Source of the DNA: Nocardioides mangrovicus | GTDB lineage: Bacteria; Actinomycetota; Actinomycetes; Propionibacteriales; Nocardioidaceae | Assembly (NCBI RefSeq): GCF_003674065.1 | Contig: NZ_RDBE01000010.1 | Location: 654,906 to 718,905, forward strand | Direction: 5' to 3' | DNA: 64,000 nucleotides | Part shown: positions 1 to 64,000 of the stretch, piece by piece | Position numbering within the stretch: the stretch's first letter is position 1 | Layout: every line of letters begins with the position of its first letter | Translations under genes and position numbers: made by a program | The notes under the pieces: model-generated | Told to the model about the DNA's origin: nothing | Seen by the model: the letters and a program-made list of their open reading frames with translations, nothing else | Databases searched by the model: none

Positions 1-1379
1 CCGAGGGGGTCCTCGTCGGGGTGGTCCACGATGGGCGGGTCGCCGAGGACGTAGCGCAGCTCGTCGATCAGCGGCACGTCGTCGACCGAGGGCTCCTCGC
101 CCCACGACTTGGCCAGGAGCCGCACCGACTCGTCGTCGAGCACGCCCTGGCTGACGCGCACCAGGAGCTCGGTGTCGCGCAACCAGCCCAGCACGGTGGG
201 CGCGTCGAGCACAGGCCACCAGGCCTGTACGAAGTCGAGGAACGCGTCGTCCTCGCGCAGCGTCTCGGCGAACTCCTCCTGCGTACGCTCCCGAGCCCGC
301 TCGCCGCGGACCTGCCGCCACAGCACGTCGACGAGCGCCGAGGCGACCTTGGTGGTCGACCGGTTGCGGCCCGAGCCCGACAGCAGCTGCCGGCGGACGC
401 GGTCCAGGTCGCGCTGCTCGAGACGCAGCACGTCGTCGCGGAAGAAGTAGCGGAAGGAGGTCGGCGCTCCAGGCACCGCCTGACGCGCCGTGCGCCGCAT
501 GAGCTCGACCATCGCGCGCGAGCCCTTCACCTCGGCGACGGCCGGGTCGTCGCGGCGGGTGGCGCGGACGCCGTCGACCACCTCGCCGAGCGAGCGCAGC
601 GCCACCGCGGTCTCGCCGAGGCTGGGCAGCACGCGCTCGATGTAGCGCATGAACACCCCGCTCGGGCCCACCACCAGCACGCCGCCGGTCTCGTAGCGGC
701 GCCGGTCGGCGTAGAGGAGGTAGGCCGCACGGTGCAGCGCGACGACCGTCTTGCCGGTGCCGGGCCCGCCCGAGATGGCGACGACGCCCTTGCTCGGCGC
801 GCGGATCGCCCGGTCCTGCTCGGCCTGGATGGTGGCCACGATGGAGTGCATCGAGCGGTCGCGGGCGCGCGAGAGCTGAGCCATCAGCGCGCCCTCGCCC
901 ACGATGGGCAGGTCGGTCTCGACCTCGGTGTCGATCAGGTCGTCCTCGACCCCGACCACCTGCTCTCCCGAGCTGCGCAGGATCCGACGCCGCACGACGC
1001 CGCGCGGGTCGGCGTGCGTGGCCTGGTAGAACACCGCCGCGGCCGGGGCCCGCCAGTCGATGAGCAGGACGTCGCGGTTGTCGTCGCGCAGCCCGATGCG
1101 GCCGATGTAGCGGGGCTCGTCGGTGATCTCGCGTCGCATGTCGAGGCGACCGAAGACCAGGCCCTCGTGGGCGGCGTCGAGCGTGGCCAGCCGGCGGGCG
1201 GCCTGGAAGACCATCGCGTCGCGCTCGACGAGCCCGCCCTCGTGACCCAGGGCGCCGCGCGAGTAGCCCTCACGGGCCAGGGCCTGCGCCGACTCCGCCG
1301 AGCGGACCAGCTGACGGTAGACGCCGTCGACGAACTCCTGCTCGCGCGCTACTTCGCGCGATGCGACGTCGTCGTTCAC
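1..1379 (-). CDS. helD: HelD-family UvrD-like ATPase, 5' part
   Basis: Only about 459 N-terminal codons are inside the window; the 3' end runs off the left edge. HelD proteins are superfamily-1 helicase-like motors that bind RNA polymerase and free it from stalled or drug-bound complexes (family knowledge). Visible: a charged N-terminal arm (residues 1-60), the family signature DWRAPAAAVFYQAT starting at residue 108, and Walker A GGPGTGKT at residues 204-211, followed by VVALHRAAYLLY. The GTG start is preceded by AAGGGA about 8 nt upstream and keeps the whole arm. Later helicase motifs lie outside the window, so whether this is HelD or the rifampicin-linked HelR branch cannot be told. Confidence 0.85.
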   Translation of the reverse strand, partial: MNDDVASREVAREQEFVDGVYRQLVRSAESAQALAREGYSRGALGHEGGLVERDAMVFQAARRLATLDAAHEGLVFGRLDMRREITDEPRYIGRIGLRDDNRDVLLIDWRAPAAAVFYQATHADPRGVVRRRILRSSGEQVVGVEDDLIDTEVETDLPIVGEGALMAQLSRARDRSMHSIVATIQAEQDRAIRAPSKGVVAISGGPGTGKTVVALHRAAYLLYADRRRYETGGVLVVGPSGVFMRYIERVLPSLGETAVALRSLGEVVDGVRATRRDDPAVAEVKGSRAMVELMRRTARQAVPGAPTSFRYFFRDDVLRLEQRDLDRVRRQLLSGSGRNRSTTKVASALVDVLWRQVRGERARERTQEEFAETLREDDAFLDFVQAWWPVLDAPTVLGWLRDTELLVRVSQGVLDDESVRLLAKSWGEEPSVDDVPLIDELRYVLGDPPIVDHPDEDPL

Positions 1380-1453
1380 TGCGTCGTCCCTTTCCCGATC
1401 GAGCGAGGGAACAACGTTACCTGTGAAGACCTTCCCGTGATCCGGGTTCTGCG

Positions 1454-2809
1454 TCACACCTCCTCGAGCGCGCGGCCGGTCGACCGCGGCCCGAGCAGCC
1501 CGACGTCGAGGCACAGCAGGCCCATGATCACCGCTGCTCCCGCGAAGACGCCGCCCGCGTGGAAGGTCTCCAGCGCGCTGACCGCGATGAACGGCAGGAC
1601 CGCCGAGATCAGCCGCGACAGCGAGTAGCAGGTGCCCACCGCGGTGGCGCGGATCGTCGTCGGGAAGATCTCGGCCTGGTAGACGTGGAAGGCGTTGGAG
1701 AAGACGTTGCTGGAGACGGTGAGCAGGAACCCGGCCGTCACGATCACCGCGGTGTCGGTCGAGAGCCCGAAGACCAGCCCGAACGCCGCCAGCAGCAACG
1801 CCGAGACCACGATGAGGTGCTTGCGCTCGAGCCGCTCGACGATGGGGACGGCCACGAGCGCGCCGAGCGGGTAGCCGGCGAAGGCCAGCGCCGCGTAGCC
1901 GAGCGAGTCGGTGACGTCGTAGCCCTTCGACACCAGCACCAGCGGCGCCAGCGTGCCGAAGCCGTAGTAGCCGACCGTCTGCAGGACGTTGAAGACCGCC
2001 AGCATGACGGTGCGCCGCCGGTACTCCGGATCCAGCAGCCGCCGCAGCGGCACGCGGCCCTCGGGGGCGGCCTCGATGACGGCGGCGTCGACCCGGGGCG
2101 GCGTGGTGACGCCGGCGGCGGCCTCGATGCGGGCGACGACCTCCTCGGACTCCGCTGCGCGACCGTGCGTCTCCAGCCACCGCGGCGACTCGGGCAGCCA
2201 GGTGCGCGCGGCCAGCACGAACAGCGCACCCAGGCCCCCGGCGATGAGCAGCCAGCGCCAGCCGTCCAGGCCGAGGATCTGGTGGCCGGCCACCACCCGG
2301 GCGCCGAAGAGCGCGGCCAGGGGAACGCCGAGGAAGCCGACGACGTAGGCCCACGAGACGTAGCGGCCCCGCACCCGGCCGGGCAGGAACTCCGCGAGGT
2401 AGGTGTCGACCAGCACCAGCTCGGACCCGATGCCCACTCCGCACAGGAACCGCACGACCACGAAGAAGGCGAGGTCGGGCGAGAACGCGGCGATGATCGA
2501 CAGCAGGCTGTAGGAGGCCAGGTTGAGGATGAAGACCCGGCGGCGGCCCCAGCGGTCGGCCAGCGCGCTCATCACGTTCGCGCCGACGAACATGCCCGCG
2601 AACGCCGAGGCGATGACCATCGACTTGCCCGTCGTGCCGAGGCCCCACTGCTCGGCGAGGACGGCGGCGAGCACGCCCCCGAGGAAGACCTCGTAGAGGT
2701 CGAAGAACGAGCCGATCCCGACGATCGCCGTCATCCGGCGGTGCCAACCCGAGATCGGCAGTGAGTCCAGCCGGGCTGCAGAGCCCGCCTGGACGGTGGC
2801 CTGTGACAT
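1454..2809 (-). CDS. MFS transporter, metabolite:H+ symporter type
   Basis: Predicted inner-membrane permease of 451 residues with about 12 hydrophobic segments. The loop after helix 2 carries the MFS motif A core ADRWGRRRVF, and helices 4-5 contain YLAEFLPGRVRGRYVS, the second conserved motif of metabolite/sugar-acid:proton symporters; a matching EIFPTTIRATAVG lies in the C-terminal half. ATG at 2809 is preferred over the in-frame GTG at 2818 because GGGAG sits 8 nt before it but abuts the GTG. It stands alone: HelD starts 74 bp downstream and the VWA gene ends 34 bp upstream. The substrate cannot be read from the sequence. Confidence 0.85.
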   Translation of the reverse strand: MSQATVQAGSAARLDSLPISGWHRRMTAIVGIGSFFDLYEVFLGGVLAAVLAEQWGLGTTGKSMVIASAFAGMFVGANVMSALADRWGRRRVFILNLASYSLLSIIAAFSPDLAFFVVVRFLCGVGIGSELVLVDTYLAEFLPGRVRGRYVSWAYVVGFLGVPLAALFGARVVAGHQILGLDGWRWLLIAGGLGALFVLAARTWLPESPRWLETHGRAAESEEVVARIEAAAGVTTPPRVDAAVIEAAPEGRVPLRRLLDPEYRRRTVMLAVFNVLQTVGYYGFGTLAPLVLVSKGYDVTDSLGYAALAFAGYPLGALVAVPIVERLERKHLIVVSALLLAAFGLVFGLSTDTAVIVTAGFLLTVSSNVFSNAFHVYQAEIFPTTIRATAVGTCYSLSRLISAVLPFIAVSALETFHAGGVFAGAAVIMGLLCLDVGLLGPRSTGRALEEV

Positions 2810-2843
2810 GCGCCTCACTCCCGGTGAGGACCGTGCCCAGGAA

Positions 2844-4235
2844 TCAGATCGCCAAACCGTGCACGAACTCCCCGAGCTGCGTGAGGTTGCGGCACTCGAC
2901 CATCGGCACCACCTCGCCGTACGCCGACGCCGCGGAGTCGCCGGTGTCCCAGTGCCGCGCGTGCTCGGGGTTGAGCCACCAGGCGTGGCGGCTCTCGCGG
3001 ACCATGCGGCGCAGCGTCGGCAGCGCGAGGTCGCTGTGGTTGGAGCGGGCGTCGCCGAGCACCAGCAGCGAGGCCTGCGGACCGAGCGCGTCGTGGTGTC
3101 GCTCGTAGAACCGCTCCAACGCGCGTCCGTAGTGGGTGCGCCCGAACATCGCGACCTGCTGCACGCTGGCGGCCAGGTCGAGCATCGTCTGCACCGGGTC
3201 GGCGCCGGGCCGGAACCGGTCGGTGACCTCGGTGACCTCGTCGACGAAGGTGAAGGCGCGCACGCGGCTGAACTGCTCGCGCAGCGCGAAGACGAGCATC
3301 AACGTGAACTGGGCGAAGCTGGCGACGCTCCCGCTGACGTCGCAGAGCACCACCAGGTCGGTGCGAGCGGGGCGGCGCGGGCGGTGCTTGGTCTCCAGCG
3401 GGACGCCGCCGGTGCTCATCGACGCCCGCACGGTGCGGCGGAAGTCGAGGCTGCCGCGGCCCTGCGCTGCCTGCTCGCGGGCCAGCCGGGTGGCCAGGCG
3501 CCGGGCGAGCGGGTGGATCTGGCGGCGCATCTCGACCAGGTCGGCGCGGCGGGCGGAGGTGAAGTCGAGGTTCTCCACGGTGGGCCGCACCGCGTGCCGC
3601 GACATGTGGTCGGCGCCCTTCTCCTCCGCGACCCGGCGGCGGGCGTCGGCCTCTGCGTAGCGGCCGAACTCCTCGACGCGGCGCTGCACGCGGCGGCGGG
3701 CGGCGGGGGCGTCGTCGGGATCGGCGGCCAGCCCGGCGACGACGCGGTCGACCAGCTCGGCGGCGTGGATGCGGTGCAGCGCGGTGTACGCCGACCACGA
3801 CGCCTGCCCCTGACCGCGCCCCTTCATCTCCCCGAACCGCCCCACCCCCTCCCGCGCGAGCTGGGCCAGCAGGTCCGGGTCGCCGCTCCCCAGGGCCTCG
3901 GCCAGACGGTCGCGGAGGTGGGCCAGCGCCTCCGGCCCGTCGGATAGTCCGAGACGAGATGGCTGCTGATCGGGCTCCGGAGCAGCCATTTCGTCTCTGA
4001 CTATCCCGTCACCGAGCAGCGGCGGGAACCAGAGGTCGAACAGGGCGTCGAAGTTGGGGCGGTGGGTGGGGCGCTTGACCAGGGTGGCGGCATACGCGGC
4101 GCGCAGGGCGTCGCGGTCGAGGAGGGGCAGCTGCTGAGCGGCACGGACGGCGTCGAGGTCCTCGGCCAGCGACACCGGGACGCCGGAGCGCCGCAGCGCC
4201 TCGACGAGACCGACGTGCCGGTCGAGCAGGCTCAC
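2844..4235 (-). CDS. VWA domain protein, CoxE-like partner of MoxR
   Basis: Protein of 463 residues whose C-terminal half is a von Willebrand A domain with the metal-adhesion motif DVSGS at residues 299-303. The Arg/Glu-rich N-terminal half is of the CoxE/DUF58-adjacent kind. The GTG start overlaps the stop codon of the upstream MoxR ATPase by 4 nt (GTGA), so the two are translationally coupled. MoxR-VWA pairs act as chaperones that insert metals or remodel enzyme complexes (family knowledge). The client is unknown here: no CO dehydrogenase or other obvious target lies nearby. An open frame continues further upstream in this phase to 4895, but it is only the shadow of the MoxR gene. Confidence 0.85.
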   Translation of the reverse strand: MSLLDRHVGLVEALRRSGVPVSLAEDLDAVRAAQQLPLLDRDALRAAYAATLVKRPTHRPNFDALFDLWFPPLLGDGIVRDEMAAPEPDQQPSRLGLSDGPEALAHLRDRLAEALGSGDPDLLAQLAREGVGRFGEMKGRGQGQASWSAYTALHRIHAAELVDRVVAGLAADPDDAPAARRRVQRRVEEFGRYAEADARRRVAEEKGADHMSRHAVRPTVENLDFTSARRADLVEMRRQIHPLARRLATRLAREQAAQGRGSLDFRRTVRASMSTGGVPLETKHRPRRPARTDLVVLCDVSGSVASFAQFTLMLVFALREQFSRVRAFTFVDEVTEVTDRFRPGADPVQTMLDLAASVQQVAMFGRTHYGRALERFYERHHDALGPQASLLVLGDARSNHSDLALPTLRRMVRESRHAWWLNPEHARHWDTGDSAASAYGEVVPMVECRNLTQLGEFVHGLAI

Positions 4236-5101
4236 GACGTGCGCGCCAGCCGTAGCTCCTTGGTCGCGCGCTCCTGGTCGGAGACGTGCTTGAGCACGAC
4301 CCCCAGGGTGCGGGCGGCGACGTCGGCGTCGAGGTGGCCGGCGTCGAGCGCCAGCAGGGTGCGGGCCCAGTCGACCGACTCGGCGATCGAGGGCGCCTTC
4401 TTCAGCTCCAGCTCGCGCAGCCGGCCCACCATCTCGACCAGCTGCTCGACGAGCCGCTCGCCGGCCTCGGGCACCTGCGACAGGACGATCGCCTTCTCGC
4501 GGTCGGCGTCGGGATAGTCGAGGTGGAGGTAGAGGCAGCGGCGCTTGAGCGCCTCGGAGAGCTCGCGCGAGGCGTTCGAGGTGAGGACCACGAACGGACG
4601 CCGCGTGGCGACCACGGTGCCGAGCTCGGGGATGGTCACCTGGAAGTCGCTGAGCACCTCCAGCAGCAGCCCCTCGACCTCGACGTCGGTCTTGTCGACC
4701 TCGTCGACCAGCAGCACCGTGGGGTCCTCGCGCCGGATCGCGGTGAGCAGGGGCCGGGTGAGCAGGAACTCCTCGGAGAAGATGTCGTCGTGGGTCTCCT
4801 CCCACGCCTGGGCGCCGGCGGCCTGGATGCGCAGCAGCTGCTTCTTGTAGTTCCACTCGTACAGCGCCCGCGCCTCGTCGAGCCCCTCGTAGCACTGCAG
4901 CCGCACCAGGGCGGCGTCGGCCGCGGCGGTGACGGCCTTGGCCAGCTCGGTCTTCCCGACGCCGGCCGGCCCCTCCACCAGGAGCGGCTTGCCGAGCACG
5001 CCGGCCAGGAACACGGTGGTGGCGGTGTCGTCGTCGGCGAGGTAGCCGACGTCGGCCAGCCGCTTGACGGCGTCGGCGGGCGACTCGAACCAGGTCACCA
5101 C
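4232..5101 (-). CDS. MoxR-type AAA+ ATPase
   Basis: AAA+ ATPase of 289 residues, the usual length of the MoxR family. Walker A GPAGVGKT is at residues 44-51 and Walker B LLVDE at 130-134, followed by sensor-1 LTSNASRELSEALKRR. It is expected to power remodelling by the VWA protein encoded immediately downstream, with which it overlaps by 4 nt. The start is GTG (two successive GTG codons at 5101 and 5098) without a strong ribosome-binding site. The gene lies 127 bp downstream of the APC-type permease and behind a large perfect palindrome, so it probably has its own promoter in that gap. Confidence 0.88.
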   Translation of the reverse strand: MVTWFESPADAVKRLADVGYLADDDTATTVFLAGVLGKPLLVEGPAGVGKTELAKAVTAAADAALVRLQCYEGLDEARALYEWNYKKQLLRIQAAGAQAWEETHDDIFSEEFLLTRPLLTAIRREDPTVLLVDEVDKTDVEVEGLLLEVLSDFQVTIPELGTVVATRRPFVVLTSNASRELSEALKRRCLYLHLDYPDADREKAIVLSQVPEAGERLVEQLVEMVGRLRELELKKAPSIAESVDWARTLLALDAGHLDADVAARTLGVVLKHVSDQERATKELRLARTS

Positions 5102-5190
5102 CCCAGTCTGCCCGTCGGGTGATCGGCGGCTCCAGAGGGGCTTGGGGTCAGGAAGTGATGGCGGTGGTCAGGCATTCTCGTGGCCCCGGG

Positions 5191-5226
5191 CCCCGCAATT
5201 CCCCGCACGTGCGGGGAATTGCGGGG
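5191..5226. terminator. 36-nt perfect palindrome, probable terminator
   Basis: The arm CCCCGCAATTCCCCGCAC (5191-5208) is followed directly by its exact reverse complement (5209-5226), centred on ACGT. It begins 2 nt after the stop codon of the permease at 5229 and separates it from the MoxR gene. No T-run follows, as is common for actinobacterial intrinsic terminators. The central 16 nt recur near 55971. Confidence 0.6.
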
Positions 5227-5228
5227 AC

Positions 5229-7160
<1,932 letters not shown>

Positions 7161-7280
7161 GGTGGTCACGCCTTCCATTGCAGCAGCCGGGTGTCAGGAC
7201 CGCGTTAGGAACCGGGCCGACGTCGTCAGGATCACGTGAGGGGCGCCGAGGCGGCCCCCGAGCGGGTCGACGCTGGCGCC

Positions 7281-7646
7281 ATGACCACCACCGTGGCGCC
7301 GCCCGCAGCCGCACCCACCTCACCTCCGATCAGCCGCGAGCCGGGCGTCCGGTTCGCGATCGCACACGTCGTCCTCGTCGTCGCGACGCTGCTCGCCGCC
7401 GCGCTGCACCTCGACGTCCTCGCCGAGCTGGCCGTCCTGGCCGCGGCCGTCGCGATCGGGGGCCACGGTCTGCGTCCGGCCTGGACGACGGCGCTCGGCC
7501 TCTCCGGGTGGGCCCTGCTCACCGGGTTCCTCGAGCACACGGCCGGGACGCTGAGCTTCGCCGGCGGCGACCTGCGCCACCTGGCGCTGCTGGTGGCGAT
7601 CGGCCTCGCGACCGGTCTGGCGACCGGTCTGGCGGCTGGCCGGTGA
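7281..7646 (+). CDS. Small membrane protein preceding kdpF
   Basis: Predicted 121-residue protein with a Pro/Ala/Thr-rich start (residues 1-22) and three to four hydrophobic helices, ending in a Gly/Leu/Ala repeat (ATGLATGLAAG). Its stop codon overlaps the GTG start of kdpF by 4 nt (GTGA), so it is probably the first gene of the kdp transcript and translationally coupled to it. I do not recognise the family; the helices loosely recall the four-helix membrane region of KdpD, but this is weak. An upstream in-frame GTG at 7236, with AGGA 4 nt before it, is an alternative start that would add 15 residues. Confidence 0.65.
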   Translation: MTTTVAPPAAAPTSPPISREPGVRFAIAHVVLVVATLLAAALHLDVLAELAVLAAAVAIGGHGLRPAWTTALGLSGWALLTGFLEHTAGTLSFAGGDLRHLALLVAIGLATGLATGLAAGR

Positions 7647-7732
7647 GCGCCGCCGACGCCGTCGGGCTGGTGCTGAGCCTGCTCGCCCTGGCCTACCTGC
7701 TCCTCGCCCTCGTCCTCCCCGAACGGTTCTAG
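7643..7732 (+). CDS. kdpF: KdpF, small stabilising subunit of Kdp ATPase
   Basis: Predicted 29-residue single-helix peptide, MSAADAVGLVLSLLALAYL followed by LLALVLPERF. KdpF is a tiny membrane subunit that stabilises the KdpABC complex. The length, the single transmembrane helix, the terminal hydrophilic ERF and the position immediately before kdpA (2 nt gap) identify it. The start is GTG, overlapping the stop of the upstream small membrane gene. It is shorter than most gene callers' cut-off and easily missed. Confidence 0.9.
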   Translation: MSAADAVGLVLSLLALAYLLLALVLPERF

Positions 7733-7734
7733 AG

Positions 7735-9369
7735 ATGCCTGATTCCCTGGCCGGCCTGCTCCAGGTCGGTGTCCTGATCCTCGCCCTGGGCCTGGCCTGG
7801 CGACCGCTGGGCGACTACATCGCGCGGGTGTTCACCTCCGAGCGCCACCTCGCCGTCGAGCGCCTCACCTACCGGCTGATCGGCGTCGATCCCGACGGCG
7901 ACCAGCGCTGGCCGGTCTACGCCCGCGCCGTCATCGCCTTCTCGGTGGTCGGCGTCGTGCTCCTCTTCGTGCTCCAGCGGGTTCAGGCGCACCTGCCGTT
8001 CTCCCTCGGCCTGGACAACGTGCCGACGGCGCTGGCCTTCAACACCGCCGCCTCCTTCGTCACCAACACCAACTGGCAGGCCTACTCGGGTGAGTCCACG
8101 ATGGGCTACGTCGTGCAGGCCGCCGGGCTGGCGGTGCAGAACTTCGTCTCGGCTGCGGTCGGGCTCTCGGTGGCGGTCGCGCTGATCCGCGGCTTCACCC
8201 GCAGCCGCACCGACCGGCTCGGCAACTTCTGGGTCGACCTGGTGCGCGGCGTCGTCCGGGTGCTGCTGCCGCTGTCCGTCGTGGCCGCGATCGTGCTGAT
8301 CGCCTGCGGCGCGGTGCAGAACCTCTCCGACAACACCGTCGTCACCACGCTGCTGGGTCACCACCAGACCATCACCGGCGGTCCCGTCGCCTCCCAGGAG
8401 GCGATCAAGCAGCTGGGCACCAACGGCGGCGGCTTCTACAACGCCAACGCCGCCCACCCCTTCGAGAACCCCGGCCCCTTCAGCGACCTGTTCTCGGTGT
8501 TCTTGCTGCTGCTCCTGCCCGTCGCGCTGACGCGCACCTTCGGCAGGCTGGTCGGCGACGTACGTCAGGGCGTCGCGGTGCTGGCCACCATGACCCTGCT
8601 GTGGGGCGTCCTCGTCGTCGCCGTCACCGCCCTGGAGCTGCACGCAGGCACGTTGGAGGGCACGGAGACGCGGTTCGGGATCCCGTCCTCGGCGCTCTAC
8701 GCCGTCAGCACCACCGGCACGTCCACCGGCTCGGTGAACTCCTTCCACTCCTCCTACGGCGGCGTCTCGGGCGGCCTGCTGATCCTCAACATGGGCCTCG
8801 GCGAGGTGGCGCCGGGCGGCGTCGGCTCGGGTCTCTACGGCATCTTGGTGCTGGCCATCGTGGCGGTGTTCGTCGCCGGGCTGATGGTGGGCCGGACGCC
8901 GGAGTACCTGCGCAAGAAGATCACCGGCCGCGAGATGAAGCTGGTCTCGCTCAACATCCTCACGATGCCGCTGGTGGTGCTGGTCGGCACCGGCATCGCG
9001 ATGTCCTTCAGCGCGCCGCGCTCCTCGATGCTCAACGACGGACCGCACGGGCTCTCCGAGGTGCTCTACGCCTTCATGTCGGCCACCAACAACAACGGCT
9101 CGGCCTTCGCCGGGCTGAGCGCCGACACCACCTTCTACAACCTCGCGCTGGGGATCGCGATGCTGCTCGGCCGGTTCGTGCCGATCGTGCTCACCCTCGC
9201 GCTGGCCGGCTCCCTGGCCCGTCAGCAACCGGTCCCCGAGAGCGCGGGGACCCTGCCCACCCGTGGTCCGCTGTTCGTGGTGATGCTCGCCGGCGTCACC
9301 GTGATCGTCGCGGCCCTCACCTTCTTCCCGGTGCTGGCACTGGGACCGTTCGCGGAAGGCCTGCGATGA
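7735..9369 (+). CDS. kdpA: Potassium-transporting ATPase subunit A
   Basis: Channel-like subunit of 544 residues that binds and conducts K+ in the high-affinity Kdp pump. The four selectivity-filter-type loops are visible in order: [26 protein letters not shown], the TSTGSVNS region, and [12 protein letters not shown]. The length is typical (about 550-560). ATG lies 3 nt after the kdpF stop; the stop codon overlaps the kdpB start (ATGA). Order F-A-B-C-D-E is the classical kdp arrangement, expressed under K+ limitation through KdpDE. No frame damage was seen. Confidence 0.97.
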
Positions 9370-11369
9370 ACCTGTCCCTGCTGGCGAGCGCGCTGCCCGG
9401 CGCGTTCCGCAAGCTCGACCCCCGGGTGATGGTGAAGAGCCCGGTGATGTTCGTGGTCGAGGTCGGCGCGGTGTTCTCCACCGTGTCGGCGATCCTCGAC
9501 CCGAGCGTCTTCGCCTGGACCATCGTGGTCTGGCTCTGGCTCACCGTGCTGTTCGCCAACCTGGCCGAGGCCGTCGCCGAGGGGCGCGGCAAGGCGCAGG
9601 CGGCGACGCTGCGGCGCACGCGCACCGAGACCACGGCGACCTTGCCGGACGGTGGCGAGATGCCGGCCTCCGACCTGCGGCCCGGCGACCTCGTCGTGGT
9701 GGTGGCGGGCCAGGTGATCCCCGGCGACGGCGACGTCGTCGAGGGCGTCGCCTCGGTGGACGAGTCGGCGATCACCGGCGAGTCCGCGCCGGTGATCCGC
9801 GAGTCCGGCGGCGACCGCAGCTCGGTGACCGGCGGCACCACGGTGCTCAGTGACCGCATCGTCGTGCGCATCACCGCCAAGCCCGGCGAGAGCTTCGTGG
9901 ACCGGATGATCGCGCTGGTCGAGGGAGCCAGCCGGCAGAAGACCCCGAACGAGATCGCGCTCAACATCCTGCTCGCCGCGCTCAGCATCGTGTTCCTGGC
10001 CGCCACCGTGACGCTGCAGCCGTTCGCCGTCTACTCCGGGGCGCCGCAGTCGGTGATCGTGCTGGTCGCGCTGCTGGTCTGCCTCATCCCGACCACGATC
10101 GGCGCGCTGCTCTCGGCGATCGGCATCGCGGGCATGGACCGGCTCGTGCAGCACAACGTGCTGGCGATGTCGGGCCGCGCGGTGGAGGCCGCCGGCGACG
10201 TCAACACGCTGCTCCTGGACAAGACCGGCACCATCACCCTCGGCAACCGGCAGGCCACCCGGTTCTTGCCGCTGGCCGCCGTCGACGAGGCCGACCTGGC
10301 CGACGCCGCGCAGCTCTCCAGCCTGGCCGACGAGACCCCCGAGGGCCGCTCGATCGTGGTCCTGGCCAAGCAGGCGTACGGCCTGCGCGAGCGCGAGACC
10401 GGCGAGCTGCCGCAGGCCGAGTTCGTGCCGTTCACCGCCCAGACCCGGATGTCGGGCGTGGACCTGCCCGACCACCAGGTGCGCAAGGGGGCGGCGGCGA
10501 CGATCATGGCCTGGGTCCACGAGTTCGGCGGCCAGACCGACACCACGCTGACCCGCACCGTCGACACCGTCTCCGAGGCCGGCGGCACGCCGCTGGTCGT
10601 GGCCGAACGGCGCGGCGGCTCCGCCCGTGCGCTGGGGGTCATCGCGCTGACCGACGTCGTCAAGGACGGCATGCGCGAGCGGTTCGACCAGATGCGGGCG
10701 ATGGGCATCCGCACGGTGATGATCACCGGCGACAACCCGCTGACGGCGAAGGCGATCGCCGGCGAGGCCGGCGTCGACGACTTCCTGGCCGAGGCCACGC
10801 CCGAGGACAAGATGGCGCTCATCAAGGCCGAGCAGGCCGGCGGCCGGCTCGTGGCGATGACCGGTGACGGCACCAACGACGCCCCGGCGCTCGCGCAGGC
10901 CGACGTCGGCGTGGCCATGAACACCGGCACGTCGGCGGCCAAGGAGGCCGGCAACATGGTCGACCTCGACTCCGACCCGACCAAGCTGATCGAGATCGTG
11001 GGCATCGGCAAGCAGCTGCTCATCACCCGCGGCGCGCTGACGACCTTCTCGATCGCCAACGACGTGGCCAAGTACTTCGCGATCATCCCGGCGATGTTCG
11101 CCGGGGTGTACCCGACGCTCTCGTCGCTCAACGTGATGCGGCTGGCCACGCCGGAGTCCGCGATCGTCTCGGCGGTCATCTTCAACGCATTGGTGATCGT
11201 GGCCCTGGTGCCGCTGGCGCTGCGCGGCGTCGCCTACCGGCCCTCGTCGGCCGCGGCGCTGCTGCGCCGGAACCTGCTGGTCTACGGCGTCGGCGGCCTC
11301 GTCGCGCCGTTCGTCGGCATCAAGCTGATCGACCTCCTGGTCTCACAGATCCCGGGGCTCGGACGATGA
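9366..11369 (+). CDS. kdpB: Potassium-transporting ATPase subunit B
   Basis: P-type ATPase catalytic subunit of 667 residues that hydrolyses ATP to drive K+ through KdpA. The phosphorylation site is DKTGTIT with Asp at residue 285. The actuator motif TGES, the hinge [12 protein letters not shown] and the [10 protein letters not shown] loop are all intact. The start ATG overlaps the kdpA stop (ATGA); an open frame reaching back to 8601 is only the shadow of kdpA. The stop in turn overlaps kdpC, so A, B and C should be made in fixed ratio by coupled translation. Confidence 0.97.
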
Positions 11370-11956
11370 GAGGGCGCACGAGAGGAATGAGGATGGGTCA
11401 GTACGGACCGGCCGTGCGGGTGATGGTGCTCTTCACGGTGCTGCTCGGCATCGCCTACCCGCTGGCGATCACCGGCGTGGGCCAGGTGGCGTTCCACGAC
11501 CGGGCCAACGGCTCGCGGGTCGAGAAGTCCGGGACGGTGGTGGGCTCCTCGCTCATCGGCCAGTCCTTCGCCGGCTCGAAGCGCTACTTCTGGGGCCGGC
11601 CCTCGGCCGGCGGGTACGACCCCCTGGCCACCGGCGCCAGCAACCTGGCGCTGGACAGCTCCGGGCTGCGCAAGCAGGTGGCCCAGCGGCGGGCGCAGGC
11701 GGCGAAGGCCGACGGCGTGGCGCCGTCGCGCGTGGCCGCCGACGCGCTGTACGCCAGCGGCTCGGGCGTCGACCCGCAGATCTCCCCGGCCTACGCCGAG
11801 CAGCAGGTGCGGCGGGTCGCCGCGGCTCGCGGACTCTCGGCGGCGACGGTGCGCCGGCTCGTCGCCGAGCACACGCAGGGCCGCGAGCTCGGCTTCCTCG
11901 GCGAGCCGCGGGTGAACGTCTTGGCCCTCAACCTCGCTCTCGACGCGTCACACTGA
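11366..11956 (+). CDS. kdpC: Potassium-transporting ATPase subunit C
   Basis: Accessory subunit of about 190-196 residues with one N-terminal transmembrane helix ([20 protein letters not shown]) and a periplasmic-side domain containing the family pattern GSSLIGQSF and YFWGRPSA near the middle. KdpC raises the ATP affinity of KdpB. ATG 11366 overlaps the kdpB stop; in-frame ATGs at 11387 and 11393 follow a GAGAGGA stretch and could be the true start, giving 187-189 residues. The next gene, kdpD, begins 4 nt after the stop. Confidence 0.94.
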
Positions 11957-11960
11957 GGCG

Positions 11961-14444
11961 GTGGGATCGAGGGGCCGGCTGCGCGTCTACCTGGGCGCGG
12001 CGCCGGGGGTGGGCAAGACGTACGCGATGCTCGGCGAGGCCCGCCGCCGGCTCGAGCGCGGCACCGACGTGGTGGTCGGCGTCGTCGAGACCCACGGCCG
12101 GGTGCACACCGAGGAGATGCTCGCCGGGCTCGAGGTGGTGCCGCGGGTGAAGCGCACGCACCGCGGGGTGGAGCTGGCGGAGATGGACGTCGAGGCCGTG
12201 CTGCGGCGCCACCCCGAGGTGGCGCTGGTCGACGAGCTGGCCCACACCAACGTCCCGGGCGGGCGGCACGACAAGCGCTGGCAGGACGTCGAGGAGCTGC
12301 TCGACGCCGGCATCGACGTCGTCACCACGGTCAACATCCAGCACCTGGAGTCGGTCAACGACGTCGTCGAGCAGATCACCGGCGTGGCCCAGCGCGAGAC
12401 CGTGCCCGACGCGGTGGTCCGGGCCGCGGACCAGATCGAGCTCAAGGACATGGCCGGGGCGTCGCTGCGTCGCCGGCTGGCGCACGGCAACATCTACGCG
12501 CCGGAGAAGATCGACGCCGCGCTGGGCAGCTACTTCCGGCTCGGCAACCTCGAGGCGCTGCGCGAGATCGCGCTGCTGTGGACCGCCGACCGCGTCGACG
12601 ACGCGCTGCAGCGCTACCGCGCCGACCACGACATCGACCGCACCTGGGAGACCCGGGAGCGGGTGGTCGTCGCACTGACCGGCGGCGCCGAGGGAGAGAC
12701 GCTGGTCCGGCGAGCAGCACGGATCGCCAACCGGGCCGGCGGCGAGCTGCTGGCGCTGCACGTGACCCGCTCCGACGGCCTGGTCGGCGTCGACGCGGAG
12801 AAGCTCGCCCACCAGCGCACGCTGGTGGAGTCGCTCGGCGGCAGCTACCACCAGGTGCTCGGCGACGACGTGCCGCAGGCGCTGCTCAGCTTCGCCCGCG
12901 CGGAGAACGCCACCCAGCTGGTGCTCGGCGACAGCCGCCGCAGCCGGCTGGTGGCGCTGCTGACCGGTCCCGGCATCGGGACGTCGGTGATCCGCAGCTC
13001 CGGTGACATCGACGTCCACATCGTCACCCACCGGCTAGCCGGCGCCGGCCGGTTCCCGCGGCGACGCGGCGCCGTCAGCTCACCGCGCCGGCTCGCCGGG
13101 TTCGGGCTCGCGGTGCTGCTGCCCGCGCTGCTCACCGGGGCCCTCGTGCCGCTGCGCGGCGACAACCTGGTCACCGACGCGATGCTGTTCCTGCTGCTGA
13201 CGGTGGTGGTCTCGGTGGTCGGCGGCACGCTGCCGGCGCTGCTGGCCGCGGTGGTCGGCTCGATGCTCCTCAACTTCTTCTTCACCCCGCCGCTGCACAC
13301 GCTGACCATCGCCGACGGCAACAACGCCCTGGCACTCGGCGTCTTCCTGCTCGTGGCCGTGCTGGTGAGCTCGGTGGTCGACCTGGCCGCTCGGCGCACG
13401 CGCGAGGCGGCGAGGTCCTCGGCGGAGTCGCGGACGCTGGCCGACCTGGCCGCCGCGAGCCTGGGCGGCGACGACGCGGTGGGCAACGTGCTGGAGCGGC
13501 TGCGCGAGACCCTGGGCCTGACGTCGGTGTCGCTGTGCGACGCACCCGACAGCAGCGCCGACACCTGCGTGCCGGCCGGTCCCGACCGCTACCTGCTGCT
13601 GCGCGGACGGATCCTGGAGGCCGACGAGCAGCGCATGGTGGGCGCCTTCGCCGACCAGGTGGCGGCCCTGGTCGACCGGGCCCGGCTGCGCCAGGAGGCC
13701 TCCGAGGCGGGAGTGCTGGCCGCCGGCAACCGGATGCGGACCGCGCTGCTGGCCGCCGTCGGCCACGACCTGCGGACGCCGCTGGCCGCCGCGAAGGCGT
13801 CGGTCTCCAGCCTGCGCGCCGCCGACATCGCCCTCGACGACGCCGACCGCGACGAGCTGCTCGCCGCAGCCGACGAGTCGCTGGATCGCCTCGCCGCCCT
13901 GGTGGACAACCTGCTCGACATGAGCCGGCTGCAGACCGGCGCGATGACGGTGCGACTCGAGCCCACCGGCCTGGAGGAGGTCGTCGCCCGTGCCCTGGAC
14001 GACCTGGGCCCCGACGGCCGTCGCGTCCGCGTGGAGGTGCCGCCCGACCTGCCGCCGGCGCTGGCCGACCCGGGACTGCTGGAGCGGGTGGTGGCCAACG
14101 TCGTCGGCAACGCCCTGCGGTACGCCCCGGCCGACCGGCCGCCGCTGCTCACCGGCAGCGCCGTCGGCTCGCGGGTGGAGATCCGGGTGGTCGACCGCGG
14201 ACCCGGCATCCCGGCCGCCGAGCGCGACCGGGTGTTCCGCCCGTTCCAGCGGCTCGGCGACACCGACAACACCACCGGTCTGGGCCTGGGCCTGGCGCTC
14301 TCGCGCGGGCTCGCCGAGGGCATGGGCGGCACGCTCGAGCCCGAGGAGACCCCCGGCGGCGGCCTGACGATGGTGCTGGCGCTGCCCGCAGCCGACTCCC
14401 CCGAAGTGCCCGAGCCCGGGCGGCGCGAGCGGGCCCGTCGATGA
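11961..14444 (+). CDS. kdpD: Osmosensitive K+ channel histidine kinase
   Basis: Sensor kinase of 827 residues that phosphorylates KdpE under K+ limitation. Order of domains: KdpD nucleotide-binding domain with Walker A GAAPGVGKT at residues 12-20; a Usp-like domain (about 230-350); four membrane helices (about 375-475); a GAF-like segment; the phosphoacceptor H602 in GHDLRTPLA; N-box NALRYAP; G-boxes DRGPGIPA and GLGLGLALSRG. All kinase boxes are intact. The start is GTG, and the stop overlaps kdpE (ATGA). Length is slightly below the approximately 890 residues of the enterobacterial protein, as is usual in actinobacteria. Confidence 0.96.
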   Translation: MGSRGRLRVYLGAAPGVGKTYAMLGEARRRLERGTDVVVGVVETHGRVHTEEMLAGLEVVPRVKRTHRGVELAEMDVEAVLRRHPEVALVDELAHTNVPGGRHDKRWQDVEELLDAGIDVVTTVNIQHLESVNDVVEQITGVAQRETVPDAVVRAADQIELKDMAGASLRRRLAHGNIYAPEKIDAALGSYFRLGNLEALREIALLWTADRVDDALQRYRADHDIDRTWETRERVVVALTGGAEGETLVRRAARIANRAGGELLALHVTRSDGLVGVDAEKLAHQRTLVESLGGSYHQVLGDDVPQALLSFARAENATQLVLGDSRRSRLVALLTGPGIGTSVIRSSGDIDVHIVTHRLAGAGRFPRRRGAVSSPRRLAGFGLAVLLPALLTGALVPLRGDNLVTDAMLFLLLTVVVSVVGGTLPALLAAVVGSMLLNFFFTPPLHTLTIADGNNALALGVFLLVAVLVSSVVDLAARRTREAARSSAESRTLADLAAASLGGDDAVGNVLERLRETLGLTSVSLCDAPDSSADTCVPAGPDRYLLLRGRILEADEQRMVGAFADQVAALVDRARLRQEASEAGVLAAGNRMRTALLAAVGHDLRTPLAAAKASVSSLRAADIALDDADRDELLAAADESLDRLAALVDNLLDMSRLQTGAMTVRLEPTGLEEVVARALDDLGPDGRRVRVEVPPDLPPALADPGLLERVVANVVGNALRYAPADRPPLLTGSAVGSRVEIRVVDRGPGIPAAERDRVFRPFQRLGDTDNTTGLGLGLALSRGLAEGMGGTLEPEETPGGGLTMVLALPAADSPEVPEPGRRERARR

Positions 14445-15118
14445 CCCGCATCCTGGTCGTCGACGACGAGCCGCAGATCGTGCGCGCGCTGGCCATCAAC
14501 CTGCGCGCCCGCGGCTACGAGGTGCGCACCGCCGCCACGGCCGCCGAGGCGCTGCAGCAGGCCTCGGCCCACCAGCCCGAGGTGGTGGTGCTCGACCTCG
14601 GCCTGCCCGACCTCGACGGCACCGAGGTGATCGCCGGCATCCGCGGCTGGAGCGACGTCCCGATCCTGGTGCTCTCCGGCCGCTCCGACAGCCTGGACAA
14701 GGTGGCCGCCCTCGACGCCGGCGCCGACGACTACGTGACCAAGCCGTTCGGCATGGAGGAGCTGCTGGCCCGGCTGCGCGCGATGCTGCGACGCGGCGGC
14801 CGGGTCGAGGAGGAGACCCCCGAGGTGCGCCTGGGCGAGGTCTCGGTCGACCTGGCCGCGCACCGCGTCGTGCGCGGGGAGGAGACCGTGCGGCTCACCC
14901 CCACCGAGTGGCACCTGCTCGAGGTGCTGCTGCGCAACCCCGGCCGGCTGCTGAGCCAGCGCTACCTGCTCGAGGAGGTGTGGGGCCCCGGCTACGAGAC
15001 CGCCCAGGGCAACCTGCGGCTCTACATGGGCCAGCTGCGGCGCAAGCTCGAGCCCGACCCGGCCCGGCCGCGGTTCTTGGTCAACGAGCCGGGGATGGGG
15101 TATCGGTTCGAGCCATGA
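14441..15118 (+). CDS. kdpE: OmpR-family response regulator KdpE
   Basis: Response regulator of 225 residues. The receiver domain has acidic pair DDE at 8-10, phosphoacceptor D52 in VLDLGLPDLDG, and the conserved K101 in DYVTKPF. The C-terminal winged helix contains LTPTEWHLLEVLLRNPG and ends GMGYRFEP, typical of OmpR/PhoB regulators. Placed last in the kdp operon and overlapping kdpD by 4 nt, it should activate the kdp promoter upstream of 7281. Two copies of a repeated hairpin follow the stop codon. Confidence 0.96.
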   Translation: MTRILVVDDEPQIVRALAINLRARGYEVRTAATAAEALQQASAHQPEVVVLDLGLPDLDGTEVIAGIRGWSDVPILVLSGRSDSLDKVAALDAGADDYVTKPFGMEELLARLRAMLRRGGRVEEETPEVRLGEVSVDLAAHRVVRGEETVRLTPTEWHLLEVLLRNPGRLLSQRYLLEEVWGPGYETAQGNLRLYMGQLRRKLEPDPARPRFLVNEPGMGYRFEP

Positions 15119-15127
15119 GCGGCGGGG

Positions 15128-15151
15128 GTTTTGCCGGGTGCCCGGCAAAAC
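15128..15151. repeat. GTTTTGCCGGG hairpin repeat, copy 1
   Basis: Arm GTTTTGCCGGG (15128-15138), TG, then the exact complementary arm (15141-15151). It lies 10 nt after the kdpE stop and reads the same on both strands, so it can terminate kdp and also cysteine-dioxygenase transcription. An identical 24-nt core occurs twice more in the window. Confidence 0.75.
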
Positions 15152-15186
15152 TCTTCACAATCGCCGCATTTCTCACCGGTTTTCGG

Positions 15187-15216
15187 GGGGTTTTGCCGGG
15201 TGCCCGGCAAAACCCC
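15187..15216. repeat. GTTTTGCCGGG hairpin repeat, copy 2
   Basis: Same 24-nt core as copy 1 (15190-15213), extended by three G:C pairs to a 30-nt palindrome. The two copies are in tandem with a 62-nt period between two convergent operons; the stop of the cysteine dioxygenase gene is 25 nt further on. Confidence 0.75.
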
Positions 15217-15240
15217 GGGCGCGAATGCCTCAGAGCGGCC

Positions 15241-15744
15241 TCAGATCGGGCGCAGCTCGTCGGCATACGACAGCGAGACCCGCTTGAGCAGCCCGCCCTC
15301 GTCGACGCGGTACTGGCCCATCCGCCACAGCGGCGGGCTGTAGGCGTGGATGGAGACCGAGCCGTGGACGGCGCCGTTGAGCCGGTGGATGTGGTCGGTC
15401 TCGAAGGAGAAGGTCTCCCCGGCGCGCACGCGGGTCTCCTTGGCGCCGTGCTCCAGCGTCAGGTTGTTCTCCACCAGCTCGCCGGCCACCACGGTGACCG
15501 CGCCGCAGGAGACGTCGTGGTCGTGCCAGCCGGTGTCGTTCTCCGGGGTCCAGCACAGGAGCCAGACGTCGACGTGGGCGTCGCGGTGCAGCGAGACGTA
15601 GACCCGCTCCTCAGTGTCGAAGGCCACGCGGTCGGCCCACTTCTCCGGGTGGGCGGCCAGGTCGCGGACCAGGTCCTCCAGCTCGCTCGGGGTGAGGTCG
15701 CGACTGACGACCTCCTCCAGCACGCTCAGCTCGCGAACGCCCAT
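15241..15744 (-). CDS. Cysteine dioxygenase-like cupin
   Basis: Small non-haem iron dioxygenase of 167 residues, predicted to oxidise cysteine or a related thiol to its sulfinate. The cupin iron-binding pair is H74 and H76 in WHDHD; the third ligand is one of H118/H120 in DHIHRL. The length is typical of the bacterial type I family. The gene overlaps the upstream amidohydrolase by 19 nt in a different frame and is surely co-transcribed, so the thiol substrate may be released by that hydrolase (inference). The tandem hairpin repeats lie behind its stop. Confidence 0.85.
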   Translation of the reverse strand: MGVRELSVLEEVVSRDLTPSELEDLVRDLAAHPEKWADRVAFDTEERVYVSLHRDAHVDVWLLCWTPENDTGWHDHDVSCGAVTVVAGELVENNLTLEHGAKETRVRAGETFSFETDHIHRLNGAVHGSVSIHAYSPPLWRMGQYRVDEGGLLKRVSLSYADELRPI

Positions 15745-16676
15745 GACGGCTCCTCCTCCTGCTGGTTGCTCCCCTCACCGGCGAGCAGCCGGGTCGGGTT
15801 CGTGACGCGGACGGCGTGGGTGGCGGCGTCGCCGAACAGGTGCGCCACCGGCTCGCCGTAGGGCCGGTCCGAGCCCAGGACGAGGGCGTCGATCCCCAGC
15901 GCGCGCACCAGGGCGTCGTGCCCGCGGGCGCCGTAGCCGGCGGAGTCGACGTAGACCAGCGGGTCGACCGCGGTGTCGGTGCCGCCGCGCAGCACGTGGC
16001 GCTCGTGGTGCAGGGGCGCCAGGCCCGCGCCGGCGGCGAAGACCAGGCGCAGGGTCGGGAACAGCGAGCGACCCCGCAGCTCGTGCCAGGCCCACCAGGC
16101 CGCGTGCAGCTGCTGCACGTAGCCCACGACGGCCGGCCACCAGGAGGGCACCGGACCGTCGAGAGGGTGGGAGCGCACCGGGCCGGGGTGGACCATGACC
16201 GGCTTGTCGCACAGCTCGGCCACCAGCAGCACCTGGGCCAGCCGCTCCCAGCCGGCCGGCGTGGCCAGCCAGGTGGCCGGCAGCTGCAGGCCGACGACGC
16301 GCTCGTGGCGCAGCAGCTCGGTCAGCCCGACGGCGTCGGGCTGCTGCGCGGCGACCGAGGCCCAGACACCGAAGTGATCGGGCAGCGCCAGGGCACCGTC
16401 GTGCCAGGCCGCCAGCAACCCGGCCGCCTCGGGCCGGGGCAGGTCCTCGATGCCCAACGGGGAAGAGAGGCTGAGGCAGGCCGATCCGACGCCGCTCTCG
16501 GCGTCGAGGCGGCGGCGAGCGTCGACGTCGTGGTCGGCCGGGTCGACCTCGTAGGGCTGCTCGCCCGCGGTGTGCAACGTCCAGCCGCGCAGGTACGGCG
16601 CGTGGCTGCGGGCGCGCAGCCGGTCGACCAGCTCCTCGGGCCACAGGTGCTGGTGCACGTCCACGGCGAGGGTCAT
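15726..16676 (-). CDS. Amidohydrolase-2 family TIM-barrel hydrolase
   Basis: Predicted metal-dependent hydrolase of 316 residues. The metal pair is the HxH of VDVHQHLWPE near the N terminus; a further His is in VMVHPGP near the middle and the catalytic Asp in LGSDRPYGEP near the C terminus, all in the expected order for the amidohydrolase-2 (decarboxylase/hydrolase) group. ATG 16676 is preferred to GTG 16682, since AGGAGG sits 9-10 nt upstream of the ATG but too close to the GTG. The first gene of a two-gene operon with the cysteine dioxygenase. The substrate is unknown. Confidence 0.78.
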   Translation of the reverse strand: MTLAVDVHQHLWPEELVDRLRARSHAPYLRGWTLHTAGEQPYEVDPADHDVDARRRLDAESGVGSACLSLSSPLGIEDLPRPEAAGLLAAWHDGALALPDHFGVWASVAAQQPDAVGLTELLRHERVVGLQLPATWLATPAGWERLAQVLLVAELCDKPVMVHPGPVRSHPLDGPVPSWWPAVVGYVQQLHAAWWAWHELRGRSLFPTLRLVFAAGAGLAPLHHERHVLRGGTDTAVDPLVYVDSAGYGARGHDALVRALGIDALVLGSDRPYGEPVAHLFGDAATHAVRVTNPTRLLAGEGSNQQEEEPSWAFAS

Positions 16677-16698
16677 CGCCACACACCTCCTAACTGCA

Positions 16699-16715
16699 TA
16701 AGTTCTATTGACTTA
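16699..16715. promoter_or_regulatory. Inverted repeat TAAGT-N7-ACTTA upstream of amidohydrolase
   Basis: A 17-bp inverted repeat in an AT-rich island within otherwise GC-rich DNA, 22 bp upstream of the amidohydrolase start and just before its AGGAGG. Possible operator or part of the promoter; no adjacent regulator gene is present. Confidence 0.35.
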
Positions 16716-16893
16716 GACTATTTCAGCAGATCCGCGGCTCGCGCGCCAGCGGAGTCTCGACATCGGGCGTGTCGTCGAGGAGCCGCGTCAGCCCTCCACC
16801 ACCCCTTCACCACCCCTCTAACCTGCGCGTTCGTGGCTGTGCGGTCACTTTGAGCACGTACAGTTCGGGCCAGCCTGTGGGAGGGGAGGGCAC

Positions 16894-18630
16894 ATGACGC
16901 AGCGGCTCGCGGCCGATGTGGTGCCGGCCGACCCCTCCTTCGACCGCTACGCGCGGATGGTCACCCGCTACCTGGCCGTGCCGATGGCGATGGTCACGAT
17001 GCTCGAGGAGGACCGGCAGGTCTTCCCCGGCGCCGACGGCCTCCCCGACGACCTCGCACAGACCCGCTCGACGCCGCTGGCGCAGGCCTTCTGCCAGCAC
17101 GTCGTGGCCCGCGAGGCGCCGGTCGTGGTCACCGACGTCCGGGTGGACGGCCAGTTCGGCGACGACGCGGTGGTCAGCGAGCTCGGCGCGATCGCCTACG
17201 CCGGCTGGCCGCTGATCGACGAGGCCGGGGCAACGATCGGCGTGCTGTGCGCCGTCGACACCGAGCCGCGCGAGTGGACCCGTGAGGACCTGGACGCGCT
17301 GGCCGACCTGGCCGACGCCTGCTCGGCGGAGATCCTCTACCGGCGCCGTCAGCAGCGCGCCGAGGTGGCGGCCGGCCACGCCCGCGAGATCTCCCACCGC
17401 AGCCAGGTGCTGCTCGCGCTGAGCGAGGGCCTCTCGGCCACCCGGACGCTGGACGACATCGCCTACGCCGTCGAGCAGATCGCGGTGGAGAACATCGGCT
17501 GCCTGCACGCCGGGATCTGGTTGCGCAGCTCCTTCCTGGGCGATCACGAGAACCCCGACCAGCTGCGCTTCGTGTCCGACCCGACCGTGCGCTGGACCTC
17601 CGCGCAGGTCAACAGCGAGGTGGCCACCGACGCCGAGCACCCCGTCGCCGAGGCGCTGCGCAACGGCCGCCCGCTCTTCTTCCGCGACCGGGACTCGCAG
17701 AACCTGCGCTATCCGCACCTCTCGGCCAGCACCCAGGTCGGCGAGGCCCGCGCGCTCATGCCGCTCTCGCTGGGCCAGGCCTTCGGCACCTTGGTGCTGC
17801 TGTGGGAGGACGTCCAGGACGTCTCCGCGCAGATGCGCATCACCATCGCCGCGCTGACCTCCTACGTCGCCCAGGCGGTGCAGCGCGCGGTGCTCTACCA
17901 GGAGCGGGTCGACGCCTCGATGACGTTGCAGAGCGCCATGCTGACCCGGCTCCCCGAGGCCCCCGGCATGGACCTCACCGCACGCTACCGCCCGGCGGCC
18001 GTGCACGACCGCGTCGGTGGCGACTGGTACGACGCGGTGGTGACCGCCTCGGGCGAGACGAACCTGATGATCGGCGACGTCTCGGGCCACGACATCTCCG
18101 CGGCCGCCGTCATGGGCGAGCTGCGCAGCACGCTGCGCGCGTTCGCCTGGGCCAACGACGACCTGCCCGCCGCCAACGTCGGCCGGCTCGACGAGGCGAT
18201 GGAGACCTTCGGCATCGAGCGCTTCGCCAGCCTGGTCTTCGCCCGCATCGAGAAGGCCGACGGCGACGGCTCCCGCGTCATCCACTGGACCAACGCCGGT
18301 CACTTCCCGCCGCTGGTGGTGCACCCCGGCGGCCAGGTCGAGCTGCTCGACGACGGCACCGCCCCGGATCCGGTGGTCGGCATCGACGCCTCGGTGCCAC
18401 GCCACAACCAGCAGGCGGTGATCCCGCGCGGGTCGATGCTGCTGCTCTACACCGACGGCCTCATCGAGCGTCGCGACGAGCCCATCGACGAGGGGCTGCA
18501 GCGGCTGCGGATCGCCGCCTCCCGGCACCACGGTCTGACCCCCGGCCGGTTCCTCGACGAAGTCGTCGAGGACCTGGTGGGCATCTCGCACGAGGACGAC
18601 GTCGCCCTCCTGGCGGTCCGGTTCGGCTGA
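16894..18630 (+). CDS. GAF-GAF-SpoIIE (PP2C) phosphatase
   Basis: Soluble protein of 578 residues. Two GAF-like domains (about 20-155 and 170-330; the first includes QAFCQHVVARE) precede a linker and a PP2C/SpoIIE phosphatase domain (about 350-578) with the metal motifs GGDWYDAV, IGDVSGHD and a final HEDDVALLAVRF. Such proteins dephosphorylate anti-anti-sigma factors in partner-switching stress pathways. No sigma, anti-sigma or STAS gene is adjacent, so the partner is encoded elsewhere. Start ATG is preceded by GGGAGGGGAGGG. The 217-bp gap to the divergent amidohydrolase carries both promoters. Confidence 0.9.
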   Translation: MTQRLAADVVPADPSFDRYARMVTRYLAVPMAMVTMLEEDRQVFPGADGLPDDLAQTRSTPLAQAFCQHVVAREAPVVVTDVRVDGQFGDDAVVSELGAIAYAGWPLIDEAGATIGVLCAVDTEPREWTREDLDALADLADACSAEILYRRRQQRAEVAAGHAREISHRSQVLLALSEGLSATRTLDDIAYAVEQIAVENIGCLHAGIWLRSSFLGDHENPDQLRFVSDPTVRWTSAQVNSEVATDAEHPVAEALRNGRPLFFRDRDSQNLRYPHLSASTQVGEARALMPLSLGQAFGTLVLLWEDVQDVSAQMRITIAALTSYVAQAVQRAVLYQERVDASMTLQSAMLTRLPEAPGMDLTARYRPAAVHDRVGGDWYDAVVTASGETNLMIGDVSGHDISAAAVMGELRSTLRAFAWANDDLPAANVGRLDEAMETFGIERFASLVFARIEKADGDGSRVIHWTNAGHFPPLVVHPGGQVELLDDGTAPDPVVGIDASVPRHNQQAVIPRGSMLLLYTDGLIERRDEPIDEGLQRLRIAASRHHGLTPGRFLDEVVEDLVGISHEDDVALLAVRFG

Positions 18631-18655
18631 GCCCCGACCGGGGACTGCCGGGCCG

Positions 18656-18985
18656 CTAGCGGGCCGCAACCAGGGGCGTGTCGACGCCCACGATGCCGAT
18701 CTTCGCCGCACCTCCGGGGGCGCCCAGCGGCTCGTCGCGCCCGGGCAGCACCTCGGTGAAGAAGTCGCGGTTGTCCTCGACGAACGGCTCGTCGCCGTCG
18801 GCTACGCGGCGGTCCTGGGTGATGGCCTCCACCGGGCACACCGGCTCGCAGGCGCCGCAGTCGATGCACTCCTTGGGATTGATGTAGCTCTTGCGCTCGC
18901 CCTCGTAGATGCAGTCCACGGGGCACTCGTCGACGCAGGCCTTGTCGTTGACGTCGATGCAGGCGCTGGCGATCACGTAGGGCAC
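18656..18985 (-). CDS. 7Fe ferredoxin (FdxA type) with C-terminal tail
   Basis: Ferredoxin of 109 residues. The N-terminal cluster region has cysteines at CIDVNDKACVDECPVDC and the second a full CIDCGACEPVCP, the pattern of [3Fe-4S][4Fe-4S] ferredoxins. A tail of about 45 residues with Gly/Ala/Val-rich end follows. It lies 10 nt downstream of the benzoate-CoA ligase gene in the same orientation, so it is probably the last gene of the boxC operon and could supply electrons to BoxB in place of, or together with, a reductase encoded elsewhere (inference). Confidence 0.88.
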   Translation of the reverse strand: MPYVIASACIDVNDKACVDECPVDCIYEGERKSYINPKECIDCGACEPVCPVEAITQDRRVADGDEPFVEDNRDFFTEVLPGRDEPLGAPGGAAKIGIVGVDTPLVAAR

Positions 18986-18995
18986 GGGCTGCTCC

Positions 18996-20612
18996 TCACA
19001 GACTCGGGGCGGAAGCGGTCAGGTCGTCGGTGCCTAGATCGTGAGGGTCGAGGTTCTCGGCCTGCGCCAGCAGCGCTCGCACCTTGAAGCGCTGCAGCTT
19101 GCCGGTGGCGGTCTTGGGCAGCTCGTCGACCAGCACCACGTGGCGCGGCGCCTTGAAGTGCGCGAGACCGTCGCGGCACCAGCCGATCAGGTCCGCCTCG
19201 AGGACGTGGGCGCCCGCGACCAGGACCACCACCCCGACCGGCTTGTCGAGCCCGTCGGAGTCCGCGACCCCGACGACGGCGGCCTCCTGCACGGCCGGGT
19301 GCTCGAGAAGCCGCGACTCGACCTCGGCCGGGGAGACCCAGATGCCGCCCGCCTTGAGCATGTCGTTGTTGCGGCCCAGGCAGGTGAAGTAGCCGTCGGC
19401 GTCCTGCACGTAGGTGTCGCCGGTGACCAGCCACTCGCCGCGGAAGACCTGCCGGGAGGCGTCGGTGCGACGCCAGTAGCCGAGGGCGATCGAGGCACCG
19501 CGCACGTGCAGCGCGCCGGGGGTCCCCGGCGCCGCGTCGCGGCCGTCCTCGTCCTTGATGGTCACCTCGTAGCCGGGCACGGCGACGCCGGTGGTGCCGG
19601 GGCGGATGTCGCCGGGGGCGTTGGACACGAAGATGTGCAGCGCCTCGGTGGACCCGATCCCGTCGATGATGTCGACCCCGAACCGCTGCTCGAACCGTCG
19701 CAGCAGCGGCGCCGGCAAGGCCTCGCCGGCCGAGGCCGCCAGCCGCACCGAGGCGAAGGTGTCGTCGGGGATGGTGCTGGCCAGCAGCGCCGCGTAGAAG
19801 GTCGGGACGCCGAAGAAGAGCGTGGGCCGCTCGGCGACGACCCGCTCGGCGACCAGGTCGGGCGTGGGGCGCCGCGGCTCGAGCACGGTGGTCGCGCCGA
19901 CGGAGAAGGGGAAGAACAGCGAGTTGCCGATGCCGTAGGCGAAGAACAGCTTGGCCACCGAGAAGGTCGTGTCCTCCGGCCGGATGCCGAGCACCTGGTG
20001 ACCATAGGTCTCGCACACGTGGCGGATGTTGGCGTGGCGGTGCATCGCGGCCTTGGGGGTGCCGGTGGTGCCGCTGGTGTAGAGCCACAGCGCCCAGGCG
20101 TCCTCGTCGGTGACGGCGACCTCGTGCTGCGCCGCGCCGGCCCCCTCCCCGGCGGCCGCGAACGCATCCCACGCCGACACCGCGACGGCCGGCGGCGCCG
20201 CCAGAGCCCCCTCGCCCACCAGCACCACCTCCTCGACGTCGGCGGCCACCAGCAGCGCGGCCGCCACGGGCTCGGTGAACTCCGAGGTGCACACCACCAG
20301 CCGCGCGCCGGAGTCGGCCATGATCGTGCCGAGCTCGGCGCCGGTGAGCATCGTGGAGACCGGCACGGCCACCACGCCGGCACGGAAGGCACCGAGGATG
20401 GCGGCCATCATCGGCACGTCGTCGCTCATCACCATCAGCACGCGGTCGTCACGGCGCAGCCCGGCGGTCCGGTAGGCGGCGGCGACGTCGCCGCACAGCG
20501 CGTCGAGCTCGCAGTAGGTGAGCGAGGCCGTCGGCGTCCGCACGGCCACGTGGTCGCCGCGCCCCTCCTCGAGGTTGCGGGTGAGCAGGTAGGTCGCCGC
20601 GTTGAACAGCAC
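18996..20612 (-). CDS. Benzoate-CoA ligase family protein
   Basis: Adenylate-forming enzyme of 538 residues that should activate benzoate (or a substituted benzoate) to its CoA thioester. Visible: AMP-binding loop LYTSGTTGTPKAAM, GSTEALHIFVSN, the hinge region TGDTYVQDADGYF, and the catalytic Lys in KTATGKLQRFK near the C terminus. FFAYGIGNSLFFPF is typical of the benzoate-CoA ligase branch. The GTG start at 20612 shares one base with the boxC stop (TAGTG), so the two genes are coupled; an open frame running back to 21137 is only a shadow of boxC. Confidence 0.9.
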   Translation of the reverse strand: MLFNAATYLLTRNLEEGRGDHVAVRTPTASLTYCELDALCGDVAAAYRTAGLRRDDRVLMVMSDDVPMMAAILGAFRAGVVAVPVSTMLTGAELGTIMADSGARLVVCTSEFTEPVAAALLVAADVEEVVLVGEGALAAPPAVAVSAWDAFAAAGEGAGAAQHEVAVTDEDAWALWLYTSGTTGTPKAAMHRHANIRHVCETYGHQVLGIRPEDTTFSVAKLFFAYGIGNSLFFPFSVGATTVLEPRRPTPDLVAERVVAERPTLFFGVPTFYAALLASTIPDDTFASVRLAASAGEALPAPLLRRFEQRFGVDIIDGIGSTEALHIFVSNAPGDIRPGTTGVAVPGYEVTIKDEDGRDAAPGTPGALHVRGASIALGYWRRTDASRQVFRGEWLVTGDTYVQDADGYFTCLGRNNDMLKAGGIWVSPAEVESRLLEHPAVQEAAVVGVADSDGLDKPVGVVVLVAGAHVLEADLIGWCRDGLAHFKAPRHVVLVDELPKTATGKLQRFKVRALLAQAENLDPHDLGTDDLTASAPSL

Positions 20613-22294
20613 TAGACGCGCCCGTGCTCGTAGGAGCCGCGCTGCCCCGTGCCGTAGCGCCGCAGCGCACCCTCGGGGCCGGAGGCGTTGGGCCGGATGA
20701 AGATCCAATTCTGCCAGGCGGTGAGCCGGCCGAAGATCTTGGTCTCCAGCGTCTCCGGGCCGACGAAGCGGTGGTTGGCCTCCATGCCGGTCAGCGCGTC
20801 GGGCGAGAGCGAGGCCCGCTCCTCGGTGGCGATCCGCAGCTCGTCCTCGAAGTCGATGTCGTCCAGCGCCAGCGTGACCAGGCCGACCTCCTCCGCCGCG
20901 CGGGCGTCGAGGTCCTGGCCGGTCGTGGCGCGCGCCGCGGCAAGGTCGTCGTCGCGTCCCCAGAACCGCGAGGCCAGCCGGCTCAGCCCGTTGCCCATGG
21001 GGTAGGAGCCGTCGTTGGCCGCGGTGAGCCGGACGGTCGCGGGCTCGGCGTCGGGGTCGACGTCCTCGTAGACCCCGTCGAGCATGTACTGCCGGTCGCA
21101 GGCCAGCGCCACCTCGGCGAGCAGGCCGACGAAGCAACTGCCCGGCTCGACCACCGCCATCAGGCTGCGGCTGGTGACGTCGAGCCGCTTGAGCGTGCGC
21201 TTGAGGTAGTGCCGGATCTCGTTGACCAGCCAGTCGTCCTGCTCGGTCTCGAGCTGCTCGTCGTAGGCCGCCACGAGGTCGGCGTCGCCACGGGTGCGGA
21301 ACACCCAGGTGCCCAGCTCGGGCTCGTTGGTGCGCAGCCGCAGCACGAGGTCGTCGAGCTCGCGGGCCAGCGCCAGCGGCCAGTAGCCGGCGCCCAGGTC
21401 GTGCACGCCGGCGACGTCGGCGGGCGGCGGCTCCTCGGGGCCCGTGATCTCGACGTCGACACGGCGGCTGCCGCGGTCGAAGGTCGCCCGCACGTGGCGG
21501 TAGCCCAGCTCGTCGTCGGACTCGACCCGCTCGAGCGGCGTCAGGGCGACGCCCTCACCACCGGGCCGGTCGCTTCGCGCGGCGCGCGCCTCGGCGCGGG
21601 CCTGCACCTCGTCGGCGAACCGGTTGCGCGGCACCGTGGCGTCCACCAGGCCCCACTGCACCGCGGTCTCGCCGCGGTATCCCTCGGACTTGGTGGCGAA
21701 CAGGTCGGCGCGGTCCTTGCGCACGCGCCGCTTGTCGACCACCCGGGTCAGGCCGCCCGTGCCGGGCAGGACGCCCAGCAGCGGCACCTCGGGCAAGGAG
21801 ACCGTCGAGGAGTTGTCGTCGATCAGCACGATCTCCTCACACGCCAGGGCGAGCTCGTACCCGCCGCCGGCCGCGGTGCCGTTGAGCGCGGCGATCCAGG
21901 TCTGGCCGCTGTGCTCGGTGGCGTCCTCGATGCCGTTGCGGGTCTCGTTGGTGAACTTGCAGAAGTTCACCTTCCAGGCGTGCGAGGACTGGGCGAGCAT
22001 CCGGATGTTGGCGCCGGCGCAGAACATCCGCTCCAGGCCCCCGGTCATGACGACCGCCTTCACCTCGGGGTGCTCGAAGCGCAGCCGCTGCACGGCGTCG
22101 TAGAGCTCGATGTCGACGCCGAGGTCGTAGGAGTTCATCTTCAGCTCGTAGCCCGGCACCAGGCCGCCGTCCTCGTCCACCCGCAGCGTCACGGTGGCGA
22201 TCTCGCCGTCGACTGTCAGCGTCCAGTGCCGGTAGCGCTCGGGGGAGGTGTCGAAGTCGACCTGCGTGCGGACCTCCGCGTCGAGCACCGTCAT
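20612..22294 (-). CDS. boxC: 2,3-epoxybenzoyl-CoA dihydrolase BoxC
   Basis: Enzyme of 560 residues that hydrolytically opens 2,3-epoxybenzoyl-CoA in aerobic CoA-dependent benzoate breakdown. It is built of two crotonase-like halves: FCAGANIRMLAQSSHAWKVN and GTAAGGGYELALACEE in the first, and SCFVGLLAEVALACDRQYML in the second. The length matches BoxC (about 550). ATG 22294 is preferred over the TTG at 22303. It starts the operon boxC, CoA ligase, ferredoxin. A promoter-like TTGACG/TACATT pair lies so close that the mRNA may be leaderless. Confidence 0.93.
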   Translation of the reverse strand: MTVLDAEVRTQVDFDTSPERYRHWTLTVDGEIATVTLRVDEDGGLVPGYELKMNSYDLGVDIELYDAVQRLRFEHPEVKAVVMTGGLERMFCAGANIRMLAQSSHAWKVNFCKFTNETRNGIEDATEHSGQTWIAALNGTAAGGGYELALACEEIVLIDDNSSTVSLPEVPLLGVLPGTGGLTRVVDKRRVRKDRADLFATKSEGYRGETAVQWGLVDATVPRNRFADEVQARAEARAARSDRPGGEGVALTPLERVESDDELGYRHVRATFDRGSRRVDVEITGPEEPPPADVAGVHDLGAGYWPLALARELDDLVLRLRTNEPELGTWVFRTRGDADLVAAYDEQLETEQDDWLVNEIRHYLKRTLKRLDVTSRSLMAVVEPGSCFVGLLAEVALACDRQYMLDGVYEDVDPDAEPATVRLTAANDGSYPMGNGLSRLASRFWGRDDDLAAARATTGQDLDARAAEEVGLVTLALDDIDFEDELRIATEERASLSPDALTGMEANHRFVGPETLETKIFGRLTAWQNWIFIRPNASGPEGALRRYGTGQRGSYEHGRV

Positions 22295-22301
22295 GCGTGG
22301 C

Positions 22302-22332
22302 AATGTAGTACGTCACAGTTCATATTCGTCAA
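22302..22332 (-). promoter_or_regulatory. Putative boxC promoter, possibly leaderless
   Basis: Reading the minus strand: -35 TTGACG (22332-22327), 19-nt spacer, -10 TACATT (22307-22302). The expected transcription start falls on or next to the ATG at 22294, and there is no ribosome-binding site. The spacer is longer than ideal. Confidence 0.4.
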
Positions 22333-22346
22333 GAGGTTGTAGAGCA

Positions 22347-22991
22347 TTAACGATCCAGCCCGACGAGCAGCGCAGTCAGGATGCGCGTCACGCGAGGCAC
22401 GAGGTCGATGACGGCGTGCTCCAGCTGCGGGTCGGTGCGGTAGACCTCGGCCAGCCGGTCGCCCGGGTTGGCCATCTGCCACATCGCCCCCACCAGGCAG
22501 GACACGGTGGCCACCACGTCGGCGCACTGGTCCTCGTCGAGCCGCCGCAGCCGACGCAGCTCGACGGCGACGGGACCTCGGGCCGCAGCAGTGGCGAGCT
22601 TGTAGTCGCGCACCGCCGTCACCGACACATTGCGCTCGAGGTGCAGCGGGACCTGGGCCAGCAGGTCGCAGAACAGCGGATCCGCGGCGAAGGCCGTCGT
22701 GATCGCGGCCGCCACCGCGCCCGCGTCACCGGGGGCGTCGAGGGGTCGCAGCAACGCCACCAGCTCGTCCGAGCAGCGCTGCCACCCCTGGGCCGCCAGC
22801 CGCAGGAAGATCAGCTCCCGCGTCTCGAAGTAGCGCAGCATCGCCGACTTGTGCAGGCCGACGGCCTCGGCGATGCCGGTCAACGTCACCTCTCGGACGC
22901 CGTCGCGTGCGCCCAGCTCCGCCGCCGCGGCCAGGATCGCGGCCTCGCGTTCCTGCTTCGCTCGCGGCGACCGCGCACGTTGCCCCGGCAT
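22347..22991 (-). CDS. TetR-family regulator
   Basis: Regulator of 214 residues with an N-terminal TetR DNA-binding domain: EAAILAAAAELGARDG, then the helix-turn-helix TLTGIAEAVGLHKSAMLRYF (about residues 37-56), and a ligand domain without recognised signature. ATG 22991 is used; an open frame upstream to 23021 has no better start. It is divergent from the SDR at 23059 and upstream of boxC in the same orientation (52-bp gap), so it may control the SDR, itself, the box genes, or all three. Repeated motifs in the 67-bp divergent gap are probable binding sites. Confidence 0.88.
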   Translation of the reverse strand: MPGQRARSPRAKQEREAAILAAAAELGARDGVREVTLTGIAEAVGLHKSAMLRYFETRELIFLRLAAQGWQRCSDELVALLRPLDAPGDAGAVAAAITTAFAADPLFCDLLAQVPLHLERNVSVTAVRDYKLATAAARGPVAVELRRLRRLDEDQCADVVATVSCLVGAMWQMANPGDRLAEVYRTDPQLEHAVIDLVPRVTRILTALLVGLDR

Positions 22992-23013
22992 GGGCTCAGC
23001 GTAACGTGTTAGC

Positions 23014-23056
23014 GAAACCACGTTGTGTTATTTAATGAAACGATGTTGTATTAACT
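23014..23056. promoter_or_regulatory. Direct-repeat operator candidate between TetR and SDR genes
   Basis: Two 20-bp direct repeats beginning GAAAC at 23014 and 23037 (period 23; 15 of 20 positions equal, sharing GAAACnAnGTTGTnTTA) in the short AT-rich gap between divergent genes. An overlapping AACGTG...CACGTT inverted repeat spans 23003-23024. Likely target of the adjacent TetR protein. Confidence 0.45.
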
Positions 23057-23058
23057 CC

Positions 23059-23934
23059 GTGCAGACCTGGTTCATCACTGGTTCCTCGCGCGGCCTGGGC
23101 CGCGCCCTCCTCGACGCCGCGCTCGCGGCCGGCGACAACGTCGTCGCCACCGCGCGCGACCCCCAGGCGTTGGCGGACGCAGCCGCTGATCGCCCCGACG
23201 CGCTGCTCAGGCTGCCGCTCGACGTCACCGATCCGGACGCGGCGCAGGCCGCCCTCGCTGCCGCCGCCGCCCACTTCGGACGCCTCGACGTCGTCGTCAA
23301 CAACGCCGGCTACGCCGACCTGGCTCCCGTCGAGACCGACACCCTGGACAACTTCCGACGACAGTTCGAGACGAACTTCTTCGGCGTCTACCACGTCTCG
23401 CGCGCGGCCATCCCGGTGATGCGCGCACAGGGCGGCGGACTGCTCGTGCAGGTGTCGTCGCTGGGCGGACGCGTCGGCGGCTCACCCGGCATCGCCAGCT
23501 ACCAGGCGGCCAAGTTCGCCGTCGACGGCTTCACGCGGGCCCTGGCGGTCGAGGCCGCACCGTTCGGCATCCGGACGCTGGTGGTCGAGCCGAGCGGCTT
23601 CGCCACCGACTGGGCCGGCTCGTCGATGACGGTGCACGACATCGGCGAGGACTACGACGCGACCATCGGCGCGATGCAGCGACTGGTGCGCACCGGTGAG
23701 TCCGGCGCGGCCGGCGACCCGCGCCGCGCCGCCGAGATCATCGTGCGGACGGTGGCCGTTTCGCCGGTGCCCTCGCACCTGCTGCTCGGGGTCACCGCGG
23801 TGGAGCGGGCGATCGCCTACTCCGAGGAGCAACTGGCGCAGGCCCGCGCCTGGGAGCAGGTGAGTCGTTCGGCGGACTTCGCCGAGCCCTACCCGGTGCC
23901 CCTACCCGGTGCCACTCCCGCTGACGCTCAGTAG
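23059..23934 (+). CDS. SDR family oxidoreductase
   Basis: Short-chain dehydrogenase of 291 residues. Cofactor motif TGSSRGLGRA near the N terminus, NNAG in VVVNNAGYA, catalytic Ser in VSSLGGR and YxxxK in YQAAKFA. The GTG start at 23059 places the nucleotide motif at the usual distance from the terminus; upstream in-frame ATG 23035 would add eight unusual residues, and neither has a ribosome-binding site, so leaderless translation is likely. The end overlaps the convergent GNAT gene by 7 nt. Function within the benzoate region is unknown; it may be a regulator-linked detoxifying reductase. Confidence 0.85.
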   Translation: MQTWFITGSSRGLGRALLDAALAAGDNVVATARDPQALADAAADRPDALLRLPLDVTDPDAAQAALAAAAAHFGRLDVVVNNAGYADLAPVETDTLDNFRRQFETNFFGVYHVSRAAIPVMRAQGGGLLVQVSSLGGRVGGSPGIASYQAAKFAVDGFTRALAVEAAPFGIRTLVVEPSGFATDWAGSSMTVHDIGEDYDATIGAMQRLVRTGESGAAGDPRRAAEIIVRTVAVSPVPSHLLLGVTAVERAIAYSEEQLAQARAWEQVSRSADFAEPYPVPLPGATPADAQ

Positions 23935-24452
23935 CGGTGCTCGTCGACGTCGACGTAGCCGCCCTGCTCCTCCTGGCCCGGCGCCCGGTCGCCGGTGTCG
24001 CGGTGGAAGGGGGCGGGCGCCGCCGTGGCGCCGACCGGCTCGTAGGGGACGACCCGTTTGCGCAGGTCGCCGTCCACCGAGCCGCGGAAGCCGCGCACCA
24101 CCAGCCAGTCGTGCACCAGGTCGCGCGCCTCGTGGTCGCGGATCGTGTTGTAGACGTAGTTGATGCCGCGCCCGGCCGCCTCCTGCTCGAGGTGGCCGAG
24201 CACGAACGAGCCGACGCCCTGCTGCTGTCGGTCCGGGTCGACGGCCAGCAGGATCTCGGCGTCGCCGCCCCAGCCGATGTCGAGGCGGCCGTAGCCGACC
24301 ACGGCGCCGGCCTCGTCACGCGCCGACCACCACTCGCCCGGCAGCTCGTCGCCGTCGGCGAACAAGAGCACGAAGGCACCCTCGGGCGCGCCGCCGATGA
24401 TGCGCTGCTTCTCGGCGTCCCAGACCGGGTGCTCCTCGCGCGTCCAGTCCAT
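23928..24452 (-). CDS. GNAT-family acetyltransferase of box operon
   Basis: Predicted N-acetyltransferase of 174 residues. The GNAT core is visible as EILLAVDPDRQQQGVGSFVL (motif A with Q-x-x-G-V-G) followed by HLEQEAAGRGINYVYN. A C-terminal tail rich in Gln/Gly/Asp ends YVDVDEHRY. The start ATG overlaps the boxB stop (TGATG), so it is translationally coupled to boxB. Acetyltransferases are not part of the known benzoyl-CoA epoxidase chemistry; it might detoxify an epoxide-derived product or modify a pathway enzyme (inference). The gene converges on the SDR gene with 7-nt overlap. Confidence 0.85.
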   Translation of the reverse strand: MDWTREEHPVWDAEKQRIIGGAPEGAFVLLFADGDELPGEWWSARDEAGAVVGYGRLDIGWGGDAEILLAVDPDRQQQGVGSFVLGHLEQEAAGRGINYVYNTIRDHEARDLVHDWLVVRGFRGSVDGDLRKRVVPYEPVGATAAPAPFHRDTGDRAPGQEEQGGYVDVDEHRY

Positions 24453-25939
24453 CAGACGAGGCCCTCCTCGGCGAGGTGGACGTAGTCGAACTCCACGGGC
24501 TGGTCGTTGATCCCGCTCTGCGGCGGGGAGATCCAGCCGGCGAACTTGCCGTACTCGTACTCGGGCACCATCAAGGCGGCCACGGCGCGCCGGTCGTCCT
24601 CCGAGGGCAGCCAGCCGTCCTTCGCGGCGTCCCACTCGGCGTCGGTGAGCACATGACCCTCGGGGCTGAGGTGGTGCTGGGCGTAGGCGCCGACCTTGCG
24701 GTTGAACCCCTCGTGCGGCAGCACCAGGCGTTCGGCCAGGCCGCGGTCCTCCAGCTCCTGGTTCCAGCGGCGGACGCCGTTGGCGCAGTCGGCGACGTAC
24801 TCGTCGCGCAGGTCGAGATTGAGGGCCGAGAGCATCGGCACCTCCTTCTCCTGCAGCTCGCCGCCGTCGACGACCGTCATGGTGCGGACGTCATCCAGCA
24901 GCACGTGGTCGTCCTTGCGCCGGGTCTCCTGCCAGCGCCCCTTGAGTCCCGAGGAGTAGTAGTTGCCCGCGTTGGTCGACTGCTCGGAGCCGAAGAGGTC
25001 CATCGAGACCGAGAACTGGAAGTTGAGGTACTTCTGGATCACCTCGAGCGGGATCACGCCGTCGTCGAAACCCGCCGGCGACCCCTTCTCGGCGGTCACC
25101 TCCGCGGTGCGCTGCACCGTGCGCTGCACCCCGGTGGTGCCCACGAACATGTGGTGGGCCTCCTCCTTGAGCATGAACTCACAGGTGCGGGCCAGCGGGT
25201 CGAACGCCGACTCCTTCAGCGTGCCGAGCTGGTACTTCCCGTCGCGGTCGGTGAAGTAGGTGAACATGAAGAACTGCAGCCAGTCGGTGGTCTCCTCGTT
25301 GAACGCACCGAGGATGCGCGGGGCGTCGAGGTCGCCGGAGTTGCGCTTGAGCAGCTGCTCGGCCTCGTCGCGGCCCTCACGACCGAAGTAGGCGTGCAGC
25401 AGGTAGACCATCGCCCACAGGTGCCGCCCCTCCTCCACGTTGACCTGGAACAGGTTGCGCATGTCGTAGATCGACGGCGCCGTCTCGCCGAGGACCCGCT
25501 GCTGCGCCACCGAGGCCGGCTCCGTGTCGCCCTGGATGACGATGAGCCGCATCAGGTCGGCCCGGTGCTCGCCGGGCACCTCGGTCCACACCGGCTCGCC
25601 CTTGTGCTTGCCGAAGGTGATCGTCTTGTCCGGGTCGTTCTCGGCCAGGAAGATGCCCCAGCGGTAGTCCTCCATCGGCACGTGGTCGAAGTGGGCCCAG
25701 CCGTCGCGACCGACCGCGATCGCGGTGCGCAGGTAGACGTCCTTGGTCGGCAGCTGCGGGCCCAGCGTCTTCCACCAGTCGAGGAACTTGGGCTGCCACC
25801 CCTCCAGGGCGCGCTGCAGCCGGCGGTCCTCGGCGAGGTTGACGTTGTTGGGGATCTTCTCGGAGTAGTCGATCCGGCTCAGCGGGCCGGTGGGAGCCGG
25901 GGCCGCGCCGGTGCGACTGTCGGGGACCTGGGTCGTCAT
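24452..25939 (-). CDS. boxB: Benzoyl-CoA 2,3-epoxidase oxygenase subunit BoxB
   Basis: Diiron oxygenase of 495 residues that epoxidises benzoyl-CoA. The diiron ligands are in NVEEGRHLWAM and FMLKEEAHHMFVG, the two EExxH-type elements of the family, and the N-terminal DYSEKIPNNVNLAEDRRLQ is typical of BoxB. The ATG has AGGAG 7 nt upstream. It is followed without gap by the GNAT gene. The reductase partner BoxA is absent from the window; a ferredoxin gene lies in the neighbouring boxC operon. A good sigma-70-like promoter lies just upstream. Confidence 0.94.
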   Translation of the reverse strand: MTTQVPDSRTGAAPAPTGPLSRIDYSEKIPNNVNLAEDRRLQRALEGWQPKFLDWWKTLGPQLPTKDVYLRTAIAVGRDGWAHFDHVPMEDYRWGIFLAENDPDKTITFGKHKGEPVWTEVPGEHRADLMRLIVIQGDTEPASVAQQRVLGETAPSIYDMRNLFQVNVEEGRHLWAMVYLLHAYFGREGRDEAEQLLKRNSGDLDAPRILGAFNEETTDWLQFFMFTYFTDRDGKYQLGTLKESAFDPLARTCEFMLKEEAHHMFVGTTGVQRTVQRTAEVTAEKGSPAGFDDGVIPLEVIQKYLNFQFSVSMDLFGSEQSTNAGNYYSSGLKGRWQETRRKDDHVLLDDVRTMTVVDGGELQEKEVPMLSALNLDLRDEYVADCANGVRRWNQELEDRGLAERLVLPHEGFNRKVGAYAQHHLSPEGHVLTDAEWDAAKDGWLPSEDDRRAVAALMVPEYEYGKFAGWISPPQSGINDQPVEFDYVHLAEEGLV

Positions 25940-25973
25940 GCCTACTCCTGGGCGTCGAGGATGGTCCCGTCAA

Positions 25974-26002
25974 GTTCTACACTTCGACGTCGCAGATGCC
26001 AA
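25974..26002 (-). promoter_or_regulatory. Putative boxB promoter
   Basis: On the minus strand: -35 TTGGCA (26002-25997), 17-nt spacer, -10 TAGAAC (25979-25974); expected start near 25967, leaving an about 28-nt leader that contains AGGAG before the boxB ATG. Confidence 0.45.
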
Positions 26003-26016
26003 GGGTATGTAAAACG

Positions 26017-27330
<1,314 letters not shown>

Positions 27331-27346
27331 GTCGTCGTCCTCCGGC

Positions 27347-29521
27347 TCAGCGCTCGTCGAGGTGCCGCAGCGCCTCGACGACTTCCTCGGTACGGGCGAT
27401 GGCCGCGCGCTCGAGCACCTTGCTGATGCTGGGCGAGGCGACCGCGCCGTGGACCCGGGCGATCGGGGCGTCGAGCCAGTCGAAGAGCCGTCGGCCGATC
27501 TCGTCGGCCAGCCAGCCTCCGTAGGAGGTGCCCACCGCGCCCTGCTCGACGATCAGCACCCGGTTGGTCTTCTTGACCGAGGCCTCGATGGTGTCCCAGT
27601 CCAGGGAGGCGCGGTCGAGCCAGCGCAGGTCGATCAGGTCGGCCGAGACGTCCGAGACCTCGTCGAGCGCCTCCTCGCAGTGGCGCACCATCGACAGGTA
27701 GGAGATGACGGTGACGTCGTCGCCCTCGCGCCGCAGCGCCGCCTTGCCCACGGGGAGCAGGTAGTCCAGGTCCTCGACGGGTCCGACGCCGGTACTGGAG
27801 TAGAGGTCGACGTGCTCGAGCACGACGACGGGGTCGTCGCAGGCCAGCGCGGTGTTCATCAGCCCGACGTAGTCGAAGGGCGTCGAGGGCGCCACCACTC
27901 GGAAGCCGGGCGCGGTGGTGAGGATGCCGGCCGGGTCCATCGAGTGCTGGGAGCCGTAGCCGGTGCCGGCGGCGAGCTTGCTGCGCAGCACCAGCGGCAC
28001 CGCGCTCTCCCCGCCGAACATGTGGCGGGCCTTGGCGATCTGGTTGAACAGCTGGTCGGCGGCCACCCACATGAAGTCCGCGTACATGAACTCCACGACC
28101 GGCCGGTAGCGACCGTCGAGCGCCATGCCGCCCCCCATGCCGGCGAAGGCGTTCTCGCTGATCGGCATGCCCAGCACGCGCTCGGGGAACTTCTCCAGCG
28201 CCGCCCGGGTGGCGCCGTTCGTGCCGCCCTTGAGGCCGTCGACGTCTTCGCCGAGCACGACGATGCGCTCGTCGCGCTCCATCGCCCGGCCCATCGTCTG
28301 GCTCACGACGTCGATGAACCGGCGCTCGCCGAGCTCGCCGGAGAAGTCGTCCTGGTCCTCGTAGCGGCTGCCCTCGAGCTCACTGAGGTCGCCGCGGACG
28401 CCGACGTCGACGAAGTCGGTGTCGGGCCACGTGTCGGGGCGGATCTGGCGCTGCCCGGGCTTGCCGCCCGGCTTGGGCTCGACGAGCGTGGCGCCGATCT
28501 CGGCCATGAGGTCGGCGATCTCGCGGCGGGCGGACTCGGTCTCCTCCTCGGTGAGCAGGCCGCGCCGCACGACGTTGGTGCGCAGCATCTCCAGCGGGTC
28601 GCGTGCCCGCCACGAGGTCTCCTCGTGCTTGGTGCGGTAGCCGAAGGAGGAGCCGGGGAAGGGCCCGTTCTGGTGGAAGAAGCGGTACACCTCGGCCTCC
28701 ACCACCGTCGGCCCCTGCCCGCTGCGCATGTGCTCCAGCGCCTCGGCCATGGCCAGCCGCACGGCCAGCGGGTCCATGCCGTCGACGCGCCAGCTGGGGA
28801 TGGCGAAGGCCGAGCCGCGTGCGGAGAGCCGCGGCTCGGCGGTCGAGGTGGAGAGCGGGGTGGAGACGGCGTACAGGTTGTTCTCGATGAAGAAGCAGAC
28901 CGGCAGCTGACGCGCCGCGGCGAGGTTCATCGACTCCAGCACCGAGCCGATGTTGACCGCGCCGTCGCCGAAGTAGGTGACGCTGACGGCCTCGGTGCCC
29001 GCCCGCTGCCGGTTGAACGCGAAGCCCAGCGCCTGGGGCACGCCGCCGCCGACGATGGCGTTGGTGCCCATCGCACCCGCCTCGCGCCACTGCAGGTGCA
29101 TCGAGCCGCCACGGCCGCGGCAGAAGCCCTCGGCCAGGCCGCAGATCTCGGCCAGTGTGCGTCGCAGCACCTCGCGCACCGGGTCGGTCAGCGCGGGCTG
29201 CTCGCCGGCCGGCATCACGTGGCTCAGGGCCTTGGCCAGGAACTGGTGGTGGCCGCGGTGCGAGCCGGTGACGGCGTCGGCCGAGGTCAGGTCGAGGATC
29301 GAGCCGACGGCGCCGCCCTCCTGGCCGATGCTGGAGTGCGCCGGCCCGTGCACCAGGCCGTCGCCGGCCAGCTCGAGCACGTACTCCTCGAACACCCGGA
29401 TCCACAGCGTCTGGGCGAACATCCGGCGCAGGTCCCCGGCGTCCACGGCGTCCCAGTCGGCCTTGGTGGTGCTCAGCCCGCGCCATTCCGCGGCGGGTGA
29501 GAGTCGCTTCGTCCGTACCAT
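27347..29521 (-). CDS. Fused E1 alpha-beta subunit, 2-oxoacid dehydrogenase
   Basis: Single chain of 724 residues in which the thiamine-diphosphate E1 alpha subunit (about 1-350) is fused to the beta subunit (about 390-724). Alpha part: HRGHHQFLAKA, GKGG-type loop GRGGSMHLQW, GGGVPQALG and the diphosphate motif GDGAVNIG starting at residue 185. Beta part: GEDVDGLKGG, the E-x-A-type loop ISENAFAGMGGGMAL, and EFMYADFMWVAADQ. The alpha chain looks most like acetoin or branched-chain dehydrogenases. ATG 29521 has GGAGG 4-5 nt upstream. It shares a regulated divergent promoter region with a VOC gene and the GntR gene. Confidence 0.9.
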   Translation of the reverse strand: MVRTKRLSPAAEWRGLSTTKADWDAVDAGDLRRMFAQTLWIRVFEEYVLELAGDGLVHGPAHSSIGQEGGAVGSILDLTSADAVTGSHRGHHQFLAKALSHVMPAGEQPALTDPVREVLRRTLAEICGLAEGFCRGRGGSMHLQWREAGAMGTNAIVGGGVPQALGFAFNRQRAGTEAVSVTYFGDGAVNIGSVLESMNLAAARQLPVCFFIENNLYAVSTPLSTSTAEPRLSARGSAFAIPSWRVDGMDPLAVRLAMAEALEHMRSGQGPTVVEAEVYRFFHQNGPFPGSSFGYRTKHEETSWRARDPLEMLRTNVVRRGLLTEEETESARREIADLMAEIGATLVEPKPGGKPGQRQIRPDTWPDTDFVDVGVRGDLSELEGSRYEDQDDFSGELGERRFIDVVSQTMGRAMERDERIVVLGEDVDGLKGGTNGATRAALEKFPERVLGMPISENAFAGMGGGMALDGRYRPVVEFMYADFMWVAADQLFNQIAKARHMFGGESAVPLVLRSKLAAGTGYGSQHSMDPAGILTTAPGFRVVAPSTPFDYVGLMNTALACDDPVVVLEHVDLYSSTGVGPVEDLDYLLPVGKAALRREGDDVTVISYLSMVRHCEEALDEVSDVSADLIDLRWLDRASLDWDTIEASVKKTNRVLIVEQGAVGTSYGGWLADEIGRRLFDWLDAPIARVHGAVASPSISKVLERAAIARTEEVVEALRHLDER

Positions 29522-29536
29522 GCTGCCTCCGACTGA

Positions 29537-29547
29537 TGGATCCATTG
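29537..29547. promoter_or_regulatory. GntR-type operator candidate 1
   Basis: TGGATCCATTG, an 11-bp sequence containing the palindrome TGGATCCA, 16-26 bp upstream of the E1 start codon and adjoining its GGAGG. An identical copy lies 75 bp away on the other side of the divergent region. Confidence 0.5.
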
Positions 29548-29569
29548 GCGGGCCGAGTTACGGCGAAGC

Positions 29570-29598
29570 TTGCCTCGTCGTGCGACCGCGGTCACAAT
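29570..29598 (+). promoter_or_regulatory. Putative promoter of VOC-gntR operon
   Basis: -35 TTGCCT (29570-29575), 17-nt spacer, -10 CACAAT (29593-29598). Expected transcription start about 29605, immediately before operator candidate 2. Confidence 0.4.
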
Positions 29599-29608
29599 CT
29601 AGGCGAGC

Positions 29609-29625
29609 AATTGGATCCATTGCAA
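29609..29625. promoter_or_regulatory. GntR-type operator candidate 2
   Basis: GCAATTGGATCCATTGC: outer arms GCAAT/ATTGC are complementary and the core TGGATCCATTG (29612-29622) is identical to candidate 1. It sits just downstream of the predicted start of the VOC-gntR transcript, so binding should block it. Confidence 0.5.
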
Positions 29626-29637
29626 CTCGGAGGTGTC

Positions 29638-30144
29638 ATGTCAGACGCAGCTATCCCCGGCCTCGCACGGGTCGACCACATCGGGCTGACCGTGCCCGAC
29701 CTCGACCAGGCCCACGACTTCTTCACCGAGGTGCTCGGCGCGCAGTTCATGTACGAGCTCGGCCCCTTCGAGCACGACGACGACTGGATGAGCCAGCACC
29801 TCAACGTCGCCGACGACACGGTGATGCGACGGCTCCGCTTCTACCGGCTGGGCGGGCAGGCGATCTTCGAGGTGTTCGAGTACGAGGCCCGCGAGCAGGC
29901 CGCGGAGCCGCCGCTGAACAGCGACGTCGGCGGGCACCACGTGGCGCTCTACGTCGAGGACCTCGATGCCGCCGTCGAGCGGCTCCACGAGCTCGGCCTG
30001 CGGGTGCTGGGCGAGCCGACCGCCAGCAGCGGTCCCAGCCAGGGGCAGCGGTGGGTCTACTTCCTGGCACCGTGGGGCCTGCAGCTCGAGCTGGTCTCCT
30101 ATCCTGGCGGCAAGGCTTTCGACCGGGAGCAGGAGCGCCGTTGA
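29638..30144 (+). CDS. VOC (glyoxalase/dioxygenase) family protein
   Basis: Protein of 168 residues made of two beta-alpha-beta-beta-beta units. HIGLTVPDLDQAHDFF and GHHVALYVEDLDAAVERL mark the two halves, and the metal-ligand Glu of the last strand is in LQLELVSY. Such proteins isomerise or cleave small oxygenated metabolites; the particular reaction is unknown. ATG follows CGGAGG by 7 nt. The stop overlaps the TTG start of the GntR gene (TTGA), so regulator and enzyme are made together. Divergent from the E1/E2 operon, it probably acts on the 2-oxoacid precursor or product. Confidence 0.88.
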   Translation: MSDAAIPGLARVDHIGLTVPDLDQAHDFFTEVLGAQFMYELGPFEHDDDWMSQHLNVADDTVMRRLRFYRLGGQAIFEVFEYEAREQAAEPPLNSDVGGHHVALYVEDLDAAVERLHELGLRVLGEPTASSGPSQGQRWVYFLAPWGLQLELVSYPGGKAFDREQERR

Positions 30145-30812
30145 TCCAGGCCGCGGACGAGCCGGCGCCGGCGGGCGTCGCCAGCCGGCGCATCGCCGAC
30201 CACGTCCGCGCGCAGATCCTGGCCGGCGAGCTGGAGCCGGGCACCCGGATCCGGCAGGACGACCTGGCGCGGGAGCTGGCCGCCAGCCGGCTCCCGGTGC
30301 GCGAGGCGCTGCGGATCCTGGAGACCGCCGGCCTGGTGACGCTGCACGCCAACCGGGGCGCCTGGGTCACCCGCCTGGACCAGCGCGACTGCGAGCAGAG
30401 CTACCAGATCCGCGAGCGCATCGAGCCGCTGCTGCTGCGCGAGAGCGCTCCCCTGCTCACCGCCGAGGACCTCGCCGAGCTCGACCGGCTGCAGGTCGCC
30501 ATCGAGTCCACCGACGACGTGGAGCAGTTCCTGGTGCTCGACCGGCAGCTCCACTGGACCACCTACCGGCACGCCGAGGCGCGCGAGCTGGTCGCGATCA
30601 TCGAGCGGTTGTGGGACACCACGCAGCACTACCGCCGCGCGTTCAGCCGGATCGCCCACGAGCGGCGCCGGTGGATCATCGACGCCGAGCACCGGCTGCT
30701 CATCCAGGCCCTGCGCGACGGCGACGTCGAGGAAGCCGAGCGGGTGCTGGAGATGCACATCCGCCGGACGCGGGTGGAGCTGCAGGCTCACCCCGAGGTG
30801 TTCAGCTCCTGA
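30141..30812 (+). CDS. GntR-family regulator (FadR/FCD subfamily)
   Basis: Regulator of 223 residues. The winged helix (about 15-75) contains IRQDDLARELAASRLPVREALRILE and the FCD ligand domain follows with Asp/His ligands in DRQLHWTTYRH and DAEHRLLIQAL. The TTG start overlaps the VOC stop and has AGGAG upstream. Its likely targets are the two TGGATCCATTG sites in the VOC-E1 gap, giving control of both divergent operons, with an organic-acid effector as usual for FCD proteins (inference). The 3' end overlaps the convergent EboE gene by 25 nt. Confidence 0.9.
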   Translation: MIQAADEPAPAGVASRRIADHVRAQILAGELEPGTRIRQDDLARELAASRLPVREALRILETAGLVTLHANRGAWVTRLDQRDCEQSYQIRERIEPLLLRESAPLLTAEDLAELDRLQVAIESTDDVEQFLVLDRQLHWTTYRHAEARELVAIIERLWDTTQHYRRAFSRIAHERRRWIIDAEHRLLIQALRDGDVEEAERVLEMHIRRTRVELQAHPEVFSS

Positions 30813-32002
30813 CGCACGAACTCCAGCTCGCGCGTCACGTAGTCGGTGATCGAGCCGGTCTTGAGGTGCTCGGGGAGCACGTCCCAGGTGTAGGTCTCGA
30901 TCTCCAGGTGGTCCGAGAGCGGCAGCTCCCGGTGCAGGCGAAGCGCGTCCTGCACCGCGGGCCGGGTGGTGCGGAAGGGCCCGATCTCCTCGAGGAACAC
31001 CGGCACGTGGAAGTGCGTGCGAAGCTCGGTGGGGCGCAGGTCGCCCGCGTAGGCGTCCAGCGCCTCGCCCAGGGTCAAGAACGAGCGCCGGCCGCCGTCT
31101 TGCTGCAGCGTCGTCTGGCTGAGGTAGATGGTGTCGGTGAACTCGCGCAGTGCGGGCACGACGTCGGCGTCGAGGTCCTCGACCCACAGGGCCGCCGCCG
31201 CCTGGAGCTTGAAGACGGGCACGCCCGCCTCGGTGAGGGCGATCAGCGAGGCCCGGACGTCCTCGAAGCCGACGGCCTGGTGGCCCATGTCGAACACGAC
31301 GCCGAGATAGCGGCGCAGCGCTCCCTCGGCCTCCGAGAGCGGCAGCCGGGCCACCCGCGCCAGCTCGGCCACCGAGCGCGGGTCGCGCAGTCGCTCGAAG
31401 TACGCGATCGTCTGCGGCGTCGTCTCCAGGTAGCAGGCCGGCTCGGGCTCGATGGCGAGCTTCACCCGGACGCCGGTGCGCGCCTCGAGGTCGGCCAGGT
31501 GCGCGACCACGCGCAGCACCTGGCTGGTGAAACGCGAGACGTACGCCTCGTCGCCGACCTTGGGGGCGAACGCCATCGGGGCGGTCTGGATGCTGGGACT
31601 CAGCCCGGGCCGGCCGGCGCGCAACGTGAGGTCGGCGAGCACGTCGGCGACCTGGCAGGTGTAGGTCGCCCGCTCCTCGGTGGTCCAGTCGGGTTCGTAG
31701 ACGCGCTCCATCACCGACGCGCCCTTGAACGGCCCGTGCGGGAACGCGTTGACCGTGTAGACGAAGAGGTCCTCGCGGTCGAGCAGATCGCCCAGCGACG
31801 CCCGCTCGTCGGGGTCGGCGGCGAGCACGCCCGCGGCCTTTCCGGAGAGCCGCAGCGAGACCCCGAACGGCTCGTCCGGGCTCACCCGCGCCTTCACCTC
31901 GGGGACGTAGGTCGCCAGCGAGTCGCGCATCTGCGACCACGTGTCGCCGGCGTGCACCAGCGTCGAGTACGTCAGCAGTCCGAGGCCGTCCGGCAGCTGC
32001 AT
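30788..32002 (-). CDS. EboE-like TIM-barrel protein (orphan)
   Basis: Protein of 404 residues resembling EboE, a xylose-isomerase-like TIM-barrel protein of the ebo cluster, which is linked to export of metabolites to the periplasm in cyanobacteria and other bacteria. Features: STLVHAGDTWSQMRDSLATY, FGVSLRLSG, VYTVNAFPHGPFKG, the metal-type Glu in LAIEPEPACYLE, and a C-terminal HFHVPVF. ATG 32002 is chosen because GGAGGTGG lies 4-5 nt upstream. No other ebo genes are present; it lies 37 bp downstream of an XRE-cupin regulator in the same orientation. A metabolic isomerase or hydrolase role is equally possible. Confidence 0.72.
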   Translation of the reverse strand: MQLPDGLGLLTYSTLVHAGDTWSQMRDSLATYVPEVKARVSPDEPFGVSLRLSGKAAGVLAADPDERASLGDLLDREDLFVYTVNAFPHGPFKGASVMERVYEPDWTTEERATYTCQVADVLADLTLRAGRPGLSPSIQTAPMAFAPKVGDEAYVSRFTSQVLRVVAHLADLEARTGVRVKLAIEPEPACYLETTPQTIAYFERLRDPRSVAELARVARLPLSEAEGALRRYLGVVFDMGHQAVGFEDVRASLIALTEAGVPVFKLQAAAALWVEDLDADVVPALREFTDTIYLSQTTLQQDGGRRSFLTLGEALDAYAGDLRPTELRTHFHVPVFLEEIGPFRTTRPAVQDALRLHRELPLSDHLEIETYTWDVLPEHLKTGSITDYVTRELEFVRQELNTSG

Positions 32003-32017
32003 CGCCCACCTCCACAT

Positions 32018-32034
32018 GTTCAGTGGTGGTGAAC
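32018..32034. promoter_or_regulatory. Inverted repeat GTTCA-N7-TGAAC before eboE-like gene
   Basis: A 17-bp inverted repeat in the 37-bp gap between the XRE-cupin regulator and the EboE-like gene, just upstream of the GGAGGTGG. Possible operator for the adjacent regulator. Confidence 0.35.
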
Positions 32035-32039
32035 TTATC

Positions 32040-32693
32040 TCAGTGACGGTGTCCGTGCACGAACCAGATGCCGGTGAACACCTCGTCGCTGCGGTTGTGC
32101 AGCACGTGGGGGATGGTGGAGTCGAACCCCAGCGACTCGCCCTCGCGCAGCACGAAGACCTCCTCGCCCACGGTGACCTCGACCTCGCCGGAGAGCACGT
32201 AGCCGTACTCGTAGGCCTCATGGGCCTGCAGGTCGCCCTCGACGCTGGAGGAGGCGCCCGGCGCATAAGTGATGCGCATGAAGTTGACGCCGCGCTCGGG
32301 AGTCGCGGCCAGCCGCTCCCACTCCACGCCCTCGGCCATCGCCAGGCGTGAACGGTGCGAGGGGTGCACCACCGAGATGCGGGTGGCGTACTCCGAAGGC
32401 CGCCAGGCGTGAGCCGGGTCGACGAAGCCGTTGCTCTCGGTGCTGTGCCCGACGCGGGCCAGGCTCAGCGAGGTGGCCGCGGGCGCGGGCTCGTCGCTGC
32501 TCTCGAAGAGCTCGTCGACCGAGACCCCGAGCACGCGGGAGAAGGTGTAGAGGGTGGCCACCGAGGGCTGGGACTTACCGTTCTCGATCTGGGAGATCAG
32601 CGACGGCGACACCTGGGCCGAGCGGGCCAGCTCGCGCATCGTCAACCCGGCGTTCAGCCGCGCCTGGCGCAGCCGCTCCCCCAGGAAGTCCAT
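32040..32693 (-). CDS. XRE-family regulator with C-terminal cupin
   Basis: Regulator of 217 residues. N-terminal Cro/C1 helix-turn-helix: LRQARLNAGLTMRELARSAQ and SPSLISQIENGKSQPS (about residues 8-45). C-terminal cupin domain (about 145-215) with EAYEYGYVLSGEVEVTVGEE and FDSTIPHVLHNRSDE. Proteins of this design sense small metabolites through the cupin. ATG 32693 has GGAGGGG 8 nt upstream and is preferred over GTG 32717. It is divergent from the PRISE-type reductase and upstream of the EboE-like gene, so it may govern both. Confidence 0.9.
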   Translation of the reverse strand: MDFLGERLRQARLNAGLTMRELARSAQVSPSLISQIENGKSQPSVATLYTFSRVLGVSVDELFESSDEPAPAATSLSLARVGHSTESNGFVDPAHAWRPSEYATRISVVHPSHRSRLAMAEGVEWERLAATPERGVNFMRITYAPGASSSVEGDLQAHEAYEYGYVLSGEVEVTVGEEVFVLREGESLGFDSTIPHVLHNRSDEVFTGIWFVHGHRH

Positions 32694-32822
32694 CGCGCCA
32701 TCCCCTCCGCCGGCCACCCCGGCGTCCTCACTTTAGCAGCACTGCACAGGATCGACCGATCCGCCTTGATGTTTACCGCCATGCAACAGTACGGTCGCGG
32801 TTCCCCACCACAGGAGGATCGC

Positions 32823-33914
32823 ATGACGTCCACGCCCATCCCTGCGACGACCCGCGGCCGCGCCCTGGTCGTCGGCGCCACCGGCATCACCGGCCAGGCC
32901 GTCGCCCGGCGGCTGGTGGCCGACGGCTGGGACACGACCGGGCTCTCCCGCAGCGGTCGCGAGCTGGTCGACCAGATGGCCACCGTCTCGGCCGACCTCA
33001 CCTCGGCCGAGGAGCTGCGGACGGCCCTGACCGACGTGCACCCGGAGATCGTGGTGATCACCGCATGGACCCGGCGCGACACCGAGGCCGAGAACATCGA
33101 GGTCAACGGCGCCCTGGTGCGCGACCTGCTCGCCGCGCTGGAGCCGGCCGGGTCGGTGCGCCACGTGGCGCTGATGACCGGGCTCAAGCACTACCTCGGC
33201 CCCTTCGAGGCCTACGCCACCGGCGTCATGCCCGACACCCCCTTCCACGAGGAGGAGCCGCGGCTGGAGACGCCGAACTTCTACTACGCCCAGGAGGACG
33301 AGCTCTTCGCCGCCGCGGCGCGGCAGGGGTTCACCTGGAGCGTGCACCGCGCCCACACCGTCTTCGGCTTCGCCACCGGCAACGCGATGAACATGGTGGC
33401 CACGCTGTGCGCGTACGCCACGTTGTGCCGCGAGCTGGACCGCCCCTTCGTCTTTCCCGGATCGCAGACGCAGTGGGACTCGCTGACCGACGTCACCGAC
33501 GCCGAGCTGCTGGCCGAGCAGATGGTGTGGGCGGCCACCGACCCGGCCGGCGCCGACCAGGCCTTCAACATCGCCAACGGCGACGTCTTCCGGTGGCGCT
33601 GGCTGTGGCCGCAGATCGCCGCGCACTTCGACCTGCCCTGGGAGGGCTTCGAGGGCGAGCCCCGCACCCTGGAGCACGCCATGGCCGGCGTCGAGGACAC
33701 CTGGACCGCCATCGCCCAGCGCGAGGGCCTGGCCGAGTCGCGGCTGGACCGCGTGGCGTCGTGGTGGCACACCGACGGCGACCTCGGCCGCGACATCGAG
33801 GTGTGCACCGACATGAACAAGAGCCGGGCGGCCGGCTTCACCGCCACCCGCGACACCCGGGCCGCCTTCTTCGACTACGCCGAGCGCTACCGGGCGGCCC
33901 GGATCATCCCGTAG
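32823..33914 (+). CDS. PRISE-type SDR (progesterone 5-beta-reductase/iridoid-synthase-like)
   Basis: Atypical short-chain reductase of 363 residues. The N-terminal cofactor motif is VVGATGITGQA; the PRISE hallmarks are TGLKHYLGPF (catalytic-type Lys at 122) and PNFYYAQED (Tyr at 154/155), replacing the classical YxxxK. This family reduces enones with NADPH (family knowledge). ATG follows AGGAGG by 6 nt. The divergent neighbour is the XRE-cupin regulator; downstream is a tandem repeat, then the convergent dehydrogenase operon. The natural substrate is unknown. Confidence 0.85.
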   Translation: MTSTPIPATTRGRALVVGATGITGQAVARRLVADGWDTTGLSRSGRELVDQMATVSADLTSAEELRTALTDVHPEIVVITAWTRRDTEAENIEVNGALVRDLLAALEPAGSVRHVALMTGLKHYLGPFEAYATGVMPDTPFHEEEPRLETPNFYYAQEDELFAAAARQGFTWSVHRAHTVFGFATGNAMNMVATLCAYATLCRELDRPFVFPGSQTQWDSLTDVTDAELLAEQMVWAATDPAGADQAFNIANGDVFRWRWLWPQIAAHFDLPWEGFEGEPRTLEHAMAGVEDTWTAIAQREGLAESRLDRVASWWHTDGDLGRDIEVCTDMNKSRAAGFTATRDTRAAFFDYAERYRAARIIP

Positions 33915-33930
33915 CGGCACAGCGCACGCC

Positions 33931-34020
33931 GCTCGAGGAGGTCGCCTGCCCGGCGCTGGTCGAGGAGGTCGCCCGCCCGGCGCGCTGGTCGAGGAGGTCG
34001 CCCGCGACCGTCTCGAAACC
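33931..34020. repeat. Tandem repeat between convergent genes
   Basis: Three imperfect units of 27-29 nt sharing TCGAGGAGGTCGCC, beginning at about 33932, 33956 and 33985; the last unit continues into CGCGACCGTCTCGAAACC. The GAGGAGGTCGC and GCGACCGTCTC parts are partly complementary and could fold. It fills most of the 129-bp gap between two convergent operons. Repeats of this type are common between genes in Nocardioides-like genomes (recalled, not searched). Confidence 0.7.
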
Positions 34021-34043
34021 CGCCCCGCCCCACGGCCCCCGGC

Positions 34044-35021
34044 TCAGTCCCCCGGGCCGGCGAACTCGATGTGCGCCTTGATCGTGTCCCGGGCGTGGTG
34101 GGCCGCCTCGATCGCACCGGTGGCGTCCTCGATGCCGAAGCGGCCGGTGACCAGCGGGGTGAGGTCGATGCCGCTGCCGGCCAGGAACCGCAGCGTCTGC
34201 GGCCACACGCCGGGGGAACCGATCGTGCCGGTGAGGCGGAGCTCCTTGGACTGGATCAGTCCCAGGCGGGCCGGCGCATCGCCGCCGACGTCGATGCCGA
34301 TGTAGGCGACCCGGCCGCCGAACCCGGCCAGCTCGAGTGCCGCCGCCATCACCGCCGGCCGGCCACTGGCCTCCAGCACCACGGTGGGCCCGCTCCCCTG
34401 CGTGAGCTCGGCCAGGGCGTCGGCCGCCTCCTCGGGCAGCACCGTGTGGTGGGCGCCGAGCCGCCTCGCCGCCTCGCGCCGGTCCTCGGCCGGCTCGACG
34501 ACGACCACCTGCGCGCCCATCGCCCTGGCCGCGGCGACGACCGCCAGCCCGATCGGTCCGGCGCCGAGCACCGCGACCGTGTCGCTGGCGTCGAGACCGC
34601 CGGCTCGCACGATCGCGTAGTAGGCGACGCTGAACGGCTCGACGAGCGCGCCCATGGTGAACGACAGCTCGTCGGGCAGTCGGTGCAGCCACTCGGGCCG
34701 GGCCACGAACCGCTCGGCGGCCGCGCCGCTGATGGAGAACCCGAAGTGGTCCTCACCGATGACGCACTCGCCCACCACCCGGTCGCCCGGGTTGAGGCTC
34801 GAGACGTCATCGCCCACCGCCACCACCTCCCCGGACCACTCGTGGCCGGGGATGAGCGGGTAGGAGAAGGGGATGATGTAGCGCCCCTCCAGCAGATCGA
34901 TGTCGGAGTGGCAGACGCCCACCGACCGCGCCGCGACGAGCACCTGGTCGGCACCGATCTCGGGCGTCGGGAGGTCGACGACCTCGGCCACGCCGCGTGC
35001 GGTGTACTGCAGGGCACGCAT
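34044..35021 (-). CDS. Zinc-type alcohol dehydrogenase (MDR), third of operon
   Basis: Medium-chain dehydrogenase of 325 residues. Catalytic zinc ligands in VGVCHSDIDLLEG (Cys) and PGHEWSGEV (His-Glu); Rossmann motif VLGAGPIGLAVV. The region that carries four structural-zinc cysteines in the two sister enzymes is replaced by GECVIGEDHFGFSI with only one Cys, so the structural zinc site is lost. ATG 35021 shares a base with the upstream dehydrogenase stop (TGATG). It is the last gene of the seven-gene operon starting at 43503. Oxidation of a polyol or secondary alcohol is likely; the substrate is unknown. Confidence 0.87.
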   Translation of the reverse strand: MRALQYTARGVAEVVDLPTPEIGADQVLVAARSVGVCHSDIDLLEGRYIIPFSYPLIPGHEWSGEVVAVGDDVSSLNPGDRVVGECVIGEDHFGFSISGAAAERFVARPEWLHRLPDELSFTMGALVEPFSVAYYAIVRAGGLDASDTVAVLGAGPIGLAVVAAARAMGAQVVVVEPAEDRREAARRLGAHHTVLPEEAADALAELTQGSGPTVVLEASGRPAVMAAALELAGFGGRVAYIGIDVGGDAPARLGLIQSKELRLTGTIGSPGVWPQTLRFLAGSGIDLTPLVTGRFGIEDATGAIEAAHHARDTIKAHIEFAGPGD

Positions 35022-36079
35022 CAGCGCGCCTGCACCAGGACCTTGACCTGGTCGCCGGTCGGCGACAACAGGGTCTCGAAGCCGGCGGTGACGACGTCGG
35101 CCATGTCGATCTGGGCGGTGACCACCTTCTCGACCGGGTAGCGGCCACTGGCGACGAGCGCGATGATCCGCGGCCAGTCGAAGACCGGGTAGCACCAGGT
35201 GCCGGCCAGGGTCACGTCGTGCTCCGCGAGCGCCATCGGGTCGATGCTGGCGGGCTTGGTGTGCAGTCCGGTCTGGGAGACCCGGCCGGCCGAGCGCACC
35301 GAGGCCAGCGCGGTCTGCAGCGCCTGCTCGTTGCCGGAGCACTCGATGGCGGCGTCGAAGCCGATGCCGTCGCGCCGGTCCTTCGCCCAGGCGGCGACGT
35401 CGACCTCGCGCGGGTCGAGCACCTCACCCACCCCGAGCGAGCGCGCGAGGTCGGCCCGCGTGGGGTTCACCTCGGAGACCACCACCTCCGCGCCCGCGGC
35501 CGAGGCGTAGAGGGCCGCCAGCGCACCGATCGGTCCGGCGCCGGTGATCAGCACGCTGTCGCCGGGCCGCACGCCCGCGACGTCGACGCCGTACGCCGCC
35601 ACCGCAGCCGGCTCGATGAGCGCACCCTGCAGGTCGCTGACCTCCCCGGGCAGCACGCTGACGTGGCTGGCGGGCACGATCGCCCGCTCGGCGATGCCGC
35701 CCCAGGCGTAGCTGAGCCCGACGCAGGCCATCGAGACGCACAGGTGGTTCAGGCCGCGGCGGCAGTAATAGCAGGAGCCGCAGAACAGCAGCGGCATGAT
35801 CGAGACCCGGTCGCCGGCGGCGACGTGGTCGACGCCGGCCCCGACCTCGAGCACCTCGGCGGAGAACTCGTGGCCGAGCACCTGCGGCAGCTGCGAGCCG
35901 TTGAGCCGGTGCGGCTCGCTGGGGATGACGATCGGGCCCATCGCGTACTCGTGCAGGTCGGTGCCGCAGATGCCGCACCACAGCGGTCGCAGCAGCACCT
36001 CCCCGGCCCCGGGCGCGTCGGGAGCATCGACCTCGTCGATGCGGACGTCGTGCTCGGCGTGGAAGACAGCGGCTCTCAT
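35021..36079 (-). CDS. Zinc-type dehydrogenase, butanediol-dehydrogenase-like
   Basis: Medium-chain dehydrogenase of 352 residues. Catalytic zinc: GICGTDLHEY and LGHEFSAEV; structural zinc: the four cysteines of CGSCYYCRRGLNHLC; Rossmann motif ITGAGPIGALAAL. The segment IPSEPHRLNGSQLPQVLGHE is typical of 2,3-butanediol and related dehydrogenases. It lies between two other dehydrogenases in the operon, 36 nt after the stop of the first and overlapping the third. With three MDR enzymes in a row, successive oxidations or alternative stereoisomers are plausible. Confidence 0.9.
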   Translation of the reverse strand: MRAAVFHAEHDVRIDEVDAPDAPGAGEVLLRPLWCGICGTDLHEYAMGPIVIPSEPHRLNGSQLPQVLGHEFSAEVLEVGAGVDHVAAGDRVSIMPLLFCGSCYYCRRGLNHLCVSMACVGLSYAWGGIAERAIVPASHVSVLPGEVSDLQGALIEPAAVAAYGVDVAGVRPGDSVLITGAGPIGALAALYASAAGAEVVVSEVNPTRADLARSLGVGEVLDPREVDVAAWAKDRRDGIGFDAAIECSGNEQALQTALASVRSAGRVSQTGLHTKPASIDPMALAEHDVTLAGTWCYPVFDWPRIIALVASGRYPVEKVVTAQIDMADVVTAGFETLLSPTGDQVKVLVQAR

Positions 36080-36115
36080 CAGGTGTCCTTCGTCTCTGGT
36101 GTCGGTGAACGGGGG

Positions 36116-37168
36116 TCAGGCGACGCGCGTGGGGTCGATCAGTACCTTGCCGTGCAGCTCGCCGGCGGCGAGCCGCTCGAGCTGGGCGGGCACGGCCTCG
36201 AGCGGGTGCACGGAGTCGAGCACTTCGTGGGCCAGGTCGCTCTCGTGCAGCAGGGTGAGCGCGGCGGCCAGGTCGGCGTCGCACACGTGCGCCAGGGTGG
36301 TGACGACGTCGATCTCGCGCATGACGGTGGTGAACACGTCGACCTCCTGGCGCTGCTTGGGCAGCCCGACCTGCAGCACGGTGCCACCCGGACGCACCAG
36401 CTCCAGGGCGGCCTGCAACCGGCCCGGGGCGCCGCTGGCCTCGATGACGACGTCGACGGGAGCGCTCGCCGCCGCCTCGCGCAGCTGCTCGTCGGCCTCG
36501 GGACCGGCCGGCACCACCCGGGCGGCACCGAGCCGCGTGGCGCGGTCGAGGCGGGGGCCCGCGAAGTCGACCACCGTCACCTCGGCCCGCGCCAGCGAGC
36601 TCAGGCCGGCGAGCACGAACGAGCCGATCGCGCCCGCGCCCGTCATCACCACCCGGTCGCCGTCGCGGACTCCGGAGCGGCGGGCGGCATGCAGTCCGAC
36701 GGCGAGCGGCTGCGCGAGCCCGGCCGCGTCGAGCTCCAGACCCTCGGGCACCGGCCTCAGCGTCTGCTCGGGCACCGCGACGAGCTCGGCCATCCCACCG
36801 GGGGCGTTGAGGCCGAGCGTCCAGTAGCGCTCGCACAGGTTGGTGCGGCCCTCGGCGCAGCGTCGGCACCGCCCGCACCACACGCCGGCCCCGGAGGCCA
36901 CGACGTCGCCCGCGGCGAGGGCGCTGCCGCCGGGGTCGACCACCTCGCCCACGAACTCGTGGCCGAGCACCATCGGCCCGACGTGCCCGGTGACCGGGTG
37001 CGGCGTGGCGACCGGGAACGTCCGCGGCCCGACCGACCACTCGGTGGCGTCGGTGCCGCACATGCCGCTGCGCAGCACGCGCAGCAGCACCTCGCCCTCG
37101 CGCGGGCGCGGGTCGGGGACCTCCTCGAGCCGGACGTCGCCGGCCCCGTGGAAGACACTGGCTCTCAT
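36116..37168 (-). CDS. Zinc-type dehydrogenase, threonine/sorbitol-DH-like
   Basis: Medium-chain dehydrogenase of 350 residues. Catalytic zinc: SGMCGTDATEWSVG and LGHEFVGEV; structural zinc: CGRCRRCAEGRTNLC; Rossmann motif MTGAGAIGSFVLAG. Sequence arrangement is close to the 352-residue neighbour (both begin MRA-VFH-), pointing to duplication followed by divergence. It lies 16 nt downstream of the M24-fold gene. The Asp of the second Rossmann strand (VVDFAGPRLDR) suggests NAD preference (inference). Confidence 0.9.
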   Translation of the reverse strand: MRASVFHGAGDVRLEEVPDPRPREGEVLLRVLRSGMCGTDATEWSVGPRTFPVATPHPVTGHVGPMVLGHEFVGEVVDPGGSALAAGDVVASGAGVWCGRCRRCAEGRTNLCERYWTLGLNAPGGMAELVAVPEQTLRPVPEGLELDAAGLAQPLAVGLHAARRSGVRDGDRVVMTGAGAIGSFVLAGLSSLARAEVTVVDFAGPRLDRATRLGAARVVPAGPEADEQLREAAASAPVDVVIEASGAPGRLQAALELVRPGGTVLQVGLPKQRQEVDVFTTVMREIDVVTTLAHVCDADLAAALTLLHESDLAHEVLDSVHPLEAVPAQLERLAAGELHGKVLIDPTRVA

Positions 37169-37184
37169 CGGATACTGGCCCGCA

Positions 37185-38606
37185 TCAGGCCCGCTCGCCG
37201 CGCCCCGCCGCGGTGTTCAGGTGCGACTGCGCGCTGCGGTGCAGCAGCGGCGAGCCGCTGACGGAGTAGTAGCGCTGACCCGCGACGAGCAGCTCCTCGG
37301 CCGGGAACTTGGTGACCACCTCGCAGCCGTCGGCGGTCACCACGAGCTCCTCCTCGATCCGGGCGGCACCCACGCCGTCGGCCGAGGGCCAGTAGGTCTC
37401 CAGCGCGAAGAACATGCCCTCCTTGAGCTCCTCGGGGTGATCGAGCGAGACCAGCCGGGAGAAGATCGGCTTCTCCCAGATCGACAGGCCCACGCCGTGG
37501 CCGTACTGCAGCGCGAAGGCCGCCTCCTCGTCGGGGAAGCCGAACTCCTGCGCGGTCGGCCACTGGCTGACGATGTCGGCGGTGGTGGCCCCGGGCCGCA
37601 CCAGCGCGATCGCGCGGTCCATGTACTCCCGCGCGCGGGTGTAGGCGTCGTGCTGCGCGCTGCTGGCCGAGCCGACCGCGAAGGTGCGGTAGTAGCAGGT
37701 GCGGTAGCCGTTGAAGCTGTGCAGGATGTCGAAGAACGCCGGGTCGCCGGGCCGGATGAGGCGGTCGGAGTACACGTGCGGGTGCGGTGAGCAGCGCTCG
37801 CCGGAGATCGCGTTGACGCCCTCGACGTACTCCGAGCCGAGGTCGTAGAGCACCTTCGAGACCAGCCCGACCGTCTCGTTCTCCCGCACGCCCGGGCGCA
37901 GAAACTCGTAGAGGTGGTCGTAGGCCGCGTCGACCATCGAGGCGGCCTGGGTGAGCAGCGAGATCTCGTCACGCGTCTTGATCGAGCGCGCGCGCATGAA
38001 CACCTGCTGGCCGTCGACGACGTCGATGCCCGCCTTCTGCAGGGCGAAGAGCACCGGTAGCTCGACGACGTCCACACCGAGCGGCTCCCCCAGCAGTCCG
38101 AACTTCTCCAGCTCGCGGCGGATCTTGGCCGCGACGTCCTCGGCGATGCCGGCGTCGGGGTTGAACGCGCCGCGCAGCGTGGAGATGCCCGCCCGCGACC
38201 CGTTCTCGGCCCGGGGGCGCACCGCGCCGTGGTGCGGCGCGTGCGGGTCGGCGTCCATCTCGGTGGTGGTCGTCGCCAGCCACGGGTTGTACAGCTGGTG
38301 GTGGCGTGCCGCGGAGCCGAAGTCCCACACCACCGGGTCGGAGTTCCGGGTCACCAGCGCGAACCGGATCATCTTGTCCATCGCCCAGGTGCCGATGTGG
38401 GTGGCGCTCATGTAGCGGATGTTGGAGAAGTCGAACGCCAGCAGAGCACCGAGGTCGGAGGCCTCGAGCTCGGCGCGCAGCCGCGCCAGCCGCTCACTGC
38501 GCAGCCGGTCGTAGGAGATCCGCTGCTCCCAGTCGACGGCGTTCGTGCCGGTGGTGGCGGTGCTGTAGGTGGGGGTGTCGCCGAGGTTGTCGATCGTGCT
38601 GGTCAT
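37185..38606 (-). CDS. M24 (creatinase/aminopeptidase P) family protein with altered metal site
   Basis: Protein of 473 residues with the creatinase-like N-terminal domain (about 35-220) and a pita-bread C-terminal domain. Expected dinuclear metal ligands: first Asp in FFDILHSFNGY, second Asp position occupied by Cys (GYRTCYYRTF instead of GYxSDxTRTF), His in QYGHGVGLSIW, Glu in FALETYW, and Glu in IEEELVV. Four of five ligands remain. The N-terminal FDFSNIRYMS recalls both aminopeptidase P and the DMSP lyase DddP. It sits in a transport and dehydrogenase operon, so a C-N or C-S bond in the imported compound may be its target (inference). Confidence 0.82.
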   Translation of the reverse strand: MTSTIDNLGDTPTYSTATTGTNAVDWEQRISYDRLRSERLARLRAELEASDLGALLAFDFSNIRYMSATHIGTWAMDKMIRFALVTRNSDPVVWDFGSAARHHQLYNPWLATTTTEMDADPHAPHHGAVRPRAENGSRAGISTLRGAFNPDAGIAEDVAAKIRRELEKFGLLGEPLGVDVVELPVLFALQKAGIDVVDGQQVFMRARSIKTRDEISLLTQAASMVDAAYDHLYEFLRPGVRENETVGLVSKVLYDLGSEYVEGVNAISGERCSPHPHVYSDRLIRPGDPAFFDILHSFNGYRTCYYRTFAVGSASSAQHDAYTRAREYMDRAIALVRPGATTADIVSQWPTAQEFGFPDEEAAFALQYGHGVGLSIWEKPIFSRLVSLDHPEELKEGMFFALETYWPSADGVGAARIEEELVVTADGCEVVTKFPAEELLVAGQRYYSVSGSPLLHRSAQSHLNTAAGRGERA

Positions 38607-38669
38607 GGGGGAGGCCTTTCTGTGGCCCGCGGTTCGCGGCCGTGGGTGGAACGGGTCCGGAGGTGGGGG

Positions 38670-41204
<2,535 letters not shown>

Positions 41205-41222
41205 CGTGTGGTCCTTTCCGGG

Positions 41223-41267
41223 GCTCGGACCGACCGGTCCGCATCAGCGGGACCGGCCGGTCCGAGC
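41223..41267 (-). promoter_or_regulatory. Long hairpin between SBP and ABC fusion genes
   Basis: Arms 41223-41240 and 41250-41267 pair at 17 of 18 positions around a 9-nt loop. Located in the 84-nt gap downstream of the binding-protein gene; such hairpins commonly protect the upstream mRNA or attenuate read-through so that the binding protein exceeds the membrane subunits. Confidence 0.6.
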
Positions 41268-41288
41268 AGAGGGGTGGGCCCGGAGGCC

Positions 41289-42386
41289 CTACTTGCCGAG
41301 CTTCGCCTGCTGGTCGCCGGGCATCTCGGCCGACAGGTAGACGTCGCCGGGCAGGTCCTTGCGGCACTGCACGCCGTGCGGCTGCTGGCTCACCGAGTCC
41401 TCGAAGACCGGGCCCTTGAAGGAGTCCGCGGTCGGGATCTTGCCGCCGGTCGCCTTGGCCACCGCGTAATCCACCGCGAGCCGGACGTTGTCGTTGCCGG
41501 TGGTGACGGTCATCATCTTGAACGGGTCCGTGGCCTGCTGGTCCTGCCAGAAGCAGCTCAGCGAGTTGCCGTCGCTGGTCGCCAGCGCGGGGATCGAGCG
41601 GCCGCTCTTGGCGAACAGCGGCAGCGAGCTGACCAGCGTCGGGCCGAAGTCGGAGACGATGACGTCGATCTTCGGGTACTTGGCGATGTCGGCCGTCAGC
41701 AGCTGCTGGGTCTTGGTGGGGTCCCAGTTGGTCGGCTGGAACGGCGTCTGGCCGATGAACTTGTAGGAGTCGGGCAGGTTCTTGCGCAGCGTCGTGTACT
41801 CGGTGGTGCTCTGGCTGTTGCCGGCCGGACCGCCCAGGAACAAGATGTTGCCGCCGTTCGGCACGTTCTGCTTGATCCAGGTGGACCAGTTGACGGCGTC
41901 GTTGGCGAAGTCGTCGCCGATCCACTTGTCGTAGTTGGTGCCGGCCTTACCGCCGGGGAAGACCCGGTAGGGCACCGTCACCACGCCGGCCTTGAACGAG
42001 TCGGTGAGCGCGGGGAGCACCGCCTTGCCGGCGTCGGGGAAGACCACCATCGCGTCGACCCCGGAGGAGACCATGCCCTTGATGTCGGAGATGGCCTTCT
42101 GGGTGTCGCCCTGCCCGTCGGCGTAGCGGAACTTGGTGACACTGGGGCACTTGGACGCCTCGTCCTTGCCCGAGGCGGTCGTCACCAACCGCCAGCTGTT
42201 GCCGCCGTAGCCGTCGAGCAGCCCGAGGGTGATCTTCTTGGTGCCGCACCACGACGGTGCGCCCTTGACGTGGGTGACCGGACCGCTGGCGCCGTTGGAC
42301 TGTCCTCCCGAGGAGCCGCAGGCGGCGAGCGCCATCGACGCCACCAGCGAAGCGCAGGCGGCCGCGACCGTCGTGCGAGATCTCAT
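41289..42386 (-). CDS. ABC substrate-binding lipoprotein, sugar type
   Basis: Extracytoplasmic binding protein of 365 residues. Signal peptide with lipobox LAAC (Cys at residue 23) followed by GSSGGQSNGASG. The mature part is of periplasmic-binding-protein type 1 (ribose/autoinducer-like) fold, with AISDIKGMVSSGVDAMVVFPD in the first lobe and DVIVSDFGPTL in the second. It defines what the operon imports; three Trp-bearing loops (NSWRLV, VNWSTW, TNWDPT) may line the pocket (inference). AAGGAG precedes the ATG by 8 nt. Hairpins lie on both sides of the gene, consistent with its need for higher expression. Confidence 0.92.
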   Translation of the reverse strand: MRSRTTVAAACASLVASMALAACGSSGGQSNGASGPVTHVKGAPSWCGTKKITLGLLDGYGGNSWRLVTTASGKDEASKCPSVTKFRYADGQGDTQKAISDIKGMVSSGVDAMVVFPDAGKAVLPALTDSFKAGVVTVPYRVFPGGKAGTNYDKWIGDDFANDAVNWSTWIKQNVPNGGNILFLGGPAGNSQSTTEYTTLRKNLPDSYKFIGQTPFQPTNWDPTKTQQLLTADIAKYPKIDVIVSDFGPTLVSSLPLFAKSGRSIPALATSDGNSLSCFWQDQQATDPFKMMTVTTGNDNVRLAVDYAVAKATGGKIPTADSFKGPVFEDSVSQQPHGVQCRKDLPGDVYLSAEMPGDQQAKLGK

Positions 42387-42407
42387 CGTTGTTCTCTCCT
42401 TACTCGG

Positions 42408-42427
42408 GCGCGACAGCGGTGTCGCGC
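42408..42427 (-). promoter_or_regulatory. Perfect 8-bp hairpin upstream of SBP gene
   Basis: Arms GCGCGACA and TGTCGCGC with loop GCGG, in the gap between the permease gene and the binding-protein gene. May act as an mRNA processing or stability element, or a weak terminator. Confidence 0.5.
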
Positions 42428-42471
42428 ACTACCGGCCCCGAAGCCGCGGACTGGGTGGTGGGCACCGACGC

Positions 42472-43503
42472 TCATCCCGTGCCGGCCGCCGGCGCCCCGG
42501 CAGCTGCCGGGGGTCGCGGTCGGCGGGCCAGGATCGAGCGCCAGTCGATGGTGTAGAGCGAGACGCCGACGGCCAGGGCGGCCGCCTGCACCAGCGGCGA
42601 GATCGCCGCGGAGAAGCCGAGGACGGTGACCAGCTGCACCAGCTGCTGCAAGAAGACCGCCGCGATCACGGTGGGAAGCGGGAACCCGCGGCCACCGAGC
42701 AGCGAGGTGCCGCCCAGCACCACGACGGCGATCGAGGGGAGCAGGAAGGTGTCGCCGGCGAACGCGGTCGGCTGGGAGGTGATGCCGGCGACCAGGATCC
42801 CGGCCAGGCAGTAGAGCAGCTGCGCCCAGACGTAGGTCGCGGTCCGGTGGGTGCGCACCCGCAGCCCGGCCGCCCGCGCCGCGCGCTGGTTGGCACCGAT
42901 CGCCTCGAACCGGCGTCCGGCCACGGTGCGCTTGACCACCAGCGTCACCAGTCCCAGGGTGGCGATCGCGAAGAACACCGAGTTCGGCACCCCCAGCGTG
43001 GAGCCGCCGCCGATGTCGCCCATCAGCCGGGTGGTGATGCGCGGCCGGCCGCCGGAGATCTGCAGGTTGACGCCGTACAGCACGGCGTTGGCGCCCAGCG
43101 TGGCGATGATCGGGTTGAGCCCCATCGTGCCGATGAGCAGGCCGTTGAGCGCCCCGGCGGCCACGGCGAGCACCAGCGCGATCAGCACCGCGACGCCGAG
43201 CTTGGAGCTGTCGCCGTCGGGCACGTGGGTGATCACCACCAGCGCCAGCGAGATGGCGCCGGGCACCGAGAGGTCGATGCCGCCCTGCTGCACGACCAGC
43301 ATCTGGCCGAGCCCGGCGATGGCCAGCACGGCAGCGATCGGCAGCATCCCCGACAGCGAGGTACCCGAGACGCTGGCCCGGTCGAGCAGGGCGCTGAGCA
43401 CGAAGAGGATCACCGTGGCGGTGCCGATGGTCACCAGGCCCTTGGAGGCCCAGGTGCGACCAGCGGCCAGCTGGGGCCGATCCTGCTCGAGCGTCGTCGC
43501 CAT
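42472..43503 (-). CDS. ABC sugar-type permease (RbsC-like)
   Basis: Inner-membrane permease of 343 residues with about 9-10 hydrophobic segments. Family marks: QGGIDLSVPGAIS in the first half, GLNPIIATLGANAVLYG in the middle, and GGTSLLGGRGFPLPT near the end. It is the first gene of the operon, reading permease, binding protein, ATPase-permease fusion, M24 protein, three dehydrogenases. ATG has GGAGGAGG about 9-10 nt upstream. A promoter with an embedded inverted repeat lies about 60 bp upstream. Confidence 0.92.
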   Translation of the reverse strand: MATTLEQDRPQLAAGRTWASKGLVTIGTATVILFVLSALLDRASVSGTSLSGMLPIAAVLAIAGLGQMLVVQQGGIDLSVPGAISLALVVITHVPDGDSSKLGVAVLIALVLAVAAGALNGLLIGTMGLNPIIATLGANAVLYGVNLQISGGRPRITTRLMGDIGGGSTLGVPNSVFFAIATLGLVTLVVKRTVAGRRFEAIGANQRAARAAGLRVRTHRTATYVWAQLLYCLAGILVAGITSQPTAFAGDTFLLPSIAVVVLGGTSLLGGRGFPLPTVIAAVFLQQLVQLVTVLGFSAAISPLVQAAALAVGVSLYTIDWRSILARRPRPPAAAGAPAAGTG

Positions 43504-43561
43504 CGCCCGTCGCCCTCCTCCGCGGCTGTTGTGACGCCACTCACGTCACGTGTTGAGCCGG

Positions 43562-43590
43562 ACTGTACTAAGTTGCATGGGAATGCACAA
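43562..43590 (-). promoter_or_regulatory. Promoter with embedded operator for the ABC/dehydrogenase operon
   Basis: On the minus strand: -35 TTGTGC (43590-43585), 17-nt spacer, -10 TACAGT (43567-43562), start expected near 43555. The inverted repeat TGCAT-GGGA-ATGCA (43574-43587) lies between and over the -35, in the position of a repressor site. No regulator gene is present in the operon. Confidence 0.5.
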
Positions 43591-43722
43591 CCGGCGCCGG
43601 CTAGTTTTCTGCCAGCAGAGGCCCGCGGGGCGCACCTCTTGCGGGATTTCGGATCGATGTTGTTCAGTACTGCTCTACCGACGAGACAGTCACACTCGTG
43701 ATCAGCCGGCGAGGAGGCCCGC

Positions 43723-44583
43723 ATGGATCTGGGACTGGAAGGAAAGGTCGCCCTGGTCACCGGGGCCGGTCGCGGCCAGGGTCGGGCGATGGCGGTCCGG
43801 CTCGCCGAGGCCGGCGCCGACGTCGCCTGCCTCGACATCGACGGCACCGTCGAGACCGCGCCGTACCCGCTGGCCGGCGTCGAGGACCTGACCGAGACCG
43901 CGCAACTGGTGGAGAAGACCGGGCGTCGGGCGCTCGCGCTGGCTGCCGATGTGCGCTCGCAGGCCGAGCTCGACGAGGCGGTGGCGCAAACGCTGACCGA
44001 CTTCGGCGGGCTCGACGTGGTCGTGGCCAACGCCGGTATCTGGGCGCTCGGCGCCTTCTGGGAGCTCACCGAGACGCAGTGGACCCAGATGCAGGACGTC
44101 GTCCTGGGCGGGGTGTGGCGCACCGTCAAGGCCGCGACCCCGCACCTGATCTCGCAGCAGTCGGGGTCGGTGGTGCTGACCTCGTCGGTCAACGGCCTGG
44201 AGGGCGGGCCCGGGTTCGCCCACTACACCGCGGCCAAGCACGGCGTCATCGGCTTCATGCGCGCGGCGGCCCAGGAGCTGGGTCCGCACAACGTGCGGGT
44301 CAACGCGATCTGTCCCGGCTTCATGGACACGCAGATGAACCAGTGGCCCGGCGCCTACGACATGATGGCCGGCCACCCCGGTGGCACGGCGCAGGACCGG
44401 GCTGACGGCGCCTACCACTGGTCGCTGCTGCAGGGCCGCGGCGCGCTGCCCGTCGAGGCGACCGCCGACGCGGTGCTGTGGCTGGCCGGCGACCTCTCGC
44501 GTCACGTCACCGGCGTCGCGCTCCCCGTCGACGGCGGCCACCTGGTGCTGCCCGGGCTCAACACCGCGCCGGTGCGACCGTGA
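43723..44583 (+). CDS. Mycofactocin-coupled SDR family oxidoreductase
   Basis: Short-chain dehydrogenase of 286 residues. The nucleotide motif reads GAGRGQGRAMAVRLAEAG (GRGQGR in place of the usual GxxxGIG), and the inserted PYPLAGVEDLTETAQLVE segment is the mark of the mycofactocin-associated SDR subfamily, which holds its NAD tightly and passes electrons to the peptide-derived cofactor mycofactocin. VVANAGI, TSSVNG and the HYTAAKHG catalytic motif are intact. ATG follows GAGGAGG by 5 nt. It is divergent from the ABC operon and coupled to a second SDR by GTGA overlap. Confidence 0.9.
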   Translation: MDLGLEGKVALVTGAGRGQGRAMAVRLAEAGADVACLDIDGTVETAPYPLAGVEDLTETAQLVEKTGRRALALAADVRSQAELDEAVAQTLTDFGGLDVVVANAGIWALGAFWELTETQWTQMQDVVLGGVWRTVKAATPHLISQQSGSVVLTSSVNGLEGGPGFAHYTAAKHGVIGFMRAAAQELGPHNVRVNAICPGFMDTQMNQWPGAYDMMAGHPGGTAQDRADGAYHWSLLQGRGALPVEATADAVLWLAGDLSRHVTGVALPVDGGHLVLPGLNTAPVRP

Positions 44584-45356
44584 GCGCCACCGCCACGTTC
44601 GACTTCTCGGGCGCGGTGGTCCTGGTGACCGGCGGCGGGAGCGGCATCGGCCGGTCCGTGACCCGCAGCTTCCTCGACGCCGGCGCCGACGTCGCGGTGC
44701 TCGGCCGTCGGTTGGAACGCTGCGAGGAGACGCTGGCCGGCCATCCCGAGGAGCGCACCATGGCCCTGGCCTGCGACGTGGGCCGGCCCGAGGAGGTGGC
44801 ACACGCGGTCCGCGGGGTCGTCGACCGGTTCGGTCGCCTCGACGTCGTCGTCAGCAACGCGGCGCTCTACGTCTCCGGCTCCCTGACCGACCTGGACGAG
44901 GCCACCTGGGCCTCGATGCGCGCCACCAACGTCGACGGCACCTTCCACCTGCTCCGGCACTGCCTGCCCCACCTCGAGGCCAGCAGCGGCAGCGTCGTGG
45001 CGGTCTCCTCGGTCTCCGGCGAGCGCGGCGACTGGGGCCAGGCGGCCTACAACGCCACCAAGGGAGCGGTCAGCCTCTTCGTGCGCAGCCTCGCCCTCGA
45101 CTACGGCGCGCGCGGCGTGCGCATCAACGCCGTCGCGCCGGCCTTCACCCTCACCGACATGACCGCCCGCGTCGACCGCGACCCCGACTCGCTCGCACCC
45201 TTCGTCAACCGCGTCGCCCTCGGCCGCCTCGCCGAGCCCGACGACATCGCCCCCGCGGTGCTCTACCTCGCCAGCGACGCCGCCCGCTACGTCACCGGCG
45301 TCGTCCTCCCGGTCGACGGCGGCACCAGCGCCTCGACCGGCCAGCCTCACCTGTAG
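44580..45356 (+). CDS. SDR family oxidoreductase (classical)
   Basis: Classical short-chain dehydrogenase of 258 residues: TGGGSGIGRS, VVSNAALY (NNAG variant), catalytic Ser in VSSVSGE and Tyr/Lys in YNATKGA. Its sequence GRRLER after strand 2 suggests NADP use (inference). The GTG start overlaps the stop of the mycofactocin-type SDR (GTGA), so the pair is co-translated. Together with the three MDR enzymes across the divergent promoter, five alcohol-type oxidoreductases serve this locus. A strong hairpin follows the stop. Confidence 0.9.
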   Translation: MSATATFDFSGAVVLVTGGGSGIGRSVTRSFLDAGADVAVLGRRLERCEETLAGHPEERTMALACDVGRPEEVAHAVRGVVDRFGRLDVVVSNAALYVSGSLTDLDEATWASMRATNVDGTFHLLRHCLPHLEASSGSVVAVSSVSGERGDWGQAAYNATKGAVSLFVRSLALDYGARGVRINAVAPAFTLTDMTARVDRDPDSLAPFVNRVALGRLAEPDDIAPAVLYLASDAARYVTGVVLPVDGGTSASTGQPHL

Positions 45357-45363
45357 CGCGACG

Positions 45364-45395
45364 CAGCCCCGGCCGACAGGGTCGGACCGGGGCTG
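45364..45395. terminator. Bidirectional terminator hairpin
   Basis: Outer arms CAGCCCCGG and CCGGGGCTG enclose a second stem CCGAC/GTCGG. It lies between the convergent SDR gene and the tRNA gene and can end transcription from both sides. Confidence 0.7.
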
Positions 45396-45401
45396 ACGCG
45401 G

Positions 45402-45488
45402 CGGTGGCGGAGGGATTTGAACCCTCGGTGGACTTGCGCCCACAAACGCTTTCGAGGCGTTCTCCTTAGGCCGCTCGGACACGCCACC
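45402..45488 (-). tRNA. tRNA-Ser (anticodon CGA)
   Basis: An 87-nt tRNA including the discriminator base. The 7-bp acceptor stem GGTGGCG/CGCCACC, anticodon loop CTCGAAA giving anticodon CGA (reads UCG), long variable arm and T-arm GGTTCAAATCC are all visible on the minus strand. The discriminator is G, as expected for serine; the 3' CCA is not encoded (the DNA reads CCG). Confidence 0.95.
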
Positions 45489-45521
45489 GCAGAGGAATGT
45501 ACCGGAGCCGACGGTGGCTCC

Positions 45522-45971
45522 CTAAATCCGCTGACCGGCGAAGAAGGCGTCGAGGAGGGCTCTCGACTCCTCGGCCAGCACGCCCGCGACGACCTCGGGG
45601 CGGTGGTTGAGGCGCCGGTCGCGGGCCACGTCCCACAGCGAGCCGACGGCGCCGGCCTTGTCGTCGTAGGCCGCGAACACGATGCGGTCGACGCGGGCCA
45701 GCACGGCGGCGCCCGCGCACATCGTGCAGGGCTCGAGCGTGACGACCAGCGTGTGGCCGGCCAGACGCCAGCCCTCGACGGCGCTGGCGGCCATGCGCAG
45801 CGCCACGACCTCCGCATGCCCGGTGGGGTCGCCGGACAGCTCGCGGGTGTTGTGGCCGCGGCCGACCACCCGGCCCTCGGCGTCGACGACGACGGCGCCG
45901 ATCGGGACGTCGTCGGGCAGCGCGTGCCGGGCCTCGGCCAGGGCGAGCCGCATGGAGTCGGACCAGGTCAC
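45522..45971 (-). CDS. tadA: tRNA-specific adenosine deaminase
   Basis: Zinc deaminase of 149 residues that converts A34 to inosine in tRNA-Arg(ACG). The zinc site is HAE (TGHAEVVAL) plus PCTMC (LEPCTMCAGA). The GTG start at 45971 overlaps the stop of the preceding gene by 4 nt (GTGA); ATG 45953 is an alternative six codons later. Length and motif spacing are normal. In actinobacteria this gene typically follows a short partner gene, as here. It is next to a tRNA-Ser gene, probably by chance. Confidence 0.94.
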   Translation of the reverse strand: MTWSDSMRLALAEARHALPDDVPIGAVVVDAEGRVVGRGHNTRELSGDPTGHAEVVALRMAASAVEGWRLAGHTLVVTLEPCTMCAGAAVLARVDRIVFAAYDDKAGAVGSLWDVARDRRLNHRPEVVAGVLAEESRALLDAFFAGQRI

Positions 45972-46456
45972 GCGGTGGTGAGCCCCGCCAGGTCGTCGAA
46001 GGCCTCGCCGAAACCGAGCCGGGTGGCGATGTCGCTGAGCTGCTCGTCGGGGTAGAGGTCGTCGTCGTCGACCACCAGCCCCAGCTCGACCGCACTCATC
46101 CCCAGGTCGGTCAGCAGGGCAAGGTCGCCGGCGGGCTCGGTCTCGGCGTCGTCCTCCACCGGGATGCGCAGGTGGTCGACCACCGAGCGGGCGATCTCGA
46201 ACTCGGTGGCCGCAGTCGCGTCCGAGAGGAGCACCCGGTAGTCGGCGGCGGTCGGGCGCAGCAGGATGAAGAAGTCCTCGTCGACGCTGAGCAGCGCCAC
46301 CGCGCTGTCGCCGGGCATCCGGCGCAGGTGGCGCGCGACGTCGTCGAGCGACTCCAGCGCAGCAAGGGGAATGTCCTCGGCCCGCCACTCGCCGCCGTCA
46401 CGGTAGGCGGCGACCGCCAGATCGATCTCTTCCGCAACTGCCGTCCCGGAGGGCAT
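45968..46456 (-). CDS. tRNA adenosine deaminase-associated protein
   Basis: Acidic protein of 162 residues found beside tadA in actinobacteria and named for that position; its biochemical role is not established. It has no membrane segment and is rich in Asp/Glu ([11 protein letters not shown] near the end). Regions [23 protein letters not shown] are conserved in look. ATG 46456 is used because no earlier in-frame start has a reasonable context. It is divergent from upp, sharing a 52-bp promoter region, and translationally coupled to tadA. Confidence 0.85.
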
Positions 46457-46508
46457 GACTCGATCGTCGCAGAACCGCCCCGGCCTGACTACTGCGATAG
46501 TTCCGCCC

Positions 46509-47150
46509 ATGGAGACCCACGTCGTCGACCACCCGCTCGTCGAGGCCAAGCTGACCACGCTGCGCGACGAGCGCACCGAGTCCTCGACCTTCCGCACGCT
46601 GGCCGACGAGCTGGTCACGCTGCTGGCCTACGAGGCCACCCGCGGGGTCCGGGTGGAGGACGTCACCGTGCAGACCCCGGTCGCTGCGGCGCACGGCGTG
46701 GCGCTGGCCCGGCCGCGGCCGCTGGTGGTGCCGATCCTGCGGGCCGGCCTGGGGATGCTCGAGGGGATGATGCGGCTGCTCCCCACCGCCGAGGTGGGCT
46801 TCCTGGGCATGGTGCGCGACGAGGAGACGCTGCGCGCCTCGACCTACGCCGAGCGGCTGCCGGCGGACCTCTCCGGGCGCCAGTGCTACGTGCTCGACCC
46901 GATGCTGGCCACCGGCGGCACCCTGGCCGCCGCGATCTCGTTCCTCGTCGAGCGCGGCGCTGACGACATCACCGCGATCTGCCTCCTCGCCGCCCCCGAG
47001 GGCTGCGCGAACCTCGAGCAGGGCCTGGCCCACGTCGACGTCCCGGTGCGCATCGTCACCGCCGCGATGGACGAGAAGCTCAACGAGGTCGGCTACATCG
47101 TCCCCGGCCTCGGCGACGCCGGCGACCGGCTGTACGGGGTCGCGCAGTAG
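46509..47150 (+). CDS. upp: Uracil phosphoribosyltransferase
   Basis: Enzyme of 213 residues that makes UMP from uracil and PRPP in pyrimidine salvage. The PRPP-binding motif is DPMLATGGT near residue 135, preceded by [13 protein letters not shown]; the C-terminal end [16 protein letters not shown] carries the uracil-binding loop. Length is typical (about 208-215). ATG 46509 fits the conserved N-terminal [16 protein letters not shown]. The stop is followed after 5 nt by a large palindrome that probably terminates transcription. Confidence 0.96.
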
Positions 47151-47155
47151 CGCCT

Positions 47156-47197
47156 CGTGTGCTCCACCGGTCGTTCCAGCGACCACTGGAGCACACG
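47156..47197. repeat. Long palindrome flanking AbiEi/REase-fold gene, left copy
   Basis: Outer arms CGTGTGCTCCA (47156-47166) and TGGAGCACACG (47187-47197) pair perfectly; the inner GGTCG/CGACC also pairs. It lies between upp and the next gene. A related palindrome with the same CGTGTGC/GCACACG ends and CGGTCGC-type core occurs at the far end of that gene. Confidence 0.75.
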
Positions 47198-47257
47198 ACT
47201 GCGAGCCTGTGGATCGCCGTTCGCGCGACCGACCGACCTTGGCCACACTCGTCCGGC

Positions 47258-48178
47258 ATGGACGACGGTCGGTGGCGCGAGCTGGCGCGGCGCCAGGACG
47301 ACATGCTCGCCGTGCGTCAGCTCGTCGACCTGGGCGTGTCGCGCTCGGTGGTGCGGCACAAGGTGTCCTCCGATCGATGGGTGCGGCGCAGCGAGCACGT
47401 GCTGTCCACGACCACCGGTGAGCTGACCCAGCGACAGCTGATGTGGCTGGGCGTGCTCCACGCCGGCGACCGCTCCCTGGTCGGCGGCCTCACGGCGGCC
47501 ACCGTCCACGGGCTGCGGAACTGGACCCGCGACGAGGTGACGGTGCTCGTCGACGACGAGTGGTCGTTCGCCCCTGTGCCGGGCGTCGAGTTCGTCCGCA
47601 CCCGTCGCACCCTGCCCGACCTGCGCGGCTCTCGTCGCGGTGAGCTGCCGGTGTGCGCCCTGGAGCCGGCGGTCCTCCTCTTCGCCGCCCGCGAGCGGTC
47701 GGCCAGGTCCGCGCAGGGCGTCCTCGCCGCCGCCGTGCAGCAGGAGCTCACCACCCCCGAGCTGCTGCTGGGCTGGATCGCCCGGCTCCGTCCGCTGCGA
47801 CGAGCGCCGCTGCTGCGGCGCGTGCTCGAGGACGTCACCGGCGGTGCGCAGTCGCTCGCCGAGATCGACGTGCGTCGGATGTGCCGCAGCCACGGCCTGC
47901 CGATACCCGTGCGGCAGCGAGCGCGGCTCGACCGCGACGGCCGCCGCCGGTTCACCGACTGCGAGTGGCGCCTCGCCGACGGCCGGGTGGTGATCCTCGA
48001 GGTCGACGGCGCCTTCCACCTCGATGTCGTCCAGTACGGCGAGGACGTCCGTCGGCACCGTCGGCTCTCGACGCCCGGGCGGATCATCGTGCGCTGCACC
48101 GCTCTCGAGCTCCGCGACGATCCGGACTCGATCGCCCGGGACCTTCTGGCCCTCGGCGTCCTCACCTCGTGTGCCTGA
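47258..48178 (+). CDS. AbiEi-like winged-helix plus restriction-endonuclease-fold protein
   Basis: Protein of 306 residues. The N-terminal part (MLAVRQLVDLGVSRSVVRHK, then RWVRRSEHVLST) has the form of the winged helix found in AbiEi-type antitoxins; the C-terminal part has an endonuclease-like core CEWRLADGRVVILEVDGAFH followed by RRHRRL, as in DUF559/Vsr-like proteins. A DNA-binding or cleaving role is inferred from these folds. No toxin gene is adjacent. ATG 47258 has no strong ribosome-binding site. The gene is bracketed by two related palindromes; the second overlaps its stop codon, suggesting a cassette. Confidence 0.7.
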   Translation: MDDGRWRELARRQDDMLAVRQLVDLGVSRSVVRHKVSSDRWVRRSEHVLSTTTGELTQRQLMWLGVLHAGDRSLVGGLTAATVHGLRNWTRDEVTVLVDDEWSFAPVPGVEFVRTRRTLPDLRGSRRGELPVCALEPAVLLFAARERSARSAQGVLAAAVQQELTTPELLLGWIARLRPLRRAPLLRRVLEDVTGGAQSLAEIDVRRMCRSHGLPIPVRQRARLDRDGRRRFTDCEWRLADGRVVILEVDGAFHLDVVQYGEDVRRHRRLSTPGRIIVRCTALELRDDPDSIARDLLALGVLTSCA

Positions 48179-48209
48179 GCGGTCGCCAGGGCGACCGATG
48201 GAGCACACG
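48168..48209. repeat. Long palindrome flanking AbiEi/REase-fold gene, right copy
   Basis: Outer arms CGTGTGC (48168-48174) and GCACACG (48203-48209), inner arms CGGTCGC (48180-48186) and GCGACCG (48191-48197). It overlaps the stop codon of the AbiEi-like gene at 48176-48178. Ends and core match the left copy. Confidence 0.75.
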
Positions 48210-48310
48210 ACGCCGGACTCTTACCAACCTCATACGTCACTCCAGTCACAAGAGTCCCAATTTTTCGCCTACAGTGGTCCAGTCCGGCCGCCTGAAGAGT
48301 CTGGGTCTCG

Positions 48311-49939
48311 ATGCGCCTGTTCCCTCGTACGTCCCTGTTCGCCGCCTGCGCGACCCTGCTCGCCCTCGGGCTGGCCGGGCCTGCGGCGCTGTCCGCCTCG
48401 GCGTCCCCGACCCCGGAGAAGACGGTCGCGAAGCACGCGAAGAAGAAGAACCGCGGCGCGACCGTCAACCAGGTCAAGGTGCCGGTGCTCCCGGCCGCGC
48501 TGCGCGCCGCCGGCGGCATGCAGCCCGACAAGCCGCAGCCGTACGCGAAGCTGACCTCGGTCGGCACCCGCGACTACGGGATGGTCGGCGTCACCTGGCG
48601 CAAGCGCACCGGCAACGCCCAGACCAAGGTGTGGGTGCGCACCCAGACCAACCACAGGTGGTCGCGGTGGACGCGCCTCGACGTCGACGACGACGGCAAC
48701 GGCGGCACCCGCTGGGGCACCGAGGGGCTGTGGATCGGCCACGCCGACGGCGTCTCCGCCGTGGTCAAGACCGTCGGCGGCCGCGCGCCGCGCGACATCC
48801 GGATCGTGCTGGTCAACCCCGGCGCCGGCCCCGCGGTGGCCAAGCTGCCCTCCACCCTCAAGCACGGGACGGTCACCGGCGCCACCGGCGCCCGCGGCAG
48901 CAGCGTGAGCTTCGCCTCCGCGACCAGCCTGACCGGCGCGCTGGCCGCCGACCCGGCCACCGCGACCGCCAAGAAGAAGTCGCCCGCGAGCGCGAGCAGC
49001 CCGTACTACACCGCGCAGCCGACGATCATCACCCGCGCCCAGTGGGGCGCCCAGGCCAACAAGCCCTGCGACAGCCCGCAGGTCTCCTCGCGCACCCTGG
49101 GCGTCGTCATCCACCACACCGCCGGCTCGAACAGCTACACCGCGGCGCAGTCCGCGGCGATCATGCGCGCGACGCAGGCGTACCACATGAACGGCCGCGG
49201 CTGGTGCGACATCGGCTACAACTACCTCGTCGACCGGTACGGCCAGATCTTCGAGGGCCGCAACGGCGGCGTCGACCAGATGGTGCGCGGTGCGCACGCG
49301 GGCAACTTCGACGTGAACACATACGCCGCCGGCATCTCGATGATGGGCAATTTCCAGGTGGCCAAGCCGCCCGCCGCGCTGCGCAAGGCGGTCATCCGGC
49401 TGGTGGGCTGGCGGCTGGGCACCTTCTACCTCTCACCGCGCGGCAAGTACAAGCTCGACGGGCACACGTTCAACCGGATCGAGGGTCACCGCGACGTCTA
49501 CCTCAGCGGCCTGCGACCGGCGACCAGCACCGATTGCCCGGGCAAGTACGCCTACGCCTGGCTCAACGGCAAGTACGGCCTGCGCTACCAGGTGGCCCGC
49601 TACCTCGCGCACTACAACACCCCGCCGAAGCGCAAGATGCTCGCGCTAGGCACGGCGGTGACCGGAGCGGTCTACATGGGCGAGTACCGCACCGCCGGCG
49701 GCCGCAAGGTCATCATGGACAACGGCGAGATCCTCTCCAAGCCCGGCCTGGGACCGGCCCGGTGGGTGACCGGCGCGATCCGCACCAAGTACGACGCCGC
49801 CGGCGCCGAGGGCAGCGTCTTCGGCTTCCCCACCGCCGACGCCACCACCACCGGGACCGTCACCACCCAGACCTTCGAGCACGGGTCGATCGCGTTCGAC
49901 AGTGCGACCGGGGTGTACACGACGAACCCGGTGGTCTGA
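48311..49939 (+). CDS. Secreted N-acetylmuramoyl-L-alanine amidase (PGRP) with LGFP region
   Basis: Exported protein of 542 residues. Signal peptide (1-31, cleavage near SASA-SPTP), a Lys-rich linker, an N-terminal domain of about 180 residues, a peptidoglycan-recognition amidase domain (about 235-415) and a C-terminal LGFP-type region (about 440-542, GSVFGFPTADATTTG). Zinc ligands of the amidase are in VVIHHTAG, GHRDVYL and the Cys of STDCPG; the Tyr of GYNYLVDRYGQIFEGR is also present. It should cut the lactyl-peptide bond of peptidoglycan. It is monocistronic and followed by a repeated hairpin. Confidence 0.92.
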   Translation: MRLFPRTSLFAACATLLALGLAGPAALSASASPTPEKTVAKHAKKKNRGATVNQVKVPVLPAALRAAGGMQPDKPQPYAKLTSVGTRDYGMVGVTWRKRTGNAQTKVWVRTQTNHRWSRWTRLDVDDDGNGGTRWGTEGLWIGHADGVSAVVKTVGGRAPRDIRIVLVNPGAGPAVAKLPSTLKHGTVTGATGARGSSVSFASATSLTGALAADPATATAKKKSPASASSPYYTAQPTIITRAQWGAQANKPCDSPQVSSRTLGVVIHHTAGSNSYTAAQSAAIMRATQAYHMNGRGWCDIGYNYLVDRYGQIFEGRNGGVDQMVRGAHAGNFDVNTYAAGISMMGNFQVAKPPAALRKAVIRLVGWRLGTFYLSPRGKYKLDGHTFNRIEGHRDVYLSGLRPATSTDCPGKYAYAWLNGKYGLRYQVARYLAHYNTPPKRKMLALGTAVTGAVYMGEYRTAGGRKVIMDNGEILSKPGLGPARWVTGAIRTKYDAAGAEGSVFGFPTADATTTGTVTTQTFEHGSIAFDSATGVYTTNPVV

Positions 49940-49953
49940 GGCGGGTCGGTCGG

Positions 49954-49987
49954 CGGGGGTTTTGCCGGGTGCCCGGCAAAACCCCCG
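49954..49987. repeat. GTTTTGCCGGG hairpin repeat, copy 3
   Basis: Same 24-nt core (49959-49982) as the copies at 15128 and 15190, here extended by five pairs to a 34-nt palindrome. It lies between the convergent amidase and pntB genes and can terminate both. Confidence 0.8.
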
Positions 49988-50058
49988 GAAAATCCGTCCA
50001 GAAACGGTCGCGGAGACGAGTTCCAGTAGGTCCTCGCCCGGAACGCCCCGGGTTGTCG

Positions 50059-51447
50059 CTACAGCGCCTTGACGGCGTTGAGCAGCTTGCCGAGGGTTTC
50101 CTTGGCGTCGCCGAAGAGCAGGGTGGTCTTGGGGTCGAAGAGGAGCTCGTTCTCGATGCCGGCGAAGCCGGGGCGCATCGAGCGCTTGAGGAAGACGATC
50201 TGCTGGGCCTCGTCGGCGTTGAGGATCGGCATGCCGTAGATCGGGGCGCCGGGCGTGGTCTTCGCGGCCGGGTTCACCACGTCGTTGGCGCCGACCACCA
50301 CGACCACGTCGGTGTTCTTGAAGTCGCCGTTGATGTCGTCCATCTCCACCAGCTGCTCGTAGGGCACCTGCGCCTCGGCCAGCAGCACGTTCATGTGCCC
50401 GGGCATCCGGCCGGCCACCGGGTGGATCGCGTAGTCGACCTTGACGCCCTTCTCGCCCAGCACGTCGACCAGCTCGCGCAGCGTGTGCTGGGCCTGCGCG
50501 ACGGCCAGGCCGTAGCCCGGGACGACGATGACGCGGTCGGCGTACTCGAGCAGGATCGCGACGTCCTCGGGTCCGGCCGAGCGCACCGGGCGGTCGGAGG
50601 CCTCGCCGGCGCCCAGGGTCGAGCCGCCCTTGAGGGCGCCGAAGAGGATGTTGGCTACCGAACGGCCCATGGCACTCGCCATCAGTCGGGTGAGGAACGT
50701 GCCCGACGCGCCGACCAGCGTGCCCGCCACGAGCAGCAGGGTGTTGCCCAGGACGTAGCCGCCGGCGGCCACGGTCAGGCCGGTGAAGGCGTTGAGCAGC
50801 GAGATGACGATCGGTACGTCGGCACCGCCCACGGGCAGCACCAGCAGCACGCCGATCAGCAGCCCGACCAGCGCCAGCACGACGCCGACGGGCTCGGCGG
50901 GGTTGACCACGGTGACGACGGCGAGCACCACGGCGGCCAGCAGGCCGAGACCGAACACCACGGGCAGCCCGGGGAAGACCACCGGGCGTGAGGTCATCAG
51001 CTCCTGCAGCTTCAAGAAGGTGATGACCGAGCCGGCGAAGGAGACCGAGCCGACCAGGATCGTGAACGCGGTGGCCAGCAGCGTGAACCACGGGACGCTT
51101 CCCGCGAACTCGTCCGCGGCGACGAGCTCGCGCAGCTCCAGCAGCGCGACCAGCGCGGCCGCGCCGCCGCCGACGCCGTTGAACAGCGCCACCATCTGCG
51201 GCATCTGGGTCATCTGCACGCGCCGCGCGCCGACGAAGCCGCCGGCGGCGCCGACCACGATCGCGGCCAGGATCAGCGGCACGTGGTGCAGGTCGAGGTA
51301 GAAGAACGGGATGGCGCAGCCGACCACCGCCGCCACGGCGCCGATGAGGTTGCCGGTGCGCGCGGTCCGCGGTCCGGAGAGCCCCTTCAGCGCCAGGATG
51401 AATCCGACCGCGCACACCAGGTACGCGACCTGCACCCAGACGGGCAT
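50059..51447 (-). CDS. pntB: NAD(P) transhydrogenase subunit beta
   Basis: Membrane and NADP-binding subunit of 462 residues. About nine hydrophobic helices (1-265) precede the soluble dIII domain with the NADP-binding GYGLAVAQAQHTL and GANDVVNPAAKT motifs. Together with the two alpha chains it moves hydride from NADH to NADP coupled to the proton gradient. ATG 51447 shares a base with the stop of the small alpha chain (TGATG). It is the last gene of the operon; a hairpin repeat follows 71 nt further. Confidence 0.96.
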   Translation of the reverse strand: MPVWVQVAYLVCAVGFILALKGLSGPRTARTGNLIGAVAAVVGCAIPFFYLDLHHVPLILAAIVVGAAGGFVGARRVQMTQMPQMVALFNGVGGGAAALVALLELRELVAADEFAGSVPWFTLLATAFTILVGSVSFAGSVITFLKLQELMTSRPVVFPGLPVVFGLGLLAAVVLAVVTVVNPAEPVGVVLALVGLLIGVLLVLPVGGADVPIVISLLNAFTGLTVAAGGYVLGNTLLLVAGTLVGASGTFLTRLMASAMGRSVANILFGALKGGSTLGAGEASDRPVRSAGPEDVAILLEYADRVIVVPGYGLAVAQAQHTLRELVDVLGEKGVKVDYAIHPVAGRMPGHMNVLLAEAQVPYEQLVEMDDINGDFKNTDVVVVVGANDVVNPAAKTTPGAPIYGMPILNADEAQQIVFLKRSMRPGFAGIENELLFDPKTTLLFGDAKETLGKLLNAVKAL

Positions 51448-51749
51448 CAGGCGTCGACCTTCTTGGCCGGCTTCTTGCGGGTGAACATCTGCAGCATCCG
51501 GTCGGTGACGACGAAGCCGCCGACCATGTTCACCGCGGCCAGCACGATCGCGACGACGCCCACGACGACCGCGACCGCGTTGTCGGTGGAGCCGGTGACG
51601 ATGATCGCGCCGAGCAGGATGATGCCGTGGATGGCGTTGGCGCCCGACATCAGCGGCGTGTGGAGCGTCGAGGAGACCTTCGAGATCACCTCGATGCCCA
51701 CGAACACGCTGAGCACGAAGATCGTGAGCAGGGTGACGGACTCGTTCAC
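51447..51749 (-). CDS. pntAB: NAD(P) transhydrogenase subunit alpha, membrane part
   Basis: Short membrane chain of 100 residues with three to four hydrophobic helices, corresponding to the C-terminal membrane part of the full-length PntA of enterobacteria. HTPLMSGANAIHGIILLGA is the family-defining segment. The GTG start overlaps the stop of the upstream soluble alpha chain by 4 nt. The split alpha1/alpha2/beta arrangement is normal in actinobacteria and alphaproteobacteria. It ends with a Lys-rich tail (RKKPAKKVDA). Confidence 0.95.
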   Translation of the reverse strand: MNESVTLLTIFVLSVFVGIEVISKVSSTLHTPLMSGANAIHGIILLGAIIVTGSTDNAVAVVVGVVAIVLAAVNMVGGFVVTDRMLQMFTRKKPAKKVDA

Positions 51750-52873
51750 TGCGAAGGTCCTTCCAGGGCCTGACGGGTGGGTTCGTGCAGGATCCGACCG
51801 CCGTGCGTGACGCAGGCGCCGGCGACGATCTCGTCGTCGAAGTCCGGCGCGAAGGCACCGTCGGCGGTCATGAGCGTCACCAGGTTGACCAGGTTCTGGG
51901 CGTAGAGCCGCGACGCCGGGCCGGGCATCTGCGCCGGCACATTCGCCCCGCCCCACACGGTGGCCCGCCCGATGCGGACGACCTCGCCGGGCTGCGAGCC
52001 CTCGACGTTGCCGCCCGACTCCGCGGCCAGGTCGACGACGACGGAGCCCGGGCCCATCTGCTCCACCATCTCGCGCGTCACCAGCACCGGTGCCGTGCGT
52101 CCCGGCACGGCCGCGGTGGTGATGAGCGCGTCGGCCGCGGCGATGTAGGGGGTGAGCAGCTCGCGCTGCCGCGCCGCCCGGTCCTCGGTCATCTCGCGGG
52201 CATAGCCACCGGCGCCCTCGAGGGTCTCCAGGTCCAGGTCGATGGCCTGGGCACCCATGGAGCGGATCTCCTCCGCGGCGGCCGCCCGGACGTCGTAGGC
52301 CTTGACCACCGCGCCGAGCCGCTTGGCCGTCGCGATCGCCTGCAGGCCGGCGACGCCCGCGCCGAGCACCACGACGTCGGCGGGCGGCACCGTGCCGGCG
52401 GCGGTCATGTTCAGCGGGAAGAACCGGCGCAGGAGCCCGGCGGCGACGACCGCGCACCGGTAGCCCGCCACCAGCGCCTGCGAGGACAGCGCGTCCATCG
52501 ACTGAGCACGCGAGATACGCGGCACCAGCTCGACGGCGAACGAGGTCACCTTGATGTCGCGCAGATCGGCGACCAACGACTGCTGCTGGTTGACCGGCAG
52601 GAACGAGATCGTCGTCGTGCCCTCCGGCAGCCTGCGCACGACGTCGACCGGCAGCGGCTGCACCGCGAGGACCACGCTCGCACCGGTGATCGCGTCCGGG
52701 TCGATGGAGGCGCCCGCGGCCTCGTAGTCGGCGTCGGTGAACCCGGCGGCGTCGCCGGCACCGGGCTCGACGCGCACCGTGTAGCCCAGGGCGGTCAGCT
52801 TGCCGACCAGCTCGGGGACCATCGCGACGCGGGTCTCGCCCTCGCGGGTCTCGCGCACGACTGTGACGTCCAT
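51746..52873 (-). CDS. pntAA: NAD(P) transhydrogenase subunit alpha, NAD-binding part
   Basis: Soluble dI chain of 375 residues binding NAD(H). Visible: RETREGETRVAMVP at the start, the Rossmann motif VLGAGVAGLQAIATAKRLG, the RQ loop EDRAARQRELLTPYI and the GGNVEGSQPGE segment. It overlaps the next chain by 4 nt. The start ATG lies 11 nt after the VIT transporter stop and lacks a strong ribosome-binding site, so it depends on upstream transcription. Length is typical of split PntA1 (about 370-380). Confidence 0.96.
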   Translation of the reverse strand: MDVTVVRETREGETRVAMVPELVGKLTALGYTVRVEPGAGDAAGFTDADYEAAGASIDPDAITGASVVLAVQPLPVDVVRRLPEGTTTISFLPVNQQQSLVADLRDIKVTSFAVELVPRISRAQSMDALSSQALVAGYRCAVVAAGLLRRFFPLNMTAAGTVPPADVVVLGAGVAGLQAIATAKRLGAVVKAYDVRAAAAEEIRSMGAQAIDLDLETLEGAGGYAREMTEDRAARQRELLTPYIAAADALITTAAVPGRTAPVLVTREMVEQMGPGSVVVDLAAESGGNVEGSQPGEVVRIGRATVWGGANVPAQMPGPASRLYAQNLVNLVTLMTADGAFAPDFDDEIVAGACVTHGGRILHEPTRQALEGPSQ

Positions 52874-52884
52874 GACTGCGCAAC

Positions 52885-53625
52885 CTAGCCGAGACCGCGG
52901 CCCACCAGACCCCCGATGAGGTATGTCACAACCATCGCCAGCAGGCCTCCGGCGATGTTACGAACGACCGCGCGGACCCGCGGCGCGTCACCCGACGCAG
53001 CGCTGGCGTAGCCGGTGACGGCCAGCGCGAGCGCCACCGCGACGACGGTGACCCACACCCGCACGCCGGGCGGGAACAGCGTGATCGTGAGCAGCGGTAG
53101 CGCCGCCCCGAGCGTGAAAGCAACCATCGAGGCCAGGGCCGCCTGCCAGGGACTGGTCAGGTCGTCGGGATCGATGCCGAGCTCGGTCTCGGCGTGCGCG
53201 GCCAGCGCGTCGTGGGCGGTCAGCTGCTGCGCCACCTCCAGTGCCAGCGCGTCGGTGAGCCCCTTGTCGCGGTAGAGCCCGGCCAGCTCCGCCAGCTCGT
53301 CCTCGGGGTCCTCGGCCAGCTCGCGCCGCTCCTTGTCGAGCAGCGCTCGCTCGGTGTCGCGCTGCGTGCTGACCGAGACGTACTCACCCGCGCCCATGCT
53401 GAGCGCTCCGGCGACCAACCCGGCGACGCCGGCCACGACGATGGTGTCGCGGTGGCTGGTCGCACCGGCGACCCCCATCACGATGCCCGCCACCGAGACG
53501 ATGCCGTCGTTGGCGCCGAGGACGGCGGCGCGCAGGCGGTTGAGCAGCCCGCCGATGCTCCGCTCGTGCGGCTCGTCGGCATGCGGGCCGATGCGATCCG
53601 GCTGCGGTGTCGGGATCTGGCTCAC
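52885..53625 (-). CDS. VIT1/CCC1 family iron/manganese transporter
   Basis: Membrane protein of 246 residues with five hydrophobic helices. The family signature LGANDGIVSVAGIVMGVAGA opens the membrane part, followed by MGAGEYVSVSTQRD, then a helical cytosolic stretch rich in Glu/Asp (ERRELAEDPEDELAELAGLY) that binds metal in plant and yeast VIT1. It should export Fe2+ or Mn2+ from the cytosol. The GTG start lies 17 nt after the VOC stop. Placement in front of the transhydrogenase genes is unusual. Confidence 0.9.
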   Translation of the reverse strand: MSQIPTPQPDRIGPHADEPHERSIGGLLNRLRAAVLGANDGIVSVAGIVMGVAGATSHRDTIVVAGVAGLVAGALSMGAGEYVSVSTQRDTERALLDKERRELAEDPEDELAELAGLYRDKGLTDALALEVAQQLTAHDALAAHAETELGIDPDDLTSPWQAALASMVAFTLGAALPLLTITLFPPGVRVWVTVVAVALALAVTGYASAASGDAPRVRAVVRNIAGGLLAMVVTYLIGGLVGRGLG

Positions 53626-53642
53626 CGCGCCATCCTCGCGGG

Positions 53643-54011
53643 TCAGGCGCGGTCGTGAAGCGTGACGTGGTAGCCGTCGGGGTCGGCGAAGGTGAAGGTG
53701 CGCCCGAACGGACCGTCGATCGGAGCGGCGACGATGGAGTGGCCGTCGGCCTCGAGGGCGTCGTGGATGGCCTGCACGTCGGTGGCGTGGAACCACAGCG
53801 CGACGCCGAGCCCGGGCTGCGCGACCGAGGTCAGGTCGGTTCCTTCGACGAGGTCGCGGACAGCGAACGCGATCGGCTGCGTGTCGAACACGACAGCGTG
53901 GGGCGGGCCGGCGGGTGATCGGACCAGGCCGAGGTACTGCTCGTAGAAGGCCTGCGACGCGTCGAGATCGCGCACCTGCAGGGAGATGAAGTCGGTTCCA
54001 GTGACGGGCAT
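53643..54011 (-). CDS. VOC family protein, small
   Basis: Protein of 122 residues of the vicinal-oxygen-chelate fold: ISLQVRDLDASQAFYEQYLGL in the first repeat and FADPDGYHVTLHD at the end. Such single-domain proteins serve as antibiotic-binding or glyoxalase-like enzymes. AAGGAG lies 9 nt upstream of the ATG. It is divergent from a MarR gene and its promoter is interlocked with MarR-type operators, so it is the probable direct target of that regulator. It is the first gene of a run through VIT to pntB. Confidence 0.87.
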   Translation of the reverse strand: MPVTGTDFISLQVRDLDASQAFYEQYLGLVRSPAGPPHAVVFDTQPIAFAVRDLVEGTDLTSVAQPGLGVALWFHATDVQAIHDALEADGHSIVAAPIDGPFGRTFTFADPDGYHVTLHDRA

Positions 54012-54029
54012 GGTGACACTCCTTGTCTA

Positions 54030-54045
54030 TGTCAGGTTATTGACA
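54030..54045. promoter_or_regulatory. MarR operator 1 (TGTCA-N6-TGACA)
   Basis: Perfect inverted repeat TGTCA/TGACA with a 6-nt spacer. It covers a consensus -35 TTGACA (54040-54045) for the MarR gene and the -10 TAACCT (54039-54034) for the VOC gene on the other strand. Confidence 0.7.
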
Positions 54046-54056
54046 CATCGAGGCTA

Positions 54057-54072
54057 TGTCAGAATATTGACA
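54057..54072. promoter_or_regulatory. MarR operator 2 (TGTCA-N6-TGACA)
   Basis: Second identical inverted repeat, 27 bp from the first and extended to ATGTCA/TGACAT. It covers the -35 CTGACA (54062-54057) of the VOC gene and the -10 region (AATATT, 54063-54068) and start codon of the MarR gene. Confidence 0.7.
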
Positions 54073-54539
54073 TGGCACAAGTCGGTGAGGGTGTGGATCT
54101 CGAGACGTCCGTCGGCTATCTGCTCAAGGAGGCCTCGAGCGCACTGCGGACCGCGATGGAGGACGTGTTGCGGCCACTGGGCATGAACGTCACGCGCTAC
54201 TCCTGCCTGGAGCTGCTGGCACAGCGGCCCGGTCTGTCCAGCTCCGAGCTCGCCCGTGGCGCCTTCGTCACCCGGCAGTCGATGAACGTGCTGCTGCAGG
54301 CGCTCGAGCGCGAGGGCTACGTCACCCGCGCGGAGACCGCGACCGTGGGCAAGGTGCTGCCCACCCGACTCACGCCCCGCGGCCGGCGCCTCCTGGCCAA
54401 GGCGACCGTCGCCGTCCGCTCGGTGGAGGTCACCATGCTGTCCGGCCTGAGCGAACCCCAGCGCTCAGCCGCCGCCAGGATGCTGCGGAGCATGGTGGAC
54501 GCGCTGCACGAGGGCGCGACGACGGCGGGCGCTCAGTAG
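54072..54539 (+). CDS. MarR-family regulator
   Basis: Regulator of 155 residues with the winged helix in LSSSELARGAFVTRQSMNVLLQALERE (about 57-83) and the wing GYVTRAETATVGKVLPTRLTPRG. The ATG at 54072 lies inside operator 2 with no ribosome-binding site, so it may be leaderless; a GTG at 54093 with GGTGAGGG upstream is an alternative start. It should repress itself and the divergent VOC gene by binding the two TGTCA-N6-TGACA sites. The gene converges on menB with 7-nt overlap. Confidence 0.88.
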   Translation: MAQVGEGVDLETSVGYLLKEASSALRTAMEDVLRPLGMNVTRYSCLELLAQRPGLSSSELARGAFVTRQSMNVLLQALEREGYVTRAETATVGKVLPTRLTPRGRRLLAKATVAVRSVEVTMLSGLSEPQRSAAARMLRSMVDALHEGATTAGAQ

Positions 54540-55450
54540 TACCAGGGGAACGGCGACCAGTCCGGGTCGCGCTTCTGGAGGAACTGGTCGCGGCCCTCGG
54601 CGGCCTCGTCGGTCATGTAGGCCAGCCGCGTGGCCTCGCCGGCGAAGAGCTGCTGGCCGACCAGGCCGTCGTCGGTGGCGTTGAAGGCGTACTTGAGCAT
54701 CCGGACGGCGGTGGGCGACTTGGTGTGGACGATGCGGCCCCACTCCAGGGCGGCGGCCTCCAGGTCGGCGTGGGGGACGGCGCGGTTGACCGTGCCCATC
54801 CGCATCCCGTCCTCGGCTGAGTACTCCTCGGCGAGGAAGAAGATCTCGCGGGCGTACTTCTGGCCCACCTGCTTGGCCAGGTAGGCCGAGCCGAAGCCGC
54901 CGTCGAAGGAGCCGACCTCGGCGTCGGTCTGCTTGAAGCGGGCGTGCTCGGCGCTGGCGATGGTGAGGTCGCACACCACGTGGAGGCTGTGACCGCCACC
55001 GGCGGCCCAGCCCGGCACGACGCAGACCACCACCTTGGGCATGAAGCGGATCAGCCGCTGCACCTCGAGGATGTGGAGCCGGCCCAAGCGGGCCTTGTCG
55101 ACGGTCTCGGCGGTCTCGCCGCCGGCGTACTGGTAGCCCGCGCGGCCGCGGATGCGCTGGTCGCCGCCGGTGCAGAAGGAGCGCTTGCCGTGCTTGGTCG
55201 ACGGCCCGTTGCCGGTGAGCAGCACGCAGCCGACGTCGCTGGAGGTGCGGGCGTGCTCGAGCACGCGGAGCAGCTCGTCGACGGTGTGCGGCCGGAAGGC
55301 GTTGAGGACGTCGGGCCGGTCGAAGGCGACGCGGACGGTGCCGTGGGCGCGGGCGCGGTGGTAGGTGAGGTCGGTCAGGTCCTCGAAGCCGGGGACGTCG
55401 TCCCAGGAGTCGGGGTCGAAGGTCTCGCTGACACCGGGGAGGGCGCTCAT
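54533..55450 (-). CDS. menB: 1,4-dihydroxy-2-naphthoyl-CoA synthase
   Basis: Crotonase-fold enzyme of 305 residues that closes the second ring in menaquinone synthesis. Signature FCTGGDQRIRGRAGYQY and AGGGHSLHVVCDLTIAS, and the oxyanion region TDAEVGSFDGGFGSAYLA; the C terminus PDWSPFPWYY is the usual MenB ending. ATG 55450 is used; the longer open frame up to 55666 has no conserved sequence. Other men genes are not in the window. It is divergent from the deazaflavin-dependent enzyme gene (49-bp gap). Confidence 0.96.
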   Translation of the reverse strand: MSALPGVSETFDPDSWDDVPGFEDLTDLTYHRARAHGTVRVAFDRPDVLNAFRPHTVDELLRVLEHARTSSDVGCVLLTGNGPSTKHGKRSFCTGGDQRIRGRAGYQYAGGETAETVDKARLGRLHILEVQRLIRFMPKVVVCVVPGWAAGGGHSLHVVCDLTIASAEHARFKQTDAEVGSFDGGFGSAYLAKQVGQKYAREIFFLAEEYSAEDGMRMGTVNRAVPHADLEAAALEWGRIVHTKSPTAVRMLKYAFNATDDGLVGQQLFAGEATRLAYMTDEAAEGRDQFLQKRDPDWSPFPWYY

Positions 55451-55499
55451 AGCGGGCAGGCTACGGAATGGGTTCCGCGCGGCACGCGTTGGCGCAGGT

Positions 55500-55946
55500 A
55501 TGACTCTCGAAGGCGAGTACGAGCCCAGCCCGGAGAAGTGGGTCCGCGAGCAGGTCGAGGAGTACGAGGCCTCGGGCGGCCAGCGCGCGAACATTTTGCG
55601 CGACCACCCGGAGTGGCCGATCGTGGTCATCACCTCGCGCGGCGCGAAGTCCGGCAAGCTGCGCAAGAACCCGGTGATGCGGGTGGAGAAGGACGGGGTC
55701 TACCTGGCCGTGGCGTCCAAGGGCGGCGCGCCCGAGCACCCGACCTGGTACCACAACTTCGTGGCCAACCCGGTGGTCACGCTGCAGGACGGCCCGGAGC
55801 CGCACGACTACGACGTGCGCCAGATCGAGGGCGACGAGCGGGCGCAGTGGTGGGACCGCGCGGTGAAGCAGTACTCGCCGTACGCGGAGTACCAGGAGAA
55901 GACCGACCGCGAGATCCCGCTGTTCGTGCTCGAGCGACGCGACTGA
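55500..55946 (+). CDS. Deazaflavin (F420)-dependent nitroreductase-family protein
   Basis: Split beta-barrel protein of 148 residues of the Ddn type, which uses cofactor F420 to reduce quinones or nitro compounds. Family pattern: PIVVITSRGAKSGKLRKNPVMRV, then PEHPTWYHNFVANPVVTL, and YAEYQEKTDREIPLFVLER at the end. Start ATG 55500. The divergent neighbour is menB, and menaquinone is a reported substrate of Ddn-type enzymes, so a shared role in quinone chemistry is possible (inference). A palindromic terminator follows. Confidence 0.9.
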   Translation: MTLEGEYEPSPEKWVREQVEEYEASGGQRANILRDHPEWPIVVITSRGAKSGKLRKNPVMRVEKDGVYLAVASKGGAPEHPTWYHNFVANPVVTLQDGPEPHDYDVRQIEGDERAQWWDRAVKQYSPYAEYQEKTDREIPLFVLERRD

Positions 55947-55954
55947 GAGCTGAC

Positions 55955-55988
55955 CCCACGATCCCCCGCACGTGCGGGGGATCATGGG
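55955..55988. terminator. CCCCGCACGTGCGGGG-type palindrome, second copy
   Basis: Perfect palindrome at 55960-55983 (arm GATCCCCCGCAC, then its complement), extended by CCCA/TGGG across one mismatch to 55955-55988. Its central 16 nt equal those of the palindrome at 5191-5226. It lies between two convergent genes and can terminate both. Confidence 0.65.
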
Positions 55989-56010
55989 TAGTCCTGAGCC
56001 TGGTGAGGCC

Positions 56011-56643
56011 CTAGTTGCGGGCGATGGAGTCGGCCAGCGCGCACAGGTGGCGCAGCCGGGCGATCTCGGAGTCCAGGATCTCCGGGCCGCCGCGGCGGGC
56101 GATGACCACGGTGTCCTTGGCCAGCGAGCAGCCGGCGGCGAGGACGTCGCCCCACTCCTCGGGGACCGGCAGGCGCAGGCCACGGCCGAGGTCCTCGGGC
56201 CAGCCCAGGTCGCCGGGCACGCGCTCGGGCGCGGCCGGCGTGCGGCGCACGATGTCGACCCGGTCGCCGGTGCGGGTGAGCTGTGCGGCCCAGTCGACGC
56301 GGAAAGCGGCTGGCAGCGCGTCGAGCAGCAGGTCCAGGGCGCGGTCGGGCTGCTGGGTCATCGACTCGACGACCTCGAGGTCCAAGAACAGGTTGCCTCC
56401 GGCGGTGTAGCGCGAGATCCACTGCACCCTCACGCCGTCGAGCTGATGGCAGGCCGAGACGATGCTGTCGGGCATCACGCTGGGCGCCAGGGTCAAGAAC
56501 ACGTCGTCGACCGCGCATCCGTCGCCGCGGTGCTCGACGATCTCGATCGCGTCGATGTTGCCGCCGGCGGCACCGATGGCCGACGCCAGCCGGCCCAGAG
56601 AGCCGGGGACGTCGGGCAGCGCGACCCGGAGCAGGAAGGACAC
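56011..56643 (-). CDS. ACT-domain protein
   Basis: Protein of 210 residues beginning with an ACT amino-acid-binding domain (LLRVALPDVPGSLGRLASAIGAAGG, then IDAIEIVEHRGDG, residues about 4-75). The remaining 130 residues have no catalytic motif I recognise; DVLAAGCSLAKDTVVIARRGGPE is conserved in appearance. ACT domains sense amino acids allosterically. The gene is alone, converging on the deazaflavin enzyme and 24 nt downstream of the RNA ligase gene in the same orientation, so the two may be co-transcribed. Confidence 0.82.
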   Translation of the reverse strand: MSFLLRVALPDVPGSLGRLASAIGAAGGNIDAIEIVEHRGDGCAVDDVFLTLAPSVMPDSIVSACHQLDGVRVQWISRYTAGGNLFLDLEVVESMTQQPDRALDLLLDALPAAFRVDWAAQLTRTGDRVDIVRRTPAAPERVPGDLGWPEDLGRGLRLPVPEEWGDVLAAGCSLAKDTVVIARRGGPEILDSEIARLRHLCALADSIARN

Positions 56644-56667
56644 GTCTGCGACCCTAGCGAAGCCGTG

Positions 56668-57231
56668 TCACGCCAGCATGACGTCGGCGATCTGCTCGTA
56701 CCGCGGACGACGGCGTCGGCCCTCTCCCAGGTGCGAGATCATCACGGCCACCTCCCGCACCGGCCAGGTCGGTCCGGCGTAGGAGTCGAGCAAGCGCACC
56801 CACCGGGTCAGCTCGGTGGGCCGCCCGCAGCGCGCCAGCGTCAGGTGCGGCCGGAAGCGCTGACCGTCGACCTCGGTGCCGGCGGCCACGCCCGCGTTGC
56901 GGCAGCCCACCGCGAGCCGGTCGAGCTCGCTCGCCGCGGTCTCGTCGAGCTCCAGACCCGCCCACAACACCCGGCCGCGGGCGACGTCGGGGAACGCGCC
57001 GCCGCCCCGGATCGACGAGCTGAAGCCGCGGCGCCGTGCGGCGGCGTCCGCGAGCCCGGCGAGCAGCGCGTCGAGGTCCGGTTCGGCGACGTCGGCGTAG
57101 AAGGCCAGGGTGAGGTGCACCTGCTCGGGGTCGGTCCAGCGGAAGTCGGCCGCCGCGCGGCGCGGTTCCAAGAACGCCTCGAGGTGCTCGACGGCCTCCG
57201 CCGGGGGCCTGACCGCTGCGAACATGCGCAC
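56668..57231 (-). CDS. thpR: RNA 2',3'-cyclic phosphodiesterase (2'-5' RNA ligase)
   Basis: 2H phosphoesterase of 187 residues. The two catalytic HxTx motifs are HLTL (VHLTLAFY, about residue 40) and HLTL (PHLTLARC, about residue 131), with the usual spacing. It opens 2',3'-cyclic phosphates at RNA ends. ATG 57231; a second ATG two codons later is also possible. The start is divergent from the M15 peptidase, only 17 bp away, so the promoters overlap. Confidence 0.92.
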   Translation of the reverse strand: MRMFAAVRPPAEAVEHLEAFLEPRRAAADFRWTDPEQVHLTLAFYADVAEPDLDALLAGLADAAARRRGFSSSIRGGGAFPDVARGRVLWAGLELDETAASELDRLAVGCRNAGVAAGTEVDGQRFRPHLTLARCGRPTELTRWVRLLDSYAGPTWPVREVAVMISHLGEGRRRRPRYEQIADVMLA

Positions 57232-57248
57232 CGGCCCATGATGGAGGG

Positions 57249-58025
57249 ATGCGTCGCGCGGTGCAGGGTCGGCTCCGGGCCGCCGTGGCGGTGGCCGGCT
57301 GCCTGCTGGCCGCGGTGCCCGGCCGGCTGCCGCCGGGTTGGCTGGGCACGCGCGTGCTCCCGACCACGGCCGCGGGCTACGGCGTCCAGCGGCCGACGCC
57401 GACCGCGCTGCGCGAGCGCGCCTTCACGCTGCCCGACACGCTGCCCGAGCTGCCCGGCCGCGGCTTCGCCGCCCGGGTCGAGCAGGCTCCTGCGGCGGTG
57501 CTCGCCCGCTCCACCTGGCGTCCGGGCTGTCCGGTCGCTTCGAGCGACCTGGACTGGCTGCGCCTGACGTTCTGGGGCTTCGACGAGCGCCGCCACACCG
57601 GCGAGCTCCTGGTGAACCACAGCGCCTCGGCCGACCTGGTGCGCGTCTTCCGCACCCTGTACGAGGCCCGGTTCCCGATCGAGCAGATGACCATCACGAC
57701 CACGGCCGAGCAGAACGCGCCGCCGACCGGCGACGGCAACGACACCGGCGCCTTCGCCTGCCGCCCGACCCGCGGCGCGAGCTTCTTCTCCCAGCACGCC
57801 TACGGGCTCGCCGTCGACGTCGACCCCTTCCAGAACCCCTACCAGAACGGCAGCGTGGTGCTGCCCGAGCTCGCCGGCGCCTACACCGACCGCAGCGACG
57901 TCCGGCCCGGGATGATCGAGCCCGGCGACGTCGTCGTCCGCGCCTTCGCCGCCGTCGGCTGGGGCTGGGGCGGCGACTTCACCCGCCTCAAGGACCGTCA
58001 GCACTTCAGCGCCGACGGACGCTGA
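57249..58025 (+). CDS. M15-family D-alanyl-D-alanine carboxypeptidase
   Basis: Predicted exported protein of 258 residues. The N terminus RRAVQGRLRAAVAVAGCLLA is a short signal peptide or anchor. Zinc site of M15/VanY enzymes: the SQHAYGLAVDVDPF motif (His and Asp) and the His of DRQHFSADGR; the acidic helper is upstream. It trims D-Ala from peptidoglycan stems. It ends 94 bp before the first GGDEF-EAL gene in the same orientation, with its own probable promoter for the latter in the gap. Confidence 0.9.
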   Translation: MRRAVQGRLRAAVAVAGCLLAAVPGRLPPGWLGTRVLPTTAAGYGVQRPTPTALRERAFTLPDTLPELPGRGFAARVEQAPAAVLARSTWRPGCPVASSDLDWLRLTFWGFDERRHTGELLVNHSASADLVRVFRTLYEARFPIEQMTITTTAEQNAPPTGDGNDTGAFACRPTRGASFFSQHAYGLAVDVDPFQNPYQNGSVVLPELAGAYTDRSDVRPGMIEPGDVVVRAFAAVGWGWGGDFTRLKDRQHFSADGR

Positions 58026-58119
58026 AGCCCACCCTTCGAGGGGCAGCGCGATGGATCGGCTGCGCAACCGCTGTCCGATAAGTCAGTATTGACGGGTTGG
58101 TAAGGCGAAGGGGCGCGCA

Positions 58120-60429
58120 ATGGTGCCAGTCGGTGAGGGGCACGGGGCCACGGTCGGTGGTACCCGGACCTCCGCGACGGCATCACTGGTCGTGCTGGGG
58201 GCCGGCCTCGCCATCTGCGTCGCGTACCTCCTGGTGCCCGGGACCGCCCCGCTCTCGGAGGTCCTCTGGCTGCTGGCCGGTGTGCTGGCCGTGGCCGGCA
58301 CCACCGCCGCCTCCTTCCGGGTCGAGCCCCAACTGCGCCGGCCGTGGCGGCTGATGGTGGTGGGTCTCGCGCTGTGGGTGCTCGGCGACACCGTCTACGG
58401 GCTGCCCACCTTGATCCACGCCGGCGCCGGGATCGGCTTCCTCGCCGACTACCTCTACGTCCTCGGCTACCCCGTGCTCGCCGCGGCGATGCTGGGCCTG
58501 GCCCGGCACCGGCTCTCCTACCGCGACCTGGCCTTCACCCTGGACGCCCTGGTGGTCTCCGGCGGCATCGGGCTGATCACGTTCACCTCCGTGCTGCGGC
58601 CCCACCTCGGCGACGACCGGTCCTTCGGCCACCTGCTGACGGTGGTGGGGTACCCGGTCGGCGACATCTTGCTGCTCGCCGTGCTGGTGCGCTGGGCCGC
58701 ACTACCCGGCGCGCGTTCGACGTCGGTACGGCTGCTGCTGGCGGCGGTGGTGACGCTGGTCGTCGCGGACCTCTCCGGCAGCGCCTTCGACCTCCACGGC
58801 CTCGTGCCGCCGGCGTTCCTCCAGCTGGCCTGGCTGATCAGCTACTCCCTGTGGGGAGCCGCCGGCCTGCACCCCTCGGCCACCGACCCGCCGCCGACGG
58901 TGACGGCCGGTGATGACGGCCACGGCAAGCTGCGGTTGCTCGCCGTGGCCATCGCGGTGATGGTGCCGCCCGGCGTGCTGGCCACGCAGGAGGCGTTCGG
59001 CCTGCCCCTCGACGTGTGGCCGGTGGTGACCGCGGCAGTGGTCCTCTTCGGACTCGTCGTCGCCCGGATGTACCTGGTGCTGGCCGAGATGGTGCGCACC
59101 GACGACGAGCGCCGCGAGCTGCAGCGCCGGCTGCAGCACGAGGCGACCCACGACCTGCTCACCGGCCTGGTGAACCGCGCCCAGGCGCTGCGGCACGTCG
59201 ACGACGTCCTCGGCAGCAGCTACGCCCGCGGCGTCCGCGCCGCCGTCCTCTTCATCGACCTCGACGGGTTCAAGCGGGTCAACGACACCTACGGCCACGC
59301 CGCCGGCGACGAGGTGCTGCAGCTGGTGGCCGCACGGGTCGTGCGCGAGACCCCGCGCGAGCTCGCGGCCCGGCTCGGCGGGGACGAGTTCATGGTCCTG
59401 CTCGAGGACACCGACGAGCACGCCGCGCTGCAGGTCGCCCAACGGCTGGTCGAGGCGCTGCACCAGCCGTTCCGGCTCCGCCACGAGCGCGAGGTACGCA
59501 TCGGGGCCAGCATCGGCGTCGCCCTCAGCGACGTCGCCCTGGCCACCGACGGCAAGGCGCTCATGCACGACGCCGACCTCGCGGCCTACCGCGCCAAGTC
59601 CGCCGGCAAGGGCCGTGCCGACCTGTGCGACCCCGAGCTGGTACGCGTCAGCACCGAGCGCGTGCAGCTGGAGGCAGCACTGCGTCGCGCGATCGACGAC
59701 GGCGAGCTGCGCGCCCACTACCAACCGATCTTCACCGTCGGCGAGGGCCTGGTCACCGGCTACGAGGCCCTGGTCCGCTGGGAGCGTCCCGACGTCGGGC
59801 TCGTGGCCCCGGCCGGGTTCATCGACGTCGCCGAGCAGTCCGACCTGATCTGCGAGATCGACGCCTGGATGCTGCTGCGGGCGTGCGCCGACCTGGCCAC
59901 GTGGGGCCGCGAGTCGACCAGCTACGTGACCGTCAACATCTCCCCCCGCCACCTGGCGCGGGCGCGACTGGTCGAGGACGTGGTGCGAGCGCTGGAGGCG
60001 GCCGACCTGCCGGCGAGTCGCCTGGTGCTGGAGGTGACCGAGTCGCTGGGCGTCGACGAGGCCCGCTCGGCCGACCAGCTGCAGGCCCTGCGCACGCTCG
60101 GTGTGCACGTGGCCATCGACGACTTCGGCACCGGCTACAGCTCGATGTCGCGCCTGCACGAGCTGCCGGCCGACCTCCTCAAGATCGACCGGTCGTTCCT
60201 CGACCCCGAGCGACCGGGCTGGATCGAGGCGCTCTCGCTGATCATCGGCTCGGCGCGCGCGGTCGGCCTGCGGACGGTGGCCGAGGGTGTGGAGAGCCCG
60301 GCCCAGCTCGCTCTGCTGCGCGAGCTGGGGTGCGACGCCGCCCAGGGGTTCCACCTGGCGCACCCGATGCCCGCGCAGGCCGTGATGGAGCTCGACCTGC
60401 CAGATGTGCGGTCGAGCGTCGGCGCGTGA
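58120..60429 (+). CDS. Membrane GGDEF-EAL protein 1 (cyclic-di-GMP)
   Basis: Protein of 769 residues. About nine to ten membrane helices (25-330) are followed by a coiled stretch, a GGDEF domain with intact GGDEF at 420-424 and an EAL domain with EAL at 549-551, DDFGTGYSS, and EGVES. All metal and base-catalyst residues that can be judged are present, so it could both make and break cyclic-di-GMP. The membrane part has repeated DTVYGL and YPVLAAAM loops like its neighbour. It is a tandem paralogue of the next gene. Confidence 0.93.
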   Translation: MVPVGEGHGATVGGTRTSATASLVVLGAGLAICVAYLLVPGTAPLSEVLWLLAGVLAVAGTTAASFRVEPQLRRPWRLMVVGLALWVLGDTVYGLPTLIHAGAGIGFLADYLYVLGYPVLAAAMLGLARHRLSYRDLAFTLDALVVSGGIGLITFTSVLRPHLGDDRSFGHLLTVVGYPVGDILLLAVLVRWAALPGARSTSVRLLLAAVVTLVVADLSGSAFDLHGLVPPAFLQLAWLISYSLWGAAGLHPSATDPPPTVTAGDDGHGKLRLLAVAIAVMVPPGVLATQEAFGLPLDVWPVVTAAVVLFGLVVARMYLVLAEMVRTDDERRELQRRLQHEATHDLLTGLVNRAQALRHVDDVLGSSYARGVRAAVLFIDLDGFKRVNDTYGHAAGDEVLQLVAARVVRETPRELAARLGGDEFMVLLEDTDEHAALQVAQRLVEALHQPFRLRHEREVRIGASIGVALSDVALATDGKALMHDADLAAYRAKSAGKGRADLCDPELVRVSTERVQLEAALRRAIDDGELRAHYQPIFTVGEGLVTGYEALVRWERPDVGLVAPAGFIDVAEQSDLICEIDAWMLLRACADLATWGRESTSYVTVNISPRHLARARLVEDVVRALEAADLPASRLVLEVTESLGVDEARSADQLQALRTLGVHVAIDDFGTGYSSMSRLHELPADLLKIDRSFLDPERPGWIEALSLIIGSARAVGLRTVAEGVESPAQLALLRELGCDAAQGFHLAHPMPAQAVMELDLPDVRSSVGA

Positions 60430-60507
60430 TCCACGATCGACGCCGGGCCGGCTTCGGTCTGACACACTGATCATGCCCAGCATCGTGTGTCCCGGGAGTG
60501 TTCGCCG

Positions 60508-62880
60508 ATGACAAACCGCGCACGGCTCGCAGCCGACCCGGGATCGCTCGTGGACCATTCCGGCCGCTCGGTCACGGATCCTCCTCGGGGCGCCGGGACG
60601 GCTCCGATCGCGGTGACCGGGGGAAGCCGACTGAGCTGGGCGGTGCTGACCGTCGGGCTCGTCGCCGCCGGCTGCTACCTGCTGGCGCCCACCGGCGCGC
60701 TGGCCGATGCCGTCTACGCGGCGCTGGGCCTGGTCGGCGTGCTCGGCGTGCTCGGCGGCGTAACCCTGCACCGACCCGCCCCGGCGCTGCCCTGGTGGCT
60801 CATGGCGCTGGGCCTGGCGCTGTGGGTCGTGGGTGACACGTTCTACGCCTACGCCGAGGGCACCGTCCACGTGGCGCAGGACCTGGCCAACGGCGGCGAC
60901 GTCTCCTACCTGCTGGGCTACCCGCTGTTTGCCGTGGCCATCGCTCAGCTGGCCCGGGCCCGTGGCCTGCGGACCGACCTCGCCGCCACCCTCGACGGGA
61001 TGCTGCTGGCCTGCGGCCTGGGGCTGATCTGCTACGAGCTGCTGCTGCGTCAGGCTGAGGCCGGAAGCCTGTCGGTGTGGCACCAGGTGGTGATCTTCGG
61101 CTACCCGCTCGGCGACCTCGTGGTACTGGTCGCCCTCGTGCACCTCGTCGCCAGCCCCGGTGGCTGGGGTACCTCGGCACGGCTGCTGTTCGGAGCCGTC
61201 ACGCTGCTGATCGCAGCCGACCTGGCCAACTCGGTCGTCGAGCTGCGCACCGGAGACTCACCGCGCGGTCTCCAGGTGCTGTGGCTCGCCTCCTACGTGC
61301 TGTGGGGCAGCGCGGCGCTGCACCCGACGATGACCCGGCTCACCGCTCCGGCCGAGCACGCCGAGGAGCGGTTCGGCCGGCTCCGGCTGGTCGCGCTGGT
61401 CCTTGCTGTGCTCGTCGCTCCGGCCACGCTGGCCACCCAAGCGGCGCTCCACACCCGGGTCGACGTGTGGGGGGTGGTGATCGGCGCCGCGCTGATGTTC
61501 AGCCTGGTCGTGGTGCGGATGTACGTGGCGCTCAACGAGGTCTCACGGTCCGAGGCCGCGCGCACGAGACTGCAGCTGCAGCTGGCCCACGAGGCGAACC
61601 ACGACTTCCTGACCGGCCTGGTCAACCGGCCCCAGGGGCTGCGGATGGTGGCCAACGCGCTGCACCGTGGCCGGCGGAGCGGAGCGACCGTGGCGCTGCT
61701 CTTCGTCGACCTCGACGGCTTCAAGCGGGTCAACGACGTGCGCGGCCACGCCGCCGGCGACGAGCTGCTGCAGCTGGTCGCCCGCCGGCTGGAGGCCCAG
61801 GTGCGCGCCGGCGACGTCGTGGCCCGGCTCGGAGGTGACGAGTTCATCGTGCTGCTCGACCCCGTCGACGACCCGCCGGCGGCGATGCGCGCGGCCCGGC
61901 GCGTGGTCAGCGACCTGGCCGAGCCGTTCGAGCTGACCCACGGCGGCCCGGTGACCATCGGAGCCAGCGTGGGCGTGGCCGTCAACGCCGGCCTGGGCAC
62001 CGACGCCGACACGTTGCTTCACCACGCCGACCTGGCGGCCTACCGCGCGAAGTCGAGCGGCAAGGGTCGTGCGGACCTCTACGACCTCGCCCTGCGGAAG
62101 GCGGCCAGCGAGCAGGCGGCGCTGGAGGGCGCGATCCGGCAGGGCATCGACAACGAGGAGCTGCGCGCGTTCTACCAGCCCATCGTGGGCGTGCAAAACG
62201 GCCGGGTCCTGGGCTACGAGGCGCTCGTGCGCTGGGAGCGGCCGGGGCACGGGATCGTCTCGCCGGCCGAGTTCGTCGCGGTGGCCGAGCAGTCCGACCT
62301 GATCTGCGACCTCGACACCTGGGTGCTGCAGCGCGCCTGCACGGACGTGGTCTCCTGGAACGGCGACCTGGACCGCGACCAGGTCTACGTCTCGGTGAAC
62401 ATCTCCGCGCGCCACCTCGCCCGGTCGCGCGTCACCACCGACATCGAGGCCGCCCTGGCCGCGACCGGGCTGCCCGCCGACCGGCTCGTCGTCGAGGTCA
62501 CCGAGACCGCGCTGGCCGACGAGCTGAGCTCGGTGCAGCACCTGCACCGGTTGCGCGAGCTGGGCGTCAAGATCGCCATCGACGACTTCGGCACCGGCTA
62601 CAGCTCGCTCTCACGCCTGCAGGAGATGCCGGCCGACCTGCTCAAAATCGACCGCAGCTTCCTCGACGACAACCGTCGCGGCTGGCGTGAGGTGCTGCGG
62701 CTCACGGTGGGCGCCGCTCACGCGGTCGGACTGCGCACCATCGCCGAGGGCGTCGAGCATCCCGAGCAGCTGGCGACCCTGCGACGACTCGGCTGCGACG
62801 CGGTGCAGGGCTACCACCTGGCGCGGCCCATGCCGGCCGGCGCGGTGCCGGCCTTCCACCGCGCCTCGCTCATCGGCTGA
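60508..62880 (+). CDS. Membrane GGDEF-EAL protein 2 (cyclic-di-GMP)
   Basis: Protein of 790 residues built like the previous one: hydrophilic N terminus (about 45 residues), nine to ten helices (45-335), GGDEF at 442-446, EAL at 571-573, then DDFGTGYSSLSRLQEMPADL and EGVEHPEQL. The two are clear tandem duplicates, differing in their N terminus and membrane loops, which suggests different signals. ATG 60508 with GGGAG 9-10 nt upstream is preferred to GTG 60487. The 3' end overlaps the convergent recD gene by 11 nt. Confidence 0.93.
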   Translation: MTNRARLAADPGSLVDHSGRSVTDPPRGAGTAPIAVTGGSRLSWAVLTVGLVAAGCYLLAPTGALADAVYAALGLVGVLGVLGGVTLHRPAPALPWWLMALGLALWVVGDTFYAYAEGTVHVAQDLANGGDVSYLLGYPLFAVAIAQLARARGLRTDLAATLDGMLLACGLGLICYELLLRQAEAGSLSVWHQVVIFGYPLGDLVVLVALVHLVASPGGWGTSARLLFGAVTLLIAADLANSVVELRTGDSPRGLQVLWLASYVLWGSAALHPTMTRLTAPAEHAEERFGRLRLVALVLAVLVAPATLATQAALHTRVDVWGVVIGAALMFSLVVVRMYVALNEVSRSEAARTRLQLQLAHEANHDFLTGLVNRPQGLRMVANALHRGRRSGATVALLFVDLDGFKRVNDVRGHAAGDELLQLVARRLEAQVRAGDVVARLGGDEFIVLLDPVDDPPAAMRAARRVVSDLAEPFELTHGGPVTIGASVGVAVNAGLGTDADTLLHHADLAAYRAKSSGKGRADLYDLALRKAASEQAALEGAIRQGIDNEELRAFYQPIVGVQNGRVLGYEALVRWERPGHGIVSPAEFVAVAEQSDLICDLDTWVLQRACTDVVSWNGDLDRDQVYVSVNISARHLARSRVTTDIEAALAATGLPADRLVVEVTETALADELSSVQHLHRLRELGVKIAIDDFGTGYSSLSRLQEMPADLLKIDRSFLDDNRRGWREVLRLTVGAAHAVGLRTIAEGVEHPEQLATLRRLGCDAVQGYHLARPMPAGAVPAFHRASLIG

Positions 62881-64000
62881 GGGCGAGCCGCTCGGCGAGT
62901 CCGGAGGCGCGCTGCACCGTGCGGGCGACCGCGGCGCGCACGGCCGCCTCGGTGCCCAGCACCCTCACCCGCGCCTCGGCGCGGGTGACCGCGGTGTAGA
63001 GCAGCTCGTGGGTCAGCAGCGGCGACTCCGGCGGCGGTAGCACCACGCTCACCTCCCGTGCCTGGGAGCCCTGCGACTTGTGCACCGTCATCGCGTACAG
63101 CGTCTGCACGTCGGCCAGCCGGGTGGTGGCGAACTCCCGCGGCCCCTCGGCTCCGGGCACGACCACCCGCAGCCGGCCGTCCGCGGCCCGGACGGTGACG
63201 CCGGTGTCGCCGTTGTAGAGACCCTGACCGTGGTCGTTGGCCAGCACCAGGACCGGTCGCCCGGCGTACCACTCCTCGTAGTGGGTGAGGCCCGTGCGGT
63301 CGGCCAGCAACCGCTCGACCCACCGGTTCCACCCGGTGACGCCGTACGGGCCCGAGCGGTGGGCGCACAGCAGCCGGTGCGCCTCCAGGGCCTGCAGCGC
63401 GGCCCCGCTTTCGCCCGCCTCGGCGGCGGCCGTGACGGCGTAGGCCGCGTCGACCGACACCTCACGGAAGGACGCGACGGCCTCGGCGTCCGTGGGGTCG
63501 ACCAGCTCCACGTCGGCCCCCGTGGTGAGCACGTGCATCACCTGGTCGGCGTCGCGCACGCGCAGCGCCTGCTCGAGCTCGGCGATCGAGCCGGCGAAGC
63601 GGTGGGTGGTCTGCAGCGCCTCGACCGGGGAGTCCGAGCGGCCGTGGAGACCGTCGACGAGGTCGGCGAGCACCGCACCCGCCTCCACCGGTGAGAGCTG
63701 GCCCGGATCACCCACCAGCACCAGCCTCGCGTCGGGCCGCAGCGCCTCGAGCAGCCGGGCCATCATCGTCAGCGACACCATCGAGGACTCATCGACCACC
63801 ACCACGTCGTGCGGCAGCCGGTGGTGCCGGTCGTGGCGGAACCGGTTGCCGGTGCGCGGCTGCAGCGAGCCGAGCAGCCGGTGGAGCGTCACCGATCGCA
63901 GGTCGGCGAGCCTTGCGGCGTCCTCGGCCGGCAGCGCGCGCAGCTCGCGCCCGACCGACTCCTGCAGCCGCGCCGAGGCCTTGCCGGTGGGTGCGGCCAA
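62870..64000 (-). CDS. recD: Exodeoxyribonuclease V alpha chain RecD, 3' part
   Basis: The C-terminal 376 residues of a superfamily-1B helicase; the Walker A and N-terminal domain lie beyond the right edge. Visible motifs in order: Ia (AAPTGKASARL), II (VVVVDESSMVS), III (LVLVGDPGQLSPVEAG), the region LCAHRSGPYG, V (YNGDTGVTV), and VI (MTVHKSQGSQ) with YTAVTRAE. RecBCD resects DNA ends for recombination; recB and recC are presumably upstream, outside the window. The stop overlaps the GGDEF-EAL gene. Confidence 0.9.
   Translation of the reverse strand: MAAPTGKASARLQESVGRELRALPAEDAARLADLRSVTLHRLLGSLQPRTGNRFRHDRHHRLPHDVVVVDESSMVSLTMMARLLEALRPDARLVLVGDPGQLSPVEAGAVLADLVDGLHGRSDSPVEALQTTHRFAGSIAELEQALRVRDADQVMHVLTTGADVELVDPTDAEAVASFREVSVDAAYAVTAAAEAGESGAALQALEAHRLLCAHRSGPYGVTGWNRWVERLLADRTGLTHYEEWYAGRPVLVLANDHGQGLYNGDTGVTVRAADGRLRVVVPGAEGPREFATTRLADVQTLYAMTVHKSQGSQAREVSVVLPPPESPLLTHELLYTAVTRAEARVRVLGTEAAVRAAVARTVQRASGLAERLALSR

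What the first reader, a model, noticed from the sequence alone, without database searches (positions are those of the whole stretch)
34044..45356. Candidate undescribed catabolic locus: ABC importer, altered M24 protein, three MDRs, mycofactocin-type SDR
Seven co-directional, closely spaced genes (43503 to 34044) plus two divergent SDR genes combine a sugar-type importer, a hydrolase-fold protein with a changed metal site and five alcohol-type oxidoreductases, one of them of the mycofactocin-dependent subfamily. I know no described pathway with this set. The binding protein, importer and polyol-type dehydrogenases suggest a hydroxylated compound; the M24 protein suggests that it also has a C-N or C-S bond to break.
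Basis: partly seen in the sequence, partly recalled or inferred. Interest (0 to 1): 0.65.

Follow-up and report, generated by a model that had tools for sequence, protein, structure and literature searches.

The report
Conserved catabolic cluster with altered peptidase
A conserved set of bacterial genes, for which I found no description, that appears to import and oxidise a small hydroxylated compound; at its centre is a peptidase-like enzyme whose metal site carries a cysteine and that often lies beside an acyl-CoA-making dehydrogenase complex.

Summary
Seven co-directional genes (gaps 2-85 bp) encode a CUT2 importer, an M24-fold protein and three MDR dehydrogenases; a mycofactocin-class SDR and a butanediol-dehydrogenase-class SDR diverge from them. 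The locus is not strain-specific: the M24 protein is 81-89% identical in the 80 best named loci. Its second metal Asp is Cys304 in 134 of 134 aligned rows, roseobacters and haloarchaea included; the other ligands are kept. Both SDRs are local additions, while a PRISE enone-reductase homologue, an EboE-class TIM barrel, two regulators, a VOC protein and a thiamine/lipoate dehydrogenase (E1ab, E2) belong to the unit (26017-43503). In L194, from another family, importer, MDRs, PRISE, M24, E1a, E1b and E2 form one run. M24 and an E1 recur together in Actinobacteria and roseobacters with E1s of several separate groups, while transporters and upstream enzymes vary: a catabolic hub. Best reading: M24-Cys cleaves or eliminates from keto-polyol intermediates, and an acetoin-dehydrogenase-type complex splits the resulting alpha-hydroxyketone or dione to acyl-CoA. 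Substrate and M24 reaction are inferred, not shown. New variant of a known kind; eight paper searches showed no description.

The parts
42472..43503 (-). A: CUT2-type ABC permease
   Evidence: PF02653 84 bits; AraH/RbsC-like
41289..42386 (-). B: lipoprotein-type substrate-binding protein, ribose/polyol class (lipobox by eye)
   Evidence: PF13407; fold model pLDDT 87.3, listed solved folds are ribose, inositol and other sugar-class binders, VIA Z 25-29
38670..41204 (-). C: ATPase-permease fusion of the importer
   Evidence: PF00005 (two stretches) plus PF02653
37185..38606 (-). D: M24-fold enzyme with Cys304 in place of the second metal Asp (here called M24-Cys)
   Evidence: PF00557 125 bits; C304 in 134 of 134 aligned rows, window included; model pLDDT 83.6, top Foldseek match RlDddP
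36116..37168 (-). E: zinc MDR dehydrogenase, IolM/threonine-dehydrogenase-like
   Evidence: C37 and H70 kept in at least 90%, four structural Cys in 42 of 42 rows
35021..36079 (-). F: zinc MDR dehydrogenase
   Evidence: structural Cys C103, C106, C114 in 42 of 42 rows, C100 in 36 of 42
34044..35018 (-). G: MDR dehydrogenase without the structural-zinc Cys4 set
32823..33914 (+). PRISE-family (progesterone 5-beta-reductase / iridoid synthase) homologue, a likely enone reductase
   Evidence: phmmer to a solved steroid 5-beta-reductase E 2e-80; label within 10 kb of M24 in 29 of 80 loci
32040..32693 (-). HTH-cupin regulator
   Evidence: HTH_3 plus Cupin_2; label within 10 kb of M24 in 54 of 80 loci
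30788..31996 (-). EboE-class TIM-barrel protein
   Evidence: NF035939 372 bits against cut-off 250; label near M24 in 6 of 80 loci
30141..30812 (+). GntR/FCD-type regulator
   Evidence: translation; its group holds 35 loci; a member of the earlier GntR group scores with PhnR/NanR-type models
29638..30144 (+). VOC protein, methylmalonyl-CoA-epimerase/glyoxalase-like
   Evidence: Glyoxalase_4; weak matches to methylmalonyl-CoA epimerases
29535..29621 (.). two TGGATCCA palindromes between VOC and E1ab, probable GntR operators
   Evidence: found in 22 of 43 such intergenic stretches, 28 sites against 0.17 expected from the flanks
27347..29545 (-). fused E1 alpha/beta of a thiamine-dependent 2-oxoacid/acyloin dehydrogenase
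   Evidence: an E1 of any type within 10 kb of M24 in 34 of 51 well-flanked loci
26017..27330 (-). E2 lipoyl acyltransferase
   Evidence: TIGR01349 389 bits, below its cut-off of 445
43723..44583 (+). H: mycofactocin-class SDR, local neighbour and not co-conserved
   Evidence: 1 of 196 genomes of the order at E 1e-90
44580..45356 (+). I: meso-2,3-butanediol-dehydrogenase-class SDR, local neighbour
   Evidence: NF052558 291 bits against 270; 27-39% matches only in the named loci

Best explanation
A conserved catabolic cluster for a small hydroxylated, probably cyclic, compound. Shown by sequence: a CUT2 importer with a sugar/polyol-class binding protein; three MDR dehydrogenases; a PRISE enone-reductase homologue; an EboE-class TIM barrel; an M24-fold enzyme with a Cys in its metal site; a thiamine/lipoate dehydrogenase (E1, E2); two regulators. 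Inferred: the MDRs turn alcohols into ketones; M24-Cys, whose top Foldseek match is the DMSP lyase DddP, breaks a bond beta to that carbonyl by lyase- or hydrolase-type chemistry; the PRISE enzyme and TIM barrel reduce or isomerise the product; the resulting alpha-hydroxyketone, 1,2-dione or 2-oxoacid is split by an acetoin-dehydrogenase-type complex into acyl-CoA and an aldehyde or CO2; a succinate-semialdehyde-dehydrogenase-type enzyme, present in many sister loci, oxidises the aldehyde. Because transporters and upstream enzymes vary while M24-Cys and often an E1 stay, this pair is probably a shared hub fed by different substrates.
For: M24-Cys is 81-89% identical in the 80 best named loci; where the A-C and E-G proteins match at 50% or more they lie at about 55-87%. 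The GYR[TS]CYYRTF site is kept down to 34-35% identity in haloarchaea. E1 labels lie within 10 kb of M24 in 34 of 51 named loci with at least 8 kb on both sides, and in 9 of 11 such regions from the phylum-wide sample, all 9 within 600 bp. The window genome has two further E1 places in 4.1 Mb, so about 1% would be expected by chance (my estimate). In L194 one strand carries permease, SBP, ABC fusion, F, VOC, PRISE, G, E, Gfo, M24, E1a, E1b and E2. All five roseobacter plasmids opened carry SDR-M24-E1a-E1b-lipoyl-SSADH-E2 with a CUT2 importer. In the E1b tree the M24-linked rows need at least three changes of label (gains or losses) on well-supported branches, and all but the Haloferax row lie outside the PDH/BCKDH group. 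Some SDRs near M24 are of butanediol/acetoin class: I over its cut-off, one fragment by best model, one by annotation. PRISE E 2e-80. Foldseek top match DddP. SBP fold of sugar class.
Against: 17 of 51 well-flanked named loci, 13 of 20 same-order regions and 2 of 11 phylum regions show no E1 nearby. The Haloferax E1 falls with PDH/BCKDH rows. Halorussus L150 has no E1 near. VIA Z values for prolidases, DddP, DoeA and creatinase mostly lie at 30-34, so closeness to DddP is weak evidence of lyase chemistry, and DddP's Asp297 and Asp377 have no counterpart. The three rows I counted as acetoin-type do not group together, and only two of them bear an acetoin annotation in or beside them. A PDH-annotated E1b is only a little less similar (46%) to the roseobacter E1b than the acetoin ones (48-50%). 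EboE occurs in only 6 of 80 loci. No substrate is known.
Confidence: 0.45

Rival explanations
1. Amide route, for example pantothenate: M24-Cys hydrolyses an amide of a hydroxy acid; dehydrogenases and an SSADH-type enzyme take the hydroxy acid to a branched 2-oxoacid; E1/E2 is a branched-chain 2-oxoacid dehydrogenase.
For: M24 relatives DoeA and creatinase cut C-N bonds (matches; chemistry from recall); ApbA/PanE-class label near M24 in 27 of 80 loci, one scoring 146.8 against a subfamily cut-off of 141; SSADH-type and bHAD genes recur; amidase, RidA and aminotransferase in some loci.
Against: Apart from Haloferax, M24-associated E1s do not join the PDH/BCKDH rows; three MDRs, a PRISE reductase and a sugar-class importer are not needed; my one search for a pantothenase gene listed no relevant paper.
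Confidence: 0.12
2. M24-Cys is an ordinary Xaa-Pro-type peptidase that lies by habit beside catabolic genes.
For: Sequence and fold match prolidases about as well as DddP; most of the annotated records opened name it an Xaa-Pro peptidase.
Against: Second metal Asp is Cys in 134 of 134 rows; the His of prolidases at position 377 is Trp in 100, His in 31 and Tyr in 3; no peptide transporter in the operon; frequent company of E1 and dehydrogenases.
Confidence: 0.06
3. One reading: the mycofactocin SDR and its neighbour act on the imported compound together with the operon.
For: H and I diverge from A across about 220 bp; mycofactocin maturase present; I is a diol-type SDR.
Against: H homologue in 1 of 196 genomes of the order at E 1e-90; mftSDR label near M24 in 1 of 80 loci; same-genus L192 has the rest without H or I labels in the 2.5 kb upstream that was held.
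Confidence: 0.12
4. M24-Cys is a C-C or C-N hydrolase on a beta-dicarbonyl or enaminone, comparable in role to 2,6-dihydroxypseudooxynicotine hydrolase, rather than a lyase.
For: Ten of 20 same-order regions pair M24 with a homologue of that hydrolase; RidA, amidase, flavin monooxygenase or amidohydrolase genes in other loci.
Against: That hydrolase is a separate gene in those loci, so M24 would do a different step; I found none of these genes among those examined in the window cluster.
Confidence: 0.2

Closest known systems
DddP, DMSP lyase (M24 fold)
   Same: Top Foldseek match, best NCBIfam model (106 bits), similar length; non-peptidase M24
   Different: 106 bits against a curated cut-off of 600; ligand Asp307 is Cys304; Asp297 and Asp377 have no counterpart, Tyr366 region gapped in the alignment
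DoeA/EutD ectoine hydrolase and creatinase
   Same: M24-fold enzymes that are not peptidases (matches)
   Different: 60 bits against 613 for DoeA; no ectoine or creatine genes seen in the locus
AcoABC acetoin dehydrogenase complex
   Same: Thiamine E1 plus lipoyl E2; roseobacter E1b is 48-50% identical to the two E1b rows with an acetoin annotation in or beside them, against 37-46% for the PDH- and BCKDH-annotated rows opened
   Different: Fused E1ab in the window; the window E2 scores 62 bits with the acetoin E2 model against 307; paired with M24-Cys
Thermotoga inositol route (IolM scyllo-inosose 3-dehydrogenase)
   Same: IolM is the first or second best model for MDRs E, F and G (165, 195, 181 bits)
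   Different: All far below the cut-off of 450; the rest of that route was not searched for
PRISE enone reductases (progesterone 5-beta-reductase, iridoid synthase)
   Same: Window gene 32823-33914 aligns over residues 12-363 of 363, E 2e-80
   Different: Bacterial, inside a catabolic cluster; substrate unknown
CUT2 sugar importers (Rbs/Ara/Xyl)
   Same: Permease, ATPase and binding protein families
   Different: ATPase fused to the second permease; below the cut-off of every listed CUT2 equivalog

Membership tests
DddP DMSP lyase | NCBIfam NF043017 curated score (600 bits) | tested here: not met
   106.4 bits
DddP DMSP lyase | Six metal ligands Asp295, Asp297, Asp307, His371, Glu406, Glu421 (PMC4108388, passages read) | tested here: not met
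   D293, H370, E403, E418 kept; Asp307 is C304, counted back from the shared Arg; no Asp two places after D293, which is L, I, M or V in 47 of 47
M24 Xaa-Pro peptidase | Two Asp, one His, two Glu metal site | tested here: not met
   Second Asp is Cys in 134 of 134 rows
M24 pita-bread fold | Pfam M24 domain and fold | tested here: met
   PF00557 124.6 bits; VIA Z up to 34.0, 346 residues at 2.9 A
Ectoine hydrolase DoeA | TIGR02993 curated score | tested here: not met
   60.2 against 613
Acetoin dehydrogenase E1 | Clusters with acetoin E1 in a tree | tested here: inconclusive
   Mycetohabitans acetoin E1b joins the fused group plus OWN_L177 at 94/82 (not starred); the tool warns of long branches
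BCKDH E1 | Clusters with BCKDH E1 in a tree | tested here: not met
   Window E1 outside the starred PDH/BCKDH group; two BCKDH rows and one PDH row only
PRISE enone reductase | Full-length homology to solved PRISE enzymes | tested here: met
   residues 12-363, E 2e-80; catalytic Lys/Tyr assigned from recall, K122/Y154 in the sequence
Mycofactocin-coupled SDR (gene H) | TIGR03971 cut-off and an mft gene in the genome | tested here: met
   332.2 against 300; maturase 652.7 against 265
EboE | NF035939 cut-off | tested here: met
   372.2 against 250
Acetoin dehydrogenase E1 | Enzymatic cleavage of acetoin or an analogue to acyl-CoA | not testable with these tools
   needs the purified complex

The most novel reading that the evidence does not exclude
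M24-Cys is a new enzyme activity on the pita-bread fold, with a Cys-ligated metal or a catalytic thiolate, that converts keto-polyol-type intermediates into a substrate for thiamine/lipoate, CoA-dependent cleavage. With its E1/E2 partner it defines an undescribed catabolic hub, associated with different importers and with E1s of separate groups, in Actinobacteria, roseobacters and perhaps haloarchaea.
Probability: 0.4. Interest if true: 0.75.

Novelty: new variant of a known kind. Interest (0 to 1): 0.6.

Why it matters
Relatives of the M24-Cys gene are found at E 1e-60 or better in 36 of 396 sampled genomes of the phylum, the window's own included and 4 of them only at 36-39% identity, and on plasmids. 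Its proteins are mostly named peptidases in the records opened. Finding the substrate would assign a reaction to a whole, probably mis-named, protein family, to the E1/E2 complexes beside it and to an EboE-class protein, and would show which compound these bacteria share. The gene set makes this testable with one binding protein, one enzyme and one deletion.

Tried and rejected
Considered and dropped: DMSP lyase (DddP model and ligands not met); ectoine hydrolysis; ordinary prolidase, kept as a low rival; pantothenate route, kept as a rival; mycofactocin-centred locus. A shared GntR site upstream of the A-G operon was sought and not found: TTGGATCCA with up to one mismatch occurs in the window only at 29536-29620, and with the longer pattern at three mismatches one further site lies at 58119.

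Led nowhere: acetoin-E2 model NF011457 rang in 0 of 117 genomes and in no control, so it says nothing. The EboE-class protein against solved chains gave 0 matches. The two-cupin protein gave only weak quercetinase matches. Eight paper searches were seen as listings with the starts of abstracts; none of the listed papers appeared to describe this cluster. Of the papers only passages of PMC4108388 were read.

Limits: my ORF caller missed most genes in low-GC loci, so counts come from tblastn labels. The GntR reference was in a wrong frame (30142 for 30141) and held stops, so its count of 3 is not reliable. Related loci are not independent, so the operator statistic overstates. Of 34 loci chosen for the E1b tree, 28 gave a row; L030, L126, L132, L134, L139 and L157 did not. 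The 80 named loci are the best of 526 relatives, so weaker ones were not seen. In one search, 4 of 102 homologue hits with stops were left out; one search holds 133 homologue rows without stops plus the window, close relatives included.


Full report
What is there. The window is a 64-kb piece of a 4.1-Mb actinobacterial genome; the nearest named record for the M24 gene is Marmoricola sp. URHB0036. Seven run one way with gaps of 85, 84, 63, 16, 36 and 2 bp: permease, lipoprotein-type binding protein, ATPase-permease fusion, M24 protein, three MDRs. H passes the mycofactocin-coupled SDR cut-off (332 against 300), I the meso-2,3-butanediol dehydrogenase cut-off (291 against 270), and the genome has the mycofactocin radical-SAM maturase.

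The M24 protein. It scores 106 bits with the DddP model (cut-off 600), 78 with PepQ and 60 with ectoine hydrolase. Alignment to solved prolidases and DddP shows D293, H370, E403 and E418 kept and the second Asp replaced by C304; counting back from the conserved Arg, C304 corresponds to Asp307 of DddP. C304 is present in 99 of 99 rows of a first alignment, 47 of 47 of a second, and 134 of 134 of a third that includes three roseobacter rows and three haloarchaeal rows at 34-35% identity (the window is one row in each). The His aligned in prolidases with residue 377 is Trp in 100, His in 31 and Tyr in 3 of the 134. The AlphaFold model has mean pLDDT 83.6. Foldseek ranks DddP first (E 4.5e-24); VIA Z values of 30-34 for most prolidases, DddP, DoeA and creatinase hardly differ. 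So it is an M24-fold protein that fails the tested definitions of prolidase, DddP and DoeA.

Conservation. The genome-contig scan found 526 relatives among 571 candidate stretches and kept the best 80, at 81-89% identity over nearly the full length. A-G lie contiguously in 6 of these 80 and D-G in 20 more. Twenty-three of 293 genomes of the order and 36 of 396 of the phylum have a match at E 1e-60 or better, the window's own included; 4 of the 36 match only at 36-39% identity. H is not part of this: 1 of 196 genomes of the order at E 1e-90, the window's own.

Gene families beside M24 in many loci also lie next to the window operon: a PRISE-family protein (32823-33914; E 2e-80 to a solved steroid 5-beta-reductase), an HTH-cupin regulator, an EboE-class protein (372 against 250), a GntR regulator, a VOC protein, a fused E1ab and an E2. 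The same-genus locus L192 has the same order from permease to E1ab plus an ApbA-class gene. In L194, from another family of the order, one strand carries permease, SBP, ABC fusion, F, a VOC protein, PRISE, G, E, a Gfo-class gene, M24, E1a, E1b and E2, with an EboE-class gene divergent at the start (the VOC gene was read by eye).

M24 and E1 travel together. With tblastn labels, an E1 lies within 10 kb of M24 in 40 of 80 named loci (34 of the 51 with at least 8 kb on both sides), in 7 of 20 same-order regions (3 of them within 600 bp) and in 17 of 20 regions from the phylum-wide sample; 9 of the 11 well-flanked ones of the last set have it, all within 600 bp. The window genome has two other E1 places, so chance would give roughly 1% (my estimate). 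Against: 17 of 51, 13 of 20 and 2 of 11 lack it. Five roseobacter plasmids carry SDR, M24, E1a, E1b, lipoyl protein, SSADH and E2 beside a CUT2 importer. Haloferax mediterranei has M24 beside E1b/E1a and an SSADH a few kb on, while Halorussus L150 has no E1 near. In the E1b tree the 30 M24-associated rows fall into four places (fused actinobacterial, separate actinobacterial, roseobacter, Haloferax) and need at least three changes of label on starred branches; these may be gains or losses. All but Haloferax lie outside the starred PDH/BCKDH group. The pairing with E1s of separate groups argues for a functional link. In the M24 tree the E1 labels are clustered but also change several times.

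What varies. Around M24 one finds the window's CUT2 importer, distant CUT2 importers, other ABC types and MFS proteins, and as enzymes MDRs, SDRs, amidohydrolases with a two-cupin protein, a homologue of 2,6-dihydroxypseudooxynicotine hydrolase (10 of 20 same-order regions), bHAD and SSADH-type genes, RidA and amidase. Hence the hub reading.

Regulation. TGGATCCA palindromes lie in 22 of 43 VOC/E1ab intergenic stretches: 28 sites where the flanks would give 0.17 (loci are related, so this overstates). Upstream of gene A a TTGTG[CT], 16-18 bp, TACAGT promoter-like motif is visible by eye in seven of the eight stretches printed (W, L031, L033-L036, L051; in L030 the printed stretch was inside the gene).

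Mechanism. The binding protein has the ribose/inositol-class fold (VIA Z 25-29). MDR E keeps catalytic and structural zinc ligands, F keeps them with C100 in 36 of 42 rows, and G lacks the structural set; the acidic residue ending the second strand suggests NAD (assignment from recall, sequences). A ketone-forming start, an enone-reductase homologue, a DddP-like fold and an E1 of the acetoin-like side fit a route in which a keto-polyol loses a group beta to the ketone and the product is finally cleaved with CoA. The imported compound, the bond that M24-Cys breaks and the E1 substrate are inferences.

Verdict. Real, conserved and larger than described; not a member of any M24 enzyme family tested; pathway not seen in the eight paper searches named under Tried and rejected. 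Substrate unknown.

Noticed in passing
window 24452-25939 (-): BoxB, benzoyl-CoA 2,3-epoxidase (742 bits against 499), directly beyond E2: an aerobic benzoyl-CoA (box) gene borders the cluster.
   Followed up: no
L140, L139 (Paenarthrobacter plasmids): M24-Cys lies about 2 kb from the sulfonamide-resistance flavin reductase SulR in L140 and beside another flavin reductase in L139; Candidatus Leucobacter sulfamidivorax has two M24-Cys loci, L084 and L086.
   Followed up: partly
L104: Two M24-Cys copies of 81% and 55% identity on opposite strands about 2 kb apart, suggesting two substrates or steps.
   Followed up: no
G000:C1:629826-631793 (L173, L174, L177): A second fused E1ab (708-aa open frame, 38-41% identical) in the same genome, near an ABC/permease pair, an E2 and an SDR, possibly a sister catabolic locus.
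   Followed up: no
L117-L121, L123, L125-L127, L129 (same order): A second conserved module: DHPON-hydrolase homologue, bHAD, M24-Cys and SSADH, with LacI and MFS genes and a protein without a family match.
   Followed up: partly
window 38670-41204: ATPase and permease of the importer are fused into one 844-aa protein; related loci match it over at least half its length.
   Followed up: partly
window 30788-31996: An EboE-class protein in a catabolic-looking context; no match to any solved chain by sequence.
   Followed up: partly
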